Shown: in pieces, positions 1-64,000 of the stretch
Position numbering within the stretch: position 1 is the first letter of the stretch
How the letters are laid out: each line of letters opens with the position of its first letter
Origin: Fusobacterium varium
Lineage (GTDB): Bacteria > Fusobacteriota > Fusobacteriia > Fusobacteriales > Fusobacteriaceae
DNA: 64,000 nt
Assembly: GCA_900637705.1 (NCBI GenBank)
Contig: LR134390.1
Coordinates: 1,054,001-1,118,000 of the forward strand
Reading direction: 5' to 3'
Made by a program: the position numbers and the translations under genes
Notes under the pieces: model-generated
The model's database searches: none
Seen by the model: the letters and a program-made list of their open reading frames with translations, nothing else
What the model was told of the DNA's origin: nothing

Positions 1-1451
1 CTAGGAAGTCCTTTTTTACCAAAGTCTTTGTCTTCACCAGCTTTAACATATCCATTATAAGTTGCAATAGTTTTAACAAAAGTTTTTGGTTCTATTCCAA
101 CTTTTTTAGCCAATTCTTCTAAAGTAGAAGCTTCTACAGCAAATCCCTGTTTAACATATCCATTTATAGCAGAAAGATTTTCTCTTGTACCTTGGTCAAA
201 TACTAGGAAAGCACTTGCACCTTTTTGAGCAAGTTCAGCTTTAGAAACAACATCTCTAGTTTCTAGTTCATTGATAAATCTTTTTCCATCTCTATTGATT
301 AAGATTGCCCCTTCTCCTCTTACACTTTCAGTAATCATAGCAGTATTGTTATGAACAACAGTAGGATGAGTTTGAATTTCAGACATATCAACAAGATCAG
401 CTCCAGCAGCTTTAGTCATTTTGATACCTTCTCCAGTGATAGCAGGACTGTTAGTAGAACCAAATCCTTTAAGAGCAGGATTGTATTCTTCTATCATAGC
501 AGGATTAGCTCCAAATCCACCAGTAGCCATAATTACAGCTTTAGCAGAAATAATATAAGTTTTTCCCTGATGTTTAACTTCTACCCCAGTAACTTTATCA
601 CCAGTTTTTATTAATTTAGTAACTTCGCTTTCAGTTCTGATTTCAATACCTAATTTATCAGCAGTATCACTAAGAGCAGCTACTACAACAGGTCCCACAG
701 CTTTTCCACCAGTTGGTCTGTGAATTCTTTTTACACTTTGACCTCCAGAGAAAGAAACTTCTGTAAGATCAGTTCCTTTTGAAATAAGCCAGTCAATAAT
801 ATATTTAGATTCTTCAGTCATTTTTTTAAGAAGTTCAGGATTGTTTTTATTTTTTCCACCTTTCATAGTATCATTGTAGAAGAGTTCTTCTGAATCTTCA
901 ATACCTAATTTTTTTTGAAGAGAAGTATTAGCAGCATTGATACCACCAGTTGCATAGTTAGTATTTCCACCTAACATAGCCATTTTTTCTAAAAGGATAA
1001 CATTAGCTCCTTTTTCTTTTGCAGCAATAGCAGCAGTAAGTCCAGCACCTCCACCACCAACTACAACAATATCAGTAGATATGTCAGTAAGAACTACATC
1101 AGGTTTTTTAGAAGGTGTTTTACTTACTAATTTGATTCCAGCTTGAGCCACAGCAGAACCTACAGCCTCTTTTATCCCTTCAGAAGTATAAGTAGCTCCA
1201 GCAACATTATCAATTTCTATACTTTGGTTTTCTACGATTTCTTTAGTAATCTGCTCCATAGCTTTTTTAGTGAAGGCAGTTTCCTCATGTTTAAGTATTT
1301 CTACTCCTTTAATCTCATTTCCCTCATAAGTAACATTAACTTTAATATCTCCTTTATAGCCTGCTCCAACACCTTCAATAGTTTTTGCACTAACTGTAGA
1401 AGATATCATGATAGTTAAGGCAGACAATAAGCATAACAGTTTTTTCCTCAT
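1..1451 (-). CDS. Exported flavocytochrome c-type fumarate reductase flavoprotein (FMN-binding + FAD domains), 3' end outside window
   Basis: Translating the minus strand from ATG 1451 gives an open frame to the window edge (483 codons). Residues 1-22 are a signal peptide (MRKKLLCLLSALTIM...VSA). Residues ~23-110 are an FMN-binding domain with the covalent-flavinylation motif DNVAGATYTS. From ~120 an FAD_binding_2 domain follows, with the dinucleotide motif VVVGGGGAGL and GGNTNYATGGIN. The last visible residues (AGEDKDFGKKGLP) align with AGTDKDFAKNALP of the next gene, so about 85 residues are missing. Family role: exported reductase of fumarate or similar enoates, with electrons arriving through the bound FMN. 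The substrate is not provable here. It is a tandem paralogue of the gene at 1631-3037. RBS-like GAGGGG lies upstream of the ATG. Confidence 0.9.
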   Translation of the reverse strand, partial: MRKKLLCLLSALTIMISSTVSAKTIEGVGAGYKGDIKVNVTYEGNEIKGVEILKHEETAFTKKAMEQITKEIVENQSIEIDNVAGATYTSEGIKEAVGSAVAQAGIKLVSKTPSKKPDVVLTDISTDIVVVGGGGAGLTAAIAAKEKGANVILLEKMAMLGGNTNYATGGINAANTSLQKKLGIEDSEELFYNDTMKGGKNKNNPELLKKMTEESKYIIDWLISKGTDLTEVSFSGGQSVKRIHRPTGGKAVGPVVVAALSDTADKLGIEIRTESEVTKLIKTGDKVTGVEVKHQGKTYIISAKAVIMATGGFGANPAMIEEYNPALKGFGSTNSPAITGEGIKMTKAAGADLVDMSEIQTHPTVVHNNTAMITESVRGEGAILINRDGKRFINELETRDVVSKAELAQKGASAFLVFDQGTRENLSAINGYVKQGFAVEASTLEELAKKVGIEPKTFVKTIATYNGYVKAGEDKDFGKKGLP

Positions 1452-1587
1452 ATTTCACCCCTCATTTAAATATATAGTGTATTTTTTATGCATAAAATGA
1501 TGCATACCATTACCATTATATTATATATTATATATAAAAAGAATGTCAAACATTTATTTTAAAAATCTATTTCTAAGTTTTTAAGAT

Positions 1588-1614
1588 AATAAAAGAGCGA
1601 CTAAAAAGTCGCTC
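1588..1614 (-). terminator. Intrinsic terminator after the second flavoprotein gene
   Basis: An 8-bp perfect stem GAGCGACT/AGTCGCTC (1595-1602 with 1607-1614) has a four-base loop. On the minus strand it is followed by TTTTATTAT. It lies 17 nt past the stop codon at 1631. Confidence 0.8.
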
Positions 1615-1630
1615 TCAAAGATAATATTAA

Positions 1631-3037
1631 TTATTTAGAAGTTTTAGCAAAATCAGCAGCATTTTCCCCAGCAGTTTTTCCATAGACTGTAATGTCTGTT
1701 ACAGCATTTCCACCGATTCTATTAGCTCCATGTACTCCACCAGTAATTTCCCCAGCAGCATATAAACCAGGTATAACCTTTCCATCAGCAGTTAATACCT
1801 GAGCTTTAGTATTGATACGAACTCCACCCATAGTGTGATGAACAGCTGGAGATACTTCAATAGCATAGAAAGGGGCTTTTACAAGTTCTCTAGGAAGAGC
1901 ATTTTTAGCAAAATCTTTATCTGTTCCAGCTTTAACATATCCATTATAAGTTTCCATAGTTTTTACTAAAGTATTCACATTTATTCCCATTTTTTTAGCT
2001 AATTCTTCAAGAGTCGCTCCTTCTACGGCTAGTCCTCTTTTTACATATCCATTGATAGCTCCAAGATTTTCTCTGATAGATTGGTCAAATATTAAGAAAG
2101 CACTTTTACCAGTTTGTTCTAGCTCAGCTTTAGAAACAACATCTCTAGTTTCTAATTCATTGATAAATCTTTTTCCCTCTCTGTTAACTAGGATAGCTCC
2201 CTCACCTCTTACAGCTTCAGTAATCATAGTAGTATTATTATGAACGACAGTAGGGTGTGTTTGAATTTCATTCATGTCAACAAGAGCTCCCCCAACAGAA
2301 TTTACCATTTTAATACCTTCTCCAGTAATAGCAGGACTGTTAGTAGAACCAAATCCTTTAAGAGCAGGATTATATTCAGCTACCATGGCAGCATTTGCAC
2401 CAAATCCACCAGTAGCCATAACTACAGCTTTAGCATTTATTTTATATGTTTCACCTTTATGTTTAACTTCTACCCCAGTAACTTTATCACCAGTTTTTAT
2501 AATTTTTACAACTTCACTTTCAGTTCTTACATCAATACCATCTTTTTCAGCAGTTTCAGCAAGGGCATCAACAATAACAGGACCTACAGCTTGACCACCA
2601 GCAGGTCTATGAGTTCTTTTTGCACTTTGTCCACCAGTAAATACTACTTCAGAAAGATCAGCTCCTCTTTCAGTAAGCCAGTTGATAATGTTACTAGAAT
2701 CAGTAGTAAGTTTTTTTACTAATTCAGGATTATTTTTGTTTTTTCCACCTTTCATAGTATCGTTGTAAAAAAGTTCAGCAGAATCTTCTATACCTAATTT
2801 TTTTTGAAGATCAGTATTGGCAGCATTAATACCAGCTGTGGCATAGTTAGTATTACCTCCCAACATAAGCATTTTTTCAAGAAGGATAACATTAGCTCCT
2901 TTCTCCTTTGCAGCAATGGCAGCAGAAAGACCAGCTCCTCCACCTCCAACAACAACAACATCAGTAGTGATATCAAGACTATAAGCAGTAAAGCTCATAA
3001 CAACAGCACCAAGTAAACATAACAGTTTTTTCTTCAT
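1631..3037 (-). CDS. Exported FAD-dependent fumarate reductase-like flavoprotein without FMN domain
   Basis: This 468-aa protein has a signal peptide (MKKKLLCLLGAVVMSFTAYS) followed directly by the FAD_binding_2 domain: VVVGGGGAGLSAAIAA at ~29, GGNTNYATAGINAANT at ~61, catalytic-region HRPAGGQAVGP, and C-terminal HHTMGGVRI and GGVHGANRIGGNA. It closely matches the upstream gene over the FAD domain and signal peptide but lacks the ~90-residue FMN-binding domain. It would therefore need another electron donor, perhaps the FMN domain of its neighbour (inference). The family catalyses fumarate or enoate reduction or the reverse. The exact substrate is unknown. RBS GAGGGG precedes the ATG. Confidence 0.88.
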   Translation of the reverse strand: MKKKLLCLLGAVVMSFTAYSLDITTDVVVVGGGGAGLSAAIAAKEKGANVILLEKMLMLGGNTNYATAGINAANTDLQKKLGIEDSAELFYNDTMKGGKNKNNPELVKKLTTDSSNIINWLTERGADLSEVVFTGGQSAKRTHRPAGGQAVGPVIVDALAETAEKDGIDVRTESEVVKIIKTGDKVTGVEVKHKGETYKINAKAVVMATGGFGANAAMVAEYNPALKGFGSTNSPAITGEGIKMVNSVGGALVDMNEIQTHPTVVHNNTTMITEAVRGEGAILVNREGKRFINELETRDVVSKAELEQTGKSAFLIFDQSIRENLGAINGYVKRGLAVEGATLEELAKKMGINVNTLVKTMETYNGYVKAGTDKDFAKNALPRELVKAPFYAIEVSPAVHHTMGGVRINTKAQVLTADGKVIPGLYAAGEITGGVHGANRIGGNAVTDITVYGKTAGENAADFAKTSK

Positions 3038-3160
3038 TCTACACCCCTCATAAATTAATATATATTGGTTATTTTATGTTCAATATGAACATAAAAACTA
3101 ACGATTTTATTATATCTTATCAGAAGAAAGAAAGTCAATTGTTTTCTAAAAAACTAAAAT

Positions 3161-3193
3161 AAAAACCTGAGATAAAATTTTGCATATCTCAGG
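3161..3193 (-). terminator. Intrinsic terminator of hcp
   Basis: A 9-bp stem CCTGAGATA/TATCTCAGG (3166-3174 with 3185-3193) is followed on the minus strand by a T-run. It lies just beyond the hcp stop at 3207. Confidence 0.8.
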
Positions 3194-3206
3194 CTTCATT
3201 AAATTT

Positions 3207-4886
3207 TTATTTAAGATCAAATTTAGCTAAATCATTTTCTACATCAGATATTCCTGCAAGTCCAAATGTGTTTATCAATACATTTAAAACATTAGGAGAA
3301 AGGAATGCTGGAAGAGTAGGACCAATATGAATATTTTTTACTCCAAGAGATAGCAATGCAAGAAGTACAATTACAGCTTTTTGTTCATACCATGCAATGT
3401 TATAAACTATTGGAAGTTTGTTAATATCATCAAGTCCAAAAATTTCTTTTAATTTTAGAGCTATAATAGCTAATGAATAAGAGTCATTACATTGTCCAGC
3501 ATCAAGTACTCTAGGAATGCCATTTATATCTCCGAGAGATAATTTATTATATTTATATTTTGCACATCCAGCAGTAAGAATAACTGTATCTTTAGGAAGA
3601 GCTTTTGCAAAATCTGTATAGTAATTTCTGTTAGACATTCTTCCATCACAACCAGCCATAACTACAAACTTTTTAATAGCTCCAGATTTTACTGCTTCTA
3701 CTACTTTATCAGCAAGAGCAAAAACTTGGTTATGTGCAAATCCACCAATGATTTCACCTTTTTCTATTTCAGTAGGAGCTTTACATTTTTTAGCAAGTGC
3801 TATTACTTCAGAAAAATCTTTTTTACCATCTTTTCCAACAGGAATTCTTTTCCAATTTGGGAATCCAGCAGCATTTGTAGTGAATATTCTGTCATTATAG
3901 GTAGCTTTTTCCAATGGAGGAACAATACAGTTAGTTGTGAAAACAACAGGTCCATTAAAAGTTTCAAATTCTTCTTTTTGTTTCCACCATGCATTTCCAT
4001 AGTTACCAAAGAAATGAGAATATTTTTTAAATTTTGGGTAGTAATGTCCTGGAAGCATTTCAGAATGAGTATAAATATCTACTCCACTATCTTTACTTTG
4101 CTCAAGCAATTGTTCTAAGTCATTAAGATCATGTCCACTTATTAATATACCAGGTCTGTTACCCACTCCGATATTTACTTTTGTTATTTCAGGATTTCCA
4201 AATGCTGAAGTGTTGGCTTCATCAAGAAGTGCCATTGTTTTTACTCCAAATGCTCCACACTCAAGGACTAGAGCAGTTAAGTCATCTCCAGAAAGAGTAT
4301 CATCTAAAGTTGCTAAAAGAGCTTTTTCCATAAAAGTAAATATTTCTTCATTAGTTTTATTAAGATTCATTGCATGTTCTGCATATGCAGCCATACCTTT
4401 TAATCCATAAGTTAATAATTCTCTCAATGATCTGATATCTTCATTTTCAGTTCTCAAAATTCCAATGCTATGATTTTTAGAAAATTCTATTAATTCTTCA
4501 TCTGATAGATAAGTCCATGTAGTGAGTTGAATATTTTCAAATCTTGGATTTAAGGTAATACTATTTTTTATAAGAATATTTTTGAGTTCATTTCTTAATT
4601 TTAATCCCTGTTTAATTTCATTGATAATAGCTTTATTATCAAAATTTGCATTTGTAATAGTCATAAATAAGGAATTTATAATATATCTATCTGTAGTTTT
4701 TAATATTTCATCTATACTGATTATTTTTCTCAACTGGGAGCTATAAGCAGCCACACCTTTAACAGTATATACAAGTAAATCTTGTAAAGAAGCAGTAATG
4801 GGTTGTTTACCACATACACCAGCTATTGTACAACCAGTTCCTTTCATTGTTTCCTGGCATTGAAAACAAAACATTTGATTACACAT
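3207..4886 (-). CDS. hcp: Hydroxylamine reductase / hybrid cluster protein
   Basis: This 559-aa cytoplasmic Fe-S protein is the usual length for Hcp. The N-terminal cluster ligands are Cys7, Cys10, Cys19 and Cys25 (CFQC...GCTIAGVC, C-x2-C-x8-C-x5-C). Hybrid-cluster ligand regions are visible at [40 protein letters not shown] and LDAGQCNDS. Hcp proteins reduce hydroxylamine in vitro and are implicated in NO detoxification. I chose ATG 4886 (MCNQMFCFQ) because AAGGAGG lies 8 nt before it; a reading starting at 4916 would run through the RBS. The gene is monocistronic, with its own terminator at 3161-3193 and a perfect palindromic operator at 4959-4972. Confidence 0.97.
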
Positions 4887-4958
4887 TTTAATTCCTCCTT
4901 TTTTAAAGTAAATCATTTTGTCATAGGTAAATAATACAATATTTTTTATAAAGAAACG

Positions 4959-4972
4959 GTAACATATGTTAC
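4959..4972. promoter_or_regulatory. Palindromic operator upstream of hcp, HcpR-type
   Basis: The perfect 14-bp palindrome GTAACATATGTTAC is centred about 80 nt upstream of the hcp start. It fits the GTAAC-N4-GTTAC motif described for HcpR, a CRP/FNR-family nitrosative-stress regulator of hcp in clostridia and relatives (from memory). The regulator gene is not in this window: the cNMP-binding protein at 12838-13341 has no DNA-binding domain. Confidence 0.7.
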
Positions 4973-5045
4973 AATAAAAAAATCTTCTATAATAGTTTTA
5001 CAGGAGGAAAATATATTTCTTTTTTCTTGAAGTAAAAATTTTTAT

Positions 5046-5076
5046 AAAAAAAACTGATCCCATTACAGATCAGTTT
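5046..5076 (-). terminator. Intrinsic terminator of the EFR1/mnmA operon
   Basis: Stem AAACTGATC/GATCAGTTT (5051-5059 with 5068-5076), followed on the minus strand by a run of T. It lies 15 nt past the stop codon at 5091. Confidence 0.8.
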
Positions 5077-5090
5077 TAAGTTATTTGAGT

Positions 5091-5865
5091 TTAGATAAAA
5101 ATTTCTGGTTCTTTTCTTTCGCTACATTTTGTTTCAAGGAATTCGATAACATTTTTTAAAGGATTGTCAGGGATTTCTCTTCCATTAAACGTACAAACTT
5201 TAACACAGGCATAGCAGTGAATACATTTTTCGACATCAACCAATTCAGGGTCTTTTTTATCTATTGCCCCTACTGGACAAACTATGTAACACTTTCTGCA
5301 ATAAATACAATTTTTATTTGACATAGGAGAAAATACTTTTACAGGCATATCTTCTCTATATGGAAAATTACCTTTAACTTCAATATTTTTTATATAAGTA
5401 TCAGTATCTATTTTTTTCTGATTTCTTTACCAAAAGCTATAGCTTTTGCAATATCTTCATCATCAGGTCTTTTAGTCCCTACTTTTCTACTATAAGAATG
5501 TTCTCCAATAAAAGCTCCTCCAGCAATAACTGAAAATCCATTTTCTGAGAGGATATCTTTCAATTCAAGTAAAGCATCATCATAATCCCTGTTCCCATAA
5601 ACAGTTACAGCCACAGCTAAACTATTATTTCCATGAATTTTTTTAACATATCTCTTGTGATAACTGGAGTTCTCCCACCATATACAGGAACTCCTACAAT
5701 AGCAATCTCATCTTCCTGAAGAAAAAATTCTTCTTCACTCTCAAATGAAAAAGTGAGATCATGCTCTATAAAACCAGTGCTTAAACCTTCAGCAATAGCT
5801 TTTACAGTTTTTTTAGTAGTATAAGTAGGACTGAAATAAAATAGATGAACATTTTTAATAATCAT
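5091..5865 (-). CDS. EFR1-family flavodoxin-ferredoxin fusion, broken by two single-base frameshifts
   Basis: Three successive reading frames form one ~260-aa protein. Part 1 (to ~5640) is a flavodoxin-like domain (HLFYFSPTYTTKK, VGVPVYGGRTP). Part 2 (5617-5408) completes it (VYGNRDYDDALLELKD, GGAFIGEHSYS). Part 3 (to 5091) is a two-cluster ferredoxin (CIYCRKCYIVCPVGAI and CIHCYACVKVC). Adding one base to the 7-A coding-strand runs at 5638-5644 and 5411-5417 joins them seamlessly (LKKIHGNNSLAVAVTVYG and RKKIDTDTYIKNIEVKGN). I prefer the ATG at 5865 (MIIKNV), 8 nt from GGAGG; ATG 5871 is too close. The electron partner is unknown. Last gene of a minus-strand operon with mnmA. Both breaks look like homopolymer undercalls. 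Confidence 0.8.
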
Positions 5866-5891
5866 AGACATTTCCTCCTAAATTATGTATT

Positions 5892-6971
5892 TTATATTAT
5901 AAATCCACTTCCAAGTACTTTGTGATCTTTATCATAAAAAACTACTCCTTGTCCTGGAGTTACAGCTCTTACTTGATTTCCTATAAAATTAACTTTGATA
6001 TTTCCATTAGAAAGAACTTCAAGTTTACATTTATGAAGTTGATCTCTCGAACGCGTTTTTGCCCAGCACTCCATTTCATCTAATTCTTTTATATTATTAA
6101 GAGAAATAAGATTAATATTTTCAGCAATAAGATTATCTTTAAAAAGCATTTCATTTGGACCAACCACTACACAATTTCTTTTGCTGTCCAACTCAATAAC
6201 ATAGAGAGGATTTTCTTGTGCTATTCCTAATCCTTTCCTTTGTCCAATTGTATAGAAAGAAAGACCTTTATGTTTACCAAGTATTTTTCCATTTGTATCA
6301 ACTATATTTCCAGGTTTTCCAGCCTTTCCATCAGTCATTTCCATAAGAAATTCTTTAAGCTTTCCATCTTCAACAAAGCATATTTCTTGTGAGTCTTTTT
6401 TAGCATATACTCTTACCCCAAGAAGTTGAGCTAACTCTCTAACTTTTGGTTTTTCAAGATTTCCAATAGGAAATTTTAGATATTTTAAATTTTCTTTTTT
6501 CATTTGTGAAAGGAAATATACTTGATCTTTGCCAGCATCATCACCCATAGAAAGAATACCATCTTTCATTTGAGTGTAATGTCCAGTTGCCATAAAGTCA
6601 GCACCTTTAGAACGAGCAAAATCTATAAGTAAACCTAACTTTATATATTTATTACAAACCATACATGGATTTGGAGTTTTACCTTTAAGGTATTCATCAA
6701 CAAAATAATCCATGACTTTTTCTTTAAATTCTTTAGTAACATCTAAAAGATAATATGGAATTCCTAAGTCATCACATACTTTTTTAGCATCAGAATCTTC
6801 TGGCTTGCAAGTCTTCATTGTAATTCCAAAGACATTATAACCTTGTTTTTTTAATAAGTAAGCAACAGTTGAACTGTCAACTCCTCCACTCATAGCAACT
6901 GCTATTGTTGTATTTTGATTGTTTTCATCATACATGAGATATTTTGAAAACTCATTATTTATTGTATCCAT
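5892..6971 (-). CDS. mnmA: tRNA-specific 2-thiouridylase
   Basis: This 359-aa cytoplasmic enzyme thiolates U34 of tRNA-Lys, -Glu and -Gln using ATP and a sulfur relay. Visible features: PP-loop AMSGGVDSST near residue 27, catalytic Cys in NPCMVCNKYIK (~103), GHYTQ, the second catalytic Cys in EICFVEDG (~197), and the C-terminal barrel with GIAQENPLYV. I start at ATG 6971 (MDTINN), 6 nt after GGTGG; a GTG at 6980 sits inside that RBS. It lies between the LysE exporter upstream and the EFR1 ferredoxin downstream, with short gaps that suggest one transcript. Confidence 0.96.
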   Translation of the reverse strand: MDTINNEFSKYLMYDENNQNTTIAVAMSGGVDSSTVAYLLKKQGYNVFGITMKTCKPEDSDAKKVCDDLGIPYYLLDVTKEFKEKVMDYFVDEYLKGKTPNPCMVCNKYIKLGLLIDFARSKGADFMATGHYTQMKDGILSMGDDAGKDQVYFLSQMKKENLKYLKFPIGNLEKPKVRELAQLLGVRVYAKKDSQEICFVEDGKLKEFLMEMTDGKAGKPGNIVDTNGKILGKHKGLSFYTIGQRKGLGIAQENPLYVIELDSKRNCVVVGPNEMLFKDNLIAENINLISLNNIKELDEMECWAKTRSRDQLHKCKLEVLSNGNIKVNFIGNQVRAVTPGQGVVFYDKDHKVLGSGFII

Positions 6972-7003
6972 AATAACCACCTTTATTATTGTAAAATTAA
7001 TAT

Positions 7004-7627
7004 TTAAAAGAAAATTTTATTAAAAGAATGGAATAAAGTAATTATTCCAAATATAAATATGAGTATACCTGATATTCTTGAAATTTTAATTAGGTTCTCT
7101 TCAGTAATTGTTCTTCTCCAATGAGAAAGAAGAAAAGTAGTGAAGAACCATTCAGTAGCCCCACCTAAAAATATGCCACAGGCAACTTGAAAAGGAACTG
7201 AATGTCTTTCAGATTCAAATATTCTCAAAGTAGTAAAGATAACCATTATAGTAAAAATACTCGAAACATTGGCTAAAGCAACGACGAATGTAGTAAAATA
7301 ATTTTGGATAATTCCAACAGGATCAAGTTCTATTTTTTTTACTTTCATCTTTCTACTCATTTTTTTTAAACCAACAACAAGTAGGAAAATACTGATGCCA
7401 ATTTCAAGAAAACATTCATACTTTATAATAAATTCATCTATTCTATTGATAAAAAGAAGGGCTGTCAAACCATAGACGACATCTACAGTGACCATTCCAA
7501 GGGAAGATACATAACCTTCCTTTTGTCCCTCTACTAAAGTTTTTTCCATGCAATAAATCCCAACAGGACCAAAAGGAAGCGATAAAATAAGCCCAGTAAT
7601 CACTCCTTTTAAAAATGTTAAATCCAA
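7004..7627 (-). CDS. LysE/RhtB-family amino-acid exporter
   Basis: This 207-aa integral inner-membrane protein has about six hydrophobic segments. It starts MDLTFLKGVITGLILSLPFGPVG, the N-terminal PxGP signature of the LysE/RhtB family, with a charged cytoplasmic loop around residues 90-105 (KKMSRKMKVKK). The start codon is TTG at 7627, fixed by GGAGG 9 nt upstream. Family members export amino acids or related metabolites by proton antiport. The substrate cannot be told from sequence. Its position beside mnmA and a zinc-ribbon gene gives no pathway clue. Confidence 0.8.
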   Translation of the reverse strand: MDLTFLKGVITGLILSLPFGPVGIYCMEKTLVEGQKEGYVSSLGMVTVDVVYGLTALLFINRIDEFIIKYECFLEIGISIFLLVVGLKKMSRKMKVKKIELDPVGIIQNYFTTFVVALANVSSIFTIMVIFTTLRIFESERHSVPFQVACGIFLGGATEWFFTTFLLSHWRRTITEENLIKISRISGILIFIFGIITLFHSFNKIFF

Positions 7628-7651
7628 AATAGTACCTCCAATAAATCAATA

Positions 7652-8005
7652 TTAAAGTTCTTTACCACAGCTTGGACAATTAGAAGGTGCCTGTCTATAA
7701 GGTGTATCACAATATGGACATATGCCTCTCTCTATTAAAATAGATTTAATGTCATCATAAGTGGCAGTTTTTTTTCTATAAACTTTTATTGCAGAATCAT
7801 TTTTTATTTCATAGACACTGTTACATTTTTGACAATGAATTACATGGTCTACTGCATATTTGTAAATGGGAAAAGAGAAAAGCACAAAAATATTTTGAAG
7901 TTTATGAAATCTAGCTTTGTTACTAGTGCAACCTACACATTTAAATTGTATTTCACCTAATTTGTAGTTAGCATTCTGAACTCCAAAATTTTTAAAAAAA
8001 CTCAT
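7652..8005 (-). CDS. Zinc-ribbon protein of unknown function
   Basis: A 117-aa soluble protein with three Cys pairs: CVGC at ~24, CQKC at ~58 and a C-terminal zinc ribbon CPYC...CPSC (residues ~98-114). The first two pairs may form one zinc site (inference). The middle holds a short hydrophobic stretch (IFVLFSFPIYKYAV) that may associate with membrane. It is probably the first gene of the minus-strand operon running through LysE, mnmA and EFR1. I do not recognise a function. Confidence 0.65.
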   Translation of the reverse strand: MSFFKNFGVQNANYKLGEIQFKCVGCTSNKARFHKLQNIFVLFSFPIYKYAVDHVIHCQKCNSVYEIKNDSAIKVYRKKTATYDDIKSILIERGICPYCDTPYRQAPSNCPSCGKEL

Positions 8006-8255
8006 TATAACTCCTTTGATCGATTATTCATATTTTGGTAATTCGTATATTAATGAATAAATCTTTTTTATTTATGAAAAAGTTTTTACAGATATACAAC
8101 TTTTCCTTATTGATTATATCATATATTACATTGAATTTCTATTTATAAAACAAAATAATTTTCCAGATTAAATATTTCAAAGTTACTCAATATGGGGTAT
8201 AATATATAATATATTAAAAATAAAGAAAATCAGATATTGATGAAGGGAGAAATTA

Positions 8256-8402
8256 TTGAAAAAAGTCTTAACTGAAAAAGAAATAGAAATCCAAATGGAA
8301 AAAGCTTTAAATAAAATACCATTTGAAATAAAAAAGATAAAGTTTGCTCTCGAAGTGGTAAAGAAAATAAAAAGATTAAAAATGATTTTTAAAATTAAAT
8401 AG
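8256..8402 (+). CDS. Small basic protein, hypothetical (48 aa, TTG start)
   Basis: In the 479-bp stretch between the zinc-ribbon gene and 8485, a TTG at 8256 sits 6 nt after GGGAG and opens a 48-codon frame. It is rich in Lys, Ile and Glu and looks like an amphipathic helix (EKEIEIQMEKALNKIPFEIKK). A TATAAT-like box lies near 8200. There are no recognisable domains. The RBS and clean frame favour a real gene, but AT-rich DNA can produce such frames by chance. Confidence 0.35.
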   Translation: MKKVLTEKEIEIQMEKALNKIPFEIKKIKFALEVVKKIKRLKMIFKIK

Positions 8403-8484
8403 AGAGAAAATAATCCGTAGCATTTGAAAAATTATAGAAAATAAATTGATGAAGATTTGATTTTTTATTTAATGAGGGGGAGTA

Positions 8485-8769
8485 ATGATATCAGAAAAAT
8501 TAGTAAAAAGAATAGGGACTATATCAAAAGAATTTGAAAAATTAGGATATAACTTGGAAGAGGATTTACTAGAATTGGCAGAAATGAGAGAAGATATAGC
8601 TGAAAGATTGGAAAATACTAAATTTAAAAAAATAGAATTCTATGAAGATAGAGAGCTAAATTCTGTAGGAATGACTCTAGAAGATGTTCAGATAGAATTT
8701 TTTATAACTGAAGGAGAAGATGAAGAAGGACCTTGGTATGAAGCAGAAGCAGAAATAATATTCTTTTAA
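8485..8769 (+). CDS. Small acidic protein, hypothetical
   Basis: A 94-aa, strongly acidic, soluble protein with no signal peptide or membrane segment (EDLLELAEMREDIAERLE, ending EGEDEEGPWYEAEAEIIFF). A strong RBS (GAGGGGGAG) precedes the ATG. It ends 18 nt before the dipeptidase gene, which has its own RBS, so the two are probably co-transcribed. I recognise no domain. Confidence 0.65.
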   Translation: MISEKLVKRIGTISKEFEKLGYNLEEDLLELAEMREDIAERLENTKFKKIEFYEDRELNSVGMTLEDVQIEFFITEGEDEEGPWYEAEAEIIFF

Positions 8770-8787
8770 AAGTAAGGGGGATAAAAA

Positions 8788-9750
8788 ATGAAAATATTTG
8801 ATGGACATGCAGATATCTGGTTTGATGTTTCTGCAAAGAGAAAGAATGGAGAGGAATGTATTGTAAAAAATCATCATTTAAAAAGATTTAGAGATGGAAA
8901 TATTATGGGTGGAATATTTATAGCTTATCTTGATGAAAATGCAGTTGATGAAGAAAAAGAAATGATGTGGATGATAAATTCAACTATACATGAAATTAAA
9001 AAAAATGAAGAGCTTTATAATATAATAAAAAATTCAGGAGATTTTAACAAAGGAATAATAAATGAAAAATTAAATGTTCTTATGGGAATAGAAGGACTTA
9101 GAGCAATAAAGAAAAACTTAGATTGGCTTGATACTTTTTATCAATTAGGGTTTAGACATGCTTCGCTTACTTGGAATGAAGAAAATGATCTTGGAACAGG
9201 AGCAAAGGGAAACGAAAATAGAGGAATAACTGAAACAGGAAAAGCTGCGATAAAAAAAATGAATGAACTAGGTATGATAGTTGATGTATCTCATGCAAAC
9301 GAAAAAACTTTCTGGGATATTTATGAGGTAAGTGATAAACCTATAATTGCTTCTCATTCAAATGCTAGAAAACTTTGCGATCATGTAAGAAATTTAACTG
9401 ATGAACAGATTAAAGCAATTGCAGAAAGTGGAGGATTAGTAGGTGCAGTTGCATATAAAGGTTTTGTAGATTTAGAAAAAGAAAAACAGACAATAGAAAG
9501 ATATGTAGACCATATAGATTATATGGTATCACTGGCAGGGATTAAGCATGTTGGATTAGGATTTGATTTTTGTGAGTATCTTTATGCAGGGAGAACAGGA
9601 AAAGATATGAATCCTAAAGGTTTAGAAGATGCTTCTTATGCACAGAATGTTATAGAAGAATTAAGAAAGAGAGAATATTCAGAAGAAGACATAAGAAAAA
9701 TAGCATATGAAAACTTTATGAGGGTAATAGAAATAAATTTTGAAAAATAA
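8788..9750 (+). CDS. Peptidase M19 (membrane dipeptidase family)
   Basis: A 320-aa cytoplasmic amidohydrolase-fold dipeptidase; the family is bi-zinc. Metal-site motifs are visible: DGHADIWFD at residues 4-12, GIEG at ~97, VDVSH at ~162 and ASHSNARKLCDHVRN at ~184, then GLGFDF at ~255. These match renal-dipeptidase-type enzymes, which cleave dipeptides with broad specificity. There is no signal peptide. RBS AAGGGGG lies before the ATG. The PhzF gene follows closely and may share the transcript. Confidence 0.92.
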   Translation: MKIFDGHADIWFDVSAKRKNGEECIVKNHHLKRFRDGNIMGGIFIAYLDENAVDEEKEMMWMINSTIHEIKKNEELYNIIKNSGDFNKGIINEKLNVLMGIEGLRAIKKNLDWLDTFYQLGFRHASLTWNEENDLGTGAKGNENRGITETGKAAIKKMNELGMIVDVSHANEKTFWDIYEVSDKPIIASHSNARKLCDHVRNLTDEQIKAIAESGGLVGAVAYKGFVDLEKEKQTIERYVDHIDYMVSLAGIKHVGLGFDFCEYLYAGRTGKDMNPKGLEDASYAQNVIEELRKREYSEEDIRKIAYENFMRVIEINFEK

Positions 9751-9772
9751 TTTTAAAATGAAAGGACGGAAT

Positions 9773-10665
9773 ATGGAAAGAAAATTATTGATATATGATT
9801 CATTTACAACAGAGGTTTTTAAAGGGAATCCAGCTGGAGTCTTGCTGGGAGCTGATGGATTAAAGAATGAAGAAATGCAGAATATAGCAAGGGAACTTGG
9901 ATATCCTGAAACTGTGTTTTTATTTTTAAATGACCCTGAAAAAATAAAGGTAAAATTTTTTACTCCAAAAGAGGAAATAGATTTATGTGGACATGCAACT
10001 ATAGCCTATGAAACTGCACTTGTAGAGTGTGGGATAATAAAAGTTGAAGAGGGAGAAAATCAAGTAAATATAGAAACTAATTTAGGAACTCTTCCTATTG
10101 TTATAAAAATAAGAAATAAAAAAATAGACAATATTATGATGTATCAGGCTTCTCCTAAAATAGATAGGAATTTTACTGTAAATAAAAGTGAGTTAGCAAA
10201 AGCTTTGAATATATCTCCTAATGATTTTGCAGATGATATAGAAATAGTAAAGGCATATACAGGGGTTTGGGATTTGATGATACCATTAAAAGAAAAGAAA
10301 CACTAAATGAAATAGTTGGAGATATGGAAAAAATAAAACAAATAAGCAGTGAGTTAAATATAATATCTCTTCATCCGTTTTATATAGAGAAAATAGAAAA
10401 TAAAACCAATCTTTATGCTAGAAACTTTGCACCAATAGTTGATATAGATGAAGAAGCTGCAACAGGAACATCTAATGGAGCATTGATTTATTATTTACAT
10501 ACAATAGGAAAAATAAAATCTGAGGAAAATATTGTTGTTACTCAAGGGGAAAAGTTAGGAAGAAAGAGTAAAATAATGGGAAAAATTCAAATTAAAAAAG
10601 AAAAAATAGATGTACTTATTGGTGGAACAGCAGTAAAATTTGTAGAAGGAAAAATAGAAATATAA
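9773..10665 (+). CDS. PhzF-family isomerase/epimerase-like protein, one frameshift
   Basis: Two overlapping frames make one ~297-aa protein of the PhzF / diaminopimelate-epimerase fold. The N-terminal half shows YDSFTTEVFKGNPAGV, YPETVF (catalytic Glu region), FTPKEEIDLCGHATIA. The C-terminal half shows EEAATGTSNGAL. The frame is lost near 10288-10296; one added A in the AAAA at 10288-10291 restores PLKRKETLNEIVGD. The start is ATG 9773 after AAAGGACGG. A cytoplasmic role is likely; the substrate is unknown. The stop codon lies inside the first unit of the 16-bp tandem repeat that follows. Confidence 0.82.
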
Positions 10666-10794
10666 AAATATAGAAATATAAAAATATAGAAATATAAAAA
10701 TATAGAAATATAAAAATATAGAAATATAAAAATATAGAAATATAAAAATATAGAAATATAAAAATATAGAAATATAAAAATATAGAAATATAAT
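10654..10794. repeat. 16-bp minisatellite, eight full units
   Basis: The unit ATAGAAATATAAAAAT occurs eight times without mismatch from 10654 to 10781, followed by a partial unit to about 10794. It begins in the last codons of the PhzF gene and fills the start of the intergenic space. The period is not a multiple of three. The repetitive minus-strand frames (LYFYISIF...) are by-products. Confidence 0.95.
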
Positions 10795-10807
10795 ATTATA
10801 AAAAGAT

Positions 10808-10887
10808 GGGGTTGTTGCAAATTGATGATTTTTAATCATTCATTTGAATAACTCCTTTTTCTTTTCAACATTTTTGGTTTGAGTTAT
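10808..10887. repeat. Dispersed ~80-bp hairpin repeat, copy A (also at 30978-31050)
   Basis: GGGGTTGTTGCAAATTGATG... can fold on itself with ...CATTTGAATAACTCC to give a ~22-bp imperfect stem with a TTT loop, followed by CTTTTTC. A second copy, ~85% identical by eye, sits downstream of the fumarase genes. Both lie just after a stop codon, so they probably terminate transcription. The TTGCAA...AACAACCC-type ends suggest a remnant of an insertion sequence or MITE (inference). Confidence 0.7.
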
Positions 10888-10921
10888 TGGTAATGAATAT
10901 TCTTATCTTTTTACTCAAAAC

Positions 10922-12301
10922 TTATATTATTCTACAATCACAATCATCTTCTACAACCATAAGGTTATCAAGAGTTTTCCTTGATAAATATAAAACACTT
11001 CCCATTATGAAGAGTATCACAGAAAGAGAAAAGAAAATAGTAAGAAATCCCATATCTTGAGTAAATCCAGCAACTTTACCAGAAATAATACTTGCAATGA
11101 ACATAGTCATATACCATAATCCCATAAAAAATGTAGAATATCTTTTTGGAGAAAGACAATTGAACATAGCAATACCAATAGGGGCTATACAAAGTTCAGA
11201 TATAGTATTAAATACATAAGCAAAAACAATAAAAATCATATTTGCTTTCATGTCGCCAGATGTTAGAACAGAAATAGTCATGAAGGCAAAAGCTGTACCC
11301 ATAGAAAATATTCCAAGGGCAATTTTTACAGGTATAGTTACATTTCTTTTACGAAGCTGATTCCAGACTAATGCTAATATTGGAGCAAAAAGTATACCAA
11401 GTATAGCATTTAGTGCAGCAAACCATGGAACAGGAATTATAAAACCTAAAAGATTTCTGTCAACATGATCTCTTGCATATAAAGTAATAGAACTAAACGA
11501 CTGATAAAAAGATGTCCAGAACAGAATAACAAAGATTGATATTATACCCATAGCTTTTATTCTCTTCTTTTCATTATCACTAAAATCAAAAGAAAAAATT
11601 GATTTTTGTTCAGCTTTATATAAATGATATGGTGATTTTCCCGTATCTTTTAAATATTTAGGGGCAAGGCATAAAAAAGTAATAGTCCAAGTAATACCTA
11701 TAATACTGCAAATAAAGAACATAGGCTTATAACCATAATGTGTGATTTCTCCACTGATACTTTTTATAGCGAAGAATTTATCAGCTACAAGTCCAGCTGT
11801 AAAAGGAGCAAGAAAAGACCCTAAGTTTATGAACATATAGAAAAGACTATAGGCAATTTCTCTTTCAAGAGTGCTTTTATCTGAGTAAATATTCCCTACA
11901 AGATTAGTTCCATTTGCTTTGAAAAATCCATTCCCTATTATGATAAAAAGAAGACTGAAATATAATTGATAAATGTTTGAACTTGTAAAAAGAAAGAAAT
12001 TTCCAAGAGATATAAAGATTCCCCCTAGAATAATAGATCTTTGTTGTCCTAAATACCTATCAGACAACCACCCTCCAATAAGTGGAGTGAGATGCAATAT
12101 TCCTACATAAAGTCCATAAAGGGAAGTAGCTTCTTTAGGAGAAAGACCAATACCACCTTTAACAATAGATGCAGTAAAATAGAGAACAAGCAGTGTTGAT
12201 ATTCCATGATATGAAAATCTTTCCCAAGTAATAGTAAAACACATAAGCCAAAAAGAGTTAGGATATTTTCTTTTGAGATTATTTATAAAATCTAACAACA
12301 T
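10922..12301 (-). CDS. POT/PTR2-family proton-dependent peptide transporter
   Basis: A 459-aa inner-membrane MFS protein with about 12 predicted segments. The POT signature is present at the N-terminus: TWERFSYHG (ExxERFxYxG-type, residues ~25-33), then GGWLSDRYLGQQRSI (MFS loop 2-3) and GNGFFKANGTNLVGNIY. Family members import di- and tripeptides with protons. This fits an amino-acid-fermenting organism and the nearby M19 dipeptidase, though that gene is on the other strand. The C-terminus ends VVEDDCDCRII, with two Cys near the end. The RBS is AGGATTT-like and weak. Confidence 0.92.
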   Translation of the reverse strand: MLLDFINNLKRKYPNSFWLMCFTITWERFSYHGISTLLVLYFTASIVKGGIGLSPKEATSLYGLYVGILHLTPLIGGWLSDRYLGQQRSIILGGIFISLGNFFLFTSSNIYQLYFSLLFIIIGNGFFKANGTNLVGNIYSDKSTLEREIAYSLFYMFINLGSFLAPFTAGLVADKFFAIKSISGEITHYGYKPMFFICSIIGITWTITFLCLAPKYLKDTGKSPYHLYKAEQKSIFSFDFSDNEKKRIKAMGIISIFVILFWTSFYQSFSSITLYARDHVDRNLLGFIIPVPWFAALNAILGILFAPILALVWNQLRKRNVTIPVKIALGIFSMGTAFAFMTISVLTSGDMKANMIFIVFAYVFNTISELCIAPIGIAMFNCLSPKRYSTFFMGLWYMTMFIASIISGKVAGFTQDMGFLTIFFSLSVILFIMGSVLYLSRKTLDNLMVVEDDCDCRII

Positions 12302-12380
12302 AAAAATCCTCCAAAATATTCAGTGTCAATCATTTTATTATGTTATTATATAGCATTTTTTTTAAAATTAAAAGTGAAAT

Positions 12381-12412
12381 AAAAAAAGGCATAGAGATAT
12401 TCCATGCCATAA
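12381..12412 (-). terminator. Intrinsic terminator of the rubredoxin gene
   Basis: Stem GGCAT/ATGCC (12388-12392 with 12404-12408), followed on the minus strand by seven T. It lies downstream of the rubredoxin stop at 12421. Confidence 0.7.
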
Positions 12413-12420
12413 AATTTAGA

Positions 12421-12761
12421 TTAATATTCAAATTTTCTGAATGCGTGTTTGTCAGCACCACAAGGAGGACAAGTCCAGTTATCTGGAAGGTCATTAAAAG
12501 AAGTTCCAGCTTTAATACCATGGTCTACATCACCAACAGCAGGGTCATAAACATATCCACAAACTTCACACATAAATTTTTCAGTTTCATTAGTATCATG
12601 TTCTTTAAGTTCAGTAAATGCATGTTTATCAGCACCACAAGGAGGACAAGTCCAGTCATCTGGAAGGTCATTAAAAGAAGTTCCAGCTTTAATGCCATGG
12701 TCTACATCACCAACAGCAGGGTCATAAACATATCCACAAACTTCACATATATATTTTTCAT
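12421..12761 (-). CDS. Two-domain rubredoxin, frameshift just after the start
   Basis: The minus strand encodes two rubredoxin domains in tandem, ~52 residues each, with almost identical DNA. Each has [10 protein letters not shown] and [11 protein letters not shown], the four-Cys Fe site. A short linker ([13 protein letters not shown]) joins them. ATG 12761 follows GGAGG but is one base out of frame. Adding one A to the 5-A coding-strand run at 12754-12758 gives [11 protein letters not shown]. As read, only the second domain (12421-12573) has a start in frame. Rubredoxins are one-electron carriers for oxygen and peroxide reductases in anaerobes. The break is probably a sequencing error. Confidence 0.85.
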
Positions 12762-12837
12762 AGGTAAACCTCCAATAAATTTTTCTGAATTATATATAAG
12801 AATTATATCATGATTTTTATAAAGGGTAAATATAGAA

Positions 12838-13341
12838 TTATGAAATTAAATTATTAAATTTTGAATTTTCTTCAAGTGCTTTAACAAGATGCTTATCAAT
12901 AATATAAAGTCTTCTACACACCTCTCTTGATATATTTAAAAGAAATTTGTTGAATAATATTATATTTGTTTTAGATAATTTATGCAGAGATATTTTTGAA
13001 AATTGTAATACTGACAATTCACTCATAGCAATTGCAGTTCCAATATATGGAAGTATACCAATAAGGGCAACTTCTCCAAAGCAATTTCCAGTAGTAAAAG
13101 TTCCAATGTCAAAATCAATTTCATCTTTTCGGTGGAAAAGCTTAACAATACCATTTTCAATTATAAAAATATTGTTAGGTGAGCTATCCTGGCTAAAGAT
13201 AATTTCCCCTTTTTTATATTTTTTTAAAGTCATCAAGGATAGCATTTCTTTTATTTCTTCTTTGCTGAGAGCACTGAATAGAGGGGTTTTTTCAATTACT
13301 TTAAATATAGTAGAGTATTCGTCCATAAATTGATCATTCAT
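12838..13341 (-). CDS. Cyclic nucleotide-binding-domain protein without DNA-binding domain
   Basis: A 167-aa protein with one CRP-type cNMP-binding beta-barrel (residues ~18-135: LFSALSKEEIKEMLSLM, GEIIFSQDSSPNNIFIIENGIVKL, GNCFGEVALIG). The usual C-terminal winged helix of CRP/FNR regulators is absent. The protein ends after one long helix, and no frameshifted HTH follows in the ~75 bp to the next gene. It could be a sensor subunit or a degenerate regulator. It should not be taken as HcpR. RBS GGAGGG precedes the ATG. Confidence 0.75.
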   Translation of the reverse strand: MNDQFMDEYSTIFKVIEKTPLFSALSKEEIKEMLSLMTLKKYKKGEIIFSQDSSPNNIFIIENGIVKLFHRKDEIDFDIGTFTTGNCFGEVALIGILPYIGTAIAMSELSVLQFSKISLHKLSKTNIILFNKFLLNISREVCRRLYIIDKHLVKALEENSKFNNLIS

Positions 13342-13518
13342 AAAAATTTCCCTCCTTAAATAAATTAATCAAATTTTAAATAAAATATGTATATTATAAT
13401 AATATACTAAATAAAGTTTAAAAATCCTTTAAAAAAGAAAAGTATTTAAAAATATAGTTGTTTTCACAAGGGTTAAAGAAAGGATTTTGAGTTAAAAAAA
13501 ATTTTTTTAGAATTTCTA

Positions 13519-13547
13519 TTGACTTTTAAAAAAAGTCAAAGTATACT
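13519..13547 (+). promoter_or_regulatory. Sigma70-type promoter of the lysine fermentation operon
   Basis: TTGACT (13519-13524), a 17-bp spacer and TATACT (13542-13547), about 115 nt upstream of the lysine riboswitch. This is the only good promoter seen before kal. Confidence 0.7.
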
Positions 13548-13661
13548 TATATTGAAAGAAATGTGTTATATTTTTAGAAAAAGCATGTATATATATCATG
13601 AATGTAGCTTATCTAAGAATCGAATGACATAGCAAGCATATAAGACAATTGAATATTTATA

Positions 13662-13834
13662 TAAAAATAGAGGTGCATTTATGGAGGTAGTATGGAGATG
13701 CTAAGAGAAAAAGCTCTCAATGCTTCATGCGAAGGACGTAGTTGCCGAAAGAGGAAAGATTGCTTATGGTCTTTTTTCTTGGGGGTTGCAGAAATATGCA
13801 ACAACTGTCACATTTATTGTGGAGAGCTATTTTG
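13662..13834 (+). promoter_or_regulatory. Lysine riboswitch (L box)
   Basis: The conserved landmarks occur in order: AGAGGTGC at 13669, AGTA near 13689, GCGAAGGACGTAGTTGCCGAAAG around 13730-13752, CTTGGGGGTTG, ACTGTCAC at 13804 and TGGAGAGCTAT ending at 13830. Flanking AAAATAG/CTATTTT pairs as P1. It precedes kal. The 115-nt expression region up to the kal RBS has an imperfect AAGAT...CATG / CATG.ATCTT hairpin followed by TTTTTT near 13890-13905, a possible terminator. In front of a catabolic operon, the logical output is activation by lysine. Confidence 0.9.
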
Positions 13835-13947
13835 GGTTGAGTGAAATCAAGATCAAATCATGCTTACAGTTTAACTATGTCTATTACTACATGCATCTTT
13901 TTTAATTTTTTGAAAATTTAAATTTAAGAAAATTAGGAGGAAAAATT

Positions 13948-14331
13948 ATGAAATCAATGATCAGATTAAGAATGAGTTCTCATGATGCACATTATGGAGG
14001 AAATTTAGTTGATGGTGCCAGAATGTTGCAATTATTTGGAGATGTCGCTACTGAACTTTTAATTCAAATGGACGGAGATGAAGGTTTATTTAAAGCATAT
14101 GACAGTGTAGAATTTATGGCTCCTGTATTTGCTGGAGATTTTATAGAAGCTGTTGGTGAAATAGTAAGTTCTGGAAATAGCTCAAGAAAAATGGTTTTTG
14201 AAGCTAGAAAGGTTATAGTTCCTAGACCAGATATCAATGATTCAGCTGCAGATGTTTTAGCTGAACCAATTGTTGTATGTAGAGCTAGTGGAACTTGTGT
14301 AACTCCTAAGGATAAACAAAGAAAAAAATAG
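13948..14331 (+). CDS. kal: 3-aminobutyryl-CoA ammonia-lyase
   Basis: A 127-aa hotdog-fold protein ([29 protein letters not shown], residues 4-32). In lysine fermentation it removes ammonia from L-3-aminobutyryl-CoA to give crotonyl-CoA, which feeds butyrate formation. Length and start match the fusobacterial family as I know it. It is the first gene behind the lysine riboswitch, and RBS TTAGGAGG precedes the ATG. Identification rests on sequence pattern plus its fixed place before kce, kdd and kamA. Confidence 0.92.
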
Positions 14332-14365
14332 AAATAAATTATATTGAAATGTAAAGGAGATGGAA

Positions 14366-15181
14366 ATGGAAAAATTAATAATTACAGCAGCTATATGCGG
14401 AGCTGAAGTAACTAAAGAACAAAATCCAGCAGTTCCTTATACTGTAGAAGAAATAGTAAGAGAAGCATATGGAGCATATAAAGCAGGAGCTTCAATAATC
14501 CACTTGCATGTAAGAGAAGATGATGGGACTCCTACTCAATCTAAAGAAAGATTTAAACAATGTATAGATGCAATAAGAGAAAAATGTCCAGATGCAATAA
14601 TTCAACCATCTACTGGTGGAGCAGTTGGAATGACAGATCTTGAAAGATTACAGCCTACTGAATTAGGACCTGAAATGGCAACTCTAGATTGTGGAACTTG
14701 TAACTTTGGTGGAGATGAAGTTTTCACTAATACTGAAAATACTATTAAAAACTTTGGAAAAATAATGATTGAAAGAGGAGTAAAACCTGAAATTGAAGTA
14801 TTTGACAAAGGAATGGTAGATTATGCTATAAAATATGCAAAGCAAGGATTTATTAAAAAGCCTATGCATTTTGATTTTGTTTTAGGGGTACAAATGGCAG
14901 CAAGTGCAAGAGATCTTGTGTTTATCAGTGAAAGTATTCCAGAAGGTTCTACTTGGACAGTGGCTGGAATAGGAAGACATGAATTTCCAATGGCAGCATT
15001 GGCTATTGTTATGGGAGGACATGTAAGAGTTGGATTTGAAGACAATGTATACATTGAAAAAGGTGTGCTTGCTAAATCAAATGGAGAACTTGTAGAAAAA
15101 GTTGTAAGAATGGCTAAAGAATTAGGAAGAGAAATTGCTACTCCTGATGAAGCTAGAGAAATATTAGGATTAAAAAAATAA
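14366..15181 (+). CDS. kce: 3-keto-5-aminohexanoate cleavage enzyme (BKACE/DUF849)
   Basis: A 271-aa zinc enzyme that condenses 3-keto-5-aminohexanoate with acetyl-CoA to give 3-aminobutyryl-CoA and acetoacetate. The BKACE signatures are ITAAICGAEV at the N-terminus, IHLHVRED (zinc His pair, ~43-50), PSTGGAVGMT, FDKGMVDYA and AGIGRHEFPMAALAIVMGGHVRVGFEDN. I start at ATG 14366, 6 nt after AAAGGAG; the ATG at 14360 overlaps the RBS. It lies between kal and kdd on the same strand with short spacers. Confidence 0.95.
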   Translation: MEKLIITAAICGAEVTKEQNPAVPYTVEEIVREAYGAYKAGASIIHLHVREDDGTPTQSKERFKQCIDAIREKCPDAIIQPSTGGAVGMTDLERLQPTELGPEMATLDCGTCNFGGDEVFTNTENTIKNFGKIMIERGVKPEIEVFDKGMVDYAIKYAKQGFIKKPMHFDFVLGVQMAASARDLVFISESIPEGSTWTVAGIGRHEFPMAALAIVMGGHVRVGFEDNVYIEKGVLAKSNGELVEKVVRMAKELGREIATPDEAREILGLKK

Positions 15182-15231
15182 TTTAACTTGAATGATAGAA
15201 ACTAAAATATAATTTAAGGAGGAGATTTTAA

Positions 15232-16269
15232 ATGATAAAAGGATGCAAATATGGAACACACAGAGTTATAGAACCACAAGGAGTTTTACCACAACCAGCT
15301 TTGAAAATAAATAATGACATGAATATATATTCAAATGAAATATTAATAGATGTAATGGCACTAAATGTTGACTCAGCTTCATTTACTCAAATCGAAGAAG
15401 AAGCAGGACATGATGTAGAAAAAATCAAAGCTAAAATAAAAGAAATTGTTGGTGAAAGAGGAAAAATGCAAAACCCTGTAACTGGATCAGGTGGAATGCT
15501 TATAGGAACTATTGAAAAAATTGGAGATGACCTAATTGGAAAAACTGATCTTAAAGTTGGAGATAAAATAGCTACTCTAGTTTCTTTATCTCTTACTCCA
15601 TTAAGAATAGATGAAATTATTGATGTAAAACCAGATATTGACAGAGTAGAAATCAAAGGTAAGGCAATACTTTTTGAAAGTGGAATCTATGCAGTATTAC
15701 CAAAAGATATGCCTGAAACTTTAGCTCTTGCAGCTCTAGATGTAGCAGGAGCACCAGCACAAGTTGCTAAATTAGCTAGACCTTGTCAATCAGTTGTTAT
15801 TCTTGGATCGGCTGGAAAATCAGGAATGCTTTGTGCTTATGAGGCAGTAAAAAGAGTAGGACCTACTGGAACTGTAATTGGATTAGTAAGAAATGAAAAA
15901 GAAGCTGCTCTATTAGCTAGAGTAAGCGACAAAATAAAAGTAGTTATTGCTGATGCTACAAAACCAATCGAAGTATTAAATGCAGTATTAGCTGCTAATG
16001 ATGGTAAAGAAGTAGATATTGCTATTAACTGTGTAAATGTACAAAATACAGAAATGTCAACAATTTTACCAGTTAAAGATTTAGGAATAGCTTACTTCTT
16101 CTCTATGGCAACTTCATTTACTAAAGCTGCTTTAGGTGCTGAAGGTGTAGGAAAAGACGTTACTATGATAGTAGGAAACGGATATACTAAAGACCATGCT
16201 GCAATCACTTTAGAAGAATTGAGAGAAAGTGCTGTATTAAGAGAAATATTTAATGAATTATATGTTTAA
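15232..16269 (+). CDS. kdd: L-erythro-3,5-diaminohexanoate dehydrogenase
   Basis: A 345-aa NAD-dependent dehydrogenase of the lysine fermentation path. It deaminates (3S,5S)-3,5-diaminohexanoate to 3-keto-5-aminohexanoate, the substrate of Kce. A zinc-less MDR-like Rossmann region is visible at VVILGSAGKSGMLCAYEAVKRVG (~187-209), followed by VIADATKPIEVLNAV. Length matches the family. RBS AAGGAGG precedes ATG 15232. The gap to kce is 50 bp. Confidence 0.94.
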   Translation: MIKGCKYGTHRVIEPQGVLPQPALKINNDMNIYSNEILIDVMALNVDSASFTQIEEEAGHDVEKIKAKIKEIVGERGKMQNPVTGSGGMLIGTIEKIGDDLIGKTDLKVGDKIATLVSLSLTPLRIDEIIDVKPDIDRVEIKGKAILFESGIYAVLPKDMPETLALAALDVAGAPAQVAKLARPCQSVVILGSAGKSGMLCAYEAVKRVGPTGTVIGLVRNEKEAALLARVSDKIKVVIADATKPIEVLNAVLAANDGKEVDIAINCVNVQNTEMSTILPVKDLGIAYFFSMATSFTKAALGAEGVGKDVTMIVGNGYTKDHAAITLEELRESAVLREIFNELYV

Positions 16270-16332
16270 TATTTTACTTTAAAAATAACTAAAAACTAAA
16301 ATAAGAAATTAAAAATTAGAGGAGATGATAAA

Positions 16333-17579
16333 ATGAACACAGTTAACACTAGAGCGAAGTTTTTTCCAAATGTAACAGATGAGCAATGGAACGATTGGCA
16401 TTGGCAAGTAAAAATAGAATAGAAAGCTTAGAAGATCTTAAAAAATATATAACTTTAAGTGCAGAAGAAGAAGAAGGAGTTAAAAAAACTCTTGAAACTT
16501 TAAGAATGGCTATTACACCATACTATTTTTCGTTGATGGATATTAATGATCCTAACTGTCCAGTTAGAAAACAAGCTATTCCTTCGATAAAAGAAATTCA
16601 CAAGGCAGAAGCTGATCTTTTAGATCCATTACATGAAGATGAAGACTCTCCAGTTCCTGGATTAACTCATAGATATCCAGATAGAGTACTTTTACTAATA
16701 ACTGATATGTGTTCAATGTATTGCAGACACTGTACTCGTAGAAGATTTGCTGGAGCAAATGATGATGCAATGCCTATGGATAGAATAGACAAAGCTATTG
16801 AATATATAGCTAAAACTCCACAAGTAAGAGATGTTTTATTGTCAGGAGGAGATGCTTTACTAGTTTCTGATGAAACTTTAGAATATATCATCAGTAAGTT
16901 AAGAGCTATCCCTCATGTTGAAATAGTAAGAATTGGATCAAGAACTCCAGTTGTTCTTCCTCAAAGAATAACTCCTGAACTAGTTGAAATGTTGAAAAAG
17001 TATCACCCAATTTGGTTAAATACACATTTCAATCACCCAAAAGAAGTAACTCCAGAATCTAAAAAAGCTTGTGAATTAATGGCTAATGCTGGAATTCCAC
17101 TAGGAAACCAATCAGTTCTTTTAAGAGGAATTAATGATTGTGTACATGTAATGAAAAGATTAGTTCATGATTTAGTAAAAATGAGAGTAAGACCTTACTA
17201 TATTTATCAATGTGATCTTTCAATGGGATTAGAGCACTTCAGAACTCCAGTATCTAAAGGAATTGAAATTATTGAAGGATTAAGAGGACATACATCAGGA
17301 TATGCTGTACCTACATTCGTAGTTGACGCACCTGGTGGAGGAGGAAAAACTCCAGTAATGCCTCAATATGTAATTTCTCAAGCTCCACATAAAGTTGTAT
17401 TGAGAAACTTCGAAGGAGTTATTACTACTTATACTGAGCCTGAAGAATATCATGAAGAATGTCAATGTGAAGACTGTAAAGCTGGTAAAACAAACACTGG
17501 AGTATCAAAACTTCTTAGTGGTGGAGCTATGGCAATAGAACCAAAAGAGCTTGACAGACATAAAAGAAACGAAAAATAA
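16333..17579 (+). CDS. kamA: Lysine 2,3-aminomutase, one frameshift near the N-terminus
   Basis: A radical-SAM, PLP-dependent enzyme converting L-lysine to L-beta-lysine, the first pathway step. ATG 16333 follows TTAGAGGAG and reads MNTVNTRAKFFPNVTDEQW...WHWQVK before going out of frame. Adding one A to the AAAAA at 16410-16414 gives QVKNRIESLEDLKKY and joins the long downstream frame, for ~415 residues in total, the usual KamA length. The radical-SAM cysteines are at CSMYCRHC (C-x3-C-x2-C, ~126-133). The C-terminus has a CQCEDCKAG cluster typical of KamA. The break is probably a homopolymer error, since the pathway needs this enzyme. Confidence 0.93.
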
Positions 17580-17600
17580 TTGATTATATGAGGTAGCGAT

Positions 17601-18641
17601 ATGATGGATACTTATGATCTGCTGAAAGATTATAAAAGGGTGTCAATAATAGGAATGGAAAAAAATGTAGGGAAAACAACTGTACTTAATCAATTAATAG
17701 AAGATATAGGCATGAAAAAAATAGTTGGACTTACTTCTATAGGAAGAGATGGAGAAGATACAGATGTTGTGACTAATACTCATAAACCTAGAATATATGT
17801 TTTTCCAGGAACATTAGTAGCTACTGCAAGAGATTGCTTGAGAAACTGTGATATTACAAGAGAAATCTTGTATACCACAGATTTCTCAACCCCTATGGGG
17901 AATATCATAATAATGAAAGCAATTTCAGCAGGCTATGTAGACATAGCAGGTCCTTCTTATAATGCTCAAATAAAAAAAATTTTAGAAATAATGGAAAATT
18001 TTGGAAGTGAGCTATCTCTAGTAGATGGAGCTTTAAGCAGAAAAGGAAGTGCAGTAGGTGATGTAACAGAGGCTACTATATTGGCAACTGGTGCAGCATT
18101 ATCTCTTGATATGGGAAAAGTTATTGAAGAAACAGCTAATACTGTATCACTTCTTACTTTACCAACTCTTGAAGATAAAGAACTGAAAGATAAAATTAAT
18201 AAAGTTTTTCAAAATGCTAGAGTTGGAATAATATATAATGACGGTGAAATAAAGACTCTGGAAGGCATGGGACCTCTTGAGTCAAATGATGAGATAAAAA
18301 ATTACCTTAATGATAGAATACAAGTAATAGCTGTTAGGGGAGCAATTACGAAGAAATTCATTGAGATTCTAATCAAAAATAGAGGTAATTTTAAAAATAT
18401 AATATTGATAGCAAAAGATGGAACAAAAGTTTTCATAGATTTTTTAACTCAAAAGAAATTAGAGGCTAGTGGTGTAGAACTGAGAGTCATGAATACTATA
18501 AATCTTCTTTTTGTAACATGTAATCCACGTTCTCCTCTTGGATATGAATTTCCAAAGGATAAATTTAAGAAGTATTTAGAAGAAAAAATAAAATATAAAG
18601 TTATAGATGTAGTAGGTGAGCGTAATGAGATTTATAGATGA
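17601..18641 (+). CDS. kamB: Lysine 5,6-aminomutase reactivase subunit
   Basis: A 346-aa protein with an early P-loop-like segment (GMEKNVGKTTVLNQLIED, ~18-35) and several glycine-rich stretches (VDGALSRKGSAVGDVTEATILATGA). It occupies the fixed position between kamA and the MutS-like kamC in lysine-fermentation operons. There it is named KamB, part of the chaperone pair that replaces damaged B12 in KamDE. I use that name from operon position and recollection of the family; direct biochemistry is not visible. The start may be ATG 17601 or 17604. Its 3' end overlaps kamC by 17 bp. Confidence 0.8.
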   Translation: MMDTYDLLKDYKRVSIIGMEKNVGKTTVLNQLIEDIGMKKIVGLTSIGRDGEDTDVVTNTHKPRIYVFPGTLVATARDCLRNCDITREILYTTDFSTPMGNIIIMKAISAGYVDIAGPSYNAQIKKILEIMENFGSELSLVDGALSRKGSAVGDVTEATILATGAALSLDMGKVIEETANTVSLLTLPTLEDKELKDKINKVFQNARVGIIYNDGEIKTLEGMGPLESNDEIKNYLNDRIQVIAVRGAITKKFIEILIKNRGNFKNIILIAKDGTKVFIDFLTQKKLEASGVELRVMNTINLLFVTCNPRSPLGYEFPKDKFKKYLEEKIKYKVIDVVGERNEIYR

Positions 18642-20088
18642 TAAAAGTCTTGAGAGATTAGGATTTAGAAAACTTTTGACAAGAGTTGAAACTCTCTCTC
18701 CTTATGGTAAGGTTAAACTGAAAAAGCTTAAAAATTATTTAAAAGGAGAGGAGCAACTTCTTGAAGAAGAGTTTATGAAAATGGAAATTTTTATGAATTT
18801 CTCTAAAGAAAATAAAAATCTGATAAAGGATATTGAAGGAATAATCCACAGGTTAAAAGATATTAAGACGGTTGTAAATAACTGCTTAAAGGAAAATATA
18901 TTAGATGATGTAGACCTTTTTGAAATAAAAGTACAGGCACTTTTAATGGAAGAATTAAATATTTTATTAAAAAAATTGCCAGTGGAATTAAAAAACTTTA
19001 ATCTGGAAAGCATGGAAGAGATGATAGATGCTCTAGATCCAGATAAAGACAGGTTGCCTACCTTTTATGTCTATGATAGTTATTCAGCTGCGCTTAAAAT
19101 GGTGAGAGATAAGAAAAAAGATATAGAAAAAAGAATATTCGCTGCAAAAAGTTTTGAAGAAGTATCACAATTAAAAGAAGAGAGATTGAAGATACTTGTA
19201 GAAGAAGAAAGAGAAGAGCTGGAAGTGAGAAGACAGCTTACATCTATCTTATTAAAGAAAGCAGAGGGATTTTTAGAAAATATAGATAAAATAGGGAATC
19301 TAGATTTTTTAATGGCTAAAGTCAGATTTGCAAAAACTTATGGAGGTATCAGACCTGAAATATCTACAAATAATGAAATAGATGTTACTGGACTGGTAAA
19401 TATAGAAGTAAGAGAAATGTTAGAAGCTAAAAGCAAAACTTTTACTCCAATTGATGTGAAATTAAAGTCAGGAGTTACCATAATAACAGGAGCAAATATG
19501 GGAGGGAAAAGTGTTGCATTAAAAACTATAACAGAAAATCTTTTACTTTTCCATATGGGGTTCTTTGTTATTGCTGAAAAAGCAAAATTCCCACTTGTAG
19601 ATTTCGTATTTTTTATATCAGATGATATGCAGGATATCTCTAAAGGTTTAAGTACTTTTGGAGCTGAAATAATGAAGCTTAAAGAAGTAAATATATTTTT
19701 AGATTTAGGGACAGGCTTTGTAGTTTTTGATGAGTTTGCTAGAGGAACTAATCCAAAAGAGGGACAAAAGTTCGTAGAAGCTTTGGCTAAATATCTAAAT
19801 GATAGACCTACGATATCTCTTATGACCACTCATTTCGATGGAATTGTAAGAGATAACATGAATCATTATCAAGTAGTAGGATTAAAAAATGTGGATTTTG
19901 AAAATTTAAGAAGAAAAATAGAGTTAAGTAAAAATTCTATGGAACTTATTCAAGAGTATATGGACTTCAGACTTGAAAAGGCGGACAAGGCAGAAGTACC
20001 AAAAGACGCTTTGAATATAGCAAAATTAATAGGAATAGATAAAAGATTTACAGAAATAATACTTGAAGAGTATATTAAGGAGGATTAA
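18625..20088 (+). CDS. kamC: MutS-like ATPase, lysine 5,6-aminomutase reactivase
   Basis: A 487-aa protein with a DNA-repair MutS-type ATPase at its C-terminal half: Walker A TGANMGGKSVALKT (~290), Walker B VVFDEFARGTNP (~365) and STMTTHF-like SLMTTHFDG. The N-terminal half is helical with coiled-coil stretches (KEERLKILVEEEREELEVRR). In this operon context it is KamC, the ATPase that reactivates KamDE, rather than a mismatch-repair protein. I start at ATG 18625 (MRFIDDK); GTG 18616 lies within the RBS AGGTGAG. It overlaps kamB and ends 5 bp before kamD. Confidence 0.85.
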   Translation: MRFIDDKSLERLGFRKLLTRVETLSPYGKVKLKKLKNYLKGEEQLLEEEFMKMEIFMNFSKENKNLIKDIEGIIHRLKDIKTVVNNCLKENILDDVDLFEIKVQALLMEELNILLKKLPVELKNFNLESMEEMIDALDPDKDRLPTFYVYDSYSAALKMVRDKKKDIEKRIFAAKSFEEVSQLKEERLKILVEEEREELEVRRQLTSILLKKAEGFLENIDKIGNLDFLMAKVRFAKTYGGIRPEISTNNEIDVTGLVNIEVREMLEAKSKTFTPIDVKLKSGVTIITGANMGGKSVALKTITENLLLFHMGFFVIAEKAKFPLVDFVFFISDDMQDISKGLSTFGAEIMKLKEVNIFLDLGTGFVVFDEFARGTNPKEGQKFVEALAKYLNDRPTISLMTTHFDGIVRDNMNHYQVVGLKNVDFENLRRKIELSKNSMELIQEYMDFRLEKADKAEVPKDALNIAKLIGIDKRFTEIILEEYIKED

Positions 20089-20093
20089 AAGAG

Positions 20094-21650
20094 ATGAATA
20101 GCAAACTAAATCTTAATTGGAATTTAGTAGACGAAGCTCGTAAGTCAGCTAAAAAAATTGCTGCAGATGCACAAGTGTTTGTTGATGCCCACAGTACTGT
20201 CACTGTAGAAAGAACAATATGTAGATTATTAGGAATAGATGGTATTGATGAATTTGAAGTACCATTACCAAATGTGGTAGTAGATTTTATTAAAGAAAAT
20301 GGAAATATCTCTTTAGGAGTTGCTAAATATTTAGGAAATGCAATGCTTGAAACTGGGCTAAAGCCACAAGAAATAGCTGAAAGAGTTGCTAAAAAAGAAT
20401 TAGATATTACAAAAATGAAGTGGCATGATGATTTTGAAATTAAATTAGCTCTTAAAGAAATTGCAGAAGCTAATGTAGAAAGAATTAAATCTAACAGAGC
20501 AAAAAGAGAAGAATATTTAAATGTATATGGAGATAAAAAAGGTCCTTACATTTATGTAATAGTTGCTACTGGAAATATCTATGAAGACGTAACACAAGCT
20601 GTAGCTGCTGCAAGACAAGGTGCAGATGTAATAGCTGTTATCAGAACTACAGGTCAGTCTTTATTGGATTATGTACCATATGGAGCTACAACTGAAGGAT
20701 TCGGAGGAACAATGGCTACTCAGGAAAACTTTAGAATCATGAGAAAAGCTCTTGATGAAGTTGGAGTAGAATTAAAAAGATATATAAGACTATGTAACTA
20801 CTGTTCAGGACTTTGTATGCCTGAAATAGCAGCAATGGGAGCTCTTGAAAGATTAGATATGATGTTGAATGATGCATTGTATGGAATATTATTTAGAGAT
20901 ATCAATATGAAAAGAACTTTAGTTGACCAATTCTTCTCAAGAGTTATCAATGGATTTGCTGGAGTTATAATTAACACAGGAGAAGATAACTATTTAACTA
21001 CAGCTGATGCAATTGAAGAAGCTCATACAGTTCTGGCTTCTCAATTTATTAATGAACAATTTGCATTAGTTGCTGGATTGCCAGAAGAACAAATGGGACT
21101 AGGACATGCTTTTGAAATGCACCCAGATACTAAAAATGGATTTTTACTTGAATTAGCTCAAGCTCAAATGGCTAGAGAAATATTCCCTAAAGCTCCATTA
21201 AAGTATATGCCACCTACAAAATTTATGACAGGAAATATTTTTAAAGGGCATGTACAAGATGCTTTATTCAATATGGTAACTATAATGACTAATCAAAAAG
21301 TACACTTACTAGGAATGCTGACAGAAGCTATTCATACTCCATTTATGTCAGACAGAGCACTTTCTATAGAAAATGCTAAATATATCTTTAATAATATGGA
21401 AGATTTTGGTAATGATATTGAGTTCAAAAAAGATGGTATAATGGTAAATAGAGCTAAAGAGGTTCTTGAAAAAGCTGCTGAATTGTTAAAAACTATAGAA
21501 GAAATAGGAATATTCAAGACTCTTGAAGGTGGAATTTTTGCTGGTATAAAAAGACCATTAGATGGAGGAAAAGGACTGGCTGGAGTATTTGAAAAAGATT
21601 CTAGTTACTTTAATCCATTTATAGAATTAATGCTTGGAGGTAATAGATAA
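20094..21650 (+). CDS. kamD: Lysine 5,6-aminomutase alpha subunit
   Basis: A 518-aa TIM-barrel subunit of the adenosylcobalamin- and PLP-dependent enzyme that moves the epsilon-amino group of beta-lysine to C5, giving 3,5-diaminohexanoate. Conserved family stretches: VDAHSTVTVERTICRLLGIDG (~30-50), YVPYGATTEGFGGTMATQENF and RLCNYCSGLCMPEIAAMGA. Length matches the family. RBS AAGGAGG precedes the ATG. The stop overlaps the kamE start by one base (TAATG), so translation is coupled and the subunits are made together. Confidence 0.96.
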   Translation: MNSKLNLNWNLVDEARKSAKKIAADAQVFVDAHSTVTVERTICRLLGIDGIDEFEVPLPNVVVDFIKENGNISLGVAKYLGNAMLETGLKPQEIAERVAKKELDITKMKWHDDFEIKLALKEIAEANVERIKSNRAKREEYLNVYGDKKGPYIYVIVATGNIYEDVTQAVAAARQGADVIAVIRTTGQSLLDYVPYGATTEGFGGTMATQENFRIMRKALDEVGVELKRYIRLCNYCSGLCMPEIAAMGALERLDMMLNDALYGILFRDINMKRTLVDQFFSRVINGFAGVIINTGEDNYLTTADAIEEAHTVLASQFINEQFALVAGLPEEQMGLGHAFEMHPDTKNGFLLELAQAQMAREIFPKAPLKYMPPTKFMTGNIFKGHVQDALFNMVTIMTNQKVHLLGMLTEAIHTPFMSDRALSIENAKYIFNNMEDFGNDIEFKKDGIMVNRAKEVLEKAAELLKTIEEIGIFKTLEGGIFAGIKRPLDGGKGLAGVFEKDSSYFNPFIELMLGGNR

Positions 21651-22444
21651 TGTCTGGAGGTTTATATTCTACTGATAAAAAAGAATTTGATAAAACACTC
21701 GATCTTACACAGTTAAGACCATATGGAGATACAATGAATGATGGTAAGGTTCAAATGAGCTTTACTCTTCCAGTACCTAATAATGAAAAAGGTGTGGAAG
21801 CTGCTATACAATTAGCTAAAAAAATGGGATTTGTAGATCCTGCTGTTGCTTTTTCAGAAGCACTTGATAAAGAATTTTCATTTTATGTAGTATATGGAGC
21901 TACATCACATAGTGTAGATTATACTAATATAAAGGTACAAGCTTTAGAAATAGATACAATGGATATGCATGAATGTGAAGAGTATATTGCTGAAAATATA
22001 GGAAGAAATGTAGTAATGATAGGAGCAAGTACTGGAACAGATGCTCATACAGTTGGAATTGATGCTATCATGAATATGAAAGGATATGCAGGACATTATG
22101 GACTTGAAAGATATAAGGGAGTAGAAGCTTATAACCTTGGAAGTCAAGTTACAAATGAAGAGTTTATTCAAAAAGCTATTGAGTTAAAGGCTGATGCTTT
22201 AATAGTTTCACAAACAGTAACTCAAAAAGATGTTCATATTCACAATTTGACTAACTTAGTTGAGCTATTAGAGGCTGAAGGATTAAGAGATAAGGTTATC
22301 TTAATAGCTGGAGGAGCTAGAATCACTAATGAGCTAGCAAAAGAGTTAGGATATGATGCTGGATTTGGACCAGGAAAATATGCTGATGATGTTGCAACTT
22401 ACATTGTAAAAGAAATGGTTCAAAGAGGAATGGTTAAGAAATAA
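21650..22444 (+). CDS. kamE: Lysine 5,6-aminomutase beta subunit, cobalamin-binding
   Basis: A 264-aa subunit carrying the B12-binding Rossmann domain. The base-off/His-on motif DAHTVG is at ~130, inside GASTGTDAHTVGIDAI, with the partner strand motifs YNLGSQVTNEEF and LIAGGARI downstream. The N-terminal part (RPYGDTMNDGKVQMSFTLPVP) matches the KamE dimerisation region. It is last in the lysine operon and is followed by a hairpin at 22469-22530. Confidence 0.96.
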   Translation: MSGGLYSTDKKEFDKTLDLTQLRPYGDTMNDGKVQMSFTLPVPNNEKGVEAAIQLAKKMGFVDPAVAFSEALDKEFSFYVVYGATSHSVDYTNIKVQALEIDTMDMHECEEYIAENIGRNVVMIGASTGTDAHTVGIDAIMNMKGYAGHYGLERYKGVEAYNLGSQVTNEEFIQKAIELKADALIVSQTVTQKDVHIHNLTNLVELLEAEGLRDKVILIAGGARITNELAKELGYDAGFGPGKYADDVATYIVKEMVQRGMVKK

Positions 22445-22468
22445 AATAAAACAGTTTTGAGATTTAAA

Positions 22469-22536
22469 AGCCCTGAATGAAAATTTGCTTGAATCACTAA
22501 TGATTTAATGCTAAAATATCATTCAGGGCTCTCTTT
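22469..22536 (+). terminator. Probable terminator of the lysine operon
   Basis: A perfect 12-bp stem AGCCCTGAATGA/TCATTCAGGGCT (22469-22480 with 22519-22530) encloses a 38-nt loop. The loop has its own small stem AATCA/TGATT. CTCTTTAATTT follows. The long loop and weak T-run make termination less certain. Confidence 0.55.
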
Positions 22537-22573
22537 AATTTATGAGAGAATAATGAAAAGGGTGAGGGAGAAG

Positions 22574-23740
22574 ATGAGAATTTTAAAAACAGCGTTAATT
22601 TCATTATTTATGATTGGAACTGCAGCTTTTTCTTTTGATGGAGATGCCAGTTGGACTACAGTTGCAATATACGACAATGAGATGCCAGAGAATATTATTT
22701 TAAATGAAAAATATAGTGGTGGTCATCCAAAAGTACTGGACTATGTTTTTGTAAGAACAAGAACAGCAAATTTAAGAGATTTACCAAGCACAAAAGGTAA
22801 AATTATAAAAAAATTTAATTACGATGCTAAACTAAAAGCTTTAGAAAAAGTATATGATTATGGAAATTACTGGTACAAGGTAGAAACTAAAGATGGAGAA
22901 GTAGGATATATTTCTTCCATGGTAGTAAGAAAGAGAATGTTTAGATTTGAAAAAGCTTTGGATAAAATAAATGAGCTTGAAAATTTTATCACAAAAGAAA
23001 TGGAAGCTGGAAGGGAAATAGTAAGTACAAATTCTTATGTACCTAATCCAAATAATGTCGATTTCAAAAGAGAAAAAGATAAATATGGGACTTCTCTTGA
23101 TCAGAATATAGTGGGTTGGTATGGAAAAGAAAGAATATTTGTTCCTGATAGATCAATACTTTCTATTGTAGAACAAGGAGATAAAACTTCAAAAGTGCAT
23201 GTAGCTTCAATAAAAGAGGAACCTCTAGTTATTGAAAATAAAAAAATATCTAGAAATCCTAAAATAAATAAAGATTTTAGAAAAGTTATAGCTATAGACA
23301 TAGAAAACCAAAATCTTATAATCTTTGAAAAAAATGAAGATGAAAAATGGGTAATAGTATCATATGTATATAGTAAGACTGGAATAGAAAGTGAAGTGGG
23401 CTTTGAAACTCCAAAGGGATTCTTTGTAGCTCCAATGGCAAAGTATATAATGCCATATAATAGTGAAGTTGGGGAAAAACAAGGATATGCAAGATATGCT
23501 ATTAGATTTTCTGGTGGAGGATATCTTCATGGAACACCTATAAATTATGAAGAAGATGCCAATAGAGAATTTTTTATGAGACAGAAAGAAAAAACTTTAG
23601 GAACATTTACTGGAACTAGAAAATGTGTAAGAACTACAGAACCTCATGCAAAATATCTTTTTGAATGGATGGTAAAAAATCCAAATAAAAGTAGAAATGA
23701 ACAGGTTCCTAACGAAAATATAATGTTTATTATTTTCTAA
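22574..23740 (+). CDS. Exported SH3-domain L,D-transpeptidase
   Basis: A 388-aa protein. The signal peptide is MRILKTALISLFMIGTAAFS. A bacterial SH3 domain (~55-120: VFVRTRTANLRDLPS...YWYKVETKDGEVGYISS) is followed by a C-terminal YkuD domain with GYLHGTP (His) and TGTRKCVRTTEPHA, whose Cys in the KCVR motif is the catalytic thiol. Such enzymes cross-link or modify peptidoglycan in the periplasm, and the SH3 domain binds the wall. I chose ATG 22574 because GGGAG lies 3-7 nt upstream and it begins the signal peptide; an upstream ATG at 22508 lies inside the preceding hairpin. The OmpA lipoprotein gene follows. Confidence 0.85.
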   Translation: MRILKTALISLFMIGTAAFSFDGDASWTTVAIYDNEMPENIILNEKYSGGHPKVLDYVFVRTRTANLRDLPSTKGKIIKKFNYDAKLKALEKVYDYGNYWYKVETKDGEVGYISSMVVRKRMFRFEKALDKINELENFITKEMEAGREIVSTNSYVPNPNNVDFKREKDKYGTSLDQNIVGWYGKERIFVPDRSILSIVEQGDKTSKVHVASIKEEPLVIENKKISRNPKINKDFRKVIAIDIENQNLIIFEKNEDEKWVIVSYVYSKTGIESEVGFETPKGFFVAPMAKYIMPYNSEVGEKQGYARYAIRFSGGGYLHGTPINYEEDANREFFMRQKEKTLGTFTGTRKCVRTTEPHAKYLFEWMVKNPNKSRNEQVPNENIMFIIF

Positions 23741-23760
23741 AATGGTTTTGAGGAGGAAAA

Positions 23761-24321
23761 ATGAAAAAAGTATTACTTATGTTATCAGCTTCACTTATTG
23801 TTATTCTAACTGGATGTTCATCTGTAGATAAGCAGCCTCTAAAAGAACTTGTTATTGAAGAAACTGAAAATGAATTTATAATGGAAGATATAGATGTTTC
23901 TAAAAAAACTCTTGAAGAAATTATAGTATTTAATGAAAAGGGTGTTACAATTAGAAGAGAAGGAAATAACTTAGTTCTTTCTATGCCTGAGCTTGTACTT
24001 TTTGATTTCAATAAATATGAAGTTAAAAATAAAGTTAAAGGAAGTTTAAATGCTTTAGCAAAAGCGTTGGAAGAAAATCCAGATATTAGAATTAAAATAG
24101 ATGGATATACTGATTTTATAGGAAGTGAAGGTTATAATCTTGAACTTTCTGTAAAAAGAGCAAATGCTATAAAAGATTATCTTACTAATAGAGGAGTAAA
24201 ACCTTCTAATATTTCTATTGAAGGGTATGGAAAACAAAACCCTATTGCTTCAAACCAAACAGAAACAGGAAGAGCAAAAAATAGAAGAGTTGAATTTATA
24301 ATTTCGAGAGATAAATTTTAA
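23761..24321 (+). CDS. OmpA-family outer-membrane lipoprotein
   Basis: A 186-aa lipoprotein. The signal sequence ends in lipobox LTGC (Cys20). The C-terminal OmpA domain (~78-184) has LFDFNKYEVK, IDGYTDFIGSEGYNLELSVKRANAIKDYL and GKQNPIASNQTETGRAKNRRVEF, the peptidoglycan (diaminopimelate) binding signature. It probably anchors the outer membrane to the wall, as Pal does. It lies 20 bp behind the L,D-transpeptidase gene with its own RBS (GAGGAGG), so the two form a small envelope operon. Confidence 0.92.
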   Translation: MKKVLLMLSASLIVILTGCSSVDKQPLKELVIEETENEFIMEDIDVSKKTLEEIIVFNEKGVTIRREGNNLVLSMPELVLFDFNKYEVKNKVKGSLNALAKALEENPDIRIKIDGYTDFIGSEGYNLELSVKRANAIKDYLTNRGVKPSNISIEGYGKQNPIASNQTETGRAKNRRVEFIISRDKF

Positions 24322-24428
24322 TTAGAAAAATAATTTTTTCTTACATCATGAAAAAAACATGATATACTATATAAGTATCAAAAGATATACTTGCGTATAA
24401 TCTGTATAGATGTAAATCCAGCTTTAAA

Positions 24429-24478
24429 AGCGTGTGATCTAAAAGCATAATTGCTTAGATTACACGCTATTTTATTTG
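24429..24478 (+). terminator. Terminator in the leader of the MATE gene
   Basis: Stem AGCGTGTGATCTAA/TTAGATTACACGCT (24429-24442 with 24455-24468, one G.U pair), then ATTTTATTTG. It may end the OmpA transcript. The 24322-24494 stretch also has a TATAAT at 24396 and a short inverted repeat AAGTATC-AAAA-GATATACTT, so regulation of the MATE gene by attenuation or a repressor is possible. I cannot assign a known riboswitch. Confidence 0.65.
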
Positions 24479-24494
24479 TTGGAGGAGAGAAAAA

Positions 24495-25880
24495 ATGAAT
24501 GAAACAAAAGAAAAAAAAGGAGTTTATCTTATTAAGGAACCAGTAGGAAAACTTTTATTTAAGTTTTCTCTGCCATGTGTGTTGTCCATGTTGGTAGGGG
24601 CATTGTATAATATTGTAGATCAAATATTCATAGGGCAGAGTGTAGGATATCTTGGAAATGCTGCAACCAATGTAGTGTATCCATTTACTGTTTTGGCACT
24701 TGCTATAGCATTGCTTATAGGTGATGGAACAGCAGCACAGCTCAGTATTTCCTTAGGAAGTGGTTCAAGAGAAACAAGTCATAGATGTGTAGGAAATGGA
24801 ATAATAATAACCTGTATTATAGGGATAATCTTAATGATAGCAGGATTAGTTTTTAGAAATAATATTTTAAAGATATTTGGCGTAACTGAAGGAAGTTATA
24901 AATATGCTTCAGAATATATGTATATAATTTTATTGGGGATACCTTTTTTTATTTTTACCTCAAGTATGAATGCTGTGATAAGAGCTGATGGCTCTCCTAA
25001 ATATTCTATGTTTGCTGCAATGATTGGAGCAGTTATCAATCTTATTCTTGATCCAGTTGCCATATTTGTATTTAATATGGGGGTGAGGGGAGCAGCATTG
25101 GCTACAATTGTAGGGCAGATAGCTTCCTGTATAGTAACTATATTGTATTTTAAAAATCCAAAATCTTTTAAATTTAGTAAGGAAAGTTTTATACTTGTGA
25201 AAGATATAATTCAGAGAACTTGTCAGCTAGGTATTTCCAGCTTTATAACACAAGTTGCTATTGTATTGATTATTAGTACAGTCAACAATATGATAGGATT
25301 ACACGGGGAAATATCTAAATATGGAACCGATATCCCCCTTTCAGTAATAGGGATTGTAATGAAAGTATTTGGCATAGTCATAGCATTTTCAGTAGGTATA
25401 GCAGTGGGAGGTCAACCTATTGCAGGATATAATTATGGGGCTGGAAATTATAAAAGAGTGAGAAAAACATATAAATATGTCATTCTTTCAAATATAGTAG
25501 TAGGTTTTATAGCTATGTTAATCTTTGAATTTTGTCCCTATATTATAGTAAGATTATTTGGAAGTGAAAGTGCTCTTTATAATGAATATGCAAATATGTG
25601 CTTCCGTATATATCTTAGTGGAATACTTCTCTGCTGTATTCAAAAGGCCAGCAGTATTTTTCTGCAATCTATAGGAAAACCAGTGAAAGCCACTGTACTT
25701 TCACTTTCACGAGATGTAGTATTTCTTATACCAGGTCTTATAATTCTATCTTATAATTTTGGGATAAAAGGTATGCTGTGGGCTGCACCAATAGCTGATG
25801 TATTAGCTTTTACTCTTGCATGTACAATGATTTTGAAAGAATATAAAGCATTGAAAATTTTAGAAAAAAATAACATATAA
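24495..25880 (+). CDS. MATE-family multidrug/cation antiporter
   Basis: A 461-aa, 12-segment inner-membrane protein of the MepA-like branch of MATE pumps: KFSLPCVLSMLVGALYNIVDQIFIGQSVGYLGNAA (split here over residues 22-56), LLIGDGTAAQLSISLGSG, IRADGSPKYSMFAAMIGAVINLILDPVAIF and QPIAGYNYGAGNYKRVRK. It exports organic cations or drugs with Na+ or H+. RBS GGAGGAG precedes the ATG. Confidence 0.92.
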   Translation: MNETKEKKGVYLIKEPVGKLLFKFSLPCVLSMLVGALYNIVDQIFIGQSVGYLGNAATNVVYPFTVLALAIALLIGDGTAAQLSISLGSGSRETSHRCVGNGIIITCIIGIILMIAGLVFRNNILKIFGVTEGSYKYASEYMYIILLGIPFFIFTSSMNAVIRADGSPKYSMFAAMIGAVINLILDPVAIFVFNMGVRGAALATIVGQIASCIVTILYFKNPKSFKFSKESFILVKDIIQRTCQLGISSFITQVAIVLIISTVNNMIGLHGEISKYGTDIPLSVIGIVMKVFGIVIAFSVGIAVGGQPIAGYNYGAGNYKRVRKTYKYVILSNIVVGFIAMLIFEFCPYIIVRLFGSESALYNEYANMCFRIYLSGILLCCIQKASSIFLQSIGKPVKATVLSLSRDVVFLIPGLIILSYNFGIKGMLWAAPIADVLAFTLACTMILKEYKALKILEKNNI

Positions 25881-25895
25881 ATAATTTAAATTTAT

Positions 25896-25960
25896 GAGAG
25901 AAAGATAACAAAGATAAGATAATTGGAAGAGCTTTTATTTTGTTATCTTCTCTTTTTTTA
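25896..25960. terminator. Strong terminator after the MATE gene
   Basis: AGAGAAAGATAACAAA pairs with TTTTGTTATCTTCTCT (about 25897-25912 with 25938-25953) and is followed by eight T. Confidence 0.8.
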
Positions 25961-26089
25961 TTGCCTGGGGAGATGTTGTAATTATATAGTTTTATTTTTG
26001 ATATACCAAATATGTAATTTTAGATATATAAATTAACAAGAAATTAAGGTATAATTATTATAGACAGCTTATTTAAAAGGAGAAAAAGA

Positions 26090-26830
26090 ATGAAAGTATT
26101 GATAACTGGGGCAACAGGAGGAATTGGAAAAGCCTTAATAGATATATTTTACAGGAATGGCTGGGAAATATTAGCTGTAGGAAGAAATAGAAATGTTCTT
26201 AAAGAATTAAAGGGAAAGTACAGAGATAGGCTGAATACATATTATGTAGATTTAGGAAATGAAAAAAGTATAGATGAATTTTTTAAAGAGTTGGAAGGGG
26301 AGGAAATAAATCTTTTAATAAATGGAGCTGGAATTGGAGAATTAGGCTATTTTGAAGATATCCCTTATGAGAATGAAAAAAAGATGATAGATATAAATAT
26401 TGTTGCTGTTATTAAATTTACAAAATATTTTTATAATAAAATTGATGGTATAATAAATATATCTTCTACTGCTGGATTTCAATGTGGAGGTCCTTTGATG
26501 AGTGGATACTATGCCACAAAGTCCTTTGTAAATAGCTTTACATTTGGATTGATGGGAGAAGGGGGAAGAACAAGGTTAATGTTATTATGCCCAGGTCCTA
26601 CTCTTACAAATTTTAAAGGAGTAGATAAAGAACTTAAAGGGTTATCAAAGTTTTATACTACAACTCCAGAAGAGGTAGCAGAGAAATGTTATTTTGATTA
26701 TTTGAGAAAAAAAAGAATCTCAATACCAGGAAAAATAAATAAAATATTATATTTTTTTAATAAAATAATGCCTGTTATACTTCAATTAAAAATGATAAAA
26801 AAAATACAGAAGAAAAAAATAGAAAAATAG
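26090..26830 (+). CDS. Short-chain dehydrogenase/reductase
   Basis: A 246-aa cytoplasmic oxidoreductase with a Rossmann fold. Cofactor motif GATGGIGKALI is at residues 6-16, an NxAG-like INGAGIGELG at ~77, catalytic Ser in NISSTAGF (~124), and YxxxK in YYATKSF (~138-144). Arg after the glycine motif (VGRNRN) suggests NADP. The closest named relatives are DltE-like or ketoacyl-reductase-like SDRs; the substrate is unknown. RBS AAGGAG precedes the ATG. The C-terminus is strongly basic. Confidence 0.88.
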   Translation: MKVLITGATGGIGKALIDIFYRNGWEILAVGRNRNVLKELKGKYRDRLNTYYVDLGNEKSIDEFFKELEGEEINLLINGAGIGELGYFEDIPYENEKKMIDINIVAVIKFTKYFYNKIDGIINISSTAGFQCGGPLMSGYYATKSFVNSFTFGLMGEGGRTRLMLLCPGPTLTNFKGVDKELKGLSKFYTTTPEEVAEKCYFDYLRKKRISIPGKINKILYFFNKIMPVILQLKMIKKIQKKKIEK

Positions 26831-26883
26831 TTTCATTTTATAAGAAAAATGGTATAATTATTTTTAACATGAGGGGGATACGA

Positions 26884-28056
26884 ATGAAGAAAAAACTTAT
26901 ACATCTCTTTATAATCATATTTCTTTTTACAGGTTGTACATATTTTAAAGTAAGGGAAGCATTTAAAGAAGCTGATAAGGGAGAATATACGAAATCTTTA
27001 TATAATTTAGCAGATATATTAAAAACTAATAGTAGAGATAGAAGAACTCTTGATGCTTTTGAGCTTATATATCCAATGGGAGAAAAGGAATATTATGATG
27101 AACTTGATATGACCAGAAATAGAGATCTTGTAGGATATACAAAAGCTCTTTTAAATCTTTTGAGGGTACAGGAAATATATTATTCTCTACCGGAAGAAAG
27201 CAGAAATTCAATAGCTGTGATAACTCCACCACCAGCAGAGAGAAATAAAGTAAAACAAGAAAGTGCAGAAAGCTTTTTTAAATTGGGAAATCAATTTCAG
27301 GCTGAAACTATAGAGGATAAACTTAGAAAATTTGGATTTTATTCAGAAGCTCAAAAATATGATATTGATAATAGAAAAGATATAAATAAAAAATATTCAG
27401 AAAGTATGGAGAATGCAAGAGTAAGATTTAATTTAGTAGTAAATACACTGGTAGGAAGGAAAAATTTTAGTGATGATTTTAAAAAATATACTATCAGCAA
27501 TATAGGAACTTATCCTCTTTTTACAGTAAATGATAAAAGTAAAGCTAATGTAGATTTAAATATATCATTGAGCAATTTTTATTATTCGCCTCCTACAGTA
27601 AATGTAATAAGTGGTATAGACAGTTATTTTGAAACTAGAATAAGGAGAGTAATGAAAAAAGTAGTTACTACTGAAATGGTAAATGGAAAAGCTGTAGAAA
27701 GAGTAAAATATGTACCAGTAGATGAAGAATATGAAGTTGAAATATTTTATAAATATGAAAAATATATAAAAACAACATATGCAGAATATGACTTAGCATA
27801 TATCATGAAGGATAAAAAAGATGACAGAATTATTGCTAAAAATAGTAAAAAAATAAGATACAGTGATGAAGCAGTATGGATGAAATTTTATCCAATAACA
27901 CATGTGAGAGGAGGATACCACAGGTTTCCTATAAGTGAAAATGAAAAATATGTATTAGATGAGGCTACTGTTGTGAGAAGAGCTATGTTAAAGGGAACAG
28001 AAATAATAAACTTAGAATTAAAAGCATTGGATTCTAATAGAATAATTGGCTGGTAA
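26884..28056 (+). CDS. Exported lipoprotein, hypothetical
   Basis: A 390-aa lipoprotein. The signal peptide ends in lipobox FTGC (Cys18). The remainder is soluble, with helical residues ~25-190 (KEADKGEYTKSLYNLADIL, TPR-like) and a beta-rich C-terminal half. I see no catalytic motif. Start ATG 26884 is set by GAGGGGG 6 nt upstream; an ATG at 26869 overlaps that RBS. A 32-bp gap separates it from the aminotransferase gene. Confidence 0.75.
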   Translation: MKKKLIHLFIIIFLFTGCTYFKVREAFKEADKGEYTKSLYNLADILKTNSRDRRTLDAFELIYPMGEKEYYDELDMTRNRDLVGYTKALLNLLRVQEIYYSLPEESRNSIAVITPPPAERNKVKQESAESFFKLGNQFQAETIEDKLRKFGFYSEAQKYDIDNRKDINKKYSESMENARVRFNLVVNTLVGRKNFSDDFKKYTISNIGTYPLFTVNDKSKANVDLNISLSNFYYSPPTVNVISGIDSYFETRIRRVMKKVVTTEMVNGKAVERVKYVPVDEEYEVEIFYKYEKYIKTTYAEYDLAYIMKDKKDDRIIAKNSKKIRYSDEAVWMKFYPITHVRGGYHRFPISENEKYVLDEATVVRRAMLKGTEIINLELKALDSNRIIGW

Positions 28057-28088
28057 TATTTTAAATATGCAATATGGGAGGAAAATTT

Positions 28089-29339
28089 ATGTTAGCAAAA
28101 GGAATGGAAAACAGAAATTTAGTAGATAAGGTCTTCAGTATAGCTAAAAAAGCTAAAGAAGCTGCTGAAAAATATGGAGATGAAAAAGTAGTAAATGCAA
28201 CTATAGGATCACTTTATGATGAAGATGGGAAATTAGTTGTATTAAAATCAGTGACAGAAACATATAAAGAACTGCCACCAGAAGAAATAGCAGGGTATGC
28301 TTCAGCATTTACAGGAAGCCCTGAATATAAAGAAAGTGTGAAAAGATCTATTTTAGGGAATGATTATGCTGAAGAATTTAAAAATCATTATATGGAAGTA
28401 ATAGGAACTCCAGGAGGAACAGGAGCAGTAAGTAATAGTGTAAAAAATTATCTGAATGAAGGGGACACACTTCTTCTTCCAAAGTGGCTATGGAGTCCAT
28501 ATATTCTTATGGCTTCTGAAAGAAAAGGAGATTGTGAATATTATACAATTTTTGATGAAAATGGTGGATTTGATCTTAAGGATTTTTCTGAAAAAATATT
28601 TAAACTTGCAGAGAAACAAGATAATGTAGTAGTTATTATAAATGATCCATGTCAAAATCCAACTGGATATAAATTAACTATTGAAGAGTGGAAAAAAGTT
28701 TTAGAGATATTTAAAAAAGCAACTGAGAAAGCTAATATAATTTTAATAAATGATATAGCATATATAGATTTCGATGACAGAAATGAAGAAGAGAAAAAAG
28801 AATATAGAGAACTTTTTAAAAATCTTCCATCAAAAATTCTTGTAATATTTGCTTTCAGCCTTTCTAAGTCATTGACTAGCTACGGGTTAAGAGTAGGAGC
28901 ACAACTGGCTCTTTCAAGTGATAAAAAGGTTATAGAGGAATTTGAAAAAGCTAATTCTTATTCTTGTCGTTCTACATGGTCAAATATCTCTAGAGGAGGT
29001 ATGAAAATGTTCAGCGATATTATGCTTGATGAAGAAAAAAGTAAGATGTTGAAAAAAGAGAGAGAAATATATAGATTACTTATAAAAGAAAGAGCAGAGA
29101 TTTTTCTGAAGGAAGCAGAAGAATGTAATTTAAAAGTTTTGCCTTATAAAACTGGATTCTTTTTGACAATACCTACAGGAAAGCTGACAGATAAAGTTGC
29201 CGAGGAATTAGAAAAGGAAAATATATATACAGTAGTATTAGATGAAGGAATAAGAATTGCAGTATGCAGTGTACCAAAGAAAAAAATAATAGGATTAGCT
29301 AGAAGAATAAAGAAAGCTGTAGAAGAAGCTTCAAAATAA
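28089..29339 (+). CDS. PLP-dependent class I/II aminotransferase
   Basis: A 416-aa fold-type I aminotransferase: GTPGGTGAVSNS (cofactor phosphate loop, ~104), NDPCQNPTGYKLT (~190), DIAYIDFD (~225) and the PLP lysine in FSLSKSLTSYGLRVG (~260). It resembles aromatic amino-acid or aspartate-type aminotransferases. The true substrate is not evident. Start ATG 28089 follows GGGAGGAAA; the frame opens slightly earlier, but within the RBS. Confidence 0.88.
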   Translation: MLAKGMENRNLVDKVFSIAKKAKEAAEKYGDEKVVNATIGSLYDEDGKLVVLKSVTETYKELPPEEIAGYASAFTGSPEYKESVKRSILGNDYAEEFKNHYMEVIGTPGGTGAVSNSVKNYLNEGDTLLLPKWLWSPYILMASERKGDCEYYTIFDENGGFDLKDFSEKIFKLAEKQDNVVVIINDPCQNPTGYKLTIEEWKKVLEIFKKATEKANIILINDIAYIDFDDRNEEEKKEYRELFKNLPSKILVIFAFSLSKSLTSYGLRVGAQLALSSDKKVIEEFEKANSYSCRSTWSNISRGGMKMFSDIMLDEEKSKMLKKEREIYRLLIKERAEIFLKEAEECNLKVLPYKTGFFLTIPTGKLTDKVAEELEKENIYTVVLDEGIRIAVCSVPKKKIIGLARRIKKAVEEASK

Positions 29340-29504
29340 CCTTAAATAAAAGTTATATTAAATATTTATAAAATATATTTAAAGAGAAATTAACATTTTA
29401 AATTTCTATCACAAATACTATTCAATAATTGGATAATATGTGGTATTATCTTATTATAGAAACATAAAGTTGTACCTTTTAAAATACTCAAGGAAGGGTG
29501 ATAG

Positions 29505-30350
29505 ATGATGAAAGAATTAGATTTAAGAAAAGTAACTGATGAAGTAGAAAGAATGTGTATAGAGGGAAACTACTTTATTGGAAAAGATGTATTAGACAAA
29601 ATTAAGGAAGCATATGCAAAAGAAGAATCAGAAGTTGGGAAAAATATTCTTGGACAAATTATTGAAAATGATGAAATAGCAGCAAATGAGCAAGTTCCTA
29701 TGTGTCAAGATACAGGAATTGTAGTAGTATTTTTAGAAATAGGAACTGAAGTAAGAATTCCTGGAGATATCTATGAAGCTGTTAATGAAGGAATTAGAAG
29801 AGGATATGAAAAAGGATATTTAAGAAAATCAGTTGTAAAAGATCCTTTAGATAGAGTAAATACTAAAGATAATACACCTGCTATTATTCATACTACTCTC
29901 GTTCCAGGATCAGATAAAGTTAAAATAATTGTAGCTCCTAAAGGTGGAGGTTCTGAAAATATGAGCGTTTTAAAAATGCTTAAACCATCTGATGGAATAG
30001 AGGGAATCAAAAAATTAGTTATAGAAACTATTAAAAATGCTGGTGGAAATCCATGCCCACCTATCATAGTAGGAGTAGGAATTGGAGGAAACTTTGAAAA
30101 AGCAGCAATTCTTGCTAAAAAAGCAATATTGAGAGATATCAATGATAAAAGTAGCAGTCCTATTAATGCTAAATTGGAAGAAGAATTACTAGAACTTATA
30201 AATAAAACTGGAGTTGGACCACTAGGACTAGGAGGAAGAACTACAGCTTTAGCAGTTAAAGTTGAAACATATCCATGTCATATAGCAGCTCTTCCAGTTG
30301 CTATTAATCTTAACTGCCATGCAGCTAGACATAAGGAAGTAGAACTATAA
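29505..30350 (+). CDS. Fumarate hydratase class I, alpha subunit
   Basis: A 281-aa subunit of the iron-sulfur, two-subunit fumarase, or of the closely related tartrate dehydratase. Cluster Cys lie in [12 protein letters not shown] (~65), [17 protein letters not shown] (~185) and [19 protein letters not shown] (C-terminus). Fumarase interconverts fumarate and malate. Together with the exported fumarate reductase-like proteins at 1-3 kb this suggests fumarate metabolism, but tartrate dehydratase cannot be excluded. RBS AAGGAAGGG precedes the ATG pair at 29505/29508. The beta gene follows after 51 bp. Confidence 0.9.
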
Positions 30351-30401
30351 TTTTGAGTTTAAGCTGAATACAATAAATATAAGTTTTAGGAGGGATTGAT
30401 A

Positions 30402-30959
30402 ATGGAATATAAAATCACAACACCATTAAAAGAAGAAGATATAGTAAAATTAAATGCTGGAGATACAGTAAAAATCACTGGAGTTATATATACAGCAAGA
30501 GATGCAGCACATGCTAGACTTGTAAAGCTACTTGAGGAAGGAAAAGAACTTCCAATAGATGTGAGAGGACAAGTAATATATTATGTAGGACCTACACCAG
30601 CTAAGCCAGGAAAACCAATAGGAAGTGCTGGACCAACTACAAGTTATAGAATGGACGCTTATGCACCTAGACTTATAAAAGAAGGGTTAAAAGGAATGAT
30701 AGGAAAAGGAGCTAGATCTAAAGAAGTTAAAGATGCTATCGTTTCTGAAAAAGCTGTGTATTTTGCAGCAGTAGGAGGAGCAGCAGCTCTTATAGCAAAA
30801 TCTATTAAAAAAGCTGAAATTATCACTTATGAAGATTTAGGAGCTGAGGCACTAAGAAGATTGGAAGTTGTAGATTTTCCAGCTATAGTTATCAATGATA
30901 TCTATGGAGGAGATTTATATAAAGAAGGTCAAGAACAATGGAATGAACTAGACAAATAG
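30402..30959 (+). CDS. Fumarate hydratase class I, beta subunit
   Basis: A 185-aa C-terminal-domain subunit: DAAHARL (~29), VGPTPAKPGKPIGSAGPTTSYRMD (split over ~51-74, substrate loop), MIGKGARS and FAAVGGAAALIAKSI. It pairs with the alpha subunit just upstream. Start ATG 30402 follows AGGAGGG. It is followed by copy B of the dispersed hairpin repeat, which probably ends the transcript. Confidence 0.9.
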   Translation: MEYKITTPLKEEDIVKLNAGDTVKITGVIYTARDAAHARLVKLLEEGKELPIDVRGQVIYYVGPTPAKPGKPIGSAGPTTSYRMDAYAPRLIKEGLKGMIGKGARSKEVKDAIVSEKAVYFAAVGGAAALIAKSIKKAEIITYEDLGAEALRRLEVVDFPAIVINDIYGGDLYKEGQEQWNELDK

Positions 30960-30977
30960 TTCATAATAAAATTGAAG

Positions 30978-31050
30978 GGGTTGTGCAAATTGATGATTTT
31001 TAATCATTTATTTGAACAACTCTTTTTTTCAGCATTTTTGTTTTGAGTTA
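30978..31050. repeat. Dispersed ~75-bp hairpin repeat, copy B
   Basis: The sequence is closely related to 10808-10887. The same GGGGTTG..GCAAATTGATG arm folds with ATTTGAACAACTC, followed by seven T. It is likely the terminator of the fumarase operon and perhaps a mobile-element relic. Confidence 0.7.
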
Positions 31051-31103
31051 TGTATTGTACTGTACCCAAAATTTTAGATAATTAAGATGGAGGGGGCATT
31101 TTT

Positions 31104-31298
31104 TTAATCTTTCATATATTTTAAAAATCTTTTCAGAAAATTTTCTTTTTTTTCAATTCCAGTTATTTTTTTTATTTCTGCTTTCAAATGTTTTTTATTT
31201 TTATTGTTAGGACAGATGTAGCATACTTTACTTTTACATATCTGACAATTTTTTTCTATTTTTTCAAGTTTTTCTGCATAAAGCTTCAATTTCTCCAT
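31104..31298 (-). CDS. Small Cys-rich basic protein, hypothetical
   Basis: A 64-aa protein with CQICKSKVCYICPNNK (C-x2-C-x4-C-x2-C, residues ~19-30), probably a small metal-binding knuckle, then a Lys-rich helix. A good RBS (AGAGGAG) lies 6 nt before the ATG, which supports a real gene. No function recognised. Confidence 0.5.
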   Translation of the reverse strand: MEKLKLYAEKLEKIEKNCQICKSKVCYICPNNKNKKHLKAEIKKITGIEKKENFLKRFLKYMKD

Positions 31299-31754
31299 TT
31301 TCTCTCCTCTGAATGAAAATTTTATTTCTATTATATCATGAATAAAGATAAGATAAAATATTGAATTTTAAAGAAATTAATAATATGTAGAAGAATATTT
31401 TTATATACATAAAATTTAGAATGAAAAAAGGAGGAAAGAAAATTATAAATAAAAATGACAAGATAAAGGCATAAAAAATTTTTATAGCAGTATTAAAAAA
31501 GAAATACTATAAATAAAGGATTATAATGTTTTAAGTTTAGAAGAAAGCAAAAGGGAGAATAGATAAAAAGTATAAATATGTCATTTAAAAAAATATAATG
31601 AGCTTTTTTTTAATGTGTATGCAAATATAATAATTCTTATTAAAAGTATGTATTAAAATAATATTTTTTATTCTAAATATTAAAATATAATATTTTTTAT
31701 TGTCAAATTCTTATTAATATAGTATCATTTTAAATGAAAGAAAAATTAGGATAG
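31299..31754. other. AT-rich intergenic stretch, no gene seen
   Basis: These 456 bp hold no credible reading frame. An AAAGGAGG at about 31428 is followed by frames that stop at once. Long A/T runs near 31590-31735 presumably include the glpP promoter, which I cannot place with confidence. Confidence 0.5.
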
Positions 31755-31763
31755 GTGGTTGAG

Positions 31764-32324
31764 ATGAAAATCAAAGAAGTTTTGGAAAGAAATCCTGTTA
31801 TTCCAGCAATTAAAAATGATATGTATTTGGAAGAAGCAAAAAATAGTAGTAGTGAAATAGTTTTTGTTATAATATCAAATCTTCTTAATGTAACAGATAT
31901 AGTTGCAGAATTGAAAAAAGCAGGGAAAATAGTTTTTGTTCATGTTGATATGATTGAAGGTTTATCAAGTTCAGCATATGGAGTTGAATATATAATAAAA
32001 AATACAGGGCTAGATGGAATAATAACTACTAAACATAATGTTGTAAGTCTTGCTAATAAAAATGAGATTCCTGTTATACAGAGATTTTTTATACTTGATT
32101 CTTTTTCATTTAAAAATACAATAGCTCATATTCGTGAAAATAAACCAAGTGCTATAGAAATTTTACCAGGAATAATGCCTAAAATAATAAAAAAAATTAA
32201 AAATATTTTAAATGTTCCAATAATTGCAGGGGGACTTATAGATGAAAAAGAAGATGTAATCAATGCCTTGAAAGCAGGAGCAGAAGGAATTTCTACTACT
32301 GATAAAAGTTTGTGGGAAAGTTAG
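31764..32324 (+). CDS. glpP: Glycerol-3-phosphate-responsive antiterminator
   Basis: A 186-aa TIM-barrel-like RNA-binding regulator: NPVIPAIKND, VFVHVDMIEGLSSSAYGVEYI (split over ~57-77), GIITTKHNVVSLA, IEILPGIMPK, IIAGGLIDEKEDVINALKAGAEGISTT (~147-173). GlpP with glycerol-3-phosphate lets RNA polymerase read through leader terminators of glp genes in Bacillus. Two matching leaders occur in this window, before glpF (32356-32471) and dhaK (54243-54357). Start ATG 31764 follows GGTGG. It is transcribed in the same direction as glpF but is separated from it by a promoter and leader. Confidence 0.92.
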   Translation: MKIKEVLERNPVIPAIKNDMYLEEAKNSSSEIVFVIISNLLNVTDIVAELKKAGKIVFVHVDMIEGLSSSAYGVEYIIKNTGLDGIITTKHNVVSLANKNEIPVIQRFFILDSFSFKNTIAHIRENKPSAIEILPGIMPKIIKKIKNILNVPIIAGGLIDEKEDVINALKAGAEGISTTDKSLWES

Positions 32325-32355
32325 TACTGAAATCGCACTTAATGAAAAAAAGTAG

Positions 32356-32471
32356 TTGACAAAGTATTGAAATTGAAGTAGTATTATATTAAGTTAATAA
32401 AGCTTGGAGAAATGAGAAGCTTAAAATAATTATCTTTCTAAAAGGGAAGGTAAGTATTTTAAGTTTTTTTT
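32356..32471 (+). promoter_or_regulatory. Promoter and GlpP-type attenuator leader of glpFK
   Basis: TTGACA (32356-32361), 17 bp, then TAGTAT. The leader has AAAGCTTGGAGAAATGAG, then a long stem CTTAAAATA...TATTTTAAG (32420-32464) and eight T, an intrinsic terminator. The same block, GGAGAAGCTTA-N3-TAATT-N-TC plus terminator, recurs before dhaK. It fits glycerol-3-phosphate-dependent antitermination by GlpP, encoded just upstream. Confidence 0.75.
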
Positions 32472-32516
32472 ATTACAAGCTTCATTAAAAATAAAGTTAA
32501 CAACAAGGAGGATTTT

Positions 32517-33260
32517 ATGACACCAAGTTCAATGTATCTGGCAGAATTTATTGGAACAGCTTCGTTACTGCTTTTAGGGAATGGAATTAATATGACTCTT
32601 AGTTTGAGAAAAAGCTTTGGAAAAGGTGGAGGTTGGATGGTAACTTGTTTTGGGTGGGGTCTTGCTGTAACTATGTCAGCTTATCTTACTGGTTGGGTAA
32701 GTGGAGCTCATCTTAATCCAGCATTATCTATATCTCTTGCACTTAGTGGAAGATTACCTATGAACCTTTTGCCTGGATATATAATTGCTCAATTATTAGG
32801 AGCAATGGCAGGAGCTACGTTAGCATATTTAACTAATAAAGATCTCATGGACGATGAACCAGAGCCAGGAACTAAATTAGGAGTATTTGCAACTGGTCCA
32901 GCTATTGAGAATAAACCTTGGAATTTAGTAACAGAAATAGTTGGAACAACTATTCTGGTAGTGGGTATCCTTGCAATAGGATATGGAAGCAATGAAGTTG
33001 GGTCAGGAATGGGACCTTTTTTAGTAGGAATGCTTATATGCGTAATTGGAATGGCAACTGGTGGAGCAACAGGTTTTGCTATCAATCCAGCAAGAGATCT
33101 TGGACCTAGAATAGCTCATGCACTTCTTCCTATTAAAGGAAAAGGAGGTTCAAATTGGCAATATGCTTGGGTTCCAATTGTAGGACCAATAATTGGAGCA
33201 GTTTTAGGAGTATTGTTTTTTGATGCTTTTGTTGGCAGATGTATAGCTTGTGCTATATAA
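32517..33260 (+). CDS. glpF: Glycerol uptake facilitator (aquaglyceroporin)
   Basis: A 247-aa, six-helix membrane channel with both NPA boxes: SGAHLNPALSIS (~64) and GFAINPARDLGPR (~185; the Asp after NPAR marks the glycerol branch). It lets glycerol diffuse into the cell, where GlpK traps it. RBS AAGGAGG precedes the ATG. It is first in the glpFK transcript behind the attenuator leader. Confidence 0.96.
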   Translation: MTPSSMYLAEFIGTASLLLLGNGINMTLSLRKSFGKGGGWMVTCFGWGLAVTMSAYLTGWVSGAHLNPALSISLALSGRLPMNLLPGYIIAQLLGAMAGATLAYLTNKDLMDDEPEPGTKLGVFATGPAIENKPWNLVTEIVGTTILVVGILAIGYGSNEVGSGMGPFLVGMLICVIGMATGGATGFAINPARDLGPRIAHALLPIKGKGGSNWQYAWVPIVGPIIGAVLGVLFFDAFVGRCIACAI

Positions 33261-33293
33261 TAGAGGTGTAGTTAGTTTGATTTAGGTATATAA

Positions 33294-34817
<1,524 letters not shown>

Positions 34818-34825
34818 CAAAAAGC

Positions 34826-34942
34826 TTGACAAAACTCTAAAAATAAGAGATAATAGGTAAAAAGAAATATTGACTAGAGATGATAGTGGGTCAAGCATAT
34901 AGTGGGATATAAATCCTGCTTATTTGCTTGACCCTTTTTTTC
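34826..34942 (+). promoter_or_regulatory. Promoter plus leader with intrinsic terminator before the glycerol-3-phosphate oxidase genes
   Basis: TTGACA (34826-34831), 17 bp, GATAAT (34849-34854), then a ~35-nt leader and a 10-bp stem GGGTCAAGCA/TGCTTGACCC (34888-34897 with 34925-34934) with eight T. The terminator lies between a promoter and the next gene, so it is an attenuator rather than just the glpK end. I do not see the GGAGAAGCTTA block of the other two leaders. Confidence 0.65.
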
Positions 34943-34962
34943 TTAAAAAATGGGAGGTTACA

Positions 34963-36390
34963 ATGGTAGATGTTGTTGTAATAGGAAGTGGAATAATGGG
35001 AGCTGCAGTATCTCGTGAGCTGTCTAAATATAATTTAGATATAATAGTTTTAGAAAAAGAGCATGATGTATCTAATGGAACAACTAAAGCAAATTCAGCT
35101 ATTATTCATGCTGGGTATGATGCACAAAATGGAACACTTATGGCAAAATATAATGCATTAGGGAATGCTATGTTTGATGTCCTTTGTAAAGAAATAGATG
35201 CACCTTTCAAAAGATGTGGATCATATGTTCTTGCTTTTACAGAAGAAGAGAGGAAGCATTTAAAAGTTCTGTATGATAGAGGGATCAAAAATGGGATTCC
35301 TAGAATCGAAATATTAGAGAAAGAGGAAATATTAAAAAGAGAACCTAATATAAATAAAGAAGTAGTTGCAGCTCTTTATGCTCCAACAGCTGGAGTAATA
35401 GGACCTTGGGAATTTACTATAAAACTGTTGGAAAATGCTGCTGAAAATGGTGTTGATATACAAACAGACAGTAAAGTTTTAGATATAAAAAAATTAGAAG
35501 AGGGTTATGTTGTAAAACTTGAAGATAGAGAGATACTTACTAAAACTGTTATTAATGCTGCAGGGGTATTTGCTGATGAATTAAATGCAATGGTAAGTAA
35601 TGATAAATTTAAAATAATACCAAGAAAAGGAGAGTATTTTCTTTTAGATAAAGTTCAAGGAAATTTAACAAATAGTGTTATATTTCAATGTCCAACTGCT
35701 TTGGGAAAAGGGGTACTGGTAGCTCAAACTATTCATGGAAACCTTATAACTGGACCTACAGCTTTAGATATAGATGATAAGGAAGATGTATCAAATACTG
35801 TAGAGGAAATGGATAATATAAAAAAGCAAGCTATAAAAAGTATACCTGAAATAAACTTCAGAGATAATATAAGAAACTTTGCTGGACTTAGAGCAGAAAG
35901 CGACAGAGGAGATTTTATAATAGGAGAGGCTTCAGATGCAAAAGGATTTTTTAATATAGCAGGAACAAAATCTCCAGGATTGTCGTCAGCACCAGCAATA
36001 GCATTAGATGTGGCTACACAGGTATTAAATAGATTGGGAAATGTAACAAAAAAAGAAGTTTTTAAGAAAAACAAACCTCAAATACATTTTATGGAATTAT
36101 CACCTGAGGAAAAAGCTGAAGTTATTGCTAAGGATCCTAGATATGGAAGAATAATATGCAGGTGTGAAAATATCACTGAGGGTGAAATAGTTGATGTAAT
36201 TCATAGAAAAGTAGGAGCTAAAACTGTAGATGGTATTAAAAAAAGATGCAGACCTGGTTCTGGAAGATGTCAAGGAGGATTCTGTGGACCAAGAGTACAG
36301 GAAATACTAGCTAGAGAACTTAAAACTGAACTTGATAAAATAGTATTAGATAAAAAAGGTGCATATATTCTGACAGGGAAGACAAAATAG
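34963..36390 (+). CDS. GlpA-like FAD-dependent glycerol-3-phosphate dehydrogenase with BFD domain
   Basis: A 475-aa flavoprotein: N-terminal DAO fold with FAD motif VVIGSGIMGAAVSREL (~5-20), TTKANSAIIHAGYDA (~44), a C-terminal half with GLRAESDRGDFI, then a [2Fe-2S] BFD domain (CRCENITEGEI ... KKRCRPGSGRCQGGFC, ~400-450). In this operon it most likely oxidises glycerol-3-phosphate to DHAP and passes electrons to the next protein, as in GlpABC-type systems. ATG 34963 follows GGGAGG. The next gene begins 15 bp downstream. Confidence 0.9.
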   Translation: MVDVVVIGSGIMGAAVSRELSKYNLDIIVLEKEHDVSNGTTKANSAIIHAGYDAQNGTLMAKYNALGNAMFDVLCKEIDAPFKRCGSYVLAFTEEERKHLKVLYDRGIKNGIPRIEILEKEEILKREPNINKEVVAALYAPTAGVIGPWEFTIKLLENAAENGVDIQTDSKVLDIKKLEEGYVVKLEDREILTKTVINAAGVFADELNAMVSNDKFKIIPRKGEYFLLDKVQGNLTNSVIFQCPTALGKGVLVAQTIHGNLITGPTALDIDDKEDVSNTVEEMDNIKKQAIKSIPEINFRDNIRNFAGLRAESDRGDFIIGEASDAKGFFNIAGTKSPGLSSAPAIALDVATQVLNRLGNVTKKEVFKKNKPQIHFMELSPEEKAEVIAKDPRYGRIICRCENITEGEIVDVIHRKVGAKTVDGIKKRCRPGSGRCQGGFCGPRVQEILARELKTELDKIVLDKKGAYILTGKTK

Positions 36391-36405
36391 GGAGGAAATG
36401 CAGAT

Positions 36406-37665
36406 ATGAAATATGATTTGGTTATTATAGGTGGTGGTCCAGGAGGACTTGCTGCAGCAGTAGAAGCTAAAAAGAATGGAATAGAAAGTATATTAGTCAT
36501 AGAGAGGGATAAAGAACTGGGAGGAATACTTCAGCAATGTATTCATAATGGATTTGGACTGCATGAATTTAAAGAAGAACTTACAGGACCTGAATATGCT
36601 CAAAGATTTATAGAAAAGCTTTATGAAATGAATATTGAATATAAATTGGATACAATGGTATTAGATCTTACAAAAGATAAAAAGATTCATGCAATCAATA
36701 CTAAAGATGGGTATATGATAATAGAAGCTAAGGCTGTTATTTTAGCAATGGGCTGCAGAGAAAGAACTAGAGGAGCTATTTCAATACCAGGAGATAGACC
36801 ATCAGGAATATTTACAGCAGGAGCAGCTCAAAGATTTATTAATATGGAAGGATACATGGTAGGGAAAAAAGTACTTATCTTAGGATCAGGAGATATTGGG
36901 CTTATCATGGCTAGAAGACTTACACTGGAAGGTGCAGAAGTTAAAGCAGTAGTTGAGCTTATGCCTTTTTCTGGAGGATTGACTAGAAACATAGTTCAAT
37001 GTTTAGATGATTATAATATTCCATTATATCTAAGCCACACAGTTATAGATATTGTAGGAAAGGAAAGGCTTGAAAAAGTAATAATAGCAAAAGTAGATGA
37101 GAATAGAAAACCAATACCTGGAACTGAAATGACATATGAATGTGATACACTACTTCTTTCAGTAGGACTTATTCCAGAAAATGATATTTCAAGAAAAACA
37201 GGATTGGAAATAGACAGAAGAACAAATGGACTTATAGTAAATGAAATGATGGAAACTAGTGCTGATGGAATATTTGCCTGTGGAAATGTTGTTCATGTAC
37301 ATGACTTGGTGGATTTCGTAAGTGCAGAAGCTAGAAGAGCTGGTAAAGCAGCAGCAAAGTATATAAAAAATGAGGTAAAAATTGGAGATTATAGAGAAAT
37401 AAAAAATGGAAAAGGTATAGTGTATACAGTTCCACAAAAATTCAGAGCTGAAAATATAGATACAGCTCTTGAGGTATTTATGAGGGTAAATAATATATAT
37501 AAAAATGTAAAACTTGAAGTAAAAGATGAAAATAAAATTCTTATTAGTCTAAAAAAACAGCATATGGCTCCAGGAGAAATGGAAAAAATAATGATACCTA
37601 AAAAAATACTTGATAGTACAGAAGGAAAAATATTGACTGTAGAAATAACAGGTGGTGAACAATAA
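36406..37665 (+). CDS. FAD/NAD(P)-dependent oxidoreductase partner of the GlpA-like protein
   Basis: A 419-aa pyridine-nucleotide-disulfide-type flavoprotein: FAD motif IIGGGPGGLAAAVEAKK (~6-22), second dinucleotide motif KVLILGSGDIGLIMARRL (~155) and the C-terminal FAD loop GIFACGNVVHVHDLVDFVSAEA (split over ~288-309). GLQQCIHNGFG-like ILQQCIHNGFG follows the first motif. It sits between the GlpA-like and DUF1667 genes, an arrangement common in anaerobes for a three-part glycerol-3-phosphate oxidase. Its stop overlaps the next ATG by one base. Confidence 0.88.
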   Translation: MKYDLVIIGGGPGGLAAAVEAKKNGIESILVIERDKELGGILQQCIHNGFGLHEFKEELTGPEYAQRFIEKLYEMNIEYKLDTMVLDLTKDKKIHAINTKDGYMIIEAKAVILAMGCRERTRGAISIPGDRPSGIFTAGAAQRFINMEGYMVGKKVLILGSGDIGLIMARRLTLEGAEVKAVVELMPFSGGLTRNIVQCLDDYNIPLYLSHTVIDIVGKERLEKVIIAKVDENRKPIPGTEMTYECDTLLLSVGLIPENDISRKTGLEIDRRTNGLIVNEMMETSADGIFACGNVVHVHDLVDFVSAEARRAGKAAAKYIKNEVKIGDYREIKNGKGIVYTVPQKFRAENIDTALEVFMRVNNIYKNVKLEVKDENKILISLKKQHMAPGEMEKIMIPKKILDSTEGKILTVEITGGEQ

Positions 37666-38009
37666 TGAAAAAAAATATGATATGTATAGTTTGCCCTTTG
37701 GGTTGTCATCTTACAGTAGACACAGAAACTTTAGAGGTGTCTGGAAACAGCTGCCCGAGAGGAGAAAAATATGGGAGAGAAGAACTTACAGCTCCGAAAA
37801 GAGTAATAACTTCCACAGTAAAAATAACTGGTGGAATACATAACAGAGTTCCTGTAAAAACTAATGATTCTATTCCTAAAGAATTAAATTTTAAATGTAT
37901 GGAACTTTTAAAAAATGTTGAATTGAAATCACCAGTAAAAAGAGGAGATATAGTTATAAAAAATATACTTAATACTGGTGTAGATGTAGTTGTAACAAGA
38001 GATATGTAG
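37665..38009 (+). CDS. DUF1667 Cys-motif protein of the glycerol-3-phosphate oxidase operon
   Basis: A 114-aa soluble protein with CIVCPLGCHLTV (C-x2-C-x3-C, residues 5-12) and SCPRG (~31), a probable Fe-S or metal site, then KRVITSTVKITGG and VPVKTNDSIPK. DUF1667 proteins usually follow GlpA/GlpB-like flavoproteins, as here, but their function is not established. Translational coupling with the upstream gene (TAATG overlap) implies a subunit or assembly role (inference). Confidence 0.85.
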   Translation: MKKNMICIVCPLGCHLTVDTETLEVSGNSCPRGEKYGREELTAPKRVITSTVKITGGIHNRVPVKTNDSIPKELNFKCMELLKNVELKSPVKRGDIVIKNILNTGVDVVVTRDM

Positions 38010-38611
38010 GAAAATAAATAGACTAAATTCATGTAAAGAAAGAAATTATTTTAATAAAAAATTATCACCCATGAGGTAAATTTACCTTGTGGGTGATTTT
38101 TAGTTACGGTAGGTAATTTTTAGCAGAAAATTTTGTAAAAAAATATTGTAAAAAAATATTTTATAAAATAAAAAAAGTAGAATTTTATATAAATAAAAAA
38201 AATATTTTAGTAAAAAAAATCATCAGCCATTAGTTAAATTTACCGTGCAGGTTATTTTTGCTTACGGTTAGCAATTAAAGATAATTTTAATATCAAAAGG
38301 AGTTATATATTTTTTTGAAAAAGAGATAAAAATAAATAATTTTTTTTACAAAAGATAGAAAAATATTTAAAAAAATTCTTTAAAAAATATTAATGAAATA
38401 AGGGGGATTAGTATAAATATTATAAATGATAGGAAGATGATTTATTCATTTCTTTATTTCAAATTTTTAATTCTTCTATATACAAAAATGGAATGTTGTG
38501 CTAATATATGAACCATATCATTTGTGAAAAATTTTGAATATAAAAAAGCATTTCAAAAAAGATTATAAAAAACATTAACTATAAAAAAAGTTTGTAGATA
38601 TTACTACGAAT
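38010..38611. other. 602-bp AT-rich spacer with two related hairpins
   Basis: At 38064-38097 ATCACCC-ATGAGGTAAA pairs with TTTACCTTGT-GGGTGAT and is followed by TTTTTAG, the terminator of the glycerol oxidase operon. A degenerate second copy (CATCAGCC..AGTTAAATTTACCGTGCAGG, then TTACGGTTAG) lies at about 38219-38275. No reading frame is convincing up to 38627. The spacer marks the boundary between core metabolism and the mobile-like module. Confidence 0.7.
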
Positions 38612-38626
38612 TTGAAGGAGCGAAAG

Positions 38627-39694
38627 ATGAAAAACAAGAGAAGTACAAAGGAGCAATCATTTTGTTGGCAGGAGAAAAAAGTATTGAGATTATTTAGATG
38701 TCTATATGTGGGAAAGGAACTTGACAGGATTAGAAATCTGTATCTGACTCTTACTGAAATCTACAGTGATTTTAATGGGCAGGATATAAAATACTATACT
38801 GAAACAATAGCTAAATACAGTGGATTAAGCAAAGGTTGGATACCTAAAGGACTAAAAATACTTGAAGAGTTAAAAGTAATAGAATTGGTGGAGGAAAGAA
38901 GCAAGGGGAAATTTAAAGGGAAAAAATTAATATTTACTCCTGAAAACGTTGAAGAAATGGAAAAATTTACTAGAGAAGAAGAAATCAATAACGAGGAAAC
39001 TATTATCGAGGAAACTGTTACTGGTAAAACTATTACTGGAGAAACTATTATCGAGGAAAGTATTGCTGGTAAAACCATCACTGGAGAAACTATTGCTGAG
39101 GAAATTACCATGGGAGAAACCATCACTGGAGAAACTATTACTGGAGAAACTATCACTGGTAAAACCATTACTGGTGAAACCGTTGCTGATTTTTTACAGA
39201 CATCAGAAGATATTTTTGTTTTAGAAGATAATAAAAGATTAAAAGATATAAATAATACACACACAGAGGGAGAAAAAAATATTGAGAACAGAGAATGCAA
39301 AAAAGATGGCATGGAAAACACGCCAGTAGAGATCCAGCAGATATTAAAAAAATACAAAGAGTTGAATCTGCCTGATTTTGACTATAGACCAGAGAACCAT
39401 ATTTTGCTCAGGGCATATGGAGAATTGGGAGCTGCAAAGCTATTTGAAGCACTGACACTGATGTCACAGTCAAAATTTGTAAAAAACAACATGAGTGTGA
39501 ATGCAATCTTTAAAGTGGAAAACCTCAAAAAAGCTATCAATGGGAACTTTAAGGATAAAATATATAAGGGAAAAAAGAGCATTTCTGATACTAAAAAAGA
39601 ATTTAAAGAAATTGAGTATGAAGATTCTACAGGGGAATTTATAAAAGGGCTGCTTGCAAAAACATCTAGAGGGGGAGTAGATGAAGAAATGTGA
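38627..39694 (+). CDS. Phage/plasmid-type replication initiator-like protein with pentapeptide repeat tract
   Basis: A 355-aa protein. Residues ~25-110 look like a winged helix-turn-helix (TLTEIYSDFNGQ, YYTETIAKYSGLSKGWIPKGLKILEEL). Residues ~123-186 are a run of five-residue units of the form [EK]TI[TAI][GE]. The C-terminal third (LPDFDYRPENHILLRAYGELGAAKLFEAL, split over ~250-278) resembles DnaD/replisome-organiser regions. It lies directly before a DnaC-like loader and overlaps it by 14 bp, as in phage replication modules. Start ATG 38627 follows GAAGGAG. Identification is by pattern and context only. Confidence 0.6.
   Translation: MKNKRSTKEQSFCWQEKKVLRLFRCLYVGKELDRIRNLYLTLTEIYSDFNGQDIKYYTETIAKYSGLSKGWIPKGLKILEELKVIELVEERSKGKFKGKKLIFTPENVEEMEKFTREEEINNEETIIEETVTGKTITGETIIEESIAGKTITGETIAEEITMGETITGETITGETITGKTITGETVADFLQTSEDIFVLEDNKRLKDINNTHTEGEKNIENRECKKDGMENTPVEIQQILKKYKELNLPDFDYRPENHILLRAYGELGAAKLFEALTLMSQSKFVKNNMSVNAIFKVENLKKAINGNFKDKIYKGKKSISDTKKEFKEIEYEDSTGEFIKGLLAKTSRGGVDEEM
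38994..39184 (+). repeat. In-frame 15-bp minisatellite inside the initiator-like gene
   Basis: About twelve imperfect copies of a 15-bp unit close to GAAACTATTACTGGT, encoding ETITG, KTITG, ETIIE, ETIAE and variants. The unit length is a multiple of three, so copy-number change would lengthen or shorten a linker without breaking the frame. Confidence 0.85.
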
Positions 39695-40487
39695 ATTTTG
39701 TGGGGAAGATTATGTGAAAAATGAGAATAAATATTTTGCTGCGCTTCCAAAGGGGATTAAAAAAGAGCTGGAATATATACCCAGATGCGATTGTCTAGAG
39801 AAAAATAGGGCAAAGGAATTGGAGAAACTGGAAAAGAAGAGAGTACAGGAGTGTATGAAAAACAAGCTGAAGAAGTGCCTGGATATTTCTGTAATGGATA
39901 AAAAGTTTATAAACAGCAGGTTTGAGAATGCAGATATGAGCAGTAGTCATATGCAGCTGGCTAAAAGATATGCAGAGAATTTTCTGAAGAAGGATAAAAA
40001 AGAGGGTCTGCTTTTTTATGGGGGAGTGGGAACAGGGAAGACATTTGCAAGCGCCTGTATAGCGAACTATCTTATGGAGCAAGGGGAAACAGTGATAGTA
40101 ATCAATCTGGGACTGTATTTGAACAAACTCACCATAGAATGGGGAGAGGGAGAAAAAATTATTCTGGAACAGACAGAAAAATGTGATTTGATGATTATAG
40201 ACGATTTTGGATCTGAAAAAGAACTGGATAAGAATCAGACAGGGTGGAGAGCAGAAAAAATATATAATCTCATAGATGGGAGATACAGGAGTGAGAAGCC
40301 TTTGATAGTATCAACGAATCTGAACTTCAGTGAAGATAGAAACAGATGTGAGATAACTGAAAAGTTTTCAACACAGGGGCAGAACAGGATAAGGGACAGA
40401 ATAATTGATATGTGCTTTCCTGTACGAATAGCAGGAAATAGCAGAAGGGGAATGACACAGGAGAGATTCAGCGAATTTATGGAATAA
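39681..40487 (+). CDS. DnaC/IstB-like ATPase, probable helicase loader
   Basis: A 268-aa AAA+ protein. It has an N-terminal zinc-knuckle-like CEFCGEDY ... CDC, a helical stretch, then Walker A YGGVGTGKTFASACIANYL (~113-131) and Walker B LMIIDDFGSE (~172), arginine-finger region RIRDRIIDMC. This layout is that of phage DnaC-like helicase loaders. Codon use is richer in G/C-ending triplets (CTG, GCG, AGG) than the metabolic genes nearby, a sign of transfer. RBS GAGGGGGAG lies inside the preceding gene. Confidence 0.8.
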   Translation: MKKCEFCGEDYVKNENKYFAALPKGIKKELEYIPRCDCLEKNRAKELEKLEKKRVQECMKNKLKKCLDISVMDKKFINSRFENADMSSSHMQLAKRYAENFLKKDKKEGLLFYGGVGTGKTFASACIANYLMEQGETVIVINLGLYLNKLTIEWGEGEKIILEQTEKCDLMIIDDFGSEKELDKNQTGWRAEKIYNLIDGRYRSEKPLIVSTNLNFSEDRNRCEITEKFSTQGQNRIRDRIIDMCFPVRIAGNSRRGMTQERFSEFME

Positions 40488-40558
40488 AAAATTTGGGAGG
40501 CAGGGAATGAAAAAGAATTTGGAGGAAAGTGGAGCAGAGATAAAGAGAGGGAGTACAG

Positions 40559-40798
40559 GTGAATAGCGAAGAGTATATTTACAGAAAACTTGATACTCTA
40601 TCCTCTCTGGATAAGGTTTTATCTGAAGAAATGGTTAAACATCTAGGGGAGTGGGCAACGATAGACGATGTGGCAAAATATTTTAAAAAACATAGGAATA
40701 CTATATGCTACAAGCTGGAAGCAGGAGATATACTGCATAGAAGAATAGGAACGAGTATTTTGATTTATACAAGAAGCTTGATTTTTCTATTGGAATAA
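40559..40798 (+). CDS. Small helix-turn-helix protein (excisionase-like)
   Basis: A 79-aa protein with GTG start at 40559. GEWATIDDVAKYFKKHRNTICYKLEAGDILHRRIG is a MerR/excisionase-type HTH (shown here in outline, residues ~32-66). GEWATIDDVAKYF is the recognisable core. A 19-codon frame with its own RBS (40507-40566) overlaps its start and may couple translation. It could be a recombination-direction factor or a small regulator of the module. No integrase is present nearby. Confidence 0.55.
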   Translation: MNSEEYIYRKLDTLSSLDKVLSEEMVKHLGEWATIDDVAKYFKKHRNTICYKLEAGDILHRRIGTSILIYTRSLIFLLE

Positions 40799-40905
40799 GA
40801 TGCTAATACACATACATACACAAACAGCCACATTGGTGCACTGGATTGTTATGCGCATTGAGAGTATCATATACGTATGGCAAAAATAAAACAGGAGGCA
40901 GTAAA

Positions 40906-41220
40906 ATGGCAGGAGAAAATCAAGTAATATTAGCAGTGGTTCAAAAAGAAATGGAGAAGGTGGAAAATGCAATCAAGAGGGAAAAGGCTATATTAAAAAA
41001 TATAGACGATATAACAGCAACTCTTGAGCATATAGCAGAGCTAGTAGAATCAGGAAAGGAGTTCCCAGAAAACTCAGCATATGAGTCATACAAAGACTGG
41101 CAGGAAAGCGCAGAGAAGGAAATTAAATCTTATACAACTTCTTTGGAAACAATAGACAAGTACAGAAGTCTACTGGCAGCATACCAGTTTTATGTAAAAA
41201 ATAATACACCAGAAGCTTAA
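40906..41220 (+). CDS. Small helical protein, hypothetical (mobile module)
   Basis: A 104-aa soluble, highly charged, mostly helical protein with heptad-like spacing in MEKVENAIKREKAILKNIDDI (split over ~15-35). RBS AGGAGG lies 7 nt before ATG 40906. It shares the higher-G codon use of this module. A terminator follows at 41228. No known domain. Confidence 0.55.
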   Translation: MAGENQVILAVVQKEMEKVENAIKREKAILKNIDDITATLEHIAELVESGKEFPENSAYESYKDWQESAEKEIKSYTTSLETIDKYRSLLAAYQFYVKNNTPEA

Positions 41221-41227
41221 AGAAAAG

Positions 41228-41258
41228 AGGCTGTGGCAGAAGCTGCAGTCTTTTTTTT
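41228..41258 (+). terminator. Intrinsic terminator in the mobile-like module
   Basis: AGGCTG/CAGTCT (41228-41233 with 41246-41251), then seven T. It follows the stop at 41220. Confidence 0.65.
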
Positions 41259-41287
41259 ACCCAAAAATAAAAAACGGAGGAAAATTT

Positions 41288-41470
41288 ATGAAAACAATAA
41301 TAATAAAATTTTTAAAATATTTTATCAGCAGATGGTTTGGAACAAAGGCAATGGAAAAAGTAGTGATAACAGCTTTGGGAGAATTGGTAAAAAGAACAGA
41401 AAGCAAAATAGATGACAAGATATACGAGGCAGTATTTGAAAAACTGGAGGAGGAGAAAAATGATAAATAA
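41288..41470 (+). CDS. Small protein, hypothetical, phage-like
   Basis: A 60-aa protein with a hydrophobic/basic N-terminus (MKTIIIKFLKYFISRWFG) and an acidic helical tail. RBS GGAGG precedes the ATG. It overlaps the next gene by 11 bp. Pairs of tiny overlapping genes of this sort are typical of phage lysis or holin-accessory regions, but nothing proves that here. Confidence 0.45.
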   Translation: MKTIIIKFLKYFISRWFGTKAMEKVVITALGELVKRTESKIDDKIYEAVFEKLEEEKNDK

Positions 41471-41696
41471 TGCAGAACTGTTTTTTAAAATAATAACTAC
41501 AACAGGAACTTTTTTTCTGGCATACCACAGGTACACATTATCATTGTTTGAGAAAAAAATAGATAAAGGGGAGTGCGAAAAAGAAAGAATCTTTGCAGAA
41601 AAATTCAGAATAGAAAATATAAAAACACTGACTGAGGGAATAAGCAGAATTGAAGAAAGAATGACAAGGATAGAGGAGTATCTGATGAAGCATTAA
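41460..41696 (+). CDS. Small membrane-anchored coiled-coil protein, hypothetical
   Basis: A 78-aa protein: a short hydrophobic segment (AELFFKIITTTGTFFLAYH, residues 5-23), then a charged helix ending ISRIEERMTRIEEYLMKH with heptad character. RBS GGAGGAGG precedes ATG 41460. The layout resembles holin-adjacent or spanin-like small phage proteins. Function unknown. Confidence 0.45.
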   Translation: MINNAELFFKIITTTGTFFLAYHRYTLSLFEKKIDKGECEKERIFAEKFRIENIKTLTEGISRIEERMTRIEEYLMKH

Positions 41697-41746
41697 GAGG
41701 GAGAAAAAATAGAATACTAAAAAGTGGAAAAAGCGAGCTTTTTGCT

Positions 41747-42138
41747 AAAAAGTTCTTGTTTATACATAAAGGCGAACACATTCCCTATATTTTCCCTATC
41801 ATTGTACTCTTTAAATTTGTAAAAGTCAACATAAAAGTTTTGGGAGGGGAATGGGGTCCAAAAAATGAGGTATTAAAAATTGGGAGGTTAGAGCGTCTAA
41901 AAGTTCGCTTTTATGTATAAAAAGGAACTTTTCTCAGTTATCGGCTTAATTTCTACATTTAAATTTTTAATTTTAATTAGGATTTTGGAGCAAAAAATTG
42001 AAAAAAATTTTAAGAAAAATTTAAATAAAAAATATATAAAAACAAACTTGGGGAGGAAAAATATGATTGAAAAGATTATGAAGGCAGTAAAAAGCAGCAA
42101 CAAAAGAAGAGGAAGAAATATAACAATAGGGGCAGTAA
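41747..42138 (+). repeat. Autotransporter upstream region, direct repeat copy 1 (other copy 45327-45711)
   Basis: About 390 bp running from the left inverted site through the promoter segment to the signal-peptide codons is closely repeated at 45327-45711. The block from about 41855 to 41912 (GGGTCC...TTCGCTTTTAT) is almost base-for-base identical. The last part (AAATAAAAAATATATAAAAA) occurs a third time before the second autotransporter at 46336-46371. Confidence 0.85.
41752..41928. promoter_or_regulatory. Putative invertible promoter 1: IR-flanked segment upstream of autotransporter 1
   Basis: Two 26-bp sites (41752-41777 and 41903-41928) lie in inverted orientation around 125 bp. Read inward-out, each starts GTTCGC(C/T), has centre TTTAT-GT-ATAAA and ends GAAC, a 12+2+12 layout. 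The arms match at about 23 of 26 positions. Inside, on the minus strand, is a consensus promoter: TTGACT (41829-41824), 17 bp, TACAAT (41806-41801). It points away from the autotransporter at 42063. Inversion would aim it at that gene. Each arm can also form a hairpin, so paired terminators are the alternative reading. Confidence 0.6.
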
Positions 42139-45100
42139 TTGGATTCCTTTTGTCGTGTACAGCAGTAATGGGTGAAGATAAAGTACAGTTAGATATAGCT
42201 GTAAATGATGAAAAAATAAAGTTTAATGGTGAAGAATATAATAGTGAAACTCACAAATTTTTAGACAATACTTTTGATGGAGAAACTTATACTAACAATG
42301 AGGTGATTTTTAAAGAAACTTCAGATATGAATGATACTTCTACTGGGATAAAATTGGCATTATCAGATAAAACTATAAATATAATAAATAATGGAATAAT
42401 AGCAGCTAGAGGTGGAGGAAATGATGGTTATGGAATAGTTATTAGTTCAGGGACAATAGGAATTTTGACTAACAACGGACTAGTATTAGGTTATGGTGCT
42501 AATATGTCTTATGGTATATATAATGATTATTCAGGAAATATAACCACATTAATTAATAATGGACTAATAACTGCTAGCGAAGCTAGTAGTCCATGTGGAA
42601 TACAAAATAATGGAACAATAACTACACTAATTAACAACAAGTTTATAATTAGTAGCGAGTATGGAATAGAAAATGATGGAACAATAGGAACCTTAGTAAC
42701 ATCAGGAGCTAGTAATGGGATAAGTAGTAGTAACTCAAAAATAGGAAGCCTATTGAATAATGGAGTAATAGTAAGTGATGGGACTGAAACAGGAATATAT
42801 AATGGAGGGGCGTCAGCAGAAATGGACAACCTAAATAATCTAGGAGTTGTTTATGGAGAGAAAAATGCTATATCTAATACTGTTAATGGAGTTGTTTATG
42901 GAACTATAACAAGTGCAAAGAACTATGGAATACTTGTAAATGGAAGTGATACTAATGAGGTACTTGATGGATTAGATATTGTTGATTCATCTACTGCAGA
43001 TGCAAATAAATTAGTAAACTATGGACTTATAATAAAAAATAATGGTGAGGGTAAAATAGAGGCAGGAGCTGGAGGAGATCAAGATATATCAATACCATTC
43101 TATGATATTGAAGAAAATATCATGGGAGAAAGAAAGGTAAAAGTAGAAAATGTAACAGGAAAAAATGGTGATAAAAGTAATTCATTTGAAGGAGATAAAG
43201 AAAACCATATATTAAATGCTTTAACAAATACATATAAGGTTGGTGACAAAAATGATGAAGCTGAAGTGAAAGGTTCAATAGTCAATGCTTATGGAACAGC
43301 AGTTGTATTTGAAGAAGCAAATAAACAATTAACTTTGTCAGGAACAATAGTAAATGGTGGAATAGATGGGAATGCAACCATATTAGGAAGTGGTGGAGAG
43401 GATACACTAATACTTCAGTCAGGAGAAATTAAATATACAGATAAAGGAGTGGAAAAATCTATAACTCAAAATACTATAGTTAATGGAAATATAGATATGG
43501 GAGCTGGAGTTGATACCCTTACAATAGGAGATGGAACAATAATTAATGGAATTCTTGATGGTGGAGATAGCAATTCTAAAGATACTCTTAATTTTGGAAT
43601 AAGTTCAGGTGCTAAGTCAAATTCAGCAGACAGTCAAGGAATAAATATTATGCACAATATATCTAATTTCGAAAATATAAATATAAATACAAATGTTACT
43701 CTATTTAATCAAACTGTTAAAGCTGGTGGAACAGTAGAAGAATTAAAAGTAACAGGTGTAGAGAGCATAAAAATAGAAAAAGATGGAAATCTTATCCTAA
43801 GAATAAATGGAACAAGTGGAAACTCACATGCTTTATCAAGTAATACAGGAGGAGTAATAGAATCAAATGGAGGAAAACTTCTTTTAGCTCTAAATGGAGT
43901 ATCAGATGGAACTACAATAGATATGGGAATGAAGCTTGGAGATGGATTGTATGGTGTAGAAAATAATGATATTAAATACAGAGATTTATTTACTTTAGAA
44001 ACAACTTCTCTATTACACTCAGTTAGTAAAAATGAGCAGGATAATACAAAAGTAACTGTTACAACTAAATCTACACTGCCATTATCACCAGATACCCCTG
44101 AAGATGTAAATTATGAAAAATTAAATAAAATATATCAGAGTATGAGAGTTGTAGATGGAGTGAAGGAATTTGATGTAGATAGTGATGAGAAACTTTCAAC
44201 ATTCTTAGGATATTTAAATGACATCTATGCAGGGAATCCATATTCATATTCAAATGAGCTTTCAAGAAAATCAGTGGGAATGTTTAGAGATATAGCCACA
44301 GAAAATCAATTCAAACCAGAGCTGAATAAATGGTTGATAATGGGTGGATTAACTCATGCAGATGGTGGAACAAAAGATACATACTATGGAAAAGGATATT
44401 ATACATATGATATAGGAAGTTCAGATATAGACGCAGATACTAAGATAACAGGAGCATATATGCTTGGAGAGTATGGAGTATCAGACACATTGACTTATGG
44501 AGTAGTAATTGGAGGAAACAAGCTTAAATCTAACTTGTCTAATGGGTCAAAAGTAGATGGAGATGCGCTATATATGGGAGCGTATGCTAAGAAGTATGTA
44601 GGAAATCTAAAAGTAACAGGAGGATTAGGGCTACAGTATGGAGATTATGATGCAGATAGATTTGCAGCAGGAAAAGGAATAACAGAAACAAGAAGTTATT
44701 CAGATAACTATAATGATATGACATATGATATTTATCTAAATGGAAGATATTCTAATCCAATGGGAGATAACTTCTTCTTAGAACCATATGGAACATTGTC
44801 ATATACATATATCAAGCAGGATAGCGCAGATGAAGGAAGCAAGGTATTAGCAATAGAAACAGATTCAAAATCATTTGACTACACAGCAGCTAAAGTGGGA
44901 GTAGACATTAAGAAAGTAATACCACATGAAAAGGGAAAAAGTACACTGTCAGCAGGAGTGAGCTATACAAGACTTCTTACTGGGGCAGATGAAGAAAATA
45001 TCACAGGAAGATTTAAAGGAGAAAATGCAACTGACTTTGATATTTTGGTGGCTCATAAAAATGAACAAAGCATAGGACTAAATGCTAAGTACGCACTTGA

Positions 45101-45230
45101 ACTTGAAAATGGAATTCTGTTTGATGTAAAGGGAAGCTACTCATTAGAGAGAGATTCACACAAAGGAACAGGTAAAAACAGAAACAAAGGTGAATGGATA
45201 GTAGGTGCAGGACTGGGGTATAAGTTCTAG
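42063..45230 (+). CDS. Type V autotransporter 1 (surface/adhesin-like)
   Basis: A 1055-aa outer-membrane autotransporter. It has an extended signal sequence (MIEKIMKAVKSSNKRRGRN, then ITIGAVIGFLLSCTAVMG). The passenger (~38-735) is Asn/Gly/Thr-rich with repeated NNGxI-type turns expected of a beta-helix. The 12-strand barrel covers ~740-1055 (NQFKPELNKWLIMGG, FFLEPYGTLSYTY, ending GEWIVGAGLGYKF with the C-terminal Phe). Start ATG 42063 follows GGGGAGG; frames reaching further upstream are non-coding. The barrel is almost identical to that of 46383-49523, while the passengers differ. Surface role inferred; ligand unknown. Probably controlled by the invertible promoter upstream. Confidence 0.92.
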   Translation: MIEKIMKAVKSSNKRRGRNITIGAVIGFLLSCTAVMGEDKVQLDIAVNDEKIKFNGEEYNSETHKFLDNTFDGETYTNNEVIFKETSDMNDTSTGIKLALSDKTINIINNGIIAARGGGNDGYGIVISSGTIGILTNNGLVLGYGANMSYGIYNDYSGNITTLINNGLITASEASSPCGIQNNGTITTLINNKFIISSEYGIENDGTIGTLVTSGASNGISSSNSKIGSLLNNGVIVSDGTETGIYNGGASAEMDNLNNLGVVYGEKNAISNTVNGVVYGTITSAKNYGILVNGSDTNEVLDGLDIVDSSTADANKLVNYGLIIKNNGEGKIEAGAGGDQDISIPFYDIEENIMGERKVKVENVTGKNGDKSNSFEGDKENHILNALTNTYKVGDKNDEAEVKGSIVNAYGTAVVFEEANKQLTLSGTIVNGGIDGNATILGSGGEDTLILQSGEIKYTDKGVEKSITQNTIVNGNIDMGAGVDTLTIGDGTIINGILDGGDSNSKDTLNFGISSGAKSNSADSQGINIMHNISNFENININTNVTLFNQTVKAGGTVEELKVTGVESIKIEKDGNLILRINGTSGNSHALSSNTGGVIESNGGKLLLALNGVSDGTTIDMGMKLGDGLYGVENNDIKYRDLFTLETTSLLHSVSKNEQDNTKVTVTTKSTLPLSPDTPEDVNYEKLNKIYQSMRVVDGVKEFDVDSDEKLSTFLGYLNDIYAGNPYSYSNELSRKSVGMFRDIATENQFKPELNKWLIMGGLTHADGGTKDTYYGKGYYTYDIGSSDIDADTKITGAYMLGEYGVSDTLTYGVVIGGNKLKSNLSNGSKVDGDALYMGAYAKKYVGNLKVTGGLGLQYGDYDADRFAAGKGITETRSYSDNYNDMTYDIYLNGRYSNPMGDNFFLEPYGTLSYTYIKQDSADEGSKVLAIETDSKSFDYTAAKVGVDIKKVIPHEKGKSTLSAGVSYTRLLTGADEENITGRFKGENATDFDILVAHKNEQSIGLNAKYALELENGILFDVKGSYSLERDSHKGTGKNRNKGEWIVGAGLGYKF

Positions 45231-45326
45231 AATAAATAATACTTTAATCAAAATACACAGGGTACTCTAAATAATTTTTTTAAAGAGAGCTTGAGTAGAG
45301 AAAACATTGATTAAACCTGAATAAAC

Positions 45327-45711
45327 AAAAAAGTGTTCCCTTTTATCTATAAAGGCGAACACTTTTCTGATGTTTTCCCTACCATTATAATCTTTAAATT
45401 TGGAAAAGTCAATATAAAAGATTTGGGAGGAAAACGGGGTCCAAAAAATGAGGTATTAAAAATTGGGAGGTTAGAGCGTCTAAAAGTTCGCTTTTATAGA
45501 TAAAGAGGAACTTTTTTCAGTTACCGTCTTAATTTCTACAAATAAATTCTCAATTTTAATTTGGATTTTGGAGTAGAAAATTGAAAAAATTTCAAATAAA
45601 AATATATAAAAACAAACTTTGGGAGGAAAATTTGTGATTGAAAAAGTTATGGAAGTAGTAAAAAGCAGCAACAAAAAGAGAAGTAGAAATATAACAATAG
45701 GCGCAGGACTG
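45327..45711 (+). repeat. Autotransporter upstream region, direct repeat copy 2
   Basis: This matches 41747-42138 from the left inverted site to the NITIGA codons, then jumps straight into autotransporter 3'-end sequence (GCAGGACTGGGG). The 45231-45326 stretch before it holds no gene. Confidence 0.85.
45335..45511. promoter_or_regulatory. Putative invertible promoter 2: IR-flanked segment upstream of scar-HU-HU-autotransporter 2
   Basis: This has the same design as 41752-41928: inverted 26-bp sites at 45335-45360 and 45486-45511 around exactly 125 bp. The centre is TTTAT-AG-ATAAA in both arms (the first pair has GT). On the minus strand lies TTGACT (45412-45407), 17 bp, TATAAT (45389-45384), a full consensus promoter facing away from the genes at 45634-49523. 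Flipping it would drive the scar ORF, both HU-like genes and autotransporter 2, which follow without another clear promoter. Confidence 0.6.
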
Positions 45712-45726
45712 GGGGATAAGTTCTAG
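45634..45726 (+). pseudogene. In-frame deletion scar of a third autotransporter gene
   Basis: A 30-codon frame with GTG start and RBS GGGAGG. Codons 1-24 equal the autotransporter signal start (MIEKVMEVVKSSNKK..., through NITIGA), and codons 25-30 equal the extreme C-terminus (GLGDKF, compare GLGYKF). The whole ~1000-codon middle is gone. The joint falls at GGNGCAG, present at both ends of the intact genes, so deletion by recombination at this microhomology is likely. The frame and stop are preserved; the peptide itself is unlikely to work. Confidence 0.85.
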
Positions 45727-45746
45727 CAATAAAAATGGGGGAAGTA

Positions 45747-46040
45747 ATGAAAGAAGGGGAATTTATAAGGTTCTATAGAGATAGAAATTGTTTGAGGAGC
45801 ATTAAGGAAGCAAAAAAAAAGATAGACTTGTTTTGGACTGTTGTGTTGAAGGCTTTAGATGAAGATGGAAAAGTATTATTAAAAGACTGGGGAGTATTTG
45901 AGAAAAAAGAGGTAGCTCCTAGAAAAATAATGACACCGAGAATGGAAAAAGAAAGAGTGATAAAAGCAGGGGAAAAGATAATATTCAGAACAGGAACAGG
46001 CTTAAAAACTCTTGTCAATGGAGCTGATGCTGATGAATAA
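45747..46040 (+). CDS. HU/IHF-family-like DNA-binding protein 1
   Basis: A 97-aa protein. The C-terminal half carries the HU arm pattern: LKDWGVFEKKEVAPRKIMTP (~45-64), then IFRTGTGLKTLVNG (~80-93; compare HU FKAGKALKDAVN). The N-terminal helices are more divergent than in housekeeping HU. ATG 45747 follows GGGGGAAG; an ATG at 45735 overlaps the RBS. It is translationally coupled to the next HU-like gene and placed between the second invertible segment and autotransporter 2. A DNA-bending role is inferred. Confidence 0.7.
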   Translation: MKEGEFIRFYRDRNCLRSIKEAKKKIDLFWTVVLKALDEDGKVLLKDWGVFEKKEVAPRKIMTPRMEKERVIKAGEKIIFRTGTGLKTLVNGADADE

Positions 46041-46305
46041 GAGAGAGCTGGCAAAGATATACAGCAAAATAAGTCAGGGAAAGGTATCACAAAAAGCAGC
46101 CCTAGAGGAAATAAATATATTTACACAAACCTTGCAGGAAGCCTTGATGAAATATGATTCAGTAACATTTGTCAACATAGGAGTATTTGAAATACTGGAA
46201 AGAAAGCCGAGATTAGTTAGCAATCCATCGACTAGGGAGATAATGAAAATATATCCTAAGAAGGTAGTAAGATTTAGAGCATCAAAAAATATAATGAAAC
46301 CTTAA
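46033..46305 (+). CDS. HU/IHF-family-like DNA-binding protein 2
   Basis: A 90-aa protein with HU architecture: MNKRELAKIYSKISQGKVSQKAALEEINIF (helices, split over 1-30), VTFVNIGVFEILERKPRLVSNPSTRE (~46-71) and VVRFRASKNIMKP at the end. The GxFxxxxRxxRxxxNPxT pattern is clear. It overlaps the first HU-like gene by 8 bp, which suggests a heterodimer like IHF alpha/beta (inference). The start ATG 46033 has GGAG 9 nt upstream. Confidence 0.75.
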   Translation: MNKRELAKIYSKISQGKVSQKAALEEINIFTQTLQEALMKYDSVTFVNIGVFEILERKPRLVSNPSTREIMKIYPKKVVRFRASKNIMKP

Positions 46306-46382
46306 ATCTTATCTGTAGAATAGAAAATTAAAGAAAAAAACTTAAATAAAAAATATATAAAAACAAACTTGGAGGAAAACTT

Positions 46383-49300
46383 GTGATTGAAAAAGTTATG
46401 AAGGCAGTAAAAAGGGGAAATAAAAAGAGAAGTAGAAATATAACAATAGGTGCAGTGATTGGATTTTTGTTGTCATGTACAGCAGTAATGGGAGCAGATA
46501 TTGGATTAGAAATAACTCAAAAAGCAGATGAAGAAATAAAATTTGACGGTATTGAATATGACAGAGATAGACATAAATTTTCAGATAATACTTTTAAAGA
46601 CAATACTTATACAAACAATATGACAATTTCTGCAGAAAATGCTTCAGGGAATGCTTATGGAATAAAACTTAAATTATCAGGTGAAAGTAGTATAAGTATA
46701 ATAAATAATGGAACAATATCAGGTAATTCTACAAAAAGTACTGGAAATGGGATATCCAATGAATCTGGAATAATAGAAACATTGACTAATAACGGTTTAA
46801 TATCTGGTTCAAGTCCTACTAATGGATATGGGATATCCAGTAATGGAATAGGAATATTGACTAATAACGGTTTAATATCTGGTTCAAGTTCTGCTAATGG
46901 ATATGGGATATACAGTAATAAGGGAACAATAGAAACATTGACTAATAATGGGATAATATCTGGTAGTTCAGGTAGTAATGGAAATGGGATAAAGATTAAT
47001 AATGGAAAAATAGAAACATTGACTAATAATGGAATAATATCTGGTTCAGGTAGTAATGGATATGGGATAGCCACTGCTTTTGGAGCAATAGAAACATTGG
47101 CTAATACAGGAGTTATTTATGGAAAAGCTAATGCTATAGTGAGAGGCAATGGAGATATAGGTACAGCAAACAACTATGGAATACTTGTAAATGGAAATGA
47201 TGGAGGAAAAGTAGTTAATAACTTAACAATTGTTAATGCTATTCCTGATGAAGATAATACTAATTTAAGTAAAAATGAAATATTAAACAGAGGACTGATA
47301 TTTAAAGCATTAGATACAGGGTATAAAGTAGAAACAGAAGCCTATAAACAATTTGGAGCAATCTATAAGGATAAGGATATTGTAATTGGTTATGAGAAAG
47401 ATGATGAAAATCCTGATTCAAGTAATCCAATAACAAAAAAATATACAATAATCAATGCTAAAGCTATTGAAAGTGAAAGCGATATGACTGGAATAAATGC
47501 TGCAACTGAAGAAGTTAATATAACTGGAACTGAAAGTTTAAAATTAGAAAATGGAATTTTAACATATGGAGATTCTCAAAAAGAAAAAATTTCTTCAGAT
47601 AAAGGGTATATTTTAAATGGTATAACAGATACTTTGAAAGTTACAAAAAAACATAATGAACTTAATGATTCAATAATTAATGCATATAAGACAGCAATAG
47701 TTATGGAAGGTGATAGTACTTATTTGGAACTTAATAATACAATAGTTAATGGAGGGTTAGGTGATAATTCTCCTGTAATATTAACAAGAGGAGATAAAAA
47801 CTTTTTAACTATAAAAGGAGATACGATAGTTAATGGAGAAATAAAATCAGAGGGAAGATTAAATACTTTAAATCTCTATGGAAAAGAAAATAAGACAAGA
47901 AGCAGTAATACTGAAAGTATGAATATTATTAATAATATAACAGGATTTGGAAGAATACAGATAGAAAATGATGTCACTTTTTTTGAAACAGCTAAAGTAA
48001 CAGAAGTAGAAAGAATAAATATAAATAATGGAGGAACTCTCAATCTTAGATTAAAGAAAGATGAAGGAGCTTCAAAAGCAACTCATGCTCTTTCATCAGG
48101 AAATACAGGTCTTCTTATAGCTGGACTGGAAAAGGGAGGTTCTTCAACAGAAGGGACACTTAATTTCATAACTAATGGAATGGGAACTGGTACTATCATA
48201 GATATGGGTGGAGCAAAATTAGAAAATGTAAATCTAAAAACAAATAGTATTGTGTATAAGTTTGAAATAGTAGAAACGGAAAATGAAAATATTAGCGCAA
48301 ATATAGGAGATATAAAACTTGACTTAAAAGGAAGTTTAGAAGAAATAGTTAATAGTGGAAGCATAACTTTTGATAATTATCCAAAATATAGTCTTATTCC
48401 AGATGAAACAGAGTATAAGGCATTAGATAAAATATATCAAAGTTCAAAAACAGATGATAATATGAATGCCTTAGTAGAGATACTGGATTCATCTTCAGAT
48501 GAAGAACAATGGAAAAGACTTCTTTCATTTTTAGGAGGAATATATACAGAAACTCCATACTCATTTTCAAGCGAACTTTCAAGAAAATCAGCTGGAATGT
48601 TTAGAGATATAATCACAGAGAACCAGTTCAAACCAAATTTAAATCAATGGTTGATAATGGGTGGACTAACTCATAGAGATGGAGGAACTAAAGACAGCTA
48701 CTATGGACAGAATTATCATGGAATAGATGCAGGTACAGCAGATGTAGATGTGGATATGAAGCTTACTGGAGCTTACGCCCTTGGTAAATATGGATATTCA
48801 GAAAATGTATCATTAGGAGTAACAGCAGGAGGAAACAAAAGTGAAGCTAAACTTCCAATGTCAAAAGTAAAAGGAAACAGTGGATATATAGGTGCTTTTG
48901 CAGAAAACTACAGAGGAAACCTTACACTAAAAGCAGGAGCAGGAATTCAATATTCAGAATATGATGCAGACAGAGCAACACTGGGAGGACACAGCTACAG
49001 TGAGAAATATTCAGATATGGCATATGATATTTACCTAAATGGAAGATATTCTCATAACATAGGAGAAAACCTGTTCTTAGAACCATATGGAACACTGTCA
49101 TATACATATGTAGACCAAGAAAGCGCAGATGAAGGAAGCAAAGTATTAGCAATAGAAACAGATTCAAAATCATTTGATTATACAGCAGCTAAAGTGGGAG
49201 TAGACCTTAAGAAAGTAATACCACATGAAAAGGGAAAAAGCACACTTTCAGCAGGGGTAAGCTATACAAGGCTACTTACTGGTGCAGATGAAGAGAATAT

Positions 49301-49523
49301 CACAGGAAGATTCAAAGGTGGAAGCGACTTTGATATTTTAGTAGCTCATAAAAATGAACACAGCATAGGACTAAATGCTAAATATGCTCTTGAACTTGAA
49401 AATGGAATCCTATTTGATGTAAAAGGAAGCTATTCAGTAGAGAGAGATTCACATAATGGAAATGGAAAAAACAGAAATAAAGGTGAATGGATAGTAGGAG
49501 CAGGAATAGGGTACAAGTTCTAA
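46383..49523 (+). CDS. Type V autotransporter 2 (surface/adhesin-like)
   Basis: A 1046-aa protein, GTG start at 46383 after GGAGG. The signal start (MIEKVMKAVKRGNKKRSRN, ITIGAVIGFLLSCTAVMGA) is the family one. Passenger residues ~95-245 hold five to six copies of a ~25-residue unit (IETLTNNGLISGSS-xxNGYGI), nearly identical in DNA. A more irregular beta-helix region follows. The barrel covers ~735-1046 (NQFKPNLNQWLIMGG ... GEWIVGAGIGYKF). The barrel DNA from about 49050 on is nearly identical to autotransporter 1, which gives a substrate for recombination. Function is inferred as surface adhesion or interaction. Confidence 0.92.
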   Translation: MIEKVMKAVKRGNKKRSRNITIGAVIGFLLSCTAVMGADIGLEITQKADEEIKFDGIEYDRDRHKFSDNTFKDNTYTNNMTISAENASGNAYGIKLKLSGESSISIINNGTISGNSTKSTGNGISNESGIIETLTNNGLISGSSPTNGYGISSNGIGILTNNGLISGSSSANGYGIYSNKGTIETLTNNGIISGSSGSNGNGIKINNGKIETLTNNGIISGSGSNGYGIATAFGAIETLANTGVIYGKANAIVRGNGDIGTANNYGILVNGNDGGKVVNNLTIVNAIPDEDNTNLSKNEILNRGLIFKALDTGYKVETEAYKQFGAIYKDKDIVIGYEKDDENPDSSNPITKKYTIINAKAIESESDMTGINAATEEVNITGTESLKLENGILTYGDSQKEKISSDKGYILNGITDTLKVTKKHNELNDSIINAYKTAIVMEGDSTYLELNNTIVNGGLGDNSPVILTRGDKNFLTIKGDTIVNGEIKSEGRLNTLNLYGKENKTRSSNTESMNIINNITGFGRIQIENDVTFFETAKVTEVERININNGGTLNLRLKKDEGASKATHALSSGNTGLLIAGLEKGGSSTEGTLNFITNGMGTGTIIDMGGAKLENVNLKTNSIVYKFEIVETENENISANIGDIKLDLKGSLEEIVNSGSITFDNYPKYSLIPDETEYKALDKIYQSSKTDDNMNALVEILDSSSDEEQWKRLLSFLGGIYTETPYSFSSELSRKSAGMFRDIITENQFKPNLNQWLIMGGLTHRDGGTKDSYYGQNYHGIDAGTADVDVDMKLTGAYALGKYGYSENVSLGVTAGGNKSEAKLPMSKVKGNSGYIGAFAENYRGNLTLKAGAGIQYSEYDADRATLGGHSYSEKYSDMAYDIYLNGRYSHNIGENLFLEPYGTLSYTYVDQESADEGSKVLAIETDSKSFDYTAAKVGVDLKKVIPHEKGKSTLSAGVSYTRLLTGADEENITGRFKGGSDFDILVAHKNEHSIGLNAKYALELENGILFDVKGSYSVERDSHNGNGKNRNKGEWIVGAGIGYKF

Positions 49524-49689
49524 TGATGACAACAAGAAATTTTCAGAATGAAAGATATTTTTCTGTTTTTAAATTCTTTACTATTTATTTACCAGGTAAC
49601 AGGGAATTTTTAAAAAGAAAGTATTAAAAGAAATAAGTACAGTATGGTAAAAAACAATAAAATTCAAAATATCAAAAATAAGTAATCAA

Positions 49690-49727
49690 AAAGACCAAAG
49701 GGATTAAATTTCCTTTGGTCTTTTTTT
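49690..49727. terminator. Bidirectional terminator between autotransporter 2 and the MOSC gene
   Basis: AAAGACCAAAGGA pairs with TCCTTTGGTCTTT (49690-49702 with 49711-49723), with T-runs on both strands. It ends both convergent transcripts. The 166 bp before it hold no gene. Confidence 0.85.
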
Positions 49728-50163
49728 ATTTTTCTACTACAGATATTTCATCACCGATTTTTACAATACCACCCTTTAAAACAATGGTAAAAATACCTTC
49801 TCTAGGCATAATACAGTCACCTACAGTATGGAATATGGCACAATGTGAATGACATTCTTTTCCTATTTGAGTTACTTCAAGAAGAATATTTTCATTAATT
49901 TTTAATTTTGTACCAATAGGAAGCTTTGCTAAATCAATTCCTTCAACTATGAGATTTTCTCCAAAATCTCCCTGATCAACATTTCCACCTTTTTTTATAA
50001 AATCAGATATTTTTTCATTTGAAAGCAGACTGACTTGTCTATGCCAGTTGCCAGCATGAGCATCATTTTTAAGACCATAATTTTCTATTAGTACACCCTC
50101 TTTTATATTTATCTTTTGAGTTCCTTTTTTTTCACTTATACAAACTGCTAAAATTTTTCCCAT
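49726..50163 (-). CDS. MOSC-domain protein
   Basis: A 145-aa stand-alone MOSC domain: GLKNDAHAGNWHRQVSLLS (~29-47), GDFGENLIVEGIDLAKLPIG (~65-84) and the conserved Cys in GKECHSHCAIF (~102). MOSC domains handle sulfurated molybdenum cofactor. The gene follows moaA on the same strand by 8 bp, with GGAGG inside the moaA end. It probably belongs to cofactor maturation for a molybdenum hydroxylase encoded elsewhere. Confidence 0.9.
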   Translation of the reverse strand: MGKILAVCISEKKGTQKINIKEGVLIENYGLKNDAHAGNWHRQVSLLSNEKISDFIKKGGNVDQGDFGENLIVEGIDLAKLPIGTKLKINENILLEVTQIGKECHSHCAIFHTVGDCIMPREGIFTIVLKGGIVKIGDEISVVEK

Positions 50164-50171
50164 TTAAAAAA

Positions 50172-51147
50172 TTATCCTCCTATTTGATTCATTTTTCTTT
50201 TATCTATACTATTTTCTTCAATATTTTTATTCATGCTGTGATGTTCAGGCTTATTGTATATGGCATTAAAAATAATTTTTTCTAATTCTTCATCAGTTGC
50301 TTTATTTCTAATAATATTTTTTAAATCAATACCTTTATTCCAGTGGAGGCACAGTTTTAAAAATCCATCAGGAGTCAGTCTTATACGATTACATTTATCA
50401 CAAAAATTATGAGATAGTGGAGTGATAAATCCTATTTTTCCTTTTGAAAAGGGACTCTTGAAATATTTAGCAGGACCAGAACCAATTTTTTCTTCTACAG
50501 GAAAAAGTGTTCTCTCTTTTTTATTATTTCAATAACTTCATCATTGGACATTGAAATAAAATTATTTCCTTCACCAATTGGCATAAGTTCAATAAAGCGA
50601 ATATCAATAGGATATTTTTCACTGAACTTGACAAAATCCATAATTTCATTATCATTTTTACCTTTAATAAGTACAATATTTAATTTTATTCTTTCCATTC
50701 CTATATCTAATGCTTTAAAAATATTTTTGATAACCTGATTAAATGACCCACCTCTTGTTATTTCACTATACAAGACAGGATTTAAAGTATCTAGGCTTAT
50801 ATTTATTTTTTTACTCCATTTTTTACAAGAGAATCAAAGTTTTCTTCAAGGAGCAAGCCATTAGTTGTCATACTTATCTCTTCAATATTTTTAATAGAAT
50901 GAAGATTTTCCAGTATCTCTGTAAAATTTTTTCTTACTAGAGGTTCTCCTCCAGTAAGACGAATTTTTTTGATTCCAATTTTACTAAAAATTGTTACAAT
51001 TCTTTTTATCTCTTCAACTGTAAGAAGTTCTTCTTTGGGAAGAAAATTCATATTTCTCTCACTCATGCAGTATTGGCATCTGAGATTACATCTATCAGTA
51101 ACGGAAAGCCTCAAGTACTCTATTTCTCTTCCTATTTTATCTATCAT
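50172..51147 (-). CDS. moaA: GTP 3',8-cyclase, broken by two single-base frameshifts
   Basis: A radical-SAM enzyme for the first step of molybdopterin synthesis. Frame 1 (to ~50803) has SVTDRCNLRCQYC (C-x3-C-x2-C, ~15-27) and RLTGGEPLVR. Frame 2 has YSEITRGGSFNQVIKNIF and IRFIELMPIGEG. Frame 3 has the second cluster FCDKCNRIRLTPDGFLKLCLHW and ends QIGG, the C-terminal GG needed for catalysis. Adding one A to the coding-strand runs at 50806-50812 and 50517-50522 restores GVKKINISLDTLNP and KKERTLFPVEEKIG, giving ~325 residues as expected. Retention of both clusters and the GG tail argues for sequencing error. Confidence 0.88.
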
Positions 51148-51304
51148 AATATTCCCTCATTTTCTAAAAAATAACTATAATTACTTTTAATATATCATAA
51201 CATATTTTTAAGATTTTTATAAAAATAATTTTGATTGACAATAATTGAATTCTGGATTATCCTTTAAATAAAGAGATTTCTAAAATACGAGGAAGAGAAT
51301 GATT

Positions 51305-52117
51305 ATGGAAAAAGTAAATGACATCATTGTAGTAAGAGGTGGAGGAGATATAGCCAGTGGAGCTATCCAAAAACTTTACAGAAGTGGATTCAAAGTTATT
51401 GTCTTGGAAACAGAAAAACCATCAGCAATTAGAAGAAAAGTAGCCTTTTGTGAAGCTATTTATGAAAATAGTATTGAAATAGAAGGTATAAGAGCTGAAT
51501 ATGCTGCCAATGAGGAGGAAGTAAAGAATTGCTGGGAAAAAGACATAGTTCCAGTAATGATTGATTCAAGAGGGAAAATAATAGAAAAATTTAAACCAGT
51601 AGCAGTGGTAGATGGAATACTTGCAAAGAAAAATTTTGGAACTAAAAGAGATATGGCACCAATAACCATAGCTTTAGGACCTGGATTTTCTGCTCCTGAA
51701 GATGTAGATATAGTAATAGAAACTATGAGAGGACATAACTTAGGGAGGCTTATAACAGAGGGGACAGCCAGTGCTAACACAGGTATTCCCGGGATAATAG
51801 CAGGAATAGGAAAAGAAAGAGTAATTTACAGTGAGTTTAATGGATATATAAAAAATATAGAAAAAATTGGAAGTGTAGTAGAAAAAGGGGATATAATTGC
51901 TGTAGTGGGAGAAAATTATATTTATTCACCAATTTCTGGAGTTTTAAGAGGAATAATAAGAGATGGATATAAAGTTTCAGAAGGTTTAAAAATAGCAGAT
52001 GTAGATCCAAGAATAGAGGAAAAGGAAAATTGTTTTACAATTTCAGATAAAGCTAGGAATATAGGTGGAGCTGTATTAGAAGCTGTTCTTTATTTAAAAA
52101 AGATAAAGGGAGTATGA
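51305..52117 (+). CDS. YqeB-like (EF2563-family) selenium-dependent molybdenum hydroxylase system protein
   Basis: A 270-aa protein beginning with a Rossmann-like VVRGGGDIASGAIQKL (~9-24), then ALGPGFSAPEDVDIVIETMRGHNLGR (split over ~120-145), ITEGTASANTGIPGIIAG and a biotinyl-like C-terminal region (SVVEKGDIIAVVGENYIYSPISGVL). This family accompanies selenium-dependent molybdenum hydroxylases (xanthine dehydrogenase type). Its exact reaction is not known to me. ATG 51305 follows GGAAGAG by 7 nt. xdhC follows 3 bp downstream. Confidence 0.85.
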   Translation: MEKVNDIIVVRGGGDIASGAIQKLYRSGFKVIVLETEKPSAIRRKVAFCEAIYENSIEIEGIRAEYAANEEEVKNCWEKDIVPVMIDSRGKIIEKFKPVAVVDGILAKKNFGTKRDMAPITIALGPGFSAPEDVDIVIETMRGHNLGRLITEGTASANTGIPGIIAGIGKERVIYSEFNGYIKNIEKIGSVVEKGDIIAVVGENYIYSPISGVLRGIIRDGYKVSEGLKIADVDPRIEEKENCFTISDKARNIGGAVLEAVLYLKKIKGV

Positions 52118-52120
52118 TAT

Positions 52121-52887
52121 ATGGAGGATAAAATATTAAGTGAGATATATAAAAAAATATCTCAGGGAAAAAAAGCTGCATTAGTAATGGTAACAGAAGC
52201 TGTTGGTTCTACTCCACGTAAGTCAGGGGCAATGATGGGAGTCTTTGAAGATGAGATTATAGGAACCATAGGTGGAGGAAATATAGAATATAAAGTTATT
52301 CAAAATGCAAGAGAATTTATGAAAACAGGAGAAAGCAGAGAGTTTTCATATAATCTTACAACTGATGATGAACTTCGTATGAACTGTGGAGGAAGTATGA
52401 AAGGATTTATAAAAATTTTTATTCCTTCTCCCAAGCTTTTAATATGTGGTGCAGGACATATTGGACAGAAGCTTTTTAATATAGGGAAAAACCTTGAGTT
52501 CGATATAAAAATAATAGATGATAGAGAAGAATTAAAAAAAGATGTACCTGAACTTACTTTAGGGAGCTTTGATGAGATACTTAAAAACGAGGAAATAACT
52601 GATAATACCTATATAGTCATAGCAACAAGAGGACATGTACTTGATGAAAAAGTTCTTGAGCTAGTAAAAAATAGAGGTGCTAAATATATAGGAATAATAG
52701 GAAGCAAAAGAAAAATAACAAATTTAAAAGAAAATCTTGAAAAAATTCTAAAATCAGAGATAATATATACGCACCTATAGGACTAAGAATTTCTAATGGA
52801 ACACCAGAAGAGATTGCCATAGAAATACTTGCTGAAATATTACAAGTGAAAAATAATGGAGAATTAGTACATAGGTCACTCTTTTAA
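52121..52887 (+). CDS. XdhC/CoxI-family molybdenum-cofactor maturation protein, one frameshift near the C-terminus
   Basis: A ~255-aa protein after repair. The N-terminal domain has VTEAVGSTPRKSGAMMGV, IGGGNIEYKV and LRMNCGGSM. The Rossmann domain has LLICGAGHIGQKLFNIG (~107-123) and VIATRGHVLDE, IGIIGSKRKI. The frame ends early at 52780, but the next frame continues with YAPIGLRISNGTPEEIAIEILAEIL and stops at 52887, the normal XdhC ending. One base is missing near 52754-52757 (CAGAGATAAT); unlike the other breaks this is not in a long homopolymer. XdhC proteins bind and help sulfurate Mo cofactor before insertion. Confidence 0.85.
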
Positions 52888-52945
52888 ATTAAAAGGGATT
52901 AATATGTTTTCATATTAAAATAAAAAATATTTAGGAGGAAAATCA

Positions 52946-53323
52946 ATGAAAAAAATAATTCACACTGAAAAAGCACCTGCTGCTTTAGGACCATATTCAC
53001 AAGCTATTGAAGTAAATGGAACTCTTTATGTATCTGGACAAATTCCATTTGTTCCAGAAACAATGACTTTAGTTTCTGACTGTGTAAAAGCTCAGACTAA
53101 ACAATCTCTAGAAAATATAAAAGCTATTCTTGAAGCTGCTGGATATACTTTTAAAGATGTAGTAAGAGCTGGAGTTTTCATAAAAGATATGAACGATTTC
53201 GCAGCTGTAAATGAAGTTTATGCTGAATATCTAGGAGATGTAAAACCTGCAAGAGCATGTGTTGAAGTTGCTAGACTTCCAAAAGATGTAAAAGTTGAAA
53301 TAGAAGTTATTGCTGTAAAATAG
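52946..53323 (+). CDS. ridA: RidA/YjgF-family enamine/imine deaminase
   Basis: A 125-aa protein with the family hallmarks: [26 protein letters not shown] (split over ~9-34), [20 protein letters not shown], and the active-site Arg/Cys region [23 protein letters not shown] (~101-123). RidA trimers hydrolyse reactive enamines and imines released by PLP enzymes. RBS TTAGGAGG precedes the ATG. A terminator follows, so it ends the yqeB-xdhC transcript or is separate. Confidence 0.95.
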
Positions 53324-53332
53324 TAATACATG

Positions 53333-53376
53333 AAAATGGGGAGAGGTTCAATAGTTGGATTTCCTCCATTTTTTTA
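53333..53376 (+). terminator. Terminator after ridA
   Basis: AAAATGGGGAGAGG can pair with TTTCCTCCATTTTTT (about 53334-53375), ending in seven T. Confidence 0.65.
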
Positions 53377-53461
53377 TGCTAAAAAATCTTAGGTTTTTTA
53401 GTAGAATAAAATATATAAATATGATAAAATTGAGGAGATGGAATAAAGGGGGAGATTTTTA

Positions 53462-54229
53462 ATGCTAAGAGAGCTTTTAAGTAGTGAATTTATTATTTTA
53501 GCTTGTTTATGTTTTATAGGAGCATTTATTGATTCAGTAGCAGGAGGGGGAGGATTAATAACACTGCCAGCTTATTTAGCATCAGGATTGCCACCTCATA
53601 TTGCTTTAGGAACAAATAAATTGTCGAGTTTTTTTTCTGGTGTAGGAAGTAGCATAAATTATGCAAGATCAGGCAAAATAAATTGGAAGCTTATGAAAAA
53701 ATTGGCTCCTTTTTCTTTAGCAGGAGCATTTATTGGTGTAAAAATTATAATAGGAACAAAACCTCAATACATTAATTATATAGTCTTTATAGCTTTGGTA
53801 ATAGTACTCTTTTATACAATGGCTAATAAAAAAATGGGTCATGAGAGTACATTTACAGGATTGACTAAATCAAATATTACAAAAGGAATGATAATGGCCT
53901 TTGTGATAGGATTCTATAATGGATTTCTTGGACCTGGAACAGGATCGTTTTTAGTATTTTTTCTGATGAAAATATTTGGATATGATTTTGTGGAGGCCAA
54001 TGGTGATTCTAAAATTTTAAATTTAGTTGGAAATTTAACGAGTCTTCTGGTTTTTGGAATCAGTGGAAAAGTATATTTTCTTTATGGAATACCTATTTCC
54101 ATAGTAATGATTTTAGGAGCTCAGTGTGGCTCAAGATGTGCTATAAATAAAGGAAGTAAATTTATAAAACCTGTATTTCTTACTGTAACTACAGTAACTG
54201 TTTTAAAAATGTTGAAAGATATGCTTTAA
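53462..54229 (+). CDS. TSUP (TauE/SafE)-family membrane transporter
   Basis: A 255-aa inner-membrane protein with ~8 segments in two repeats. The signatures DSVAGGGGLITLPAYLASGLPPHIALGTNKL (split over ~24-54) and YNGFLGPGTGSFLVFFLM (~159) are the two halves of the TSUP motif. The family exports or imports sulfur-containing organic anions and other carboxylates. The substrate here is unknown. RBS AAGGGGGAG precedes the ATG. Confidence 0.88.
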   Translation: MLRELLSSEFIILACLCFIGAFIDSVAGGGGLITLPAYLASGLPPHIALGTNKLSSFFSGVGSSINYARSGKINWKLMKKLAPFSLAGAFIGVKIIIGTKPQYINYIVFIALVIVLFYTMANKKMGHESTFTGLTKSNITKGMIMAFVIGFYNGFLGPGTGSFLVFFLMKIFGYDFVEANGDSKILNLVGNLTSLLVFGISGKVYFLYGIPISIVMILGAQCGSRCAINKGSKFIKPVFLTVTTVTVLKMLKDML

Positions 54230-54242
54230 ACTTCCAAAGACA

Positions 54243-54357
54243 TTGACAAAGAGGTCAAAATAGATTAAAATTTAATAAAGGAATAAAGCTATGTGAATGG
54301 AGAAGCTTAGAGTAATTTTCTTATAGAAGTATGAGAGGATTATTTTGAGCTTTTTTT
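54243..54357 (+). promoter_or_regulatory. Promoter and GlpP-type attenuator leader of dhaKLM
   Basis: TTGACA (54243-54248), 17 bp, TAAAAT (54266-54271). The leader reads AAAGCTATGTGAATGGAGAAGCTTAGAG (in parts, 54287-54313), then a terminator in which AGCTTAGAGTAATTTTCTTATA folds with TATGAGAGGATTATTTTGAGCT, ending in seven T. The GGAGAAGCTTA-N3-TAATT-N-TC block matches the glpF leader. This suggests that GlpP and glycerol-3-phosphate also control dihydroxyacetone kinase. Confidence 0.7.
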
Positions 54358-54382
54358 AATAAAAATTCAGGAGGTAAATTCT

Positions 54383-55377
54383 ATGAAAAAAATGATTAAC
54401 AAGCCAGAGGACATTGTAGAGGAAATGGTTAGTGGAATGCTTAAAGCTTATCCAGAATATCTGGAAAGAGTAAAAGATTTACCAGTGATAGTGAGAAAAA
54501 ATAAAAAAGTTGGAAAAGTAGCTTTAGTCAGTGGAGGAGGAAGTGGACATGAACCTTCACATGCAGGATTTGTTGGTTGTGGAATGCTTGATGGAGCAGT
54601 TGCAGGAGAAGTGTTTACATCACCTAGTGCTGATAAAGTTTATGAAGCAATAAAAGCTGTAAATAATGGGGCTGGAGTTCTTTTGATAATAAAGAATTAC
54701 AGTGGAGATGTAATGAATTTTGAAATGGCAGCAGAAATGGCTGCTATGGAAGGAATAGAAGTAAAAAAAATAGTAGTAGATGATGATATCGCTGTAGAAA
54801 ATAGTACATATACTGTTGGAAGAAGAGGTATAGCTGGAACAGTTTTAGTGCATAAAATGGTTGGAGCAGCAGCAGAAAAAGGATATTCTTTGGAAGAACT
54901 AGAAGTTTTAGGAAATAAAGTTATTACTAGAACAAAAACACTAGGAATGGCATTGGAACCATGTATGGTGCCAACTACTGGAAAATTGAGTTTTGAATTG
55001 GCAGATGATGAAGTAGAAATAGGACTTGGAATTCATGGAGAACCTGGAACACATAGAGAAAAAATTCAACCAGCAAATGTACATGTAGATTATATTTTAG
55101 AAAAAATATTTAAAGAATCTGATTTAAAAGAAAATGATGAAGTCATTTTATTGGTAAATGGTTTGGGAGAAACTACATTAATGGAGCTTTTTATAATTAA
55201 TAATAGAGTAGCTCAAGTTTTAGAAGAAAAAATATAAAAGTAATTGATACAATTGTTGGAAATTATATGACTTCTTTGGATATGGGTGGATTTTCAATAA
55301 CTTTGACAAAACTAGATGATGAAATGAAAGAACTTATAAAAGCTAAAGCAGATACTCCAGCATTTAAAAGATTTTAG
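54383..55377 (+). CDS. dhaK: PTS-dependent dihydroxyacetone kinase, DhaK subunit, one frameshift
   Basis: The DHA-binding subunit, ~331 aa after repair, the usual length. Motifs: SGGGSGHEPSHAGFVG (~51-66), GEVFTSPSADKVYEAI, and the His that binds DHA covalently in GLGIHGEPGTHRE (~214-226). The frame breaks at the AAAAAA of 55227-55232. One extra A gives LEEKNIKVIDTIVGNYMTSLDMGGFSITL (split here) and the normal end DTPAFKRF. It takes phosphate from DhaL-ADP, itself recharged by DhaM. RBS AGGAGG precedes the ATG. First gene of dhaKLM. Confidence 0.93.
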
Positions 55378-55388
55378 GAGATGAAAAT

Positions 55389-56006
55389 ATGGAATTATTA
55401 AAAATAATAGAAAAAATAAGTGAAGAGATAATAAAAAATAAAGATTATCTTACAGAATTAGATAGAGAAATAGGAGATGGAGATCATGGTGTAAATCTTG
55501 CAAGAGGTTTTGAAAAAGTGGAAGAGGAAATTCCAAATATGCAGGGTATGAAGCCTTTTGAAGTTTTAAATAAAATGGCAATGATATTAATATCCAATGT
55601 AGGAGGAGCATCAGGGGCTCTTTATGGAACTGCTCTAATGAAAGGGGCAGCTTATTTAAAAACTAAAGATACAATAAATTCACAAGTAATGGCTGATACA
55701 TGGAATGAAATGATAAAGGGAATAGAAATGAGAGGGAAAGCTGTATTGGGAGAAAAAACTATGCTGGACACTCAAATCCCTGCATATGAAGCTTTTAAAC
55801 TGAAAGCTGATGCTGGAGCTGGAATAAAAGAATGTTTTGAATTTGCAGAATTAAAAGGAAAAGCTGGAATGGAATCAACAAAAAACATAGCAGCTACAAA
55901 AGGAAGAGCAAGTTACCTTGGAGAAAGGAGCATAGGACATCTTGATCCAGGTTCTGTTTCATCTTACTTAATTATAAAAACTATAAATGACGAATTGAAA
56001 GGATAG
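55389..56006 (+). CDS. dhaL: Dihydroxyacetone kinase, ADP-binding DhaL subunit
   Basis: A 205-aa helical-barrel subunit. The Mg/ADP-binding Asp cluster is LDREIGDGDHGVNLARGF (~24-41), with SNVGGASGALYGTALM (~68-83) and ATKGRASYLGERSIGHLDPGS (split, ~167-187). It transfers phosphate to DHA bound on DhaK. It lies 11 bp behind dhaK and 8 bp before dhaM. Confidence 0.95.
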   Translation: MELLKIIEKISEEIIKNKDYLTELDREIGDGDHGVNLARGFEKVEEEIPNMQGMKPFEVLNKMAMILISNVGGASGALYGTALMKGAAYLKTKDTINSQVMADTWNEMIKGIEMRGKAVLGEKTMLDTQIPAYEAFKLKADAGAGIKECFEFAELKGKAGMESTKNIAATKGRASYLGERSIGHLDPGSVSSYLIIKTINDELKG

Positions 56007-56014
56007 TGATTATT

Positions 56015-56410
56015 ATGGTAGGGATAGTGATTGTATCACATAGTAAGAAACTTGCTCATGAAATAATTGAACTGTGTAATGAAATGAAAAAATATGATTT
56101 TCCTGTTATAAATGGAAGTGGAACAACAGGAAACCATTTAGGCTCAGATCCCATGATTATAAAGGAAGCTATAGAAAATGCTTACTCAGAAGATGGAGTT
56201 CTAATCTTTGGAGATATAGGAAGTTCAATTTTAAATAGTGAAATGGCAATAGAGTTTTTAGATGAAGAATATAATAGAAGTAAAATAAAAATAGCTGATG
56301 CACCAATAGTAGAAGGAACACTTATAGCTATGTCTATAAATGATGGGAAAACTTCATTGGAAGATATATTGGAAGAATTAAAAGATTTAAAAAATTTTAA
56401 TAAAGTTTAA
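56015..56410 (+). CDS. dhaM: Dihydroxyacetone kinase phosphotransfer subunit DhaM (EIIA-Man fold)
   Basis: A 131-aa, single-domain DhaM. The phospho-acceptor His is in GIVIVSHSKKLAHEI (~His9), followed by INGSGTTGNHLGSDPMIIKEAI and GVLIFGDIGSSILNSEMA. Only the EIIA domain is present, without the fused HPr or EI domains of the E. coli protein, so general HPr must deliver the phosphate. ATG 56015 is in frame 9 nt after the frame opening and follows GGATAGTG. Last gene of dhaKLM, followed by a terminator. Confidence 0.93.
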   Translation: MVGIVIVSHSKKLAHEIIELCNEMKKYDFPVINGSGTTGNHLGSDPMIIKEAIENAYSEDGVLIFGDIGSSILNSEMAIEFLDEEYNRSKIKIADAPIVEGTLIAMSINDGKTSLEDILEELKDLKNFNKV

Positions 56411-56415
56411 AATTA

Positions 56416-56460
56416 AAAATCTCTCTTAGAAATTATTTAGTTTCTAAAAGAGATTTTTAT
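56416..56460. terminator. Bidirectional terminator between dhaM and aas
   Basis: AAAATCTCTCTTAGAAA pairs with TTTCTAAAAGAGATTTTT (about 56416-56432 with 56441-56457). A- and T-runs on both sides serve the convergent genes. Confidence 0.8.
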
Positions 56461-56473
56461 TTTATGAATTTAA

Positions 56474-59400
56474 TTATTGATTTTCAACTATTTCTTTGAC
56501 TTTAATATAATCTATTTTTCCTGTACCAAGTAAAGGCAGTTTATCTACTGTAATAATTTTTTTAGGTACCCATAATTCACTGTAAAGTTTTTCTTTAAAA
56601 TAGTTTAGTATATCTTTAGTATCAACATTTTCTTTTTCTGTAACTAAAACCAGTTGCTCTCCTTTTTTCTCATCTGGAATAGAAATAACAGCATTGGAAA
56701 AATCCTTGATATAGCCGTTTATTATTTCTTCTACAGCTGTAAGAGAAACCATTTCACCAGCTATTTTAGCAAATCTTTTGGCTCTTCCTAAAATGGTAAT
56801 AAATTTATTTTCATCAATATCTACAATATCTCCAGTGTCGTACCAACCACCTTCAGGTTGAGTTATTTTTCCATCTTTTAAATAACCTAGCATAATATTT
56901 TTACCTTTTATCCACAATCGTCCCCCTTTTTCTATTCCAGGAACAGCCTCTAATTTATACTCTATATCTGGTAAAAGTCTACCAACACTTCCTCTTTTTT
57001 GATGCATAGGAGTATTTACAGAAATAACTGGACTGGCCTCTGTTACCCCATATCCTTCTAAAACTCTTACTCCAAATCTTTCCAACCATTGATAATAAGT
57101 AGAATCTTTTAATTTCTCTGCTCCCACTATTGCATATTTTATATTATAGAAATCATAAGGATTAGCCTGTTTCGCATATCCATTAAAAAATGTGTCAGTT
57201 CCACATAAAATTGTTGAATTAGAATCATAAACTAATTCTGGAACTATTTTGTAATGCACAGGAGAAGGATAGAAAAATACTTTTATCCCTGAAAGCAATG
57301 GAAGTATAGTTCCGATTCCTAGTCCAAATGAATGGAACATAGGAAGAGCATTAAACAGAATATCTTGACTTGTAAAGGAAAATAATGAAGATATCTGAAA
57401 TCTGTTTGCCTGTAAATTTTCATGACTTAAAAGCACAGCTTTTGGAATCCCTTCAGACCCTGATGTAAAAAGAATAGTACAAGGATCATTATAATTTATT
57501 TGAGGAACTTTTTTCAAAAGATAATTAAGGAAAGCAGATAATTTTGTAATCAGATTTATCTTTGATTGAAATTCTTCAAGATATATAATTTTTACTCCAT
57601 TTTCTTCTAAAGTTTTAATAAGCTCTTCTAATTGAAGCATCTCTATCATTTTTTTAGCTGTAATAATAGTTGATATTTCAGCAGTTTTTATACAGGATAA
57701 TATTTGACTTTTTCCTTGAGTGAAGTTAATCATAGCAGGAATTTTGCCAATAGACTGTAATCCAAAGAAAACCAAAGCATTTATGATGGAGTTAGGAAGC
57801 ACTATTCCAATATTTTTTTCTTTGAAGTTTCTTTTTATAGCCTCCCCAATAACATATGATTTTAATATAAAATTTCTATAGTTCATAGGCTGTCTGGCAA
57901 TATCTTCTGCAATCATATGTTTTTTGCCATGTATTTTAGCAGCATTCAGCAATGATTTAAAAACATTTTCTCTTACTGGAGAAGATTTAAAAATCATAGA
58001 AGTCATAATCTCATAAAGCTGATCTCCTATTTTTCCTCTTTTTGTACTTCCTTTATCATCTTCAGATAATTTTATCTTAGTTGGAGGAAGTATTGTAATC
58101 TTTATTCTAGGGAAAAATTTAGTTTTTAATTTAGTTTTTAAATATGAAAATTTTGAATATTGAGCACCATCTATTCTGATAGGTAAGATATTAGCATTGG
58201 CTTTTAAAGCTACCACTCCAGCTCCTTCATAAACTTTCATTAAAGAACCTGTTACAGTTATTCTTCCCTCTGGAAATATAATACATTTTTCATTGTTCTT
58301 CAATTCGTTAATAAGTTGTTTTAATGCTAGAGGATTTGTAGGGTCAATAGGATATAGCTTTACCACTGGTTTAAATATTCTAATCCACCATTTTTTAGAA
58401 ATTGTTGTATTAATTGCAAATATCAATTTTTCTGGCATAAATGAAGCAACAAGCAATCCATCTAATAAAGAGGTATGGTTTGCTATTATAAGAACTCTTT
58501 TCCCAGCTTTTTCATAATTTTCAAGACCAGTGACCTCCATTTTGAATATGAGAGATAAAATACTTTGTGCCATAGATCTGGGAAGTGCGTCTGGAATAAT
58601 AGTAAGTATATATAGAGATACACATAGACAAATAATAGATATCAAGAAAAATATATCTGATATGATGAATCCTATTTTAAAAAGTCCAAGAACAAGAGCA
58701 GAGAAAATGACTATTCCAACAGCGTTCATTATATTGTTTCCAGCAATGATAGTAGCTAGATATTTTTTAGGTGCTTTATTTTGTAAAAAAGCATTTAAAG
58801 GAACTATATACATTCCACCAAAAAAAGCGAGGAAAAATAATATAAAAGATATTTTTATTCCAGGTATTGACTTGAAAAATACTACTGTTCCTATATGAGT
58901 GTCAGGAGTAACATAGTCCTTAGTAAAAAGGTAAAGGAAGAAAGTAGCAATTCCTATCCCGATAGAACTCAATGGAACAAATGTAGGGTGAACAATTCCT
59001 CTCATAACTTTTGTACATACGAAGGTTCCAGCAGCCATACCTAATGAAAATATAAACATGAATACAGCAACAGCATTTCTTGAAAGTCCTAATAGGTCAC
59101 TGCACATTGGATAAAGCTGAGTAAGAATGACTGCACCAAGTGCCCAAAACCATGAGAGTCCTAAGATAGTAATATAAATACTTCTTATTTCTGAGATTTT
59201 CTTTAATGTCAGCCTTAGAGTTTTGAATATATTAAAACTCATAGATAAATCAGGTCTTGGGGCTGGAGCAGAAGGTATTTTAAAACTGCTCAACATACCA
59301 ACCAAAGAGCAAAATACAAGTATTCCAACAGTTATGTTGGGAGAAGTAATATGAGCTCCTAATATAGTTCCTATTAATATTGAAAAATATGTAGCACCAT

Positions 59401-59830
59401 CTATTATAGCATTTCCTTCTATCAACTCACACTCTTCAAGATGTTGTGGGATAATAGAATATTTAACAGGTCCAAAAAAAGCAGACTGCACACTCATAAA
59501 AAACAGTATAATAATAAGTCCAGAATAAAATTTAAAGAAAACTGCAACAGCAGTAAGGAGCATTAATACAAACTCTATACATTTTAAAATTTTAGCAATT
59601 TTATCCCTATGATATTTATCAGCCAGCTGTCCAGCAGTGGCAGATAAAAAGAAAAAGGGAAGAATGAAGAGAATAGAAATAAAATTCAGCAACATTCCTT
59701 CATGGGCTCTATTTAATGTAAGATTGTAAGTAATGAAAGCCATGATTGCCGTTTTTAACATATTGTCATTAAAAGCTCCAAAAAATTGAGTTATAAATAA
59801 AGGACAAAATCTTTTATTTTTTAGTAACAT
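56474..59830 (-). CDS. aas: LplT-Aas fusion: lysophospholipid transporter, acyltransferase and acyl-ACP synthetase
   Basis: A 1118-aa inner-membrane protein with three parts. Residues ~1-410 are an MFS transporter like LplT (FFGAFNDNMLKTAIMAF near the start). Residues ~430-620 are a PlsC acyltransferase: NHTSLLD (HxxxxD-type, ~441) and FPEGRITVTG (~510). Residues ~640-1118 are an AMP-forming synthetase: ILFTSGSEGIPKAVLLSH (~772), EGYGVTEASPV (~925) and a C-terminal TGKIDYIKV. Together these flip lyso-phospholipids inward and re-acylate them. Monocistronic; RBS GGAGG overlaps just upstream of ATG 59830. Confidence 0.93.
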   Translation of the reverse strand: MLLKNKRFCPLFITQFFGAFNDNMLKTAIMAFITYNLTLNRAHEGMLLNFISILFILPFFFLSATAGQLADKYHRDKIAKILKCIEFVLMLLTAVAVFFKFYSGLIIILFFMSVQSAFFGPVKYSIIPQHLEECELIEGNAIIDGATYFSILIGTILGAHITSPNITVGILVFCSLVGMLSSFKIPSAPAPRPDLSMSFNIFKTLRLTLKKISEIRSIYITILGLSWFWALGAVILTQLYPMCSDLLGLSRNAVAVFMFIFSLGMAAGTFVCTKVMRGIVHPTFVPLSSIGIGIATFFLYLFTKDYVTPDTHIGTVVFFKSIPGIKISFILFFLAFFGGMYIVPLNAFLQNKAPKKYLATIIAGNNIMNAVGIVIFSALVLGLFKIGFIISDIFFLISIICLCVSLYILTIIPDALPRSMAQSILSLIFKMEVTGLENYEKAGKRVLIIANHTSLLDGLLVASFMPEKLIFAINTTISKKWWIRIFKPVVKLYPIDPTNPLALKQLINELKNNEKCIIFPEGRITVTGSLMKVYEGAGVVALKANANILPIRIDGAQYSKFSYLKTKLKTKFFPRIKITILPPTKIKLSEDDKGSTKRGKIGDQLYEIMTSMIFKSSPVRENVFKSLLNAAKIHGKKHMIAEDIARQPMNYRNFILKSYVIGEAIKRNFKEKNIGIVLPNSIINALVFFGLQSIGKIPAMINFTQGKSQILSCIKTAEISTIITAKKMIEMLQLEELIKTLEENGVKIIYLEEFQSKINLITKLSAFLNYLLKKVPQINYNDPCTILFTSGSEGIPKAVLLSHENLQANRFQISSLFSFTSQDILFNALPMFHSFGLGIGTILPLLSGIKVFFYPSPVHYKIVPELVYDSNSTILCGTDTFFNGYAKQANPYDFYNIKYAIVGAEKLKDSTYYQWLERFGVRVLEGYGVTEASPVISVNTPMHQKRGSVGRLLPDIEYKLEAVPGIEKGGRLWIKGKNIMLGYLKDGKITQPEGGWYDTGDIVDIDENKFITILGRAKRFAKIAGEMVSLTAVEEIINGYIKDFSNAVISIPDEKKGEQLVLVTEKENVDTKDILNYFKEKLYSELWVPKKIITVDKLPLLGTGKIDYIKVKEIVENQ

Positions 59831-59958
59831 ATATCCTCCAAAACATAATTTATCTTTAAAATTAATAATTAAAATATCTTACTATACAAGAGTATATAGA
59901 TATTTATTTAAGTATATATTATTTTTTCTTTTTTTCAAAGAACTCTTTATATAAATAT

Positions 59959-60627
59959 TTACGCCTTATTATTCAGAATCTTTTTTCTTAATTTCCAGTC
60001 AGGCATATATTTTTCCACAAAATTCCAAAATTCTTTTTGATGATGTGGATATGGAAGATGTGAAAGTTCGTGCAGAACCACATATTCAATAGCAGTAATA
60101 GGTTTTTCTATAAGATGAAGATTATATGTAATTATTTTTCTTGTAGTATTACATGAACCCCATCTGCTTTTCATACTTCTTATTTTTATCTCCTTAGGAA
60201 GAAAACCTATTTTTTCCCCTATTTCTACAGTAAGTTTTTCCAAAATAATGGTAATTTTTTCTCTAAACCATTTTTCGAGAATTTTCTTTTTTTCATCAGG
60301 AGAATCAGTTTTTTTACAATAAATATATATTTTTTCTTCATCTTGTTCTATAAAATTTTTCTCAGATGGCAGAATTTCTAAAATATATTTTTTTCCCAGA
60401 TAAAAAATTTCATCACCATTCAGATAAGAAATAGATTTTCTATTGGAGTAATATTCAGTGATGGAATTTATTTTCTCAATTATCCATTTTTCTTTCTGTA
60501 CAATGAGCTGTTCTATATATTTTTGAGGAACCCTTTTAGGTGCAGATACCAGTACCTCACCATTTGAATTTATTTTTATTATTATGTTTTTTATTTTTTT
60601 TCTTGTCACAGTTACTTTAAAATTCAT
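59959..60627 (-). CDS. SprT/YgjP-like zinc metallopeptidase
   Basis: A 222-aa protein of the M48-like YgjP/DUF45 family. The N-terminal DUF45 region (VLVSAPKRVPQKYIEQLI, MKSRWGSCNTTRKIITYNL) is followed by the zinc motif HELSHLPYPHHQKEFW (HExxH, ~175), with a third ligand likely in the downstream His/Glu. Soluble, with no signal peptide. The physiological substrate is unknown. A weak RBS (AGAAAGGAA) precedes the ATG. It is divergent from lepA. Confidence 0.88.
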   Translation of the reverse strand: MNFKVTVTRKKIKNIIIKINSNGEVLVSAPKRVPQKYIEQLIVQKEKWIIEKINSITEYYSNRKSISYLNGDEIFYLGKKYILEILPSEKNFIEQDEEKIYIYCKKTDSPDEKKKILEKWFREKITIILEKLTVEIGEKIGFLPKEIKIRSMKSRWGSCNTTRKIITYNLHLIEKPITAIEYVVLHELSHLPYPHHQKEFWNFVEKYMPDWKLRKKILNNKA

Positions 60628-60688
60628 AAAATTCCTTTCTAAAAATAGTTTTTTATTAATTATACCATATAAGAGAACTCCTTTTTAG

Positions 60689-60717
60689 TTGATTTTTTTT
60701 GGATAATCTTTTATAAT
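60689..60717 (+). promoter_or_regulatory. Sigma70-type promoter of lepA
   Basis: TTGATT (60689-60694), 17-bp spacer, TATAAT (60712-60717), 35 nt before the lepA ATG. Confidence 0.75.
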
Positions 60718-60752
60718 GTTGTGTAAGTGATAAAATAATTAGGAGGAAATTT

Positions 60753-62554
60753 ATGTTGCAAAAGCATAAGAGAAACTTTTCAATAATTGCTCATATAGAT
60801 CATGGTAAGTCAACAATAGCAGATAGATTATTAGAATTTACAGGAACTGTGACTAAAAGAGAAATGAAAGAGCAGCTTCTTGACTCTATGGATTTGGAAA
60901 GAGAAAAAGGGATAACAATAAAGGCTCAGGCTGTTACTTTATATTATAAAGCAAAAGATGGGATAGAATATGAATTAAATCTTATAGATACTCCAGGACA
61001 TGTGGATTTTATTTATGAGGTGTCTAGATCGCTGGCAGCTTGTGAAGGAGCTCTTCTTGTAGTTGACGCAGCTCAAGGAGTAGAAGCTCAGACCCTTGCC
61101 AATGTATATTTAGCCATAGAAAATAATCTGGAGGTAGTACCTGTAATCAATAAAATTGATCTTCCAGCAGCTGATCCAGAAAAAGTAAAACATGAGATAG
61201 AAGATATAATAGGTCTTCCAGCAGATGATGCTGTAATGTGTTCTGGAAAAACAGGAATAGGAATAGAAGATTTATTAGAAGCAATAGTAGCTAAAGTACC
61301 AGCTCCAGCATATGATGAGGAAGCTCCATTAAAGGCATTGATTTTTGATTCTAAATTTGATGATTACAGAGGAGTTATTACATATGTAAAAGTTTTAGAT
61401 GGTTCTATAAAAAAAGGGGACAAAATAAAAATATGGTCTACTGAAAAAGAATTTGATGTATTGGAAGTTGGAGTATTTTCACCAACTATGAAGCCAAAAG
61501 ATGGACTTACTTCAGGATCAGTTGGATATATAATAACAGGAGTAAAAACTATTCATGATACAAGAGTTGGAGATACAATAACTAATGCTAAAGAACCTTG
61601 TATGTTTCCGTTAGAAGGATTTAAACCAGCACAATCAATGGTATTTGCTGGAATCTATCCATTATTTACAGATGATTATGAGGATTTAAGAGATGCTCTT
61701 GAAAAATTACAGCTGAATGATGCTTCTCTTACATATGTACCAGAAACTTCTCTGGCTTTAGGATTTGGATTTAGATGTGGATTCTTAGGACTTTTGCATA
61801 TGGAAATAATCGTAGAAAGATTGAGAAGAGAATATGATATAGATCTTATTTCAACAACTCCATCAGTTGAATATAAAGTAAATATGGATAAAGGAAATGT
61901 TCTTGTTATAGATAATCCTTGTGAATTTCCAGATCCGGGAAAAGGAAGATTATCTGTAGAAGAGCCTTTTATAAGAGGGAAAGTAATAGTACCAAAAGAA
62001 TATGTAGGAAATGTAATGGAGCTTTGTCAGGAGAAAAGGGGAATATTCATAGGAATGGATTTCATAGATGAAACTAGATCCCTTCTCACTTATGAACTTC
62101 CACTAGCTGAAATTGTAATTGATTTTTATGATAAGTTAAAATCAAGAACTAAAGGATATGCTTCTTTTGAATATGAACTTGTAGGATACAAAGAATCTGA
62201 TCTTGTAAAAGTTGATATACTTGTATCAGGAAAACCAGTAGATGCTTTTTCATTTATAGCTCATAGAGATGGAGCTTATTCCAGAGGAAGAGCTATTTGT
62301 GAAAAACTTAGAGAAGTTATTCCAAGACAACAGTTTGAAATACCTATTCAGGCAGCATTAGGTTCAAAAGTTATAGCAAGAGAAACTATAAAAGCTTTCA
62401 GAAAGAATGTTATAGCTAAGTGTTATGGTGGAGATATAACAAGAAAGAAAAAACTTCTTGAAAAACAAAAGAAGGAAAGAAGAGAATGAAGAGTATTGGA
62501 AATGTTGAAATTCCTCAGGAAGCATTTGTATCAGTACTTAAATTGAATGATTAA
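60753..62554 (+). CDS. lepA: Elongation factor 4 (LepA), frameshift near the C-terminus
   Basis: A translational GTPase, ~600 aa after repair. G1 [16 protein letters not shown] (~14), switch [12 protein letters not shown]3 [12 protein letters not shown] (~77), G4 [13 protein letters not shown] (~130), EF-G-like domains and the LepA C-terminal domain. As read it stops at 62489. Adding one A to the AAAA at 62467-62470 gives [30 protein letters not shown] (split here) ending at 62554, the canonical LepA tail. LepA acts on stalled ribosomes and in 30S assembly. RBS TTAGGAGG precedes the ATG. Confidence 0.95.
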
Positions 62555-62783
62555 TCAGTAGAATAAAAGAGAGTGACTAATAATCATAGAAAAATAGATT
62601 TAGAATTTTTTAATAGAAAAGTTTATTATTAATTTAGTTCATAAAAAATAAAATACTCACAGGATATTGTTTTTTATGATTTGCTTACTTTATTAATTAC
62701 AAGAATTTTTTATTATCGAGATTTCTAAAATTTATTCTGGTTTTTTAGTTATTCTCTTTTTAACAGTAAAGGGGGAGAATGTT

Positions 62784-63995
62784 TTGAATATAGGAAGAGA
62801 AATATTAGATAAACTAAATGTGTTGAGTAAAATAAGCGAACCTTCCAAAGGGGTAACAAGATTATATCTGACAAAAGAATATTTAGAAGCTAGAAATATT
62901 ATAGAAAACTGGATGAAAGAAGCAGGACTTACAACAAGAATAGATGGAGTAGGAAATCTTATTGGAGAATATAAAAGTAATAATGCAGAAGCAAAAACTC
63001 TTGTAATGGGTTCACATCAAGATAGTATAGAAGATGGAGGAAAATTTGATGGAATACTAGGGGTAATACTTCCAATAGTATGTATAAAAAATCTTCTTAA
63101 AGAATATAGAGAATTAAATTGTAATATAAAAATAATATCATTTGCATATGAAGAAGGAACAACTTATGGAGCAGCCTGCTTAACAAGTAAAGCAGTAGCT
63201 GGAACCTTTAAAGAACATCTTTTGGAATTAGAATATAAAGGGAAAAAACTTAAAGATGCTATGGAGGAATATAGACTTAATCCTCAAAAAATAGATGAGT
63301 GTAAAATGAAAAAAGAAGATATAGATACTTTTTTAGAAGTACATATAGAACAGGGACCAGTTCTAGAATATGAAAATCTTCCTGTGGGTATAGTAACTGC
63401 TATTCAATCTTGCAACAGATATCTTGTAAAGATAAAAGGTCAGGCAGGGCATTCTGGAACTATTCCTATGAAGCTGAGAAAAGATGCAGGAGCTGCAATG
63501 GCTGAAATAATATATAAAAGTACAAAACTTGCAGAAGAATTAGGAGAAATGGTTTTAACTTTTGGAAAAATGTCTGTTACTCCAGGAGCAGTAAATGTAA
63601 TACCAGGGGAGGCAGAGTTCACAATAGATATAAGAGCTATGAAAAATACTATTTTAGTGGATACCATAGAAAAAATAGAAAATATCATAAAAGAGATAGT
63701 TGAAAGAAAGGGAATGTCATATTCTATTCAAATGACAAATGAAATAATGGAAACAGCTTGTAGTCTATCAGTAATGGAAGCTTTAGAAAAAAGTTTTATG
63801 AGGCAGAATATTCCTGTATTTAAACTTCCAAGTGGTGCAGGGCATGATGCACAGGAAATGGCAAATATTGCTGAAATGGGAATGCTTTTTGTAAGGTGTG
63901 TAGATGGAATAAGTCATAATCCAATAGAAGATGTAAGAGAAAAAGATTTAGATATAGCAGGAAATATAATTATGGATTATATTTATAACTTTTAA
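62784..63995 (+). CDS. M20-family Zn-dependent amidohydrolase (N-carbamoyl-amino-acid hydrolase / allantoate amidohydrolase type)
   Basis: A 403-aa cytoplasmic dinuclear metalloenzyme. Metal ligands are visible in order: GSHQDS (His, ~75), GGKFDGILGV (Asp), SFAYEEGTTYG (Glu-Glu, ~118), EVHIEQGPVLE (His, ~186) and DGISHNPIED (His, ~375). SHQDS in place of the usual SHLDT is a variant. TTG 62784 is set as start by GGGGGAG upstream. Family members cleave carbamoyl or ureido groups from amino acids or allantoate. The nearby Mo-hydroxylase accessory genes hint at purine or hydantoin breakdown (inference). The 229-bp spacer before it shows no gene. Confidence 0.88.
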   Translation: MNIGREILDKLNVLSKISEPSKGVTRLYLTKEYLEARNIIENWMKEAGLTTRIDGVGNLIGEYKSNNAEAKTLVMGSHQDSIEDGGKFDGILGVILPIVCIKNLLKEYRELNCNIKIISFAYEEGTTYGAACLTSKAVAGTFKEHLLELEYKGKKLKDAMEEYRLNPQKIDECKMKKEDIDTFLEVHIEQGPVLEYENLPVGIVTAIQSCNRYLVKIKGQAGHSGTIPMKLRKDAGAAMAEIIYKSTKLAEELGEMVLTFGKMSVTPGAVNVIPGEAEFTIDIRAMKNTILVDTIEKIENIIKEIVERKGMSYSIQMTNEIMETACSLSVMEALEKSFMRQNIPVFKLPSGAGHDAQEMANIAEMGMLFVRCVDGISHNPIEDVREKDLDIAGNIIMDYIYNF

Positions 63996-64000
63996 AATTT

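Follow-up and report, generated by a model that had tools for sequence, protein, structure and literature searches.

A putative invertible promoter upstream of a Fusobacterium varium autotransporter gene, one of a genome-wide family of paired sites

The fimS element of Escherichia coli, worked by FimB and FimE, is an invertible promoter for a surface structure; its invertases are about 200 amino acids long and consist essentially of the catalytic domain only, and a directional bias is known for the switch. In Bacteroides fragilis, the multi-promoter inversion system (Mpi) uses one trans-acting invertase to flip the promoters of many surface genes. The ipuS element of uropathogenic E. coli (upaE; PMC6083910) places inverted repeats around a promoter 5′ of an autotransporter gene, and several short tyrosine recombinases act on this one switch. 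In the gut bacterium Akkermansia muciniphila, inverton group 138 adjoins autotransporter-domain genes (PMC11892184). The autotransporter complement of F. varium and related species is unusually large, at 32-44 predicted per genome (PMC5720691).

Here, we analyze a window of 64,000 nucleotides, positions 1054001-1118000 of the single contig C1 (3,302,398 bp) of an F. varium genome, labeled G000; positions without a genome label are those of the window. G008, G009 and G010 are the genomes of three sister species and, together with G000, make up the four genomes with sites. A sequence-only reading of the window had proposed that positions 41752-41928 hold an invertible promoter in the OFF orientation, upstream of an autotransporter gene. 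We find this to be the best explanation, and we assign a probability of about 0.9 to the reading that the element is a site-specific invertible promoter, and thus a phase switch, worked by a tyrosine recombinase. The proposal gains support from two tests: the matching of crossover cores between partner sites, and the presence in related species and paralogs of interiors that are inverted between conserved flanks.

According to the proposed mechanism, a tyrosine recombinase would act at two 26-bp sites, each composed of two arms of about 10 bp around a 6-bp crossover core, and recombination would invert the 125-bp segment between the sites. In the sequenced orientation the predicted promoter reads away from the autotransporter gene (OFF). 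After inversion it would point at the gene (ON), and the resulting transcript would cross the right site and a 134-bp leader. We infer that flipping at this element is ongoing and that it changes the gene's transcription.

The element at 41752-41928 and its family

The two 26-bp sites lie in inverted orientation exactly as the sequence-only reading had placed them, and belong to a repeat of 30 nt that is 90% complementary, its arms separated by 125 nt (Table 1). The core of the right site is the reverse complement of the core of the left site. The minus-strand promoter (41829-41801) is the best sigma-70-like match within 41200-42200, and the same type of scan returns 0 plus-strand matches from 41545 to the autotransporter gene, as had been claimed. 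The gene's ATG is indeed found 134 bp past the right site, behind a GGGGAGG motif. Its product matches the Pfam autotransporter beta-domain (E = 1.2e-27) and has a signal-like N-terminus.

Table 1. Coordinates of the element, its predicted target and related features (window positions unless a genome label is given)
Feature	Position	Strand	Remarks
Left (gene-distal) recombination site, GTTCTTGTTTATACATAAAGGCGAAC	41752..41777	+	central 6 bp ATACAT at 41762-41767
Putative invertible segment, 125 bp	41778..41902	none	13 further segments of 78-99% identity elsewhere in this genome
Promoter TTGACT-17-TACAAT	41801..41829	-	-35 at 41824-41829, -10 at 41801-41806; points away from autotransporter (OFF)
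Right (gene-proximal) recombination site, GTTCGCTTTTATGTATAAAAAGGAAC	41903..41928	-	central 6 bp ATGTAT at 41913-41918
Autotransporter gene, 1055 aa, PF03797	42063..45230	+	predicted target; ribosome-binding site GGGGAGG at 42050-42056
Second element, left site	45335..45360	+	core ATCTAT
Second element, promoter TTGACT-17-TATAAT	45384..45412	-	points away from downstream genes (OFF)
Second element, right site	45486..45511	-	core ATAGAT, reverse complement of left core
Second autotransporter gene	46383..49523	+	871 bp past second element
Non-autotransporter elements	G000:C1:885563, G008:165899, G010:2722479; G008:271343, 2372032, G010:1096384; G000:3026262, G008:465399, G009:2247027

Searching the window with 20 bp of the arm, and allowing as many as 3 mismatches, gives 5 matches, compared with 0.04 expected. 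The window contains a second element, and the stretch between it and the second autotransporter gene holds an autotransporter start that is truncated, along with a pair of HU-like DNA-binding genes (45735-46305). Upstream of the first element lies a phage-like cassette (38612-41696) with a replication-initiator-like gene, a DnaC-like ATPase gene and small genes such as MAGENQVILAVVQKEMEK...; elsewhere in the genome the cassette recurs 5′ of several autotransporters, with parts sometimes lost. Further along, a MoaA-like radical-SAM gene on the minus strand (50495-51147) appears to be split into two ORFs of 114 and 92 aa, which suggests a frameshift.

What the sequence-only reading overlooked is the scale: the element is one of 23 paired elements in the genome, which also encodes a candidate trans-acting invertase. 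Aligning its sites to other autotransporter upstream regions, a check that the reading had proposed, uncovers the same inverted pairs around promoters across the genome. A whole-genome search with a 211-bp region returns 14 similar elements, including the one at 41752-41928 (78-100% identity), plus many isolated arms. Their alignment shows that both arms, the segment between them and the promoter TTGACTTTTnnAAATTTAAAGAGTAyAAT are conserved in all 14, apart from minor differences in certain copies, and an arm scan of the fetched regions adds further pairs that have different interiors and start-to-start spacings of 142-196 bp.

The site is a near-perfect palindrome whose outer blocks, GTTC/GAAC and TTTAT/ATAAA, are conserved, and it is summarized by the pattern GTTCnnnTTTATnnATAAAnnnGAAC, which occurs 43-49 times in G000 and is matched by the sites of the window element. 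With up to 2 mismatches there are 49 occurrences per strand in G000 and 0 for a reversed-pattern control. With up to 1 mismatch, there are 24, 40 and 42 occurrences in three further members of the genus and 0 in eight others. Exact matches are present in 4 of 61 Fusobacteriaceae genomes and absent from the other 57. Across the genomes that have them, the sites form inverted pairs around promoters, mostly 5′ of autotransporters, and make up a family of roughly 20 putative switches in each of these gut Fusobacterium genomes.

Family elements are also seen 5′ of Wzz-like genes, acyltransferase-like genes and small outer-membrane protein genes (Table 1). Four sites in G000 are solitary, with no partner in range (C1:595782, 756241, 1840157 and 2105540), and are possibly remnants of deleted elements. 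DNA similarity searches of plasmids and phages returned 0 copies of the element. Exact-promoter matches in viral contigs and genome contigs came, by their titles, from unrelated organisms only and were judged to be chance; so was a single site-pattern match in viral contigs, which lies in coding sequence of 38% G+C and has no partner site.

Matched crossover cores and inverted interiors

To compare partner sites, we paired all sites separated by 110-260 bp within the regions fetched from the four genomes, whether or not they resembled each other (n = 71 pairs). In 70 of 71 pairs, the bases at positions 11-16 are reverse-complementary between the two partners. Once within-genome duplicates are dropped, 56 pairs remain and the core match is 98%, whereas shuffling the partners inside each genome gives 28%, with a maximum of 45-54% in two runs and of 54% in 5000 shuffles. 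Arm positions 5-7 and 9-10 fall within the shuffled range, with 5-7 near its upper edge, and the inner-arm positions 17-19 and 20-22 are slightly above it. A per-position analysis of 63 unique pairs finds a strong excess at positions 11, 12, 13, 14 and 16, while position 15 is invariant; this set was filtered for arm similarity, and the 71-pair set without that filter is the cleaner test. Core variants, including GT, AC, CT, AG, AT and GG centers and changes at positions 11, 12 and 16, are matched on both sides.

Tyrosine recombinases require identity in the crossover core. Consequently, this pattern is the one that repeated site-specific inversion is expected to leave: cores that match where outer-arm positions do not are the mark of a crossover by a tyrosine recombinase. 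An RNA stem between the arms would require matching over the whole arm, and a terminator or operator would require none. In G000 alone, cores match in 22 of 23 pairs. The sole mismatched pair (G000:C1:1564473/1564624, spanning 1564473-1564649) combines ATACAT with ATCTAT and, because it is flanked by two elements that carry each of these cores, looks like a hybrid. It probably arose by ordinary recombination through the shared interior and should be unable to flip.

We compared the orientation of the interiors with that of the flanks, pair by pair, for 77 elements: 205 pairs agree and 23 disagree, and the strong disagreements trace to three elements, all in sister species. G008:2099442 and its paralog G008:2279891 have flanks in direct orientation (87/103 and 90/100 identities) and an inverted interior (152/175, compared with 108/198 in direct orientation); the same element is also inverted relative to G000:1145044 (flanks 87/106 and 84/101, interior 149/174). 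G009:958543 is inverted relative to at least six G009 paralogs and three G008 ones, and its TTGACT-17-TATTAT promoter points at its autotransporter gene (ON). The weakest of the three cases is G009:3783353, which was compared with G009:1934758 (flanks 98/100 and 93/100; interior 163/213 inverted and 146/220 direct, with local scores of 152 and 89). The change in orientation is located at the sites, and from these alignments inversion appears to have occurred at such sites. Since the cases compare paralogs and orthologs, they speak to past inversion and not to its rate; two orientations of one locus within a single strain were found nowhere, the window element included.

Candidate invertase, OFF bias and alternatives

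The genome encodes eight intact tyrosine recombinases, two of which are short (198 and 189 aa). The 198-aa gene (C1:358180-358773) is intact and adjoins no site. Its relatives at 75% identity or above (75-100%) occur only in G000, G008, G009 and G010, exactly the genomes with sites; the next-best intact relatives are 54-57% identical, on smaller contigs of G010, and 51% identical, in G003. This co-occurrence is supportive but not proof, as the four genomes are probably members of a single clade. The protein carries all of the catalytic residues (R, K, H-x-x-R, H and Y) and amounts to a catalytic domain of about 200 aa, as in short FimB-type invertases. It is 17-19% identical to FimB and FimE over the aligned part, which falls short of a close relationship; the protein may work like FimB and FimE, and sequence does not place it in their family. 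We consider this FimB-size recombinase the probable invertase, the most likely enzyme to act in trans on the roughly 20 elements. Three other tyrosine recombinases were considered and set aside: those of 189 and 333 aa occur in genomes lacking sites as well, and the close relatives of a 319-aa protein (81-90%) are found only in G009 and the site-less G001. A second lineage of short recombinases, paralogous to the 198-aa gene, lies beside lipoprotein-like genes and is intact in G008, G009 and G010. In G000 this second paralog is broken by several stops and frame changes (C1:1140660-1141195, L147), about 4 kb from element 1145044.

Promoter direction was scored for elements with a recognizable large surface gene, giving 35 OFF, 0 ON and 14 undecided across the four genomes, and 16 OFF, 0 ON and 1 undecided among the autotransporter-linked promoters of G000. 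The window element went unclassified in this scoring, as an upstream-extended ORF hid the signal sequence, and is OFF on direct reading; G009:958543 was undecided in the scoring and is inverted by alignment. At G008:165899, a perfect TTGACA-17-TATAAT promoter points at a Wzz-like gene (ON). Nearly every promoter is OFF in all four assemblies, a bias that would fit either selection in culture or an OFF-favoring recombinase. FimE, for example, favors OFF.

The same bias is compatible with a formerly invertible element that is now frozen OFF in this strain, its sites being relics of past switching. All 16 scored autotransporter-linked promoters of G000 are OFF and the second recombinase paralog is broken in this genome alone of the four, both as this explanation would have it. 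However, the 198-aa recombinase is intact and the G000 cores remain matched in all pairs but one. Moreover, G010 is also OFF wherever scored despite intact copies of both paralogs, so the OFF bias needs no broken enzyme. We regard a frozen element as unlikely.

A Hin-type serine invertase is a very unlikely agent of the inversion. The 12+2+12 appearance of the sites, palindromes of 26 bp centered on an asymmetric dinucleotide, does resemble hix-type sites, but the matched core spans about 6 bp rather than 2. Further, G000 has no small serine recombinase: its single PF00239 match is a large protein of about 450 aa, encoded near a phage-like gene.

The sequence-only reading had added a caveat, that each arm alone is an imperfect hairpin with a T-run, so that the arms could be a pair of terminators. 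This holds for the right arm, where a hairpin is followed by T-rich sequence on both strands and folds with -8.7 and -9.4 kcal/mol, better than its shuffles (z = -3.3 and -4.8); it fails for the left arm, which folds no better than its shuffles. In a terminator explanation, two bidirectional intrinsic terminators would insulate the autotransporter gene from neighboring genes, and the minus-strand promoter would be incidental or would make a short RNA. Yet a scan around the element found no terminator-like site, and only one of the two stable hairpins that such an arrangement calls for is present. Nor do terminators predict that the hairpin centers should match between arms in nearly every pair, or that interiors should be inverted exactly between the sites. 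We judge this explanation highly improbable; the arms could control read-through as a secondary role. Finally, it is scarcely credible that the palindromes are operators for a dimeric regulator on either side of the promoter, with no DNA inversion: their near-perfect symmetry and conserved outer blocks would suit such a protein, but in operators an asymmetric core would not stay matched between inverted partners while neighboring arm positions drift, and inverted interiors would not arise.

Returning to the invertible promoter, a broader arrangement can be sketched, which we advance tentatively and consider possible but doubtful. In this arrangement, one Fusobacterium group would operate a switchboard in which two paralogous short tyrosine recombinases, with a FimB/FimE-like division of labor, control about 20 promoters per genome under a strong OFF default, and the loss of the second enzyme would have shifted or locked the whole set OFF in this strain. 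Its targets would include autotransporters, HU-like genes, an outer-membrane protein, and Wzz-like and acyltransferase-like genes.

Comparison with known switches

If about half of the autotransporter genes sit behind invertible promoters, almost all of them OFF in culture, then work on the surface proteins of cultured cells samples one state only. The system provides a clear candidate enzyme, and the matched-core test offers a general, read-free way to recognize site-specific inversion from assemblies alone. Our search of the main texts of open-access papers on Fusobacterium invertible promoters, invertons, DNA inversion and phase variation found no such system reported; PhaseFinder-type predictions may already include some of the loci.

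Compared with the described switches, the Fusobacterium system has its own architecture. The Akkermansia group 138 inverton (PMC11892184) belongs to a different phylum and is likened to it by gene context alone. Mpi (cited in PMC11868660) is alike in scale, acting on many surface-gene promoters. Mpi employs a serine invertase mainly at capsule loci, whereas here a tyrosine recombinase is the predicted enzyme and most targets are autotransporters. The fim repeats are 9 bp long, compared with sites of 26 bp, and the low identity of the candidate enzyme to FimB and FimE likewise separates the two systems. In ipuS (PMC6083910), a single 260-bp element has 7-bp repeats and adjacent recombinase genes; each Fusobacterium genome has about 20 elements, whose 26-bp sites are palindromic and have no recombinase gene beside them. 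The locus presents a known kind of switch, comparable to fimS, ipuS/upaE and Mpi, in a new lineage.

Follow-up and report, generated by a model that had tools for sequence, protein, structure and literature searches.

Invertible promoters form a genome-wide family in Fusobacterium varium; the majority stand before autotransporter genes, and a small tyrosine recombinase probably inverts them in trans, acting at sites with a 10/6/10-bp anatomy. Pairs of inverted 26-bp sites surround promoters, the core is the same within pairs and variable between them, and reversed interiors are found when homologous loci are compared. About two dozen of these switches in the present genome appear to flip promoters before surface-protein genes.

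The window, i.e., the whole 64,000-nucleotide stretch that was analysed, contains exactly four matches to the site pattern at three or fewer mismatches, whereas 100 shuffles averaged 0.18 matches and never gave more than 1. The two pairs of 26-bp sites on which the original prediction was built are thus real. Read from the outside in, the centre shared by both arms is AC in segment 1 (GT on the other strand) and CT in segment 2 (AG on the other strand), as that prediction had it, and the complete cores of these two neighbours, ATACAT and ATCTAT, differ. The sites are also strong inverted repeats adjoining T-rich DNA. The features of the region are as follows.

41752..41777, plus strand: segment 1 gene-distal recombination site, GTTCTTGTTT-ATACAT-AAAGGCGAAC, core 41762-41767
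41778..41902, no strand: segment 1 predicted invertible interior, 125 bp; homologous interiors are inverted at other loci
41801..41829, minus strand: segment 1 consensus promoter TTGACT-17-TACAAT, facing away from the autotransporter gene (OFF); genome position 1095829, minus
41903..41928, minus strand: segment 1 gene-proximal site, outside-in GTTCCTTTTT-ATACAT-AAAAGCGAAC, core 41913-41918
42063..45230, plus strand: autotransporter gene, 1055 aa (PF03797, E=1.2e-27)
45335..45360, plus strand: segment 2 gene-distal site, GTTCCCTTTT-ATCTAT-AAAGGCGAAC, core 45345-45350
45361..45485, no strand: segment 2 predicted invertible interior, 125 bp
45384..45412, minus strand: segment 2 consensus promoter TTGACT-17-TATAAT, facing away from the downstream genes (OFF); genome position 1099412, minus
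45486..45511, minus strand: segment 2 gene-proximal site, outside-in GTTCCTCTTT-ATCTAT-AAAAGCGAAC, core 45496-45501
45634..45726, plus strand: autotransporter remnant, 30 codons, a signal-peptide start joined to final barrel codons, from comparison with the preceding gene
45735..46040, plus strand: HU/IHF-like DNA-binding protein 1, 101 aa (PF00216, E=2.5e-11)
46012..46305, plus strand: HU/IHF-like DNA-binding protein 2, 97 aa (PF00216, E=2.9e-17)
46383..49523, plus strand: autotransporter gene, 1046 aa, after segment 2 and the HU-like genes (PF03797, E=2.2e-24)

Segment 1 would control the 1055-aa autotransporter gene, with ON expression expected once the promoter is turned toward it. The arrangement recurs across the genome (G000), which holds 43 exact 26-bp sites and none matching a reversed control pattern. 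An unbiased search, in which only GTTC-18-GAAC was fixed, was run on G000 and three relatives (G008, G009 and G010). It returned 61 inverted pairs, 22 of them in G000, and none with the reversed control; these pairs are paralogues in part and hence not independent in statistics. The layout of a tyrosine-recombinase invertible promoter, inverted sites around a promoter-bearing segment, was found in the 61 pairs, with a strict promoter pattern inside 49. The segments carry consensus promoters and mostly adjoin autotransporter genes, and in 19 of the 22 G000 segments the promoter faces away from the assigned gene. Two solo sites (595782 and 2105540) have two outer arms, resembling the scar of an excised segment. 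Sites are present in four of 12 genomes of the genus, the same four, which are probably close relatives. In a wider contig collection the exact pattern occurred once each in 20 stretches from unrelated groups and in one viral contig; we take these as chance matches rather than true family members. Plasmid sequences gave no match to window positions 41600-42600.

Comparison of homologous loci provides the evidence for inversion. Between G008_2099442 and G008_2279891 the flanks are collinear (z 12.2 and 22.9) and the interior is inverted (87% identity, z 23.3 versus -0.1), and two more locus comparisons also show an inverted interior between collinear flanks. Inversion is thereby seen for the family; the two segments of the window, and flipping in the F. 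varium strain itself, are predicted from this homology.

The cores define the width of the shared block. The 6-bp core (positions 11-16) is identical between arms in 60 of 61 pairs, as expected for a tyrosine-recombinase overlap of 6 to 8 bp that is equal in both partners (cleavage positions are predicted), and takes the form of 11 different 6-mers. Centres differ between pairs, as had been proposed. Positions 11, 12 and 16 vary among pairs and never within one, while at positions 5, 7, 9, 10, 17 and 20 within-pair agreement is no better than for random partners. When partners were permuted within genomes, a mean of 21.9 and a maximum of 35 of the 61 pairs agreed (20000 permutations). The agreement also holds for 42 of 43 distinct arm combinations. 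In a hold-out set of 18 pairs whose ends are damaged, 17 agree, and the exception involves a false site that the greedy rule had paired. The predicted sharing of the centre is therefore upheld, with a block of 6 bp instead of two. Trees built from the interiors of four families, 44 loci in all, imply that the core changed 10 times or more (2+2+4+2), in equal number on both arms. The sole discordant pair in G000, 1564473/1564624 (centre AC versus CT; one of 22), is evidently a hybrid of two loci that is still discordant, and the genome-wide perfect agreement that had been anticipated does not hold.

It is extremely improbable that the sites are static palindromes, either terminators or protein-binding sites, whose matched centres were inherited by whole-locus duplication. 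Strong inverted repeats beside T-rich DNA would suit such elements, and many of the loci are indeed paralogous. However, the interiors are inverted between collinear flanks and contain conserved promoters, and whole-locus duplication alone is insufficient, since core changes are equal on both arms and the arms just outside the core are unmatched. The view that these are recombination sites flanking promoter segments, not simple terminators, is thus borne out. The class of enzyme first envisaged was another matter. A serine invertase of the Hin/Gin type, whose overlap is 2 bp, would account for a palindromic 12+2+12 layout with matching central two bases, but identity spans positions 11-16, and the variation at positions 11, 12 and 16 is entirely between pairs. 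Moreover, the central two bases are the palindrome AT in 11 of the 61 pairs, which would leave a 2-bp overlap no polarity. In all 11 the outer core bases are asymmetric, compared with 3 of the other 50 pairs (Fisher 8.7e-10, the pairs not being independent), and no core among the 61 is palindromic. G000, G008 and G009 each have one Resolvase-family gene, of 456, 504 and 478 aa, respectively; frames as short as 200-231 aa occur in G010 alone, which has three, two of them on the third contig. Three observations together favour a tyrosine recombinase whose overlap is 6 bp: the shared block is sharply 6 bp wide, no core is palindromic, and three of the four genomes lack a small serine invertase. 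The 2-bp serine model, which we reject because the shared block is too wide and a small serine gene is missing, is accordingly most improbable.

The search for an invertase that had been suggested yielded no small serine enzyme in G000, G008 or G009 and two tyrosine candidates with PF00589 domains. The best is a 198-aa protein (G000:358180-358773, E=4.2e-22) in which R44, H146, R149, H172 and Y181, which we take to be the catalytic residues, are invariant in six relatives; it is a predicted small tyrosine recombinase with these residues intact. A structure prediction of the protein had a mean pLDDT of 53 and was set aside. Relatives at 75% identity or more occur in exactly the four site-bearing genomes among the 12 of the genus, a co-occurrence that may represent one event given the probable close kinship of the four. 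Two copies of the gene, G010:3156432 and a broken one at G000:1140660, are some 4 kb away from a pair, a number too small to count as evidence. No site lies near 358 kb in G000, or in the examined flanks of 198-aa genes or of Fusobacterium plasmid relatives, and we therefore reject site proximity as proof of the link. In the wider contig collection, none of 595 pattern matches to the 198-aa recombinase was confirmed. The same switches might instead be worked by the second candidate, a 189-aa protein adjoining a gene that reads as HU-like (G000:1408056), or by XerC/XerD-like enzymes, an alternative that we regard as rather unlikely. The 189-aa protein is conserved at 91-94% identity in the other three site-bearing genomes, but it occurs in 10 of the 12 genomes, six of which lack sites. 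An Xer/dif resolution system was also considered and set aside: the arms here are alike and the sites number in the tens, whereas dif is a single site per replicon with two different arms.

We think that core matching under the tyrosine-recombinase model is probably in the main a footprint of the inversion reaction itself. The site would consist of a 10-bp arm, a 6-bp overlap and a 10-bp arm, cut by the tyrosine enzyme. If sites with unequal cores underwent inversion, both arms would have the core letters of one site on one strand and those of the other site on the opposite strand, and a single round of replication would give daughters in which the two cores are equal. This re-matching follows from the strand bookkeeping of exchange across unequal cores. 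At the next flip, a mutation confined to the core of a single arm would either be lost or come to be present in both arms. A need for homology during strand exchange, with some insulation between neighbours, may add to the matching. As a counter-point, matched cores are also what strict selection for homology would give, with no need for re-matching. Tentatively, and with some doubt, the core might be viewed as a self-synchronising address: inversion across unequal cores would rewrite both arms of each daughter to one of the two cores, cores would evolve as units, with at least 13 in the family, and different cores would let neighbours under one recombinase flip independently.

The original prediction proposed that the centres let each promoter flip alone and block crosses between segments. 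A selected form of this address code, in which unequal cores block exchange and selection keeps the cores of neighbours different, so that segments flip separately and without gene rearrangement, we consider on balance unlikely as the cause of the matching. Cores match within pairs, the window's two neighbours differ, the hybrid pair at 1564473 has stayed discordant, and among eight neighbouring locus pairs less than 10 kb apart one has a core class in common, where 3.8 would be expected (permutation, P=0.03). With identical core plus orientation as the measure, however, P=0.28, and the test was run at three distances and with two measures. In the accessible text of the sources, reversible exchange at natural Xer-type sites goes with identical 6-bp central regions (PMC9947245), and 16 orthogonal LoxPsym spacers have been made, although a spacer change alone was insufficient for orthogonality (PMC10850332). 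A single core class also covers 16 of 22 loci in G009, 11 of 19 in G010 and 15 of 22 pairs in G000 (ATACAT, 8; its reverse complement ATGTAT, 7). The cores are therefore not private, and a perfect private code fails on these shared cores and on the one discordant pair. Insulation of neighbouring switches is possible, and the neighbour counts hint at it weakly.

A role in virulence has been proposed for the surface autotransporters of gut Fusobacterium, which number 44 in strain Fv113-g1 and 32 in ATCC 27725 (PMC5720691). Should many of them stand behind switches that flip independently and are largely OFF in cultured cells, the bacterium could produce a great many surface coats, and expression studies of single isolates would miss most such proteins. 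Comparing pairs in this way also suggests that sequence data by themselves can show how wide the overlap of an unknown recombinase is; invertible elements of unassigned type could then be placed in the serine or the tyrosine class. A literature search, to which subscription papers were mostly closed, found no paper on promoter inversion in Fusobacterium.

Several surface-protein switches are served by one or a few tyrosine recombinases in the multiple promoter inversion of Mycoplasma penetrans and with RecV of Clostridioides difficile, and LoxPsym, an engineered counterpart, has an 8-bp spacer. The present family is like ipuS of uropathogenic E. coli, an invertible promoter element that controls the autotransporter UpaE through FimB-kind tyrosine recombinases, some acting in trans at several elements. 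As far as the accessible text goes, ipuS is one element with 7-bp repeats and adjacent recombinase genes, whereas here about two dozen paralogous elements have 26-bp sites and a distant candidate gene (PMC6083910). It also resembles the master invertases of Bacteroides fragilis, Mpi (serine, 13 regions) and Tsr19 and Tsr0667 (tyrosine), in that many distant surface-gene promoters are probably under one enzyme here too; Mpi is a serine enzyme, while site anatomy here favours one of the tyrosine class whose overlap is 6 bp wide, and the available portion of that source makes no mention of core agreement within pairs with variation between them (PMC4747536). The pXerC/D sites of Acinetobacter also occur naturally, are used by tyrosine recombinases and have a central region of 6 bp, and exchange at them is reversible where these regions are identical; in contrast to the sites here, they are described, in the part of the paper seen, as having two different arms (XerC and XerD) and belonging to plasmid modules, with no promoter switching (PMC9947245). 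Finally, in the orthogonal LoxPsym variants spacer sequence keeps many recombination pairs apart, as it may do here, but LoxPsym sites, per the accessible text, are engineered and symmetric by design, whereas no core in this family is symmetric (PMC10850332).

Re-reading of the window sequence (source genome G000, contig C1, 1054001-1118000) and a pattern search bore out the positions of the four 26-bp sites in the original prediction. The sites form two pairs, each enclosing 125 bases, and read from the outside inwards as follows.

Sites of the two window segments
Segment 1: GTTCTTGTTTATACATAAAGGCGAAC / GTTCCTTTTTATACATAAAAGCGAAC
Segment 2: GTTCCCTTTTATCTATAAAGGCGAAC / GTTCCTCTTTATCTATAAAAGCGAAC

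The minus strand of each segment carries a near-perfect sigma-70 promoter, directed away from the plus-strand autotransporter. By chance, 0.18 such sites would be expected in the window; exact sites in the whole genome number 43, compared with zero for the reversed control pattern, and exact sites occur in 4 of 98 genomes of the phylum, all of the same genus. Several neighbouring features were also seen.

Features beside the window segments
38612-41693: cassette 5' of segment 1 (360-aa ORF, IstB-like ATPase, two small ORFs)
45634-45726: 30-codon remnant, an autotransporter start fused to its last codons
45735-46305: pair of overlapping genes for HU/IHF-like proteins, after segment 2 and before the next autotransporter

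The cassette recurs, whole or partial, before other switches (e.g., G000 749576-751390 and 1569307-1571366), suggesting a mobile or duplicating unit. The remnant looks as if a gene had been deleted between two short direct repeats. ORF pairs similar to the HU/IHF-like genes follow other switches (e.g., G000 1560156-1560711 and 1762764-1763334), and HU or IHF could help to bend the sites.

So that the answer would not be built in, the pair search fixed nothing but the outer GTTC and GAAC, left the 18 bases between them free, and covered spacings of 105-165 bases in all 12 genomes of the genus and of 166-226 in the four site-bearing ones. This yielded 61 pairs (22 in G000 and 8, 14 and 17 in the same-genus genomes G008, G009 and G010), with none in the other eight genomes at the 105-165 spacing and none for the reversed control. 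With the arms aligned outside-in, positions 11, 12, 15 and 16 were identical in 61/61 pairs and positions 13 and 14 in 60/61; random same-genome partners agreed at 0.94, 0.97, 0.50, 0.61, 1.0 and 0.81 for positions 11 to 16. At most positions outside this core, true pairs did no better than random partners.

Agreement between arms outside the core
Position 5: pairs 0.54, random 0.56
Position 7: pairs 0.49, random 0.47
Position 9: pairs 0.75, random 0.78
Position 10: pairs 0.80, random 0.84
Position 17: pairs 0.90, random 0.90
Position 20: pairs 0.39, random 0.35

Pairs were somewhat better at positions 6 (0.69 versus 0.57), 21 (0.87 versus 0.79) and 22 (0.95 versus 0.88). When partners were permuted within genomes 20000 times, a mean of 21.9 and a maximum of 35 of the 61 agreed. 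The pairs carry 11 different cores, and 18 held-out pairs with one damaged end, found regardless of core, contribute two more (ATACAA and ATTTAA); 17 of these 18 agree, and the exception involved a false site, the evident true partner, at G008:465399, being a match. The predicted matching of centres within pairs is thus real, but the common block is positions 11-16 rather than the dinucleotide alone, and agreement is 60/61 rather than perfect.

Counting one arm per pair, none of the 61 cores is palindromic. Where the central two bases are AT, the remaining core bases are asymmetric in 11/11 pairs, and otherwise in 3/50 (Fisher 8.7e-10, a guide only since the pairs are related). Polarity would be invisible at an AT centre to a recombinase with a 2-bp overlap, but visible to one whose overlap spans 6 bp. 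The asymmetric cores at AT centres and the width of the block speak for a tyrosine recombinase. The serine layout of the Hin/Gin type is disfavored: it would leave 11 pairs without polarity, the block is 6 bp wide, and the genome has a single Resolvase-family gene, within a 456-aa frame. Nine Phage_integrase matches were found, two of them short and intact.

Short intact Phage_integrase genes of G000
358180-358773: 198 aa
1408056-1408622: 189 aa

Of the 12 genomes of the genus, the four with sites, and no others, carry relatives of the 198-aa protein with at least 75% identity, while the 189-aa protein has relatives in 10/12. The match on the second contig of G010 has coordinates identical to those in plasmid AP017969, which identifies G010 as Fusobacterium varium Fv113-g1. 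The 198-aa protein is the best candidate for the recombinase of the switches. On Fusobacterium plasmids, related proteins share 43-57% identity with it, and one is encoded beside an autotransporter gene. About 4 kb separate a broken copy of the 198-aa family (G000:1140660-1141195, L025) from the switch found at 1145044. In genome G003, GTGCATATTTTGTATAAAATATGCAC (L081:2108-2133) forms a perfect 10-6-10 palindrome where a recombinase gene starts; the product of that gene is 51% identical to the 198-aa protein, and the palindrome may be that recombinase's own site.

The cores are not private addresses: in G000, ATACAT and ATGTAT are reverse complements, and one class is common to 15/22 pairs. 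In the window, the two neighbouring switches differ in core. Among 79 loci, one of eight neighbouring pairs within 10 kb has a common core class (3.8 expected, P=0.03), but P rises to 0.28 when core orientation is required and cores are widely shared. Different cores may possibly insulate neighbouring switches, to which these counts lend weak support.

Homologous loci suggest that the switch family inverts; window segments 1 and 2 themselves were seen in one orientation only. Three sets of homologous loci have the interior reversed relative to the gene. In the clearest, G008_2099442 versus G008_2279891, the upstream and downstream flanks align in the same direction (z 12.2 and 22.9) and the interior scores 23.3 reversed and -0.1 unreversed. 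For G009_958543 versus G009_1641174 the interior scores 13.7 reversed versus -0.4, with a downstream flank of only z 3.6; for G009_3783353 versus three paralogues it scores 14-16 reversed and 8.5-9.9 unreversed, these interiors being seemingly partly self-complementary. By a strict pattern, 42 of the 61 segments have promoters directed away from the assigned gene, 7 towards it and 12 none, gene sides having been assigned by hand and some being uncertain.

Many loci are paralogues, so a core might simply be inherited. On trees built from segment interiors, with the sites left out, four families of 14, 12, 9 and 9 loci require at least 2, 2, 4 and 2 core changes for the distal arm, with identical counts for the proximal arm; core agreement is therefore not one inherited state. 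One answer is that selection for homology keeps the cores matched. We propose as another that inversion itself re-matches them, which would need only occasional exchange between unequal cores. Each new site would then be a heteroduplex, with the core of one parent on a single chromosome strand across both arms and the core of the other parent on the opposite strand, and after one replication each daughter would have matched cores. Re-matching by inversion would account for core changes appearing at both arms while adjacent letters do not follow. The strand assignment was worked out by bookkeeping, and we found no description of such re-matching in the literature searched.

The sole discordant pair of the 61, at G000 1564473/1564624 (L033, 1564473-1564649), has CT in its distal arm and AC in its proximal arm. 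On the distal side, flank and site resemble window segment 2; on the proximal side, both resemble an AC locus, and the changeover falls inside the shared interior. We read this switch as a homologous-recombination hybrid of two loci. That the pair is still discordant suggests, under selection and re-matching alike, that it has not flipped since the hybrid formed. Two solo sites built of two outer arms, G000:595782 (L026) and G000:2105540 (L037), adjoin autotransporter starts and resemble scars left by the loss of promoter segments, in which case the gene would be locked OFF. In the 125/126-bp family of G010 (L089-L101), some loci (1739892, 1677255) have TTTAAT and TTATAT, two variants of the outer arm, swapped or equalised, which may reflect past exchange between loci.

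The literature searched contained no report of promoter inversion in Fusobacterium, and the main text of a paper on F. varium autotransporters (PMC5720691) lacks the terms 'invert', 'phase vari' and 'promoter'. An invertible promoter for an autotransporter is already known from ipuS/UpaE (PMC6083910), as are master invertases from B. fragilis (PMC4747536). The Fusobacterium switches, which we did not find reported, are a variant of this known kind.

Follow-up and report, generated by a model that had tools for sequence, protein, structure and literature searches.

Organization of the locus

The window analysed here, a stretch of 64,000 nucleotides, comprises bases 1054001-1118000 of a single 3,302,398-bp contig, the genome that we label G000. 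Upstream of an autotransporter gene (autotransporter 2) it contains two inverted 26-bp sites whose outer ends delimit a segment of 177 bp with a promoter inside (Table 1). An initial annotation had read this segment as a putative invertible promoter preceding a scar ORF, an HU-like pair and an autotransporter; the open reading frames and their PF00216 and PF03797 matches bear out that gene order, and by both coordinates and repeat search the sites enclose exactly 125 bp, as it had stated. Both sites are quasi-palindromic, with a 10-bp arm on either side of a 6-bp core. The left site and the reverse complement of the right are identical at 23 of 26 positions, the right core (ATAGAT on the plus strand) being the reverse complement of the left core ATCTAT. 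With its flanks, the pair forms the longest inverted repeat (45324-45360 / 45486-45522) among 74 inverted pairs between positions 43000 and 51000. Across the whole window, arms matching at 20 or more of 26 positions at spacings of 100-250 bp numbered 52 (best 23), compared with 3-14 (best 20-21) in eight Markov-2 shuffles.

Table 1. Features of the putative promoter switch, the genes downstream of it and related elements. Positions refer to the window unless a genome is named.
Feature	Position	Strand	Details
Paralogous putative invertible segment 1	41752-41928		Sites 41752-41777 and 41903-41928; core ATACAT/ATGTAT; before autotransporter 1 (about 42063-45230)
Hairpin around left site	45324-45371		Terminator-like fold (-20.5 kcal/mol, U-rich tail) in RNA made from the OFF-facing promoter
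Left (upstream) putative recombination site	45335-45360	+	Outer half GTTCCCTTTT, core ATCTAT at 45345-45350, inner half AAAGGCGAAC
Putative invertible insert	45361-45485		125 bp; member of a conserved, aligned insert family
Sigma-70-type promoter TTGACT-N17-TATAAT	45384-45412	-	-35 at 45412-45407, -10 at 45389-45384; OFF, away from the genes
Right (downstream) putative recombination site	45486-45511	-	Inverted relative to the left site; core ATAGAT on + at 45496-45501
Scar ORF	45634-45726	+	Start of an autotransporter, with signal peptide, fused to its own last residues
HU/IHF-like protein 1	45735-46040	+	PF00216
HU/IHF-like protein 2	46012-46305	+	PF00216
Autotransporter 2	46383-49523	+	1046 aa; PF03797 beta-domain, E 2.2e-24
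Intrinsic-terminator-like hairpin	49688-49725	+	After autotransporter 2
Candidate tyrosine recombinase	G000:C1:358177-358773	-	198 aa; PF00589, E 4.2e-22; outside the window

The promoter was located on the minus strand at 45412-45384, facing away from the genes as annotated. Matching at 11 of 12 positions, it is the best of the 21 promoter-like matches in 45200-49800, a number that, for matches of any quality, compares with 23.3 in shuffles. Inversion would, by calculation, place it on the plus strand with the -35 element at 45434-45439 and the -10 element at 45457-45462. The hairpin around the left site lies about 105 bp past the stop of autotransporter 1; since just 2 of the 22 loci of the window genome have one as strong, it is not a general feature.

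Both HU-like ORFs match PF00216 (E 2.5e-11 and 2.9e-17), and for the second an ATG near 46036 is a likelier start than the listed TTG. Scanning 45200-49800 revealed no terminator-like site other than the plus-strand hairpin at 49688-49725, and none on the plus strand inside the unit; this hairpin is the likely end of the transcription unit. A single transcript over 45634-49523, as the annotation had envisaged, is therefore possible. Further upstream, before autotransporter 1, lies a set of small ORFs (38612-41696) that includes an IstB-like ATPase (39681-40487, PF01695 E 7.2e-13). ORFs like these are found again 5' of several further autotransporter loci of G000, as if the units had spread as a cassette.

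A dispersed family of paired sites

We searched the whole genome for the site pattern, allowing up to three mismatches and using the reversed pattern as a control. The window genome gave 28 forward and 27 reverse matches, compared with 0 and 0 for the control, and these read out as 22 pairs and four solo sites. Four genomes of the genus together yielded 76 pairs, of which one was dropped as a chance pair; the 75 retained are distributed as 22 in G000 and 21, 19 and 13 in the sister genomes G010, G009 and G008. The site is present in these 4 of 61 family genomes and absent from the other 57. Most pairs have an autotransporter as cargo; elsewhere the cargo consists of HU-like pairs or an outer-membrane-protein-like ORF and, in the sister genomes, also of an ORF beginning MLFNSYEF that we take to be MBOAT-like.

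A scan of viral contigs with the paired pattern returned no stretches. A scan of genome contigs, a set that may leave out near relatives, returned 20 stretches with a single site each, none titled Fusobacterium. Eight Rahnella records each carry a single exact match to the site pattern, which probably reflects shared local sequence.

The initial annotation had treated the two loci in the window (cores ATACAT and ATAGAT) as independent evidence for a switch, on the grounds of their common spacing, promoter placement and direction. The two are, however, paralogues whose inserts resemble each other; the spacing that they have in common is inherited and does not count as independent evidence.

Coupling of the site cores

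We aligned every left site to its reverse-complemented partner and scored agreement position by position. Positions 11-16 were identical in 74 of 75 pairs, whereas 20000 permutations of partners within genomes gave a mean of 24.5 and a maximum of 42. Among 32 loci with dissimilar inserts the core was identical in all 32 (permuted mean 8.3, maximum 17). Between loci, agreement was 0.46 at position 13, 0.60 at position 14, 0.86 at position 16 and 0.92 at position 11, and nine different cores occur when a core and its reverse complement are counted as one. At arm positions 5, 7, 9 and 10, by contrast, agreement within pairs was not above that between loci.

Tyrosine recombinases exchange strands across an overlap of 6-8 bp, serine recombinases across 2 bp. 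The coupling covers positions 11-16 and not 13-14 alone, so a 6-bp coupled core inside uncoupled arms fits the overlap size of tyrosine recombinases rather than that of serine invertases. A serine-invertase model, suggested by the 26-bp site and its variable central dinucleotide, was dropped because the coupling spans six positions; coupling of the central dinucleotide alone, as in the Hin/Mpi kind, was not what we found. The one mismatched pair of the 75 is a chimeric locus of the window genome (1564473/1564624, spanning 1564473-1564649) with cores ATACAT and ATAGAT, and it is predicted to be unable to invert because its two cores differ. At one pair of G010 (G010:C1:1744702-1744868) the core, ATATAT, is fully palindromic, and the outcome of recombination there would not be fixed to inversion.

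The sites might instead serve as paired terminators, kissing RNA hairpins or repressor operators rather than as recombination sites, in keeping with their quasi-palindromic form of 10 + 6 + 10 bp and with the terminator-like folding of some of them. Yet stem pairing is not kept among the 150 sites (positions 5-22, 30 versus 70.8 when shuffled; 6-21, 123 versus 121.6; 7-20, 87 versus 71.3), and such roles leave unexplained both an inverted insert and the junctions between outer site halves that are described below. We regard these roles as very improbable. A model of RNA hairpins or kissing loops was rejected because stem pairing is not maintained, and a general terminator role because folding energies at the 22 loci showed no consistent difference by orientation (means -8.3 and -8.8 kcal/mol).

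Among tandem neighbours no more than 8 kb apart, the cores differ in 10 of 12 cases when solo sites are included (permuted mean 6.0, P 0.013) and in 8 of 9 when they are not (P 0.014), a result that we treat only as a lead because the counts are low and part of the arrays is duplicated, and hence not independent, with one chimeric locus counted twice. The pair of loci in the window, with cores ATACAT and ATAGAT, fits this pattern. On a tentative reading, which we think possible but would not favour, one small recombinase would run a regulon of more than 20 switches, with the 6-bp core serving as an address: recombination would take place only between sites that share a core, the differing cores of neighbours would spare the genes between them, and the HU/IHF-like cargo pairs might feed back on inversion as DNA-bending accessories. 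The neighbour-core counts support the address part of this reading; the HU/IHF feedback we infer.

A candidate recombinase

A 198-aa protein encoded outside the window is a candidate tyrosine recombinase (Table 1). Relatives of at least 75% identity occur in exactly the four site-bearing genomes of the 61 in the family and in none of the other 57, where the best match reaches 57%. G000 has one such copy, which is intact, G008 and G009 have two each and G010 has three. The R, K, HxxR, H and Y positions, presumably the catalytic residues, are conserved in all 12 aligned rows, and a search of solved-structure sequences with the candidate returned Xer-type matches only (4a8e, E 1.2e-07; 5hxy, E 7.4e-05). 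Co-occurrence is what links the protein to the sites, and it points to the 198-aa protein as the putative acting recombinase.

Inversion could also be real and be carried out by another enzyme, such as a genus-wide 190-aa tyrosine recombinase, an Xer-type recombinase or a 456-aa serine recombinase. The window genome contains eight tyrosine-recombinase matches above the cut-off and one serine recombinase, a 456-aa open frame. However, the 190-aa class, encoded beside an HU gene, is found throughout the genus, including in genomes without sites; the 6-bp coupled core is unlike a 2-bp serine overlap; and the 198-aa family alone tracks the sites, in 4 of 4 site-bearing genomes versus 0 of 57 others. 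An enzyme other than the 198-aa protein thus seems unlikely to us.

Further copies of the family were encountered in several settings. At 1140660-1141127 of the window genome lies a decayed second copy (57% identity, five stops), adjoining the genes that flank an intact second copy in the three sister genomes. Two G010 copies (G010:C1:3156432 and 3237238) encode identical proteins in similar surroundings, likely through recent duplication, and one of them lies about 3.5 kb from a paired site. G010 also has a plasmid stretch (11,501 bases 100% identical to AP017969.1 of Fusobacterium varium) on which, at 56679-63201 of AP017969.1, two diverged family recombinases (57% and 54% identity) lie beside an autotransporter gene; this accession is plasmid pFV113-g1-1 (PMC5720691). 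Near five distant relatives (49-57% identity) and one recombinase of genome G003, no similar paired sites were seen among the longest inverted repeats listed.

Inversion, possible excision and orientation

Two paralogous loci of G008, 2099442 and 2279891, have flanks that are 90.0% and 89.4% identical in the same orientation, whereas their inserts align with a score of 147 when one is inverted and 33 when both are read directly (maximum of 200 shuffles, 24). An insert inverted between flanks of the same orientation means that inversion has happened. Compared with G000 1145044 and with G009 108402, 218373 and 44397, too, the insert at 2099442 is inverted, and flipping it by script restored a full-length alignment. 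By eye, a weak promoter match (TTGATT-N17-TATATA) points towards the HU gene at 2099442 and away from the gene in the aligned others. Both orientations are thus seen in one locus family across G008, G000 and G009, and the window locus is seen in one, so the single fixed orientation that the initial annotation had named as its refuting outcome may still apply there. Locus 2099442 is the only clear inverted one among the 75: a possible second, G009 3783353, is equivocal and was not counted, with scores of 114 inverted and 79.5 direct against its nearest relative and parts that align both ways.

Two solo sites of the window genome, 595782 and 2105540, consist of a left outer half joined to a right one; they lack the promoter segment and keep opposite core readings. 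They look as excision at the cores would leave them.

We scored orientation by a fixed rule that demanded recognised cargo no further than 800 bp away and a promoter with two mismatches or fewer. Under it, 51 of the 75 loci point away from the cargo and two towards it, 14 have no strong promoter and eight no recognised cargo; G008 165899 and 554740 are among those that the rule leaves out. At the two cargo-facing loci, G000 3056156 and G009 2467943, the sites match the pattern less well (1 and 2, and 2 and 3, mismatches), and these loci may be locked ON. The bias has two readings: a strong preference for OFF in culture, imposed by the recombinase or by selection, or quiescence of many loci. 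In G010, a promoter-like match facing the gene (TTTACA-18-TATAAT) is found as well at eight OFF loci, so OFF may not be silent there.

Because 51 of the 53 scorable loci point away, OFF might be fixed in practice. The segment would then have inverted once and would now be effectively fixed facing upstream, its product a short or antisense RNA running into the 3' end of autotransporter 1; at the window locus the left site, as a terminator-like hairpin of -20.5 kcal/mol for the outward RNA, would suit this. For the coupling to be kept over many different cores, however, exchange must continue or selection must act on it; orientation differs within one paralogous set; and with a strong hairpin at just 2 of 22 loci an RNA product is not a shared feature. 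We therefore consider a fixed OFF state quite unlikely.

Discussion

We conclude that 45335-45511 is, with high probability, a phase-variable and mostly OFF promoter switch, one of a network that would control autotransporters, HU-like pairs and other surface genes through one small recombinase. The putative invertible promoter of the initial annotation thus gains support, on comparative grounds, from the 75 paired loci, the coupling of their cores, a co-distributed recombinase and a sister-genome locus found inverted, in addition to the local anatomy. In the mechanism that we propose, the 198-aa tyrosine recombinase would bind the 10-bp arms of the two inverted 26-bp sites, and strand exchange across their identical 6-bp cores would invert the segment. 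With the segment OFF, as sequenced, the promoter would fire upstream into the left-site hairpin, with no better-than-chance promoter for the genes. In the ON orientation, transcription would start near 45470 and read through the scar ORF, the HU-like pair and autotransporter 2 up to the terminator at 49688-49725. Were such switching to take place today, its benefit might be a varied and mostly silent surface.

Autotransporters number 44 in Fusobacterium varium Fv113-g1 and 32 in ATCC 27725, and six of those in Fv113-g1 show relatively high expression (PMC5720691), which agrees with most being silent but is no test of the switch. The main text of that paper contains no words beginning 'invert', 'promoter' or 'recombinase' and describes no switch (PMC5720691). 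Literature searches, with sources available in part, turned up nothing recognisable on invertible promoters in Fusobacterium, but some of the loci could be listed in the PhaseFinder survey (Jiang et al. 2019).

Gut fusobacteria of the F. varium group have unusually many autotransporters. If the proposed network operates, many surface proteins could be switched on and off by the bacterium. If most autotransporters sit behind invertible promoters that are OFF during culture, standard cultures and reference genomes would reveal chiefly their silent state, and studies of adhesion or immunity would see only a changing subset of them. Natural controls for how overlap identity governs inversion are at hand in the different cores, the chimeric locus and the putative excision scars.

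Among known systems, Mpi is a serine recombinase, and the Fusobacterium system differs from it in its tyrosine-recombinase family and its 6-bp coupled core. The two would be alike in plan, a single recombinase inverting many promoters of surface structures, seven of them in Bacteroides fragilis (PMC7241687). RecV of Clostridioides difficile is, as proposed here, a tyrosine recombinase that inverts several unlinked segments before surface and regulatory genes; strain R20291 has seven invertible sequences, with an eighth elsewhere (PMC7446863, PMC7241687). What sets the present system apart from RecV, on features rather than by sequence comparison, is 22 paired loci in one genome, autotransporter and HU-like cargo and a Gram-negative host, Fusobacterium. 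In uropathogenic Escherichia coli, too, an invertible promoter element (ipuS) drives an autotransporter (upaE) and is flipped by FimB-like tyrosine recombinases (PMC6083910). That element is single, with 7-bp inverted repeats and adjoining recombinase genes (PMC6083910), whereas here the elements are many and dispersed, with 26-bp sites. Inverted recombination sites around a promoter-bearing segment are found at the Fusobacterium switch loci, and identical overlaps, as expected of invertible promoters of the tyrosine-recombinase kind, in 74 of 75 pairs; judged by this anatomy, the switches would work like those of RecV, Mpi and the FimB type.
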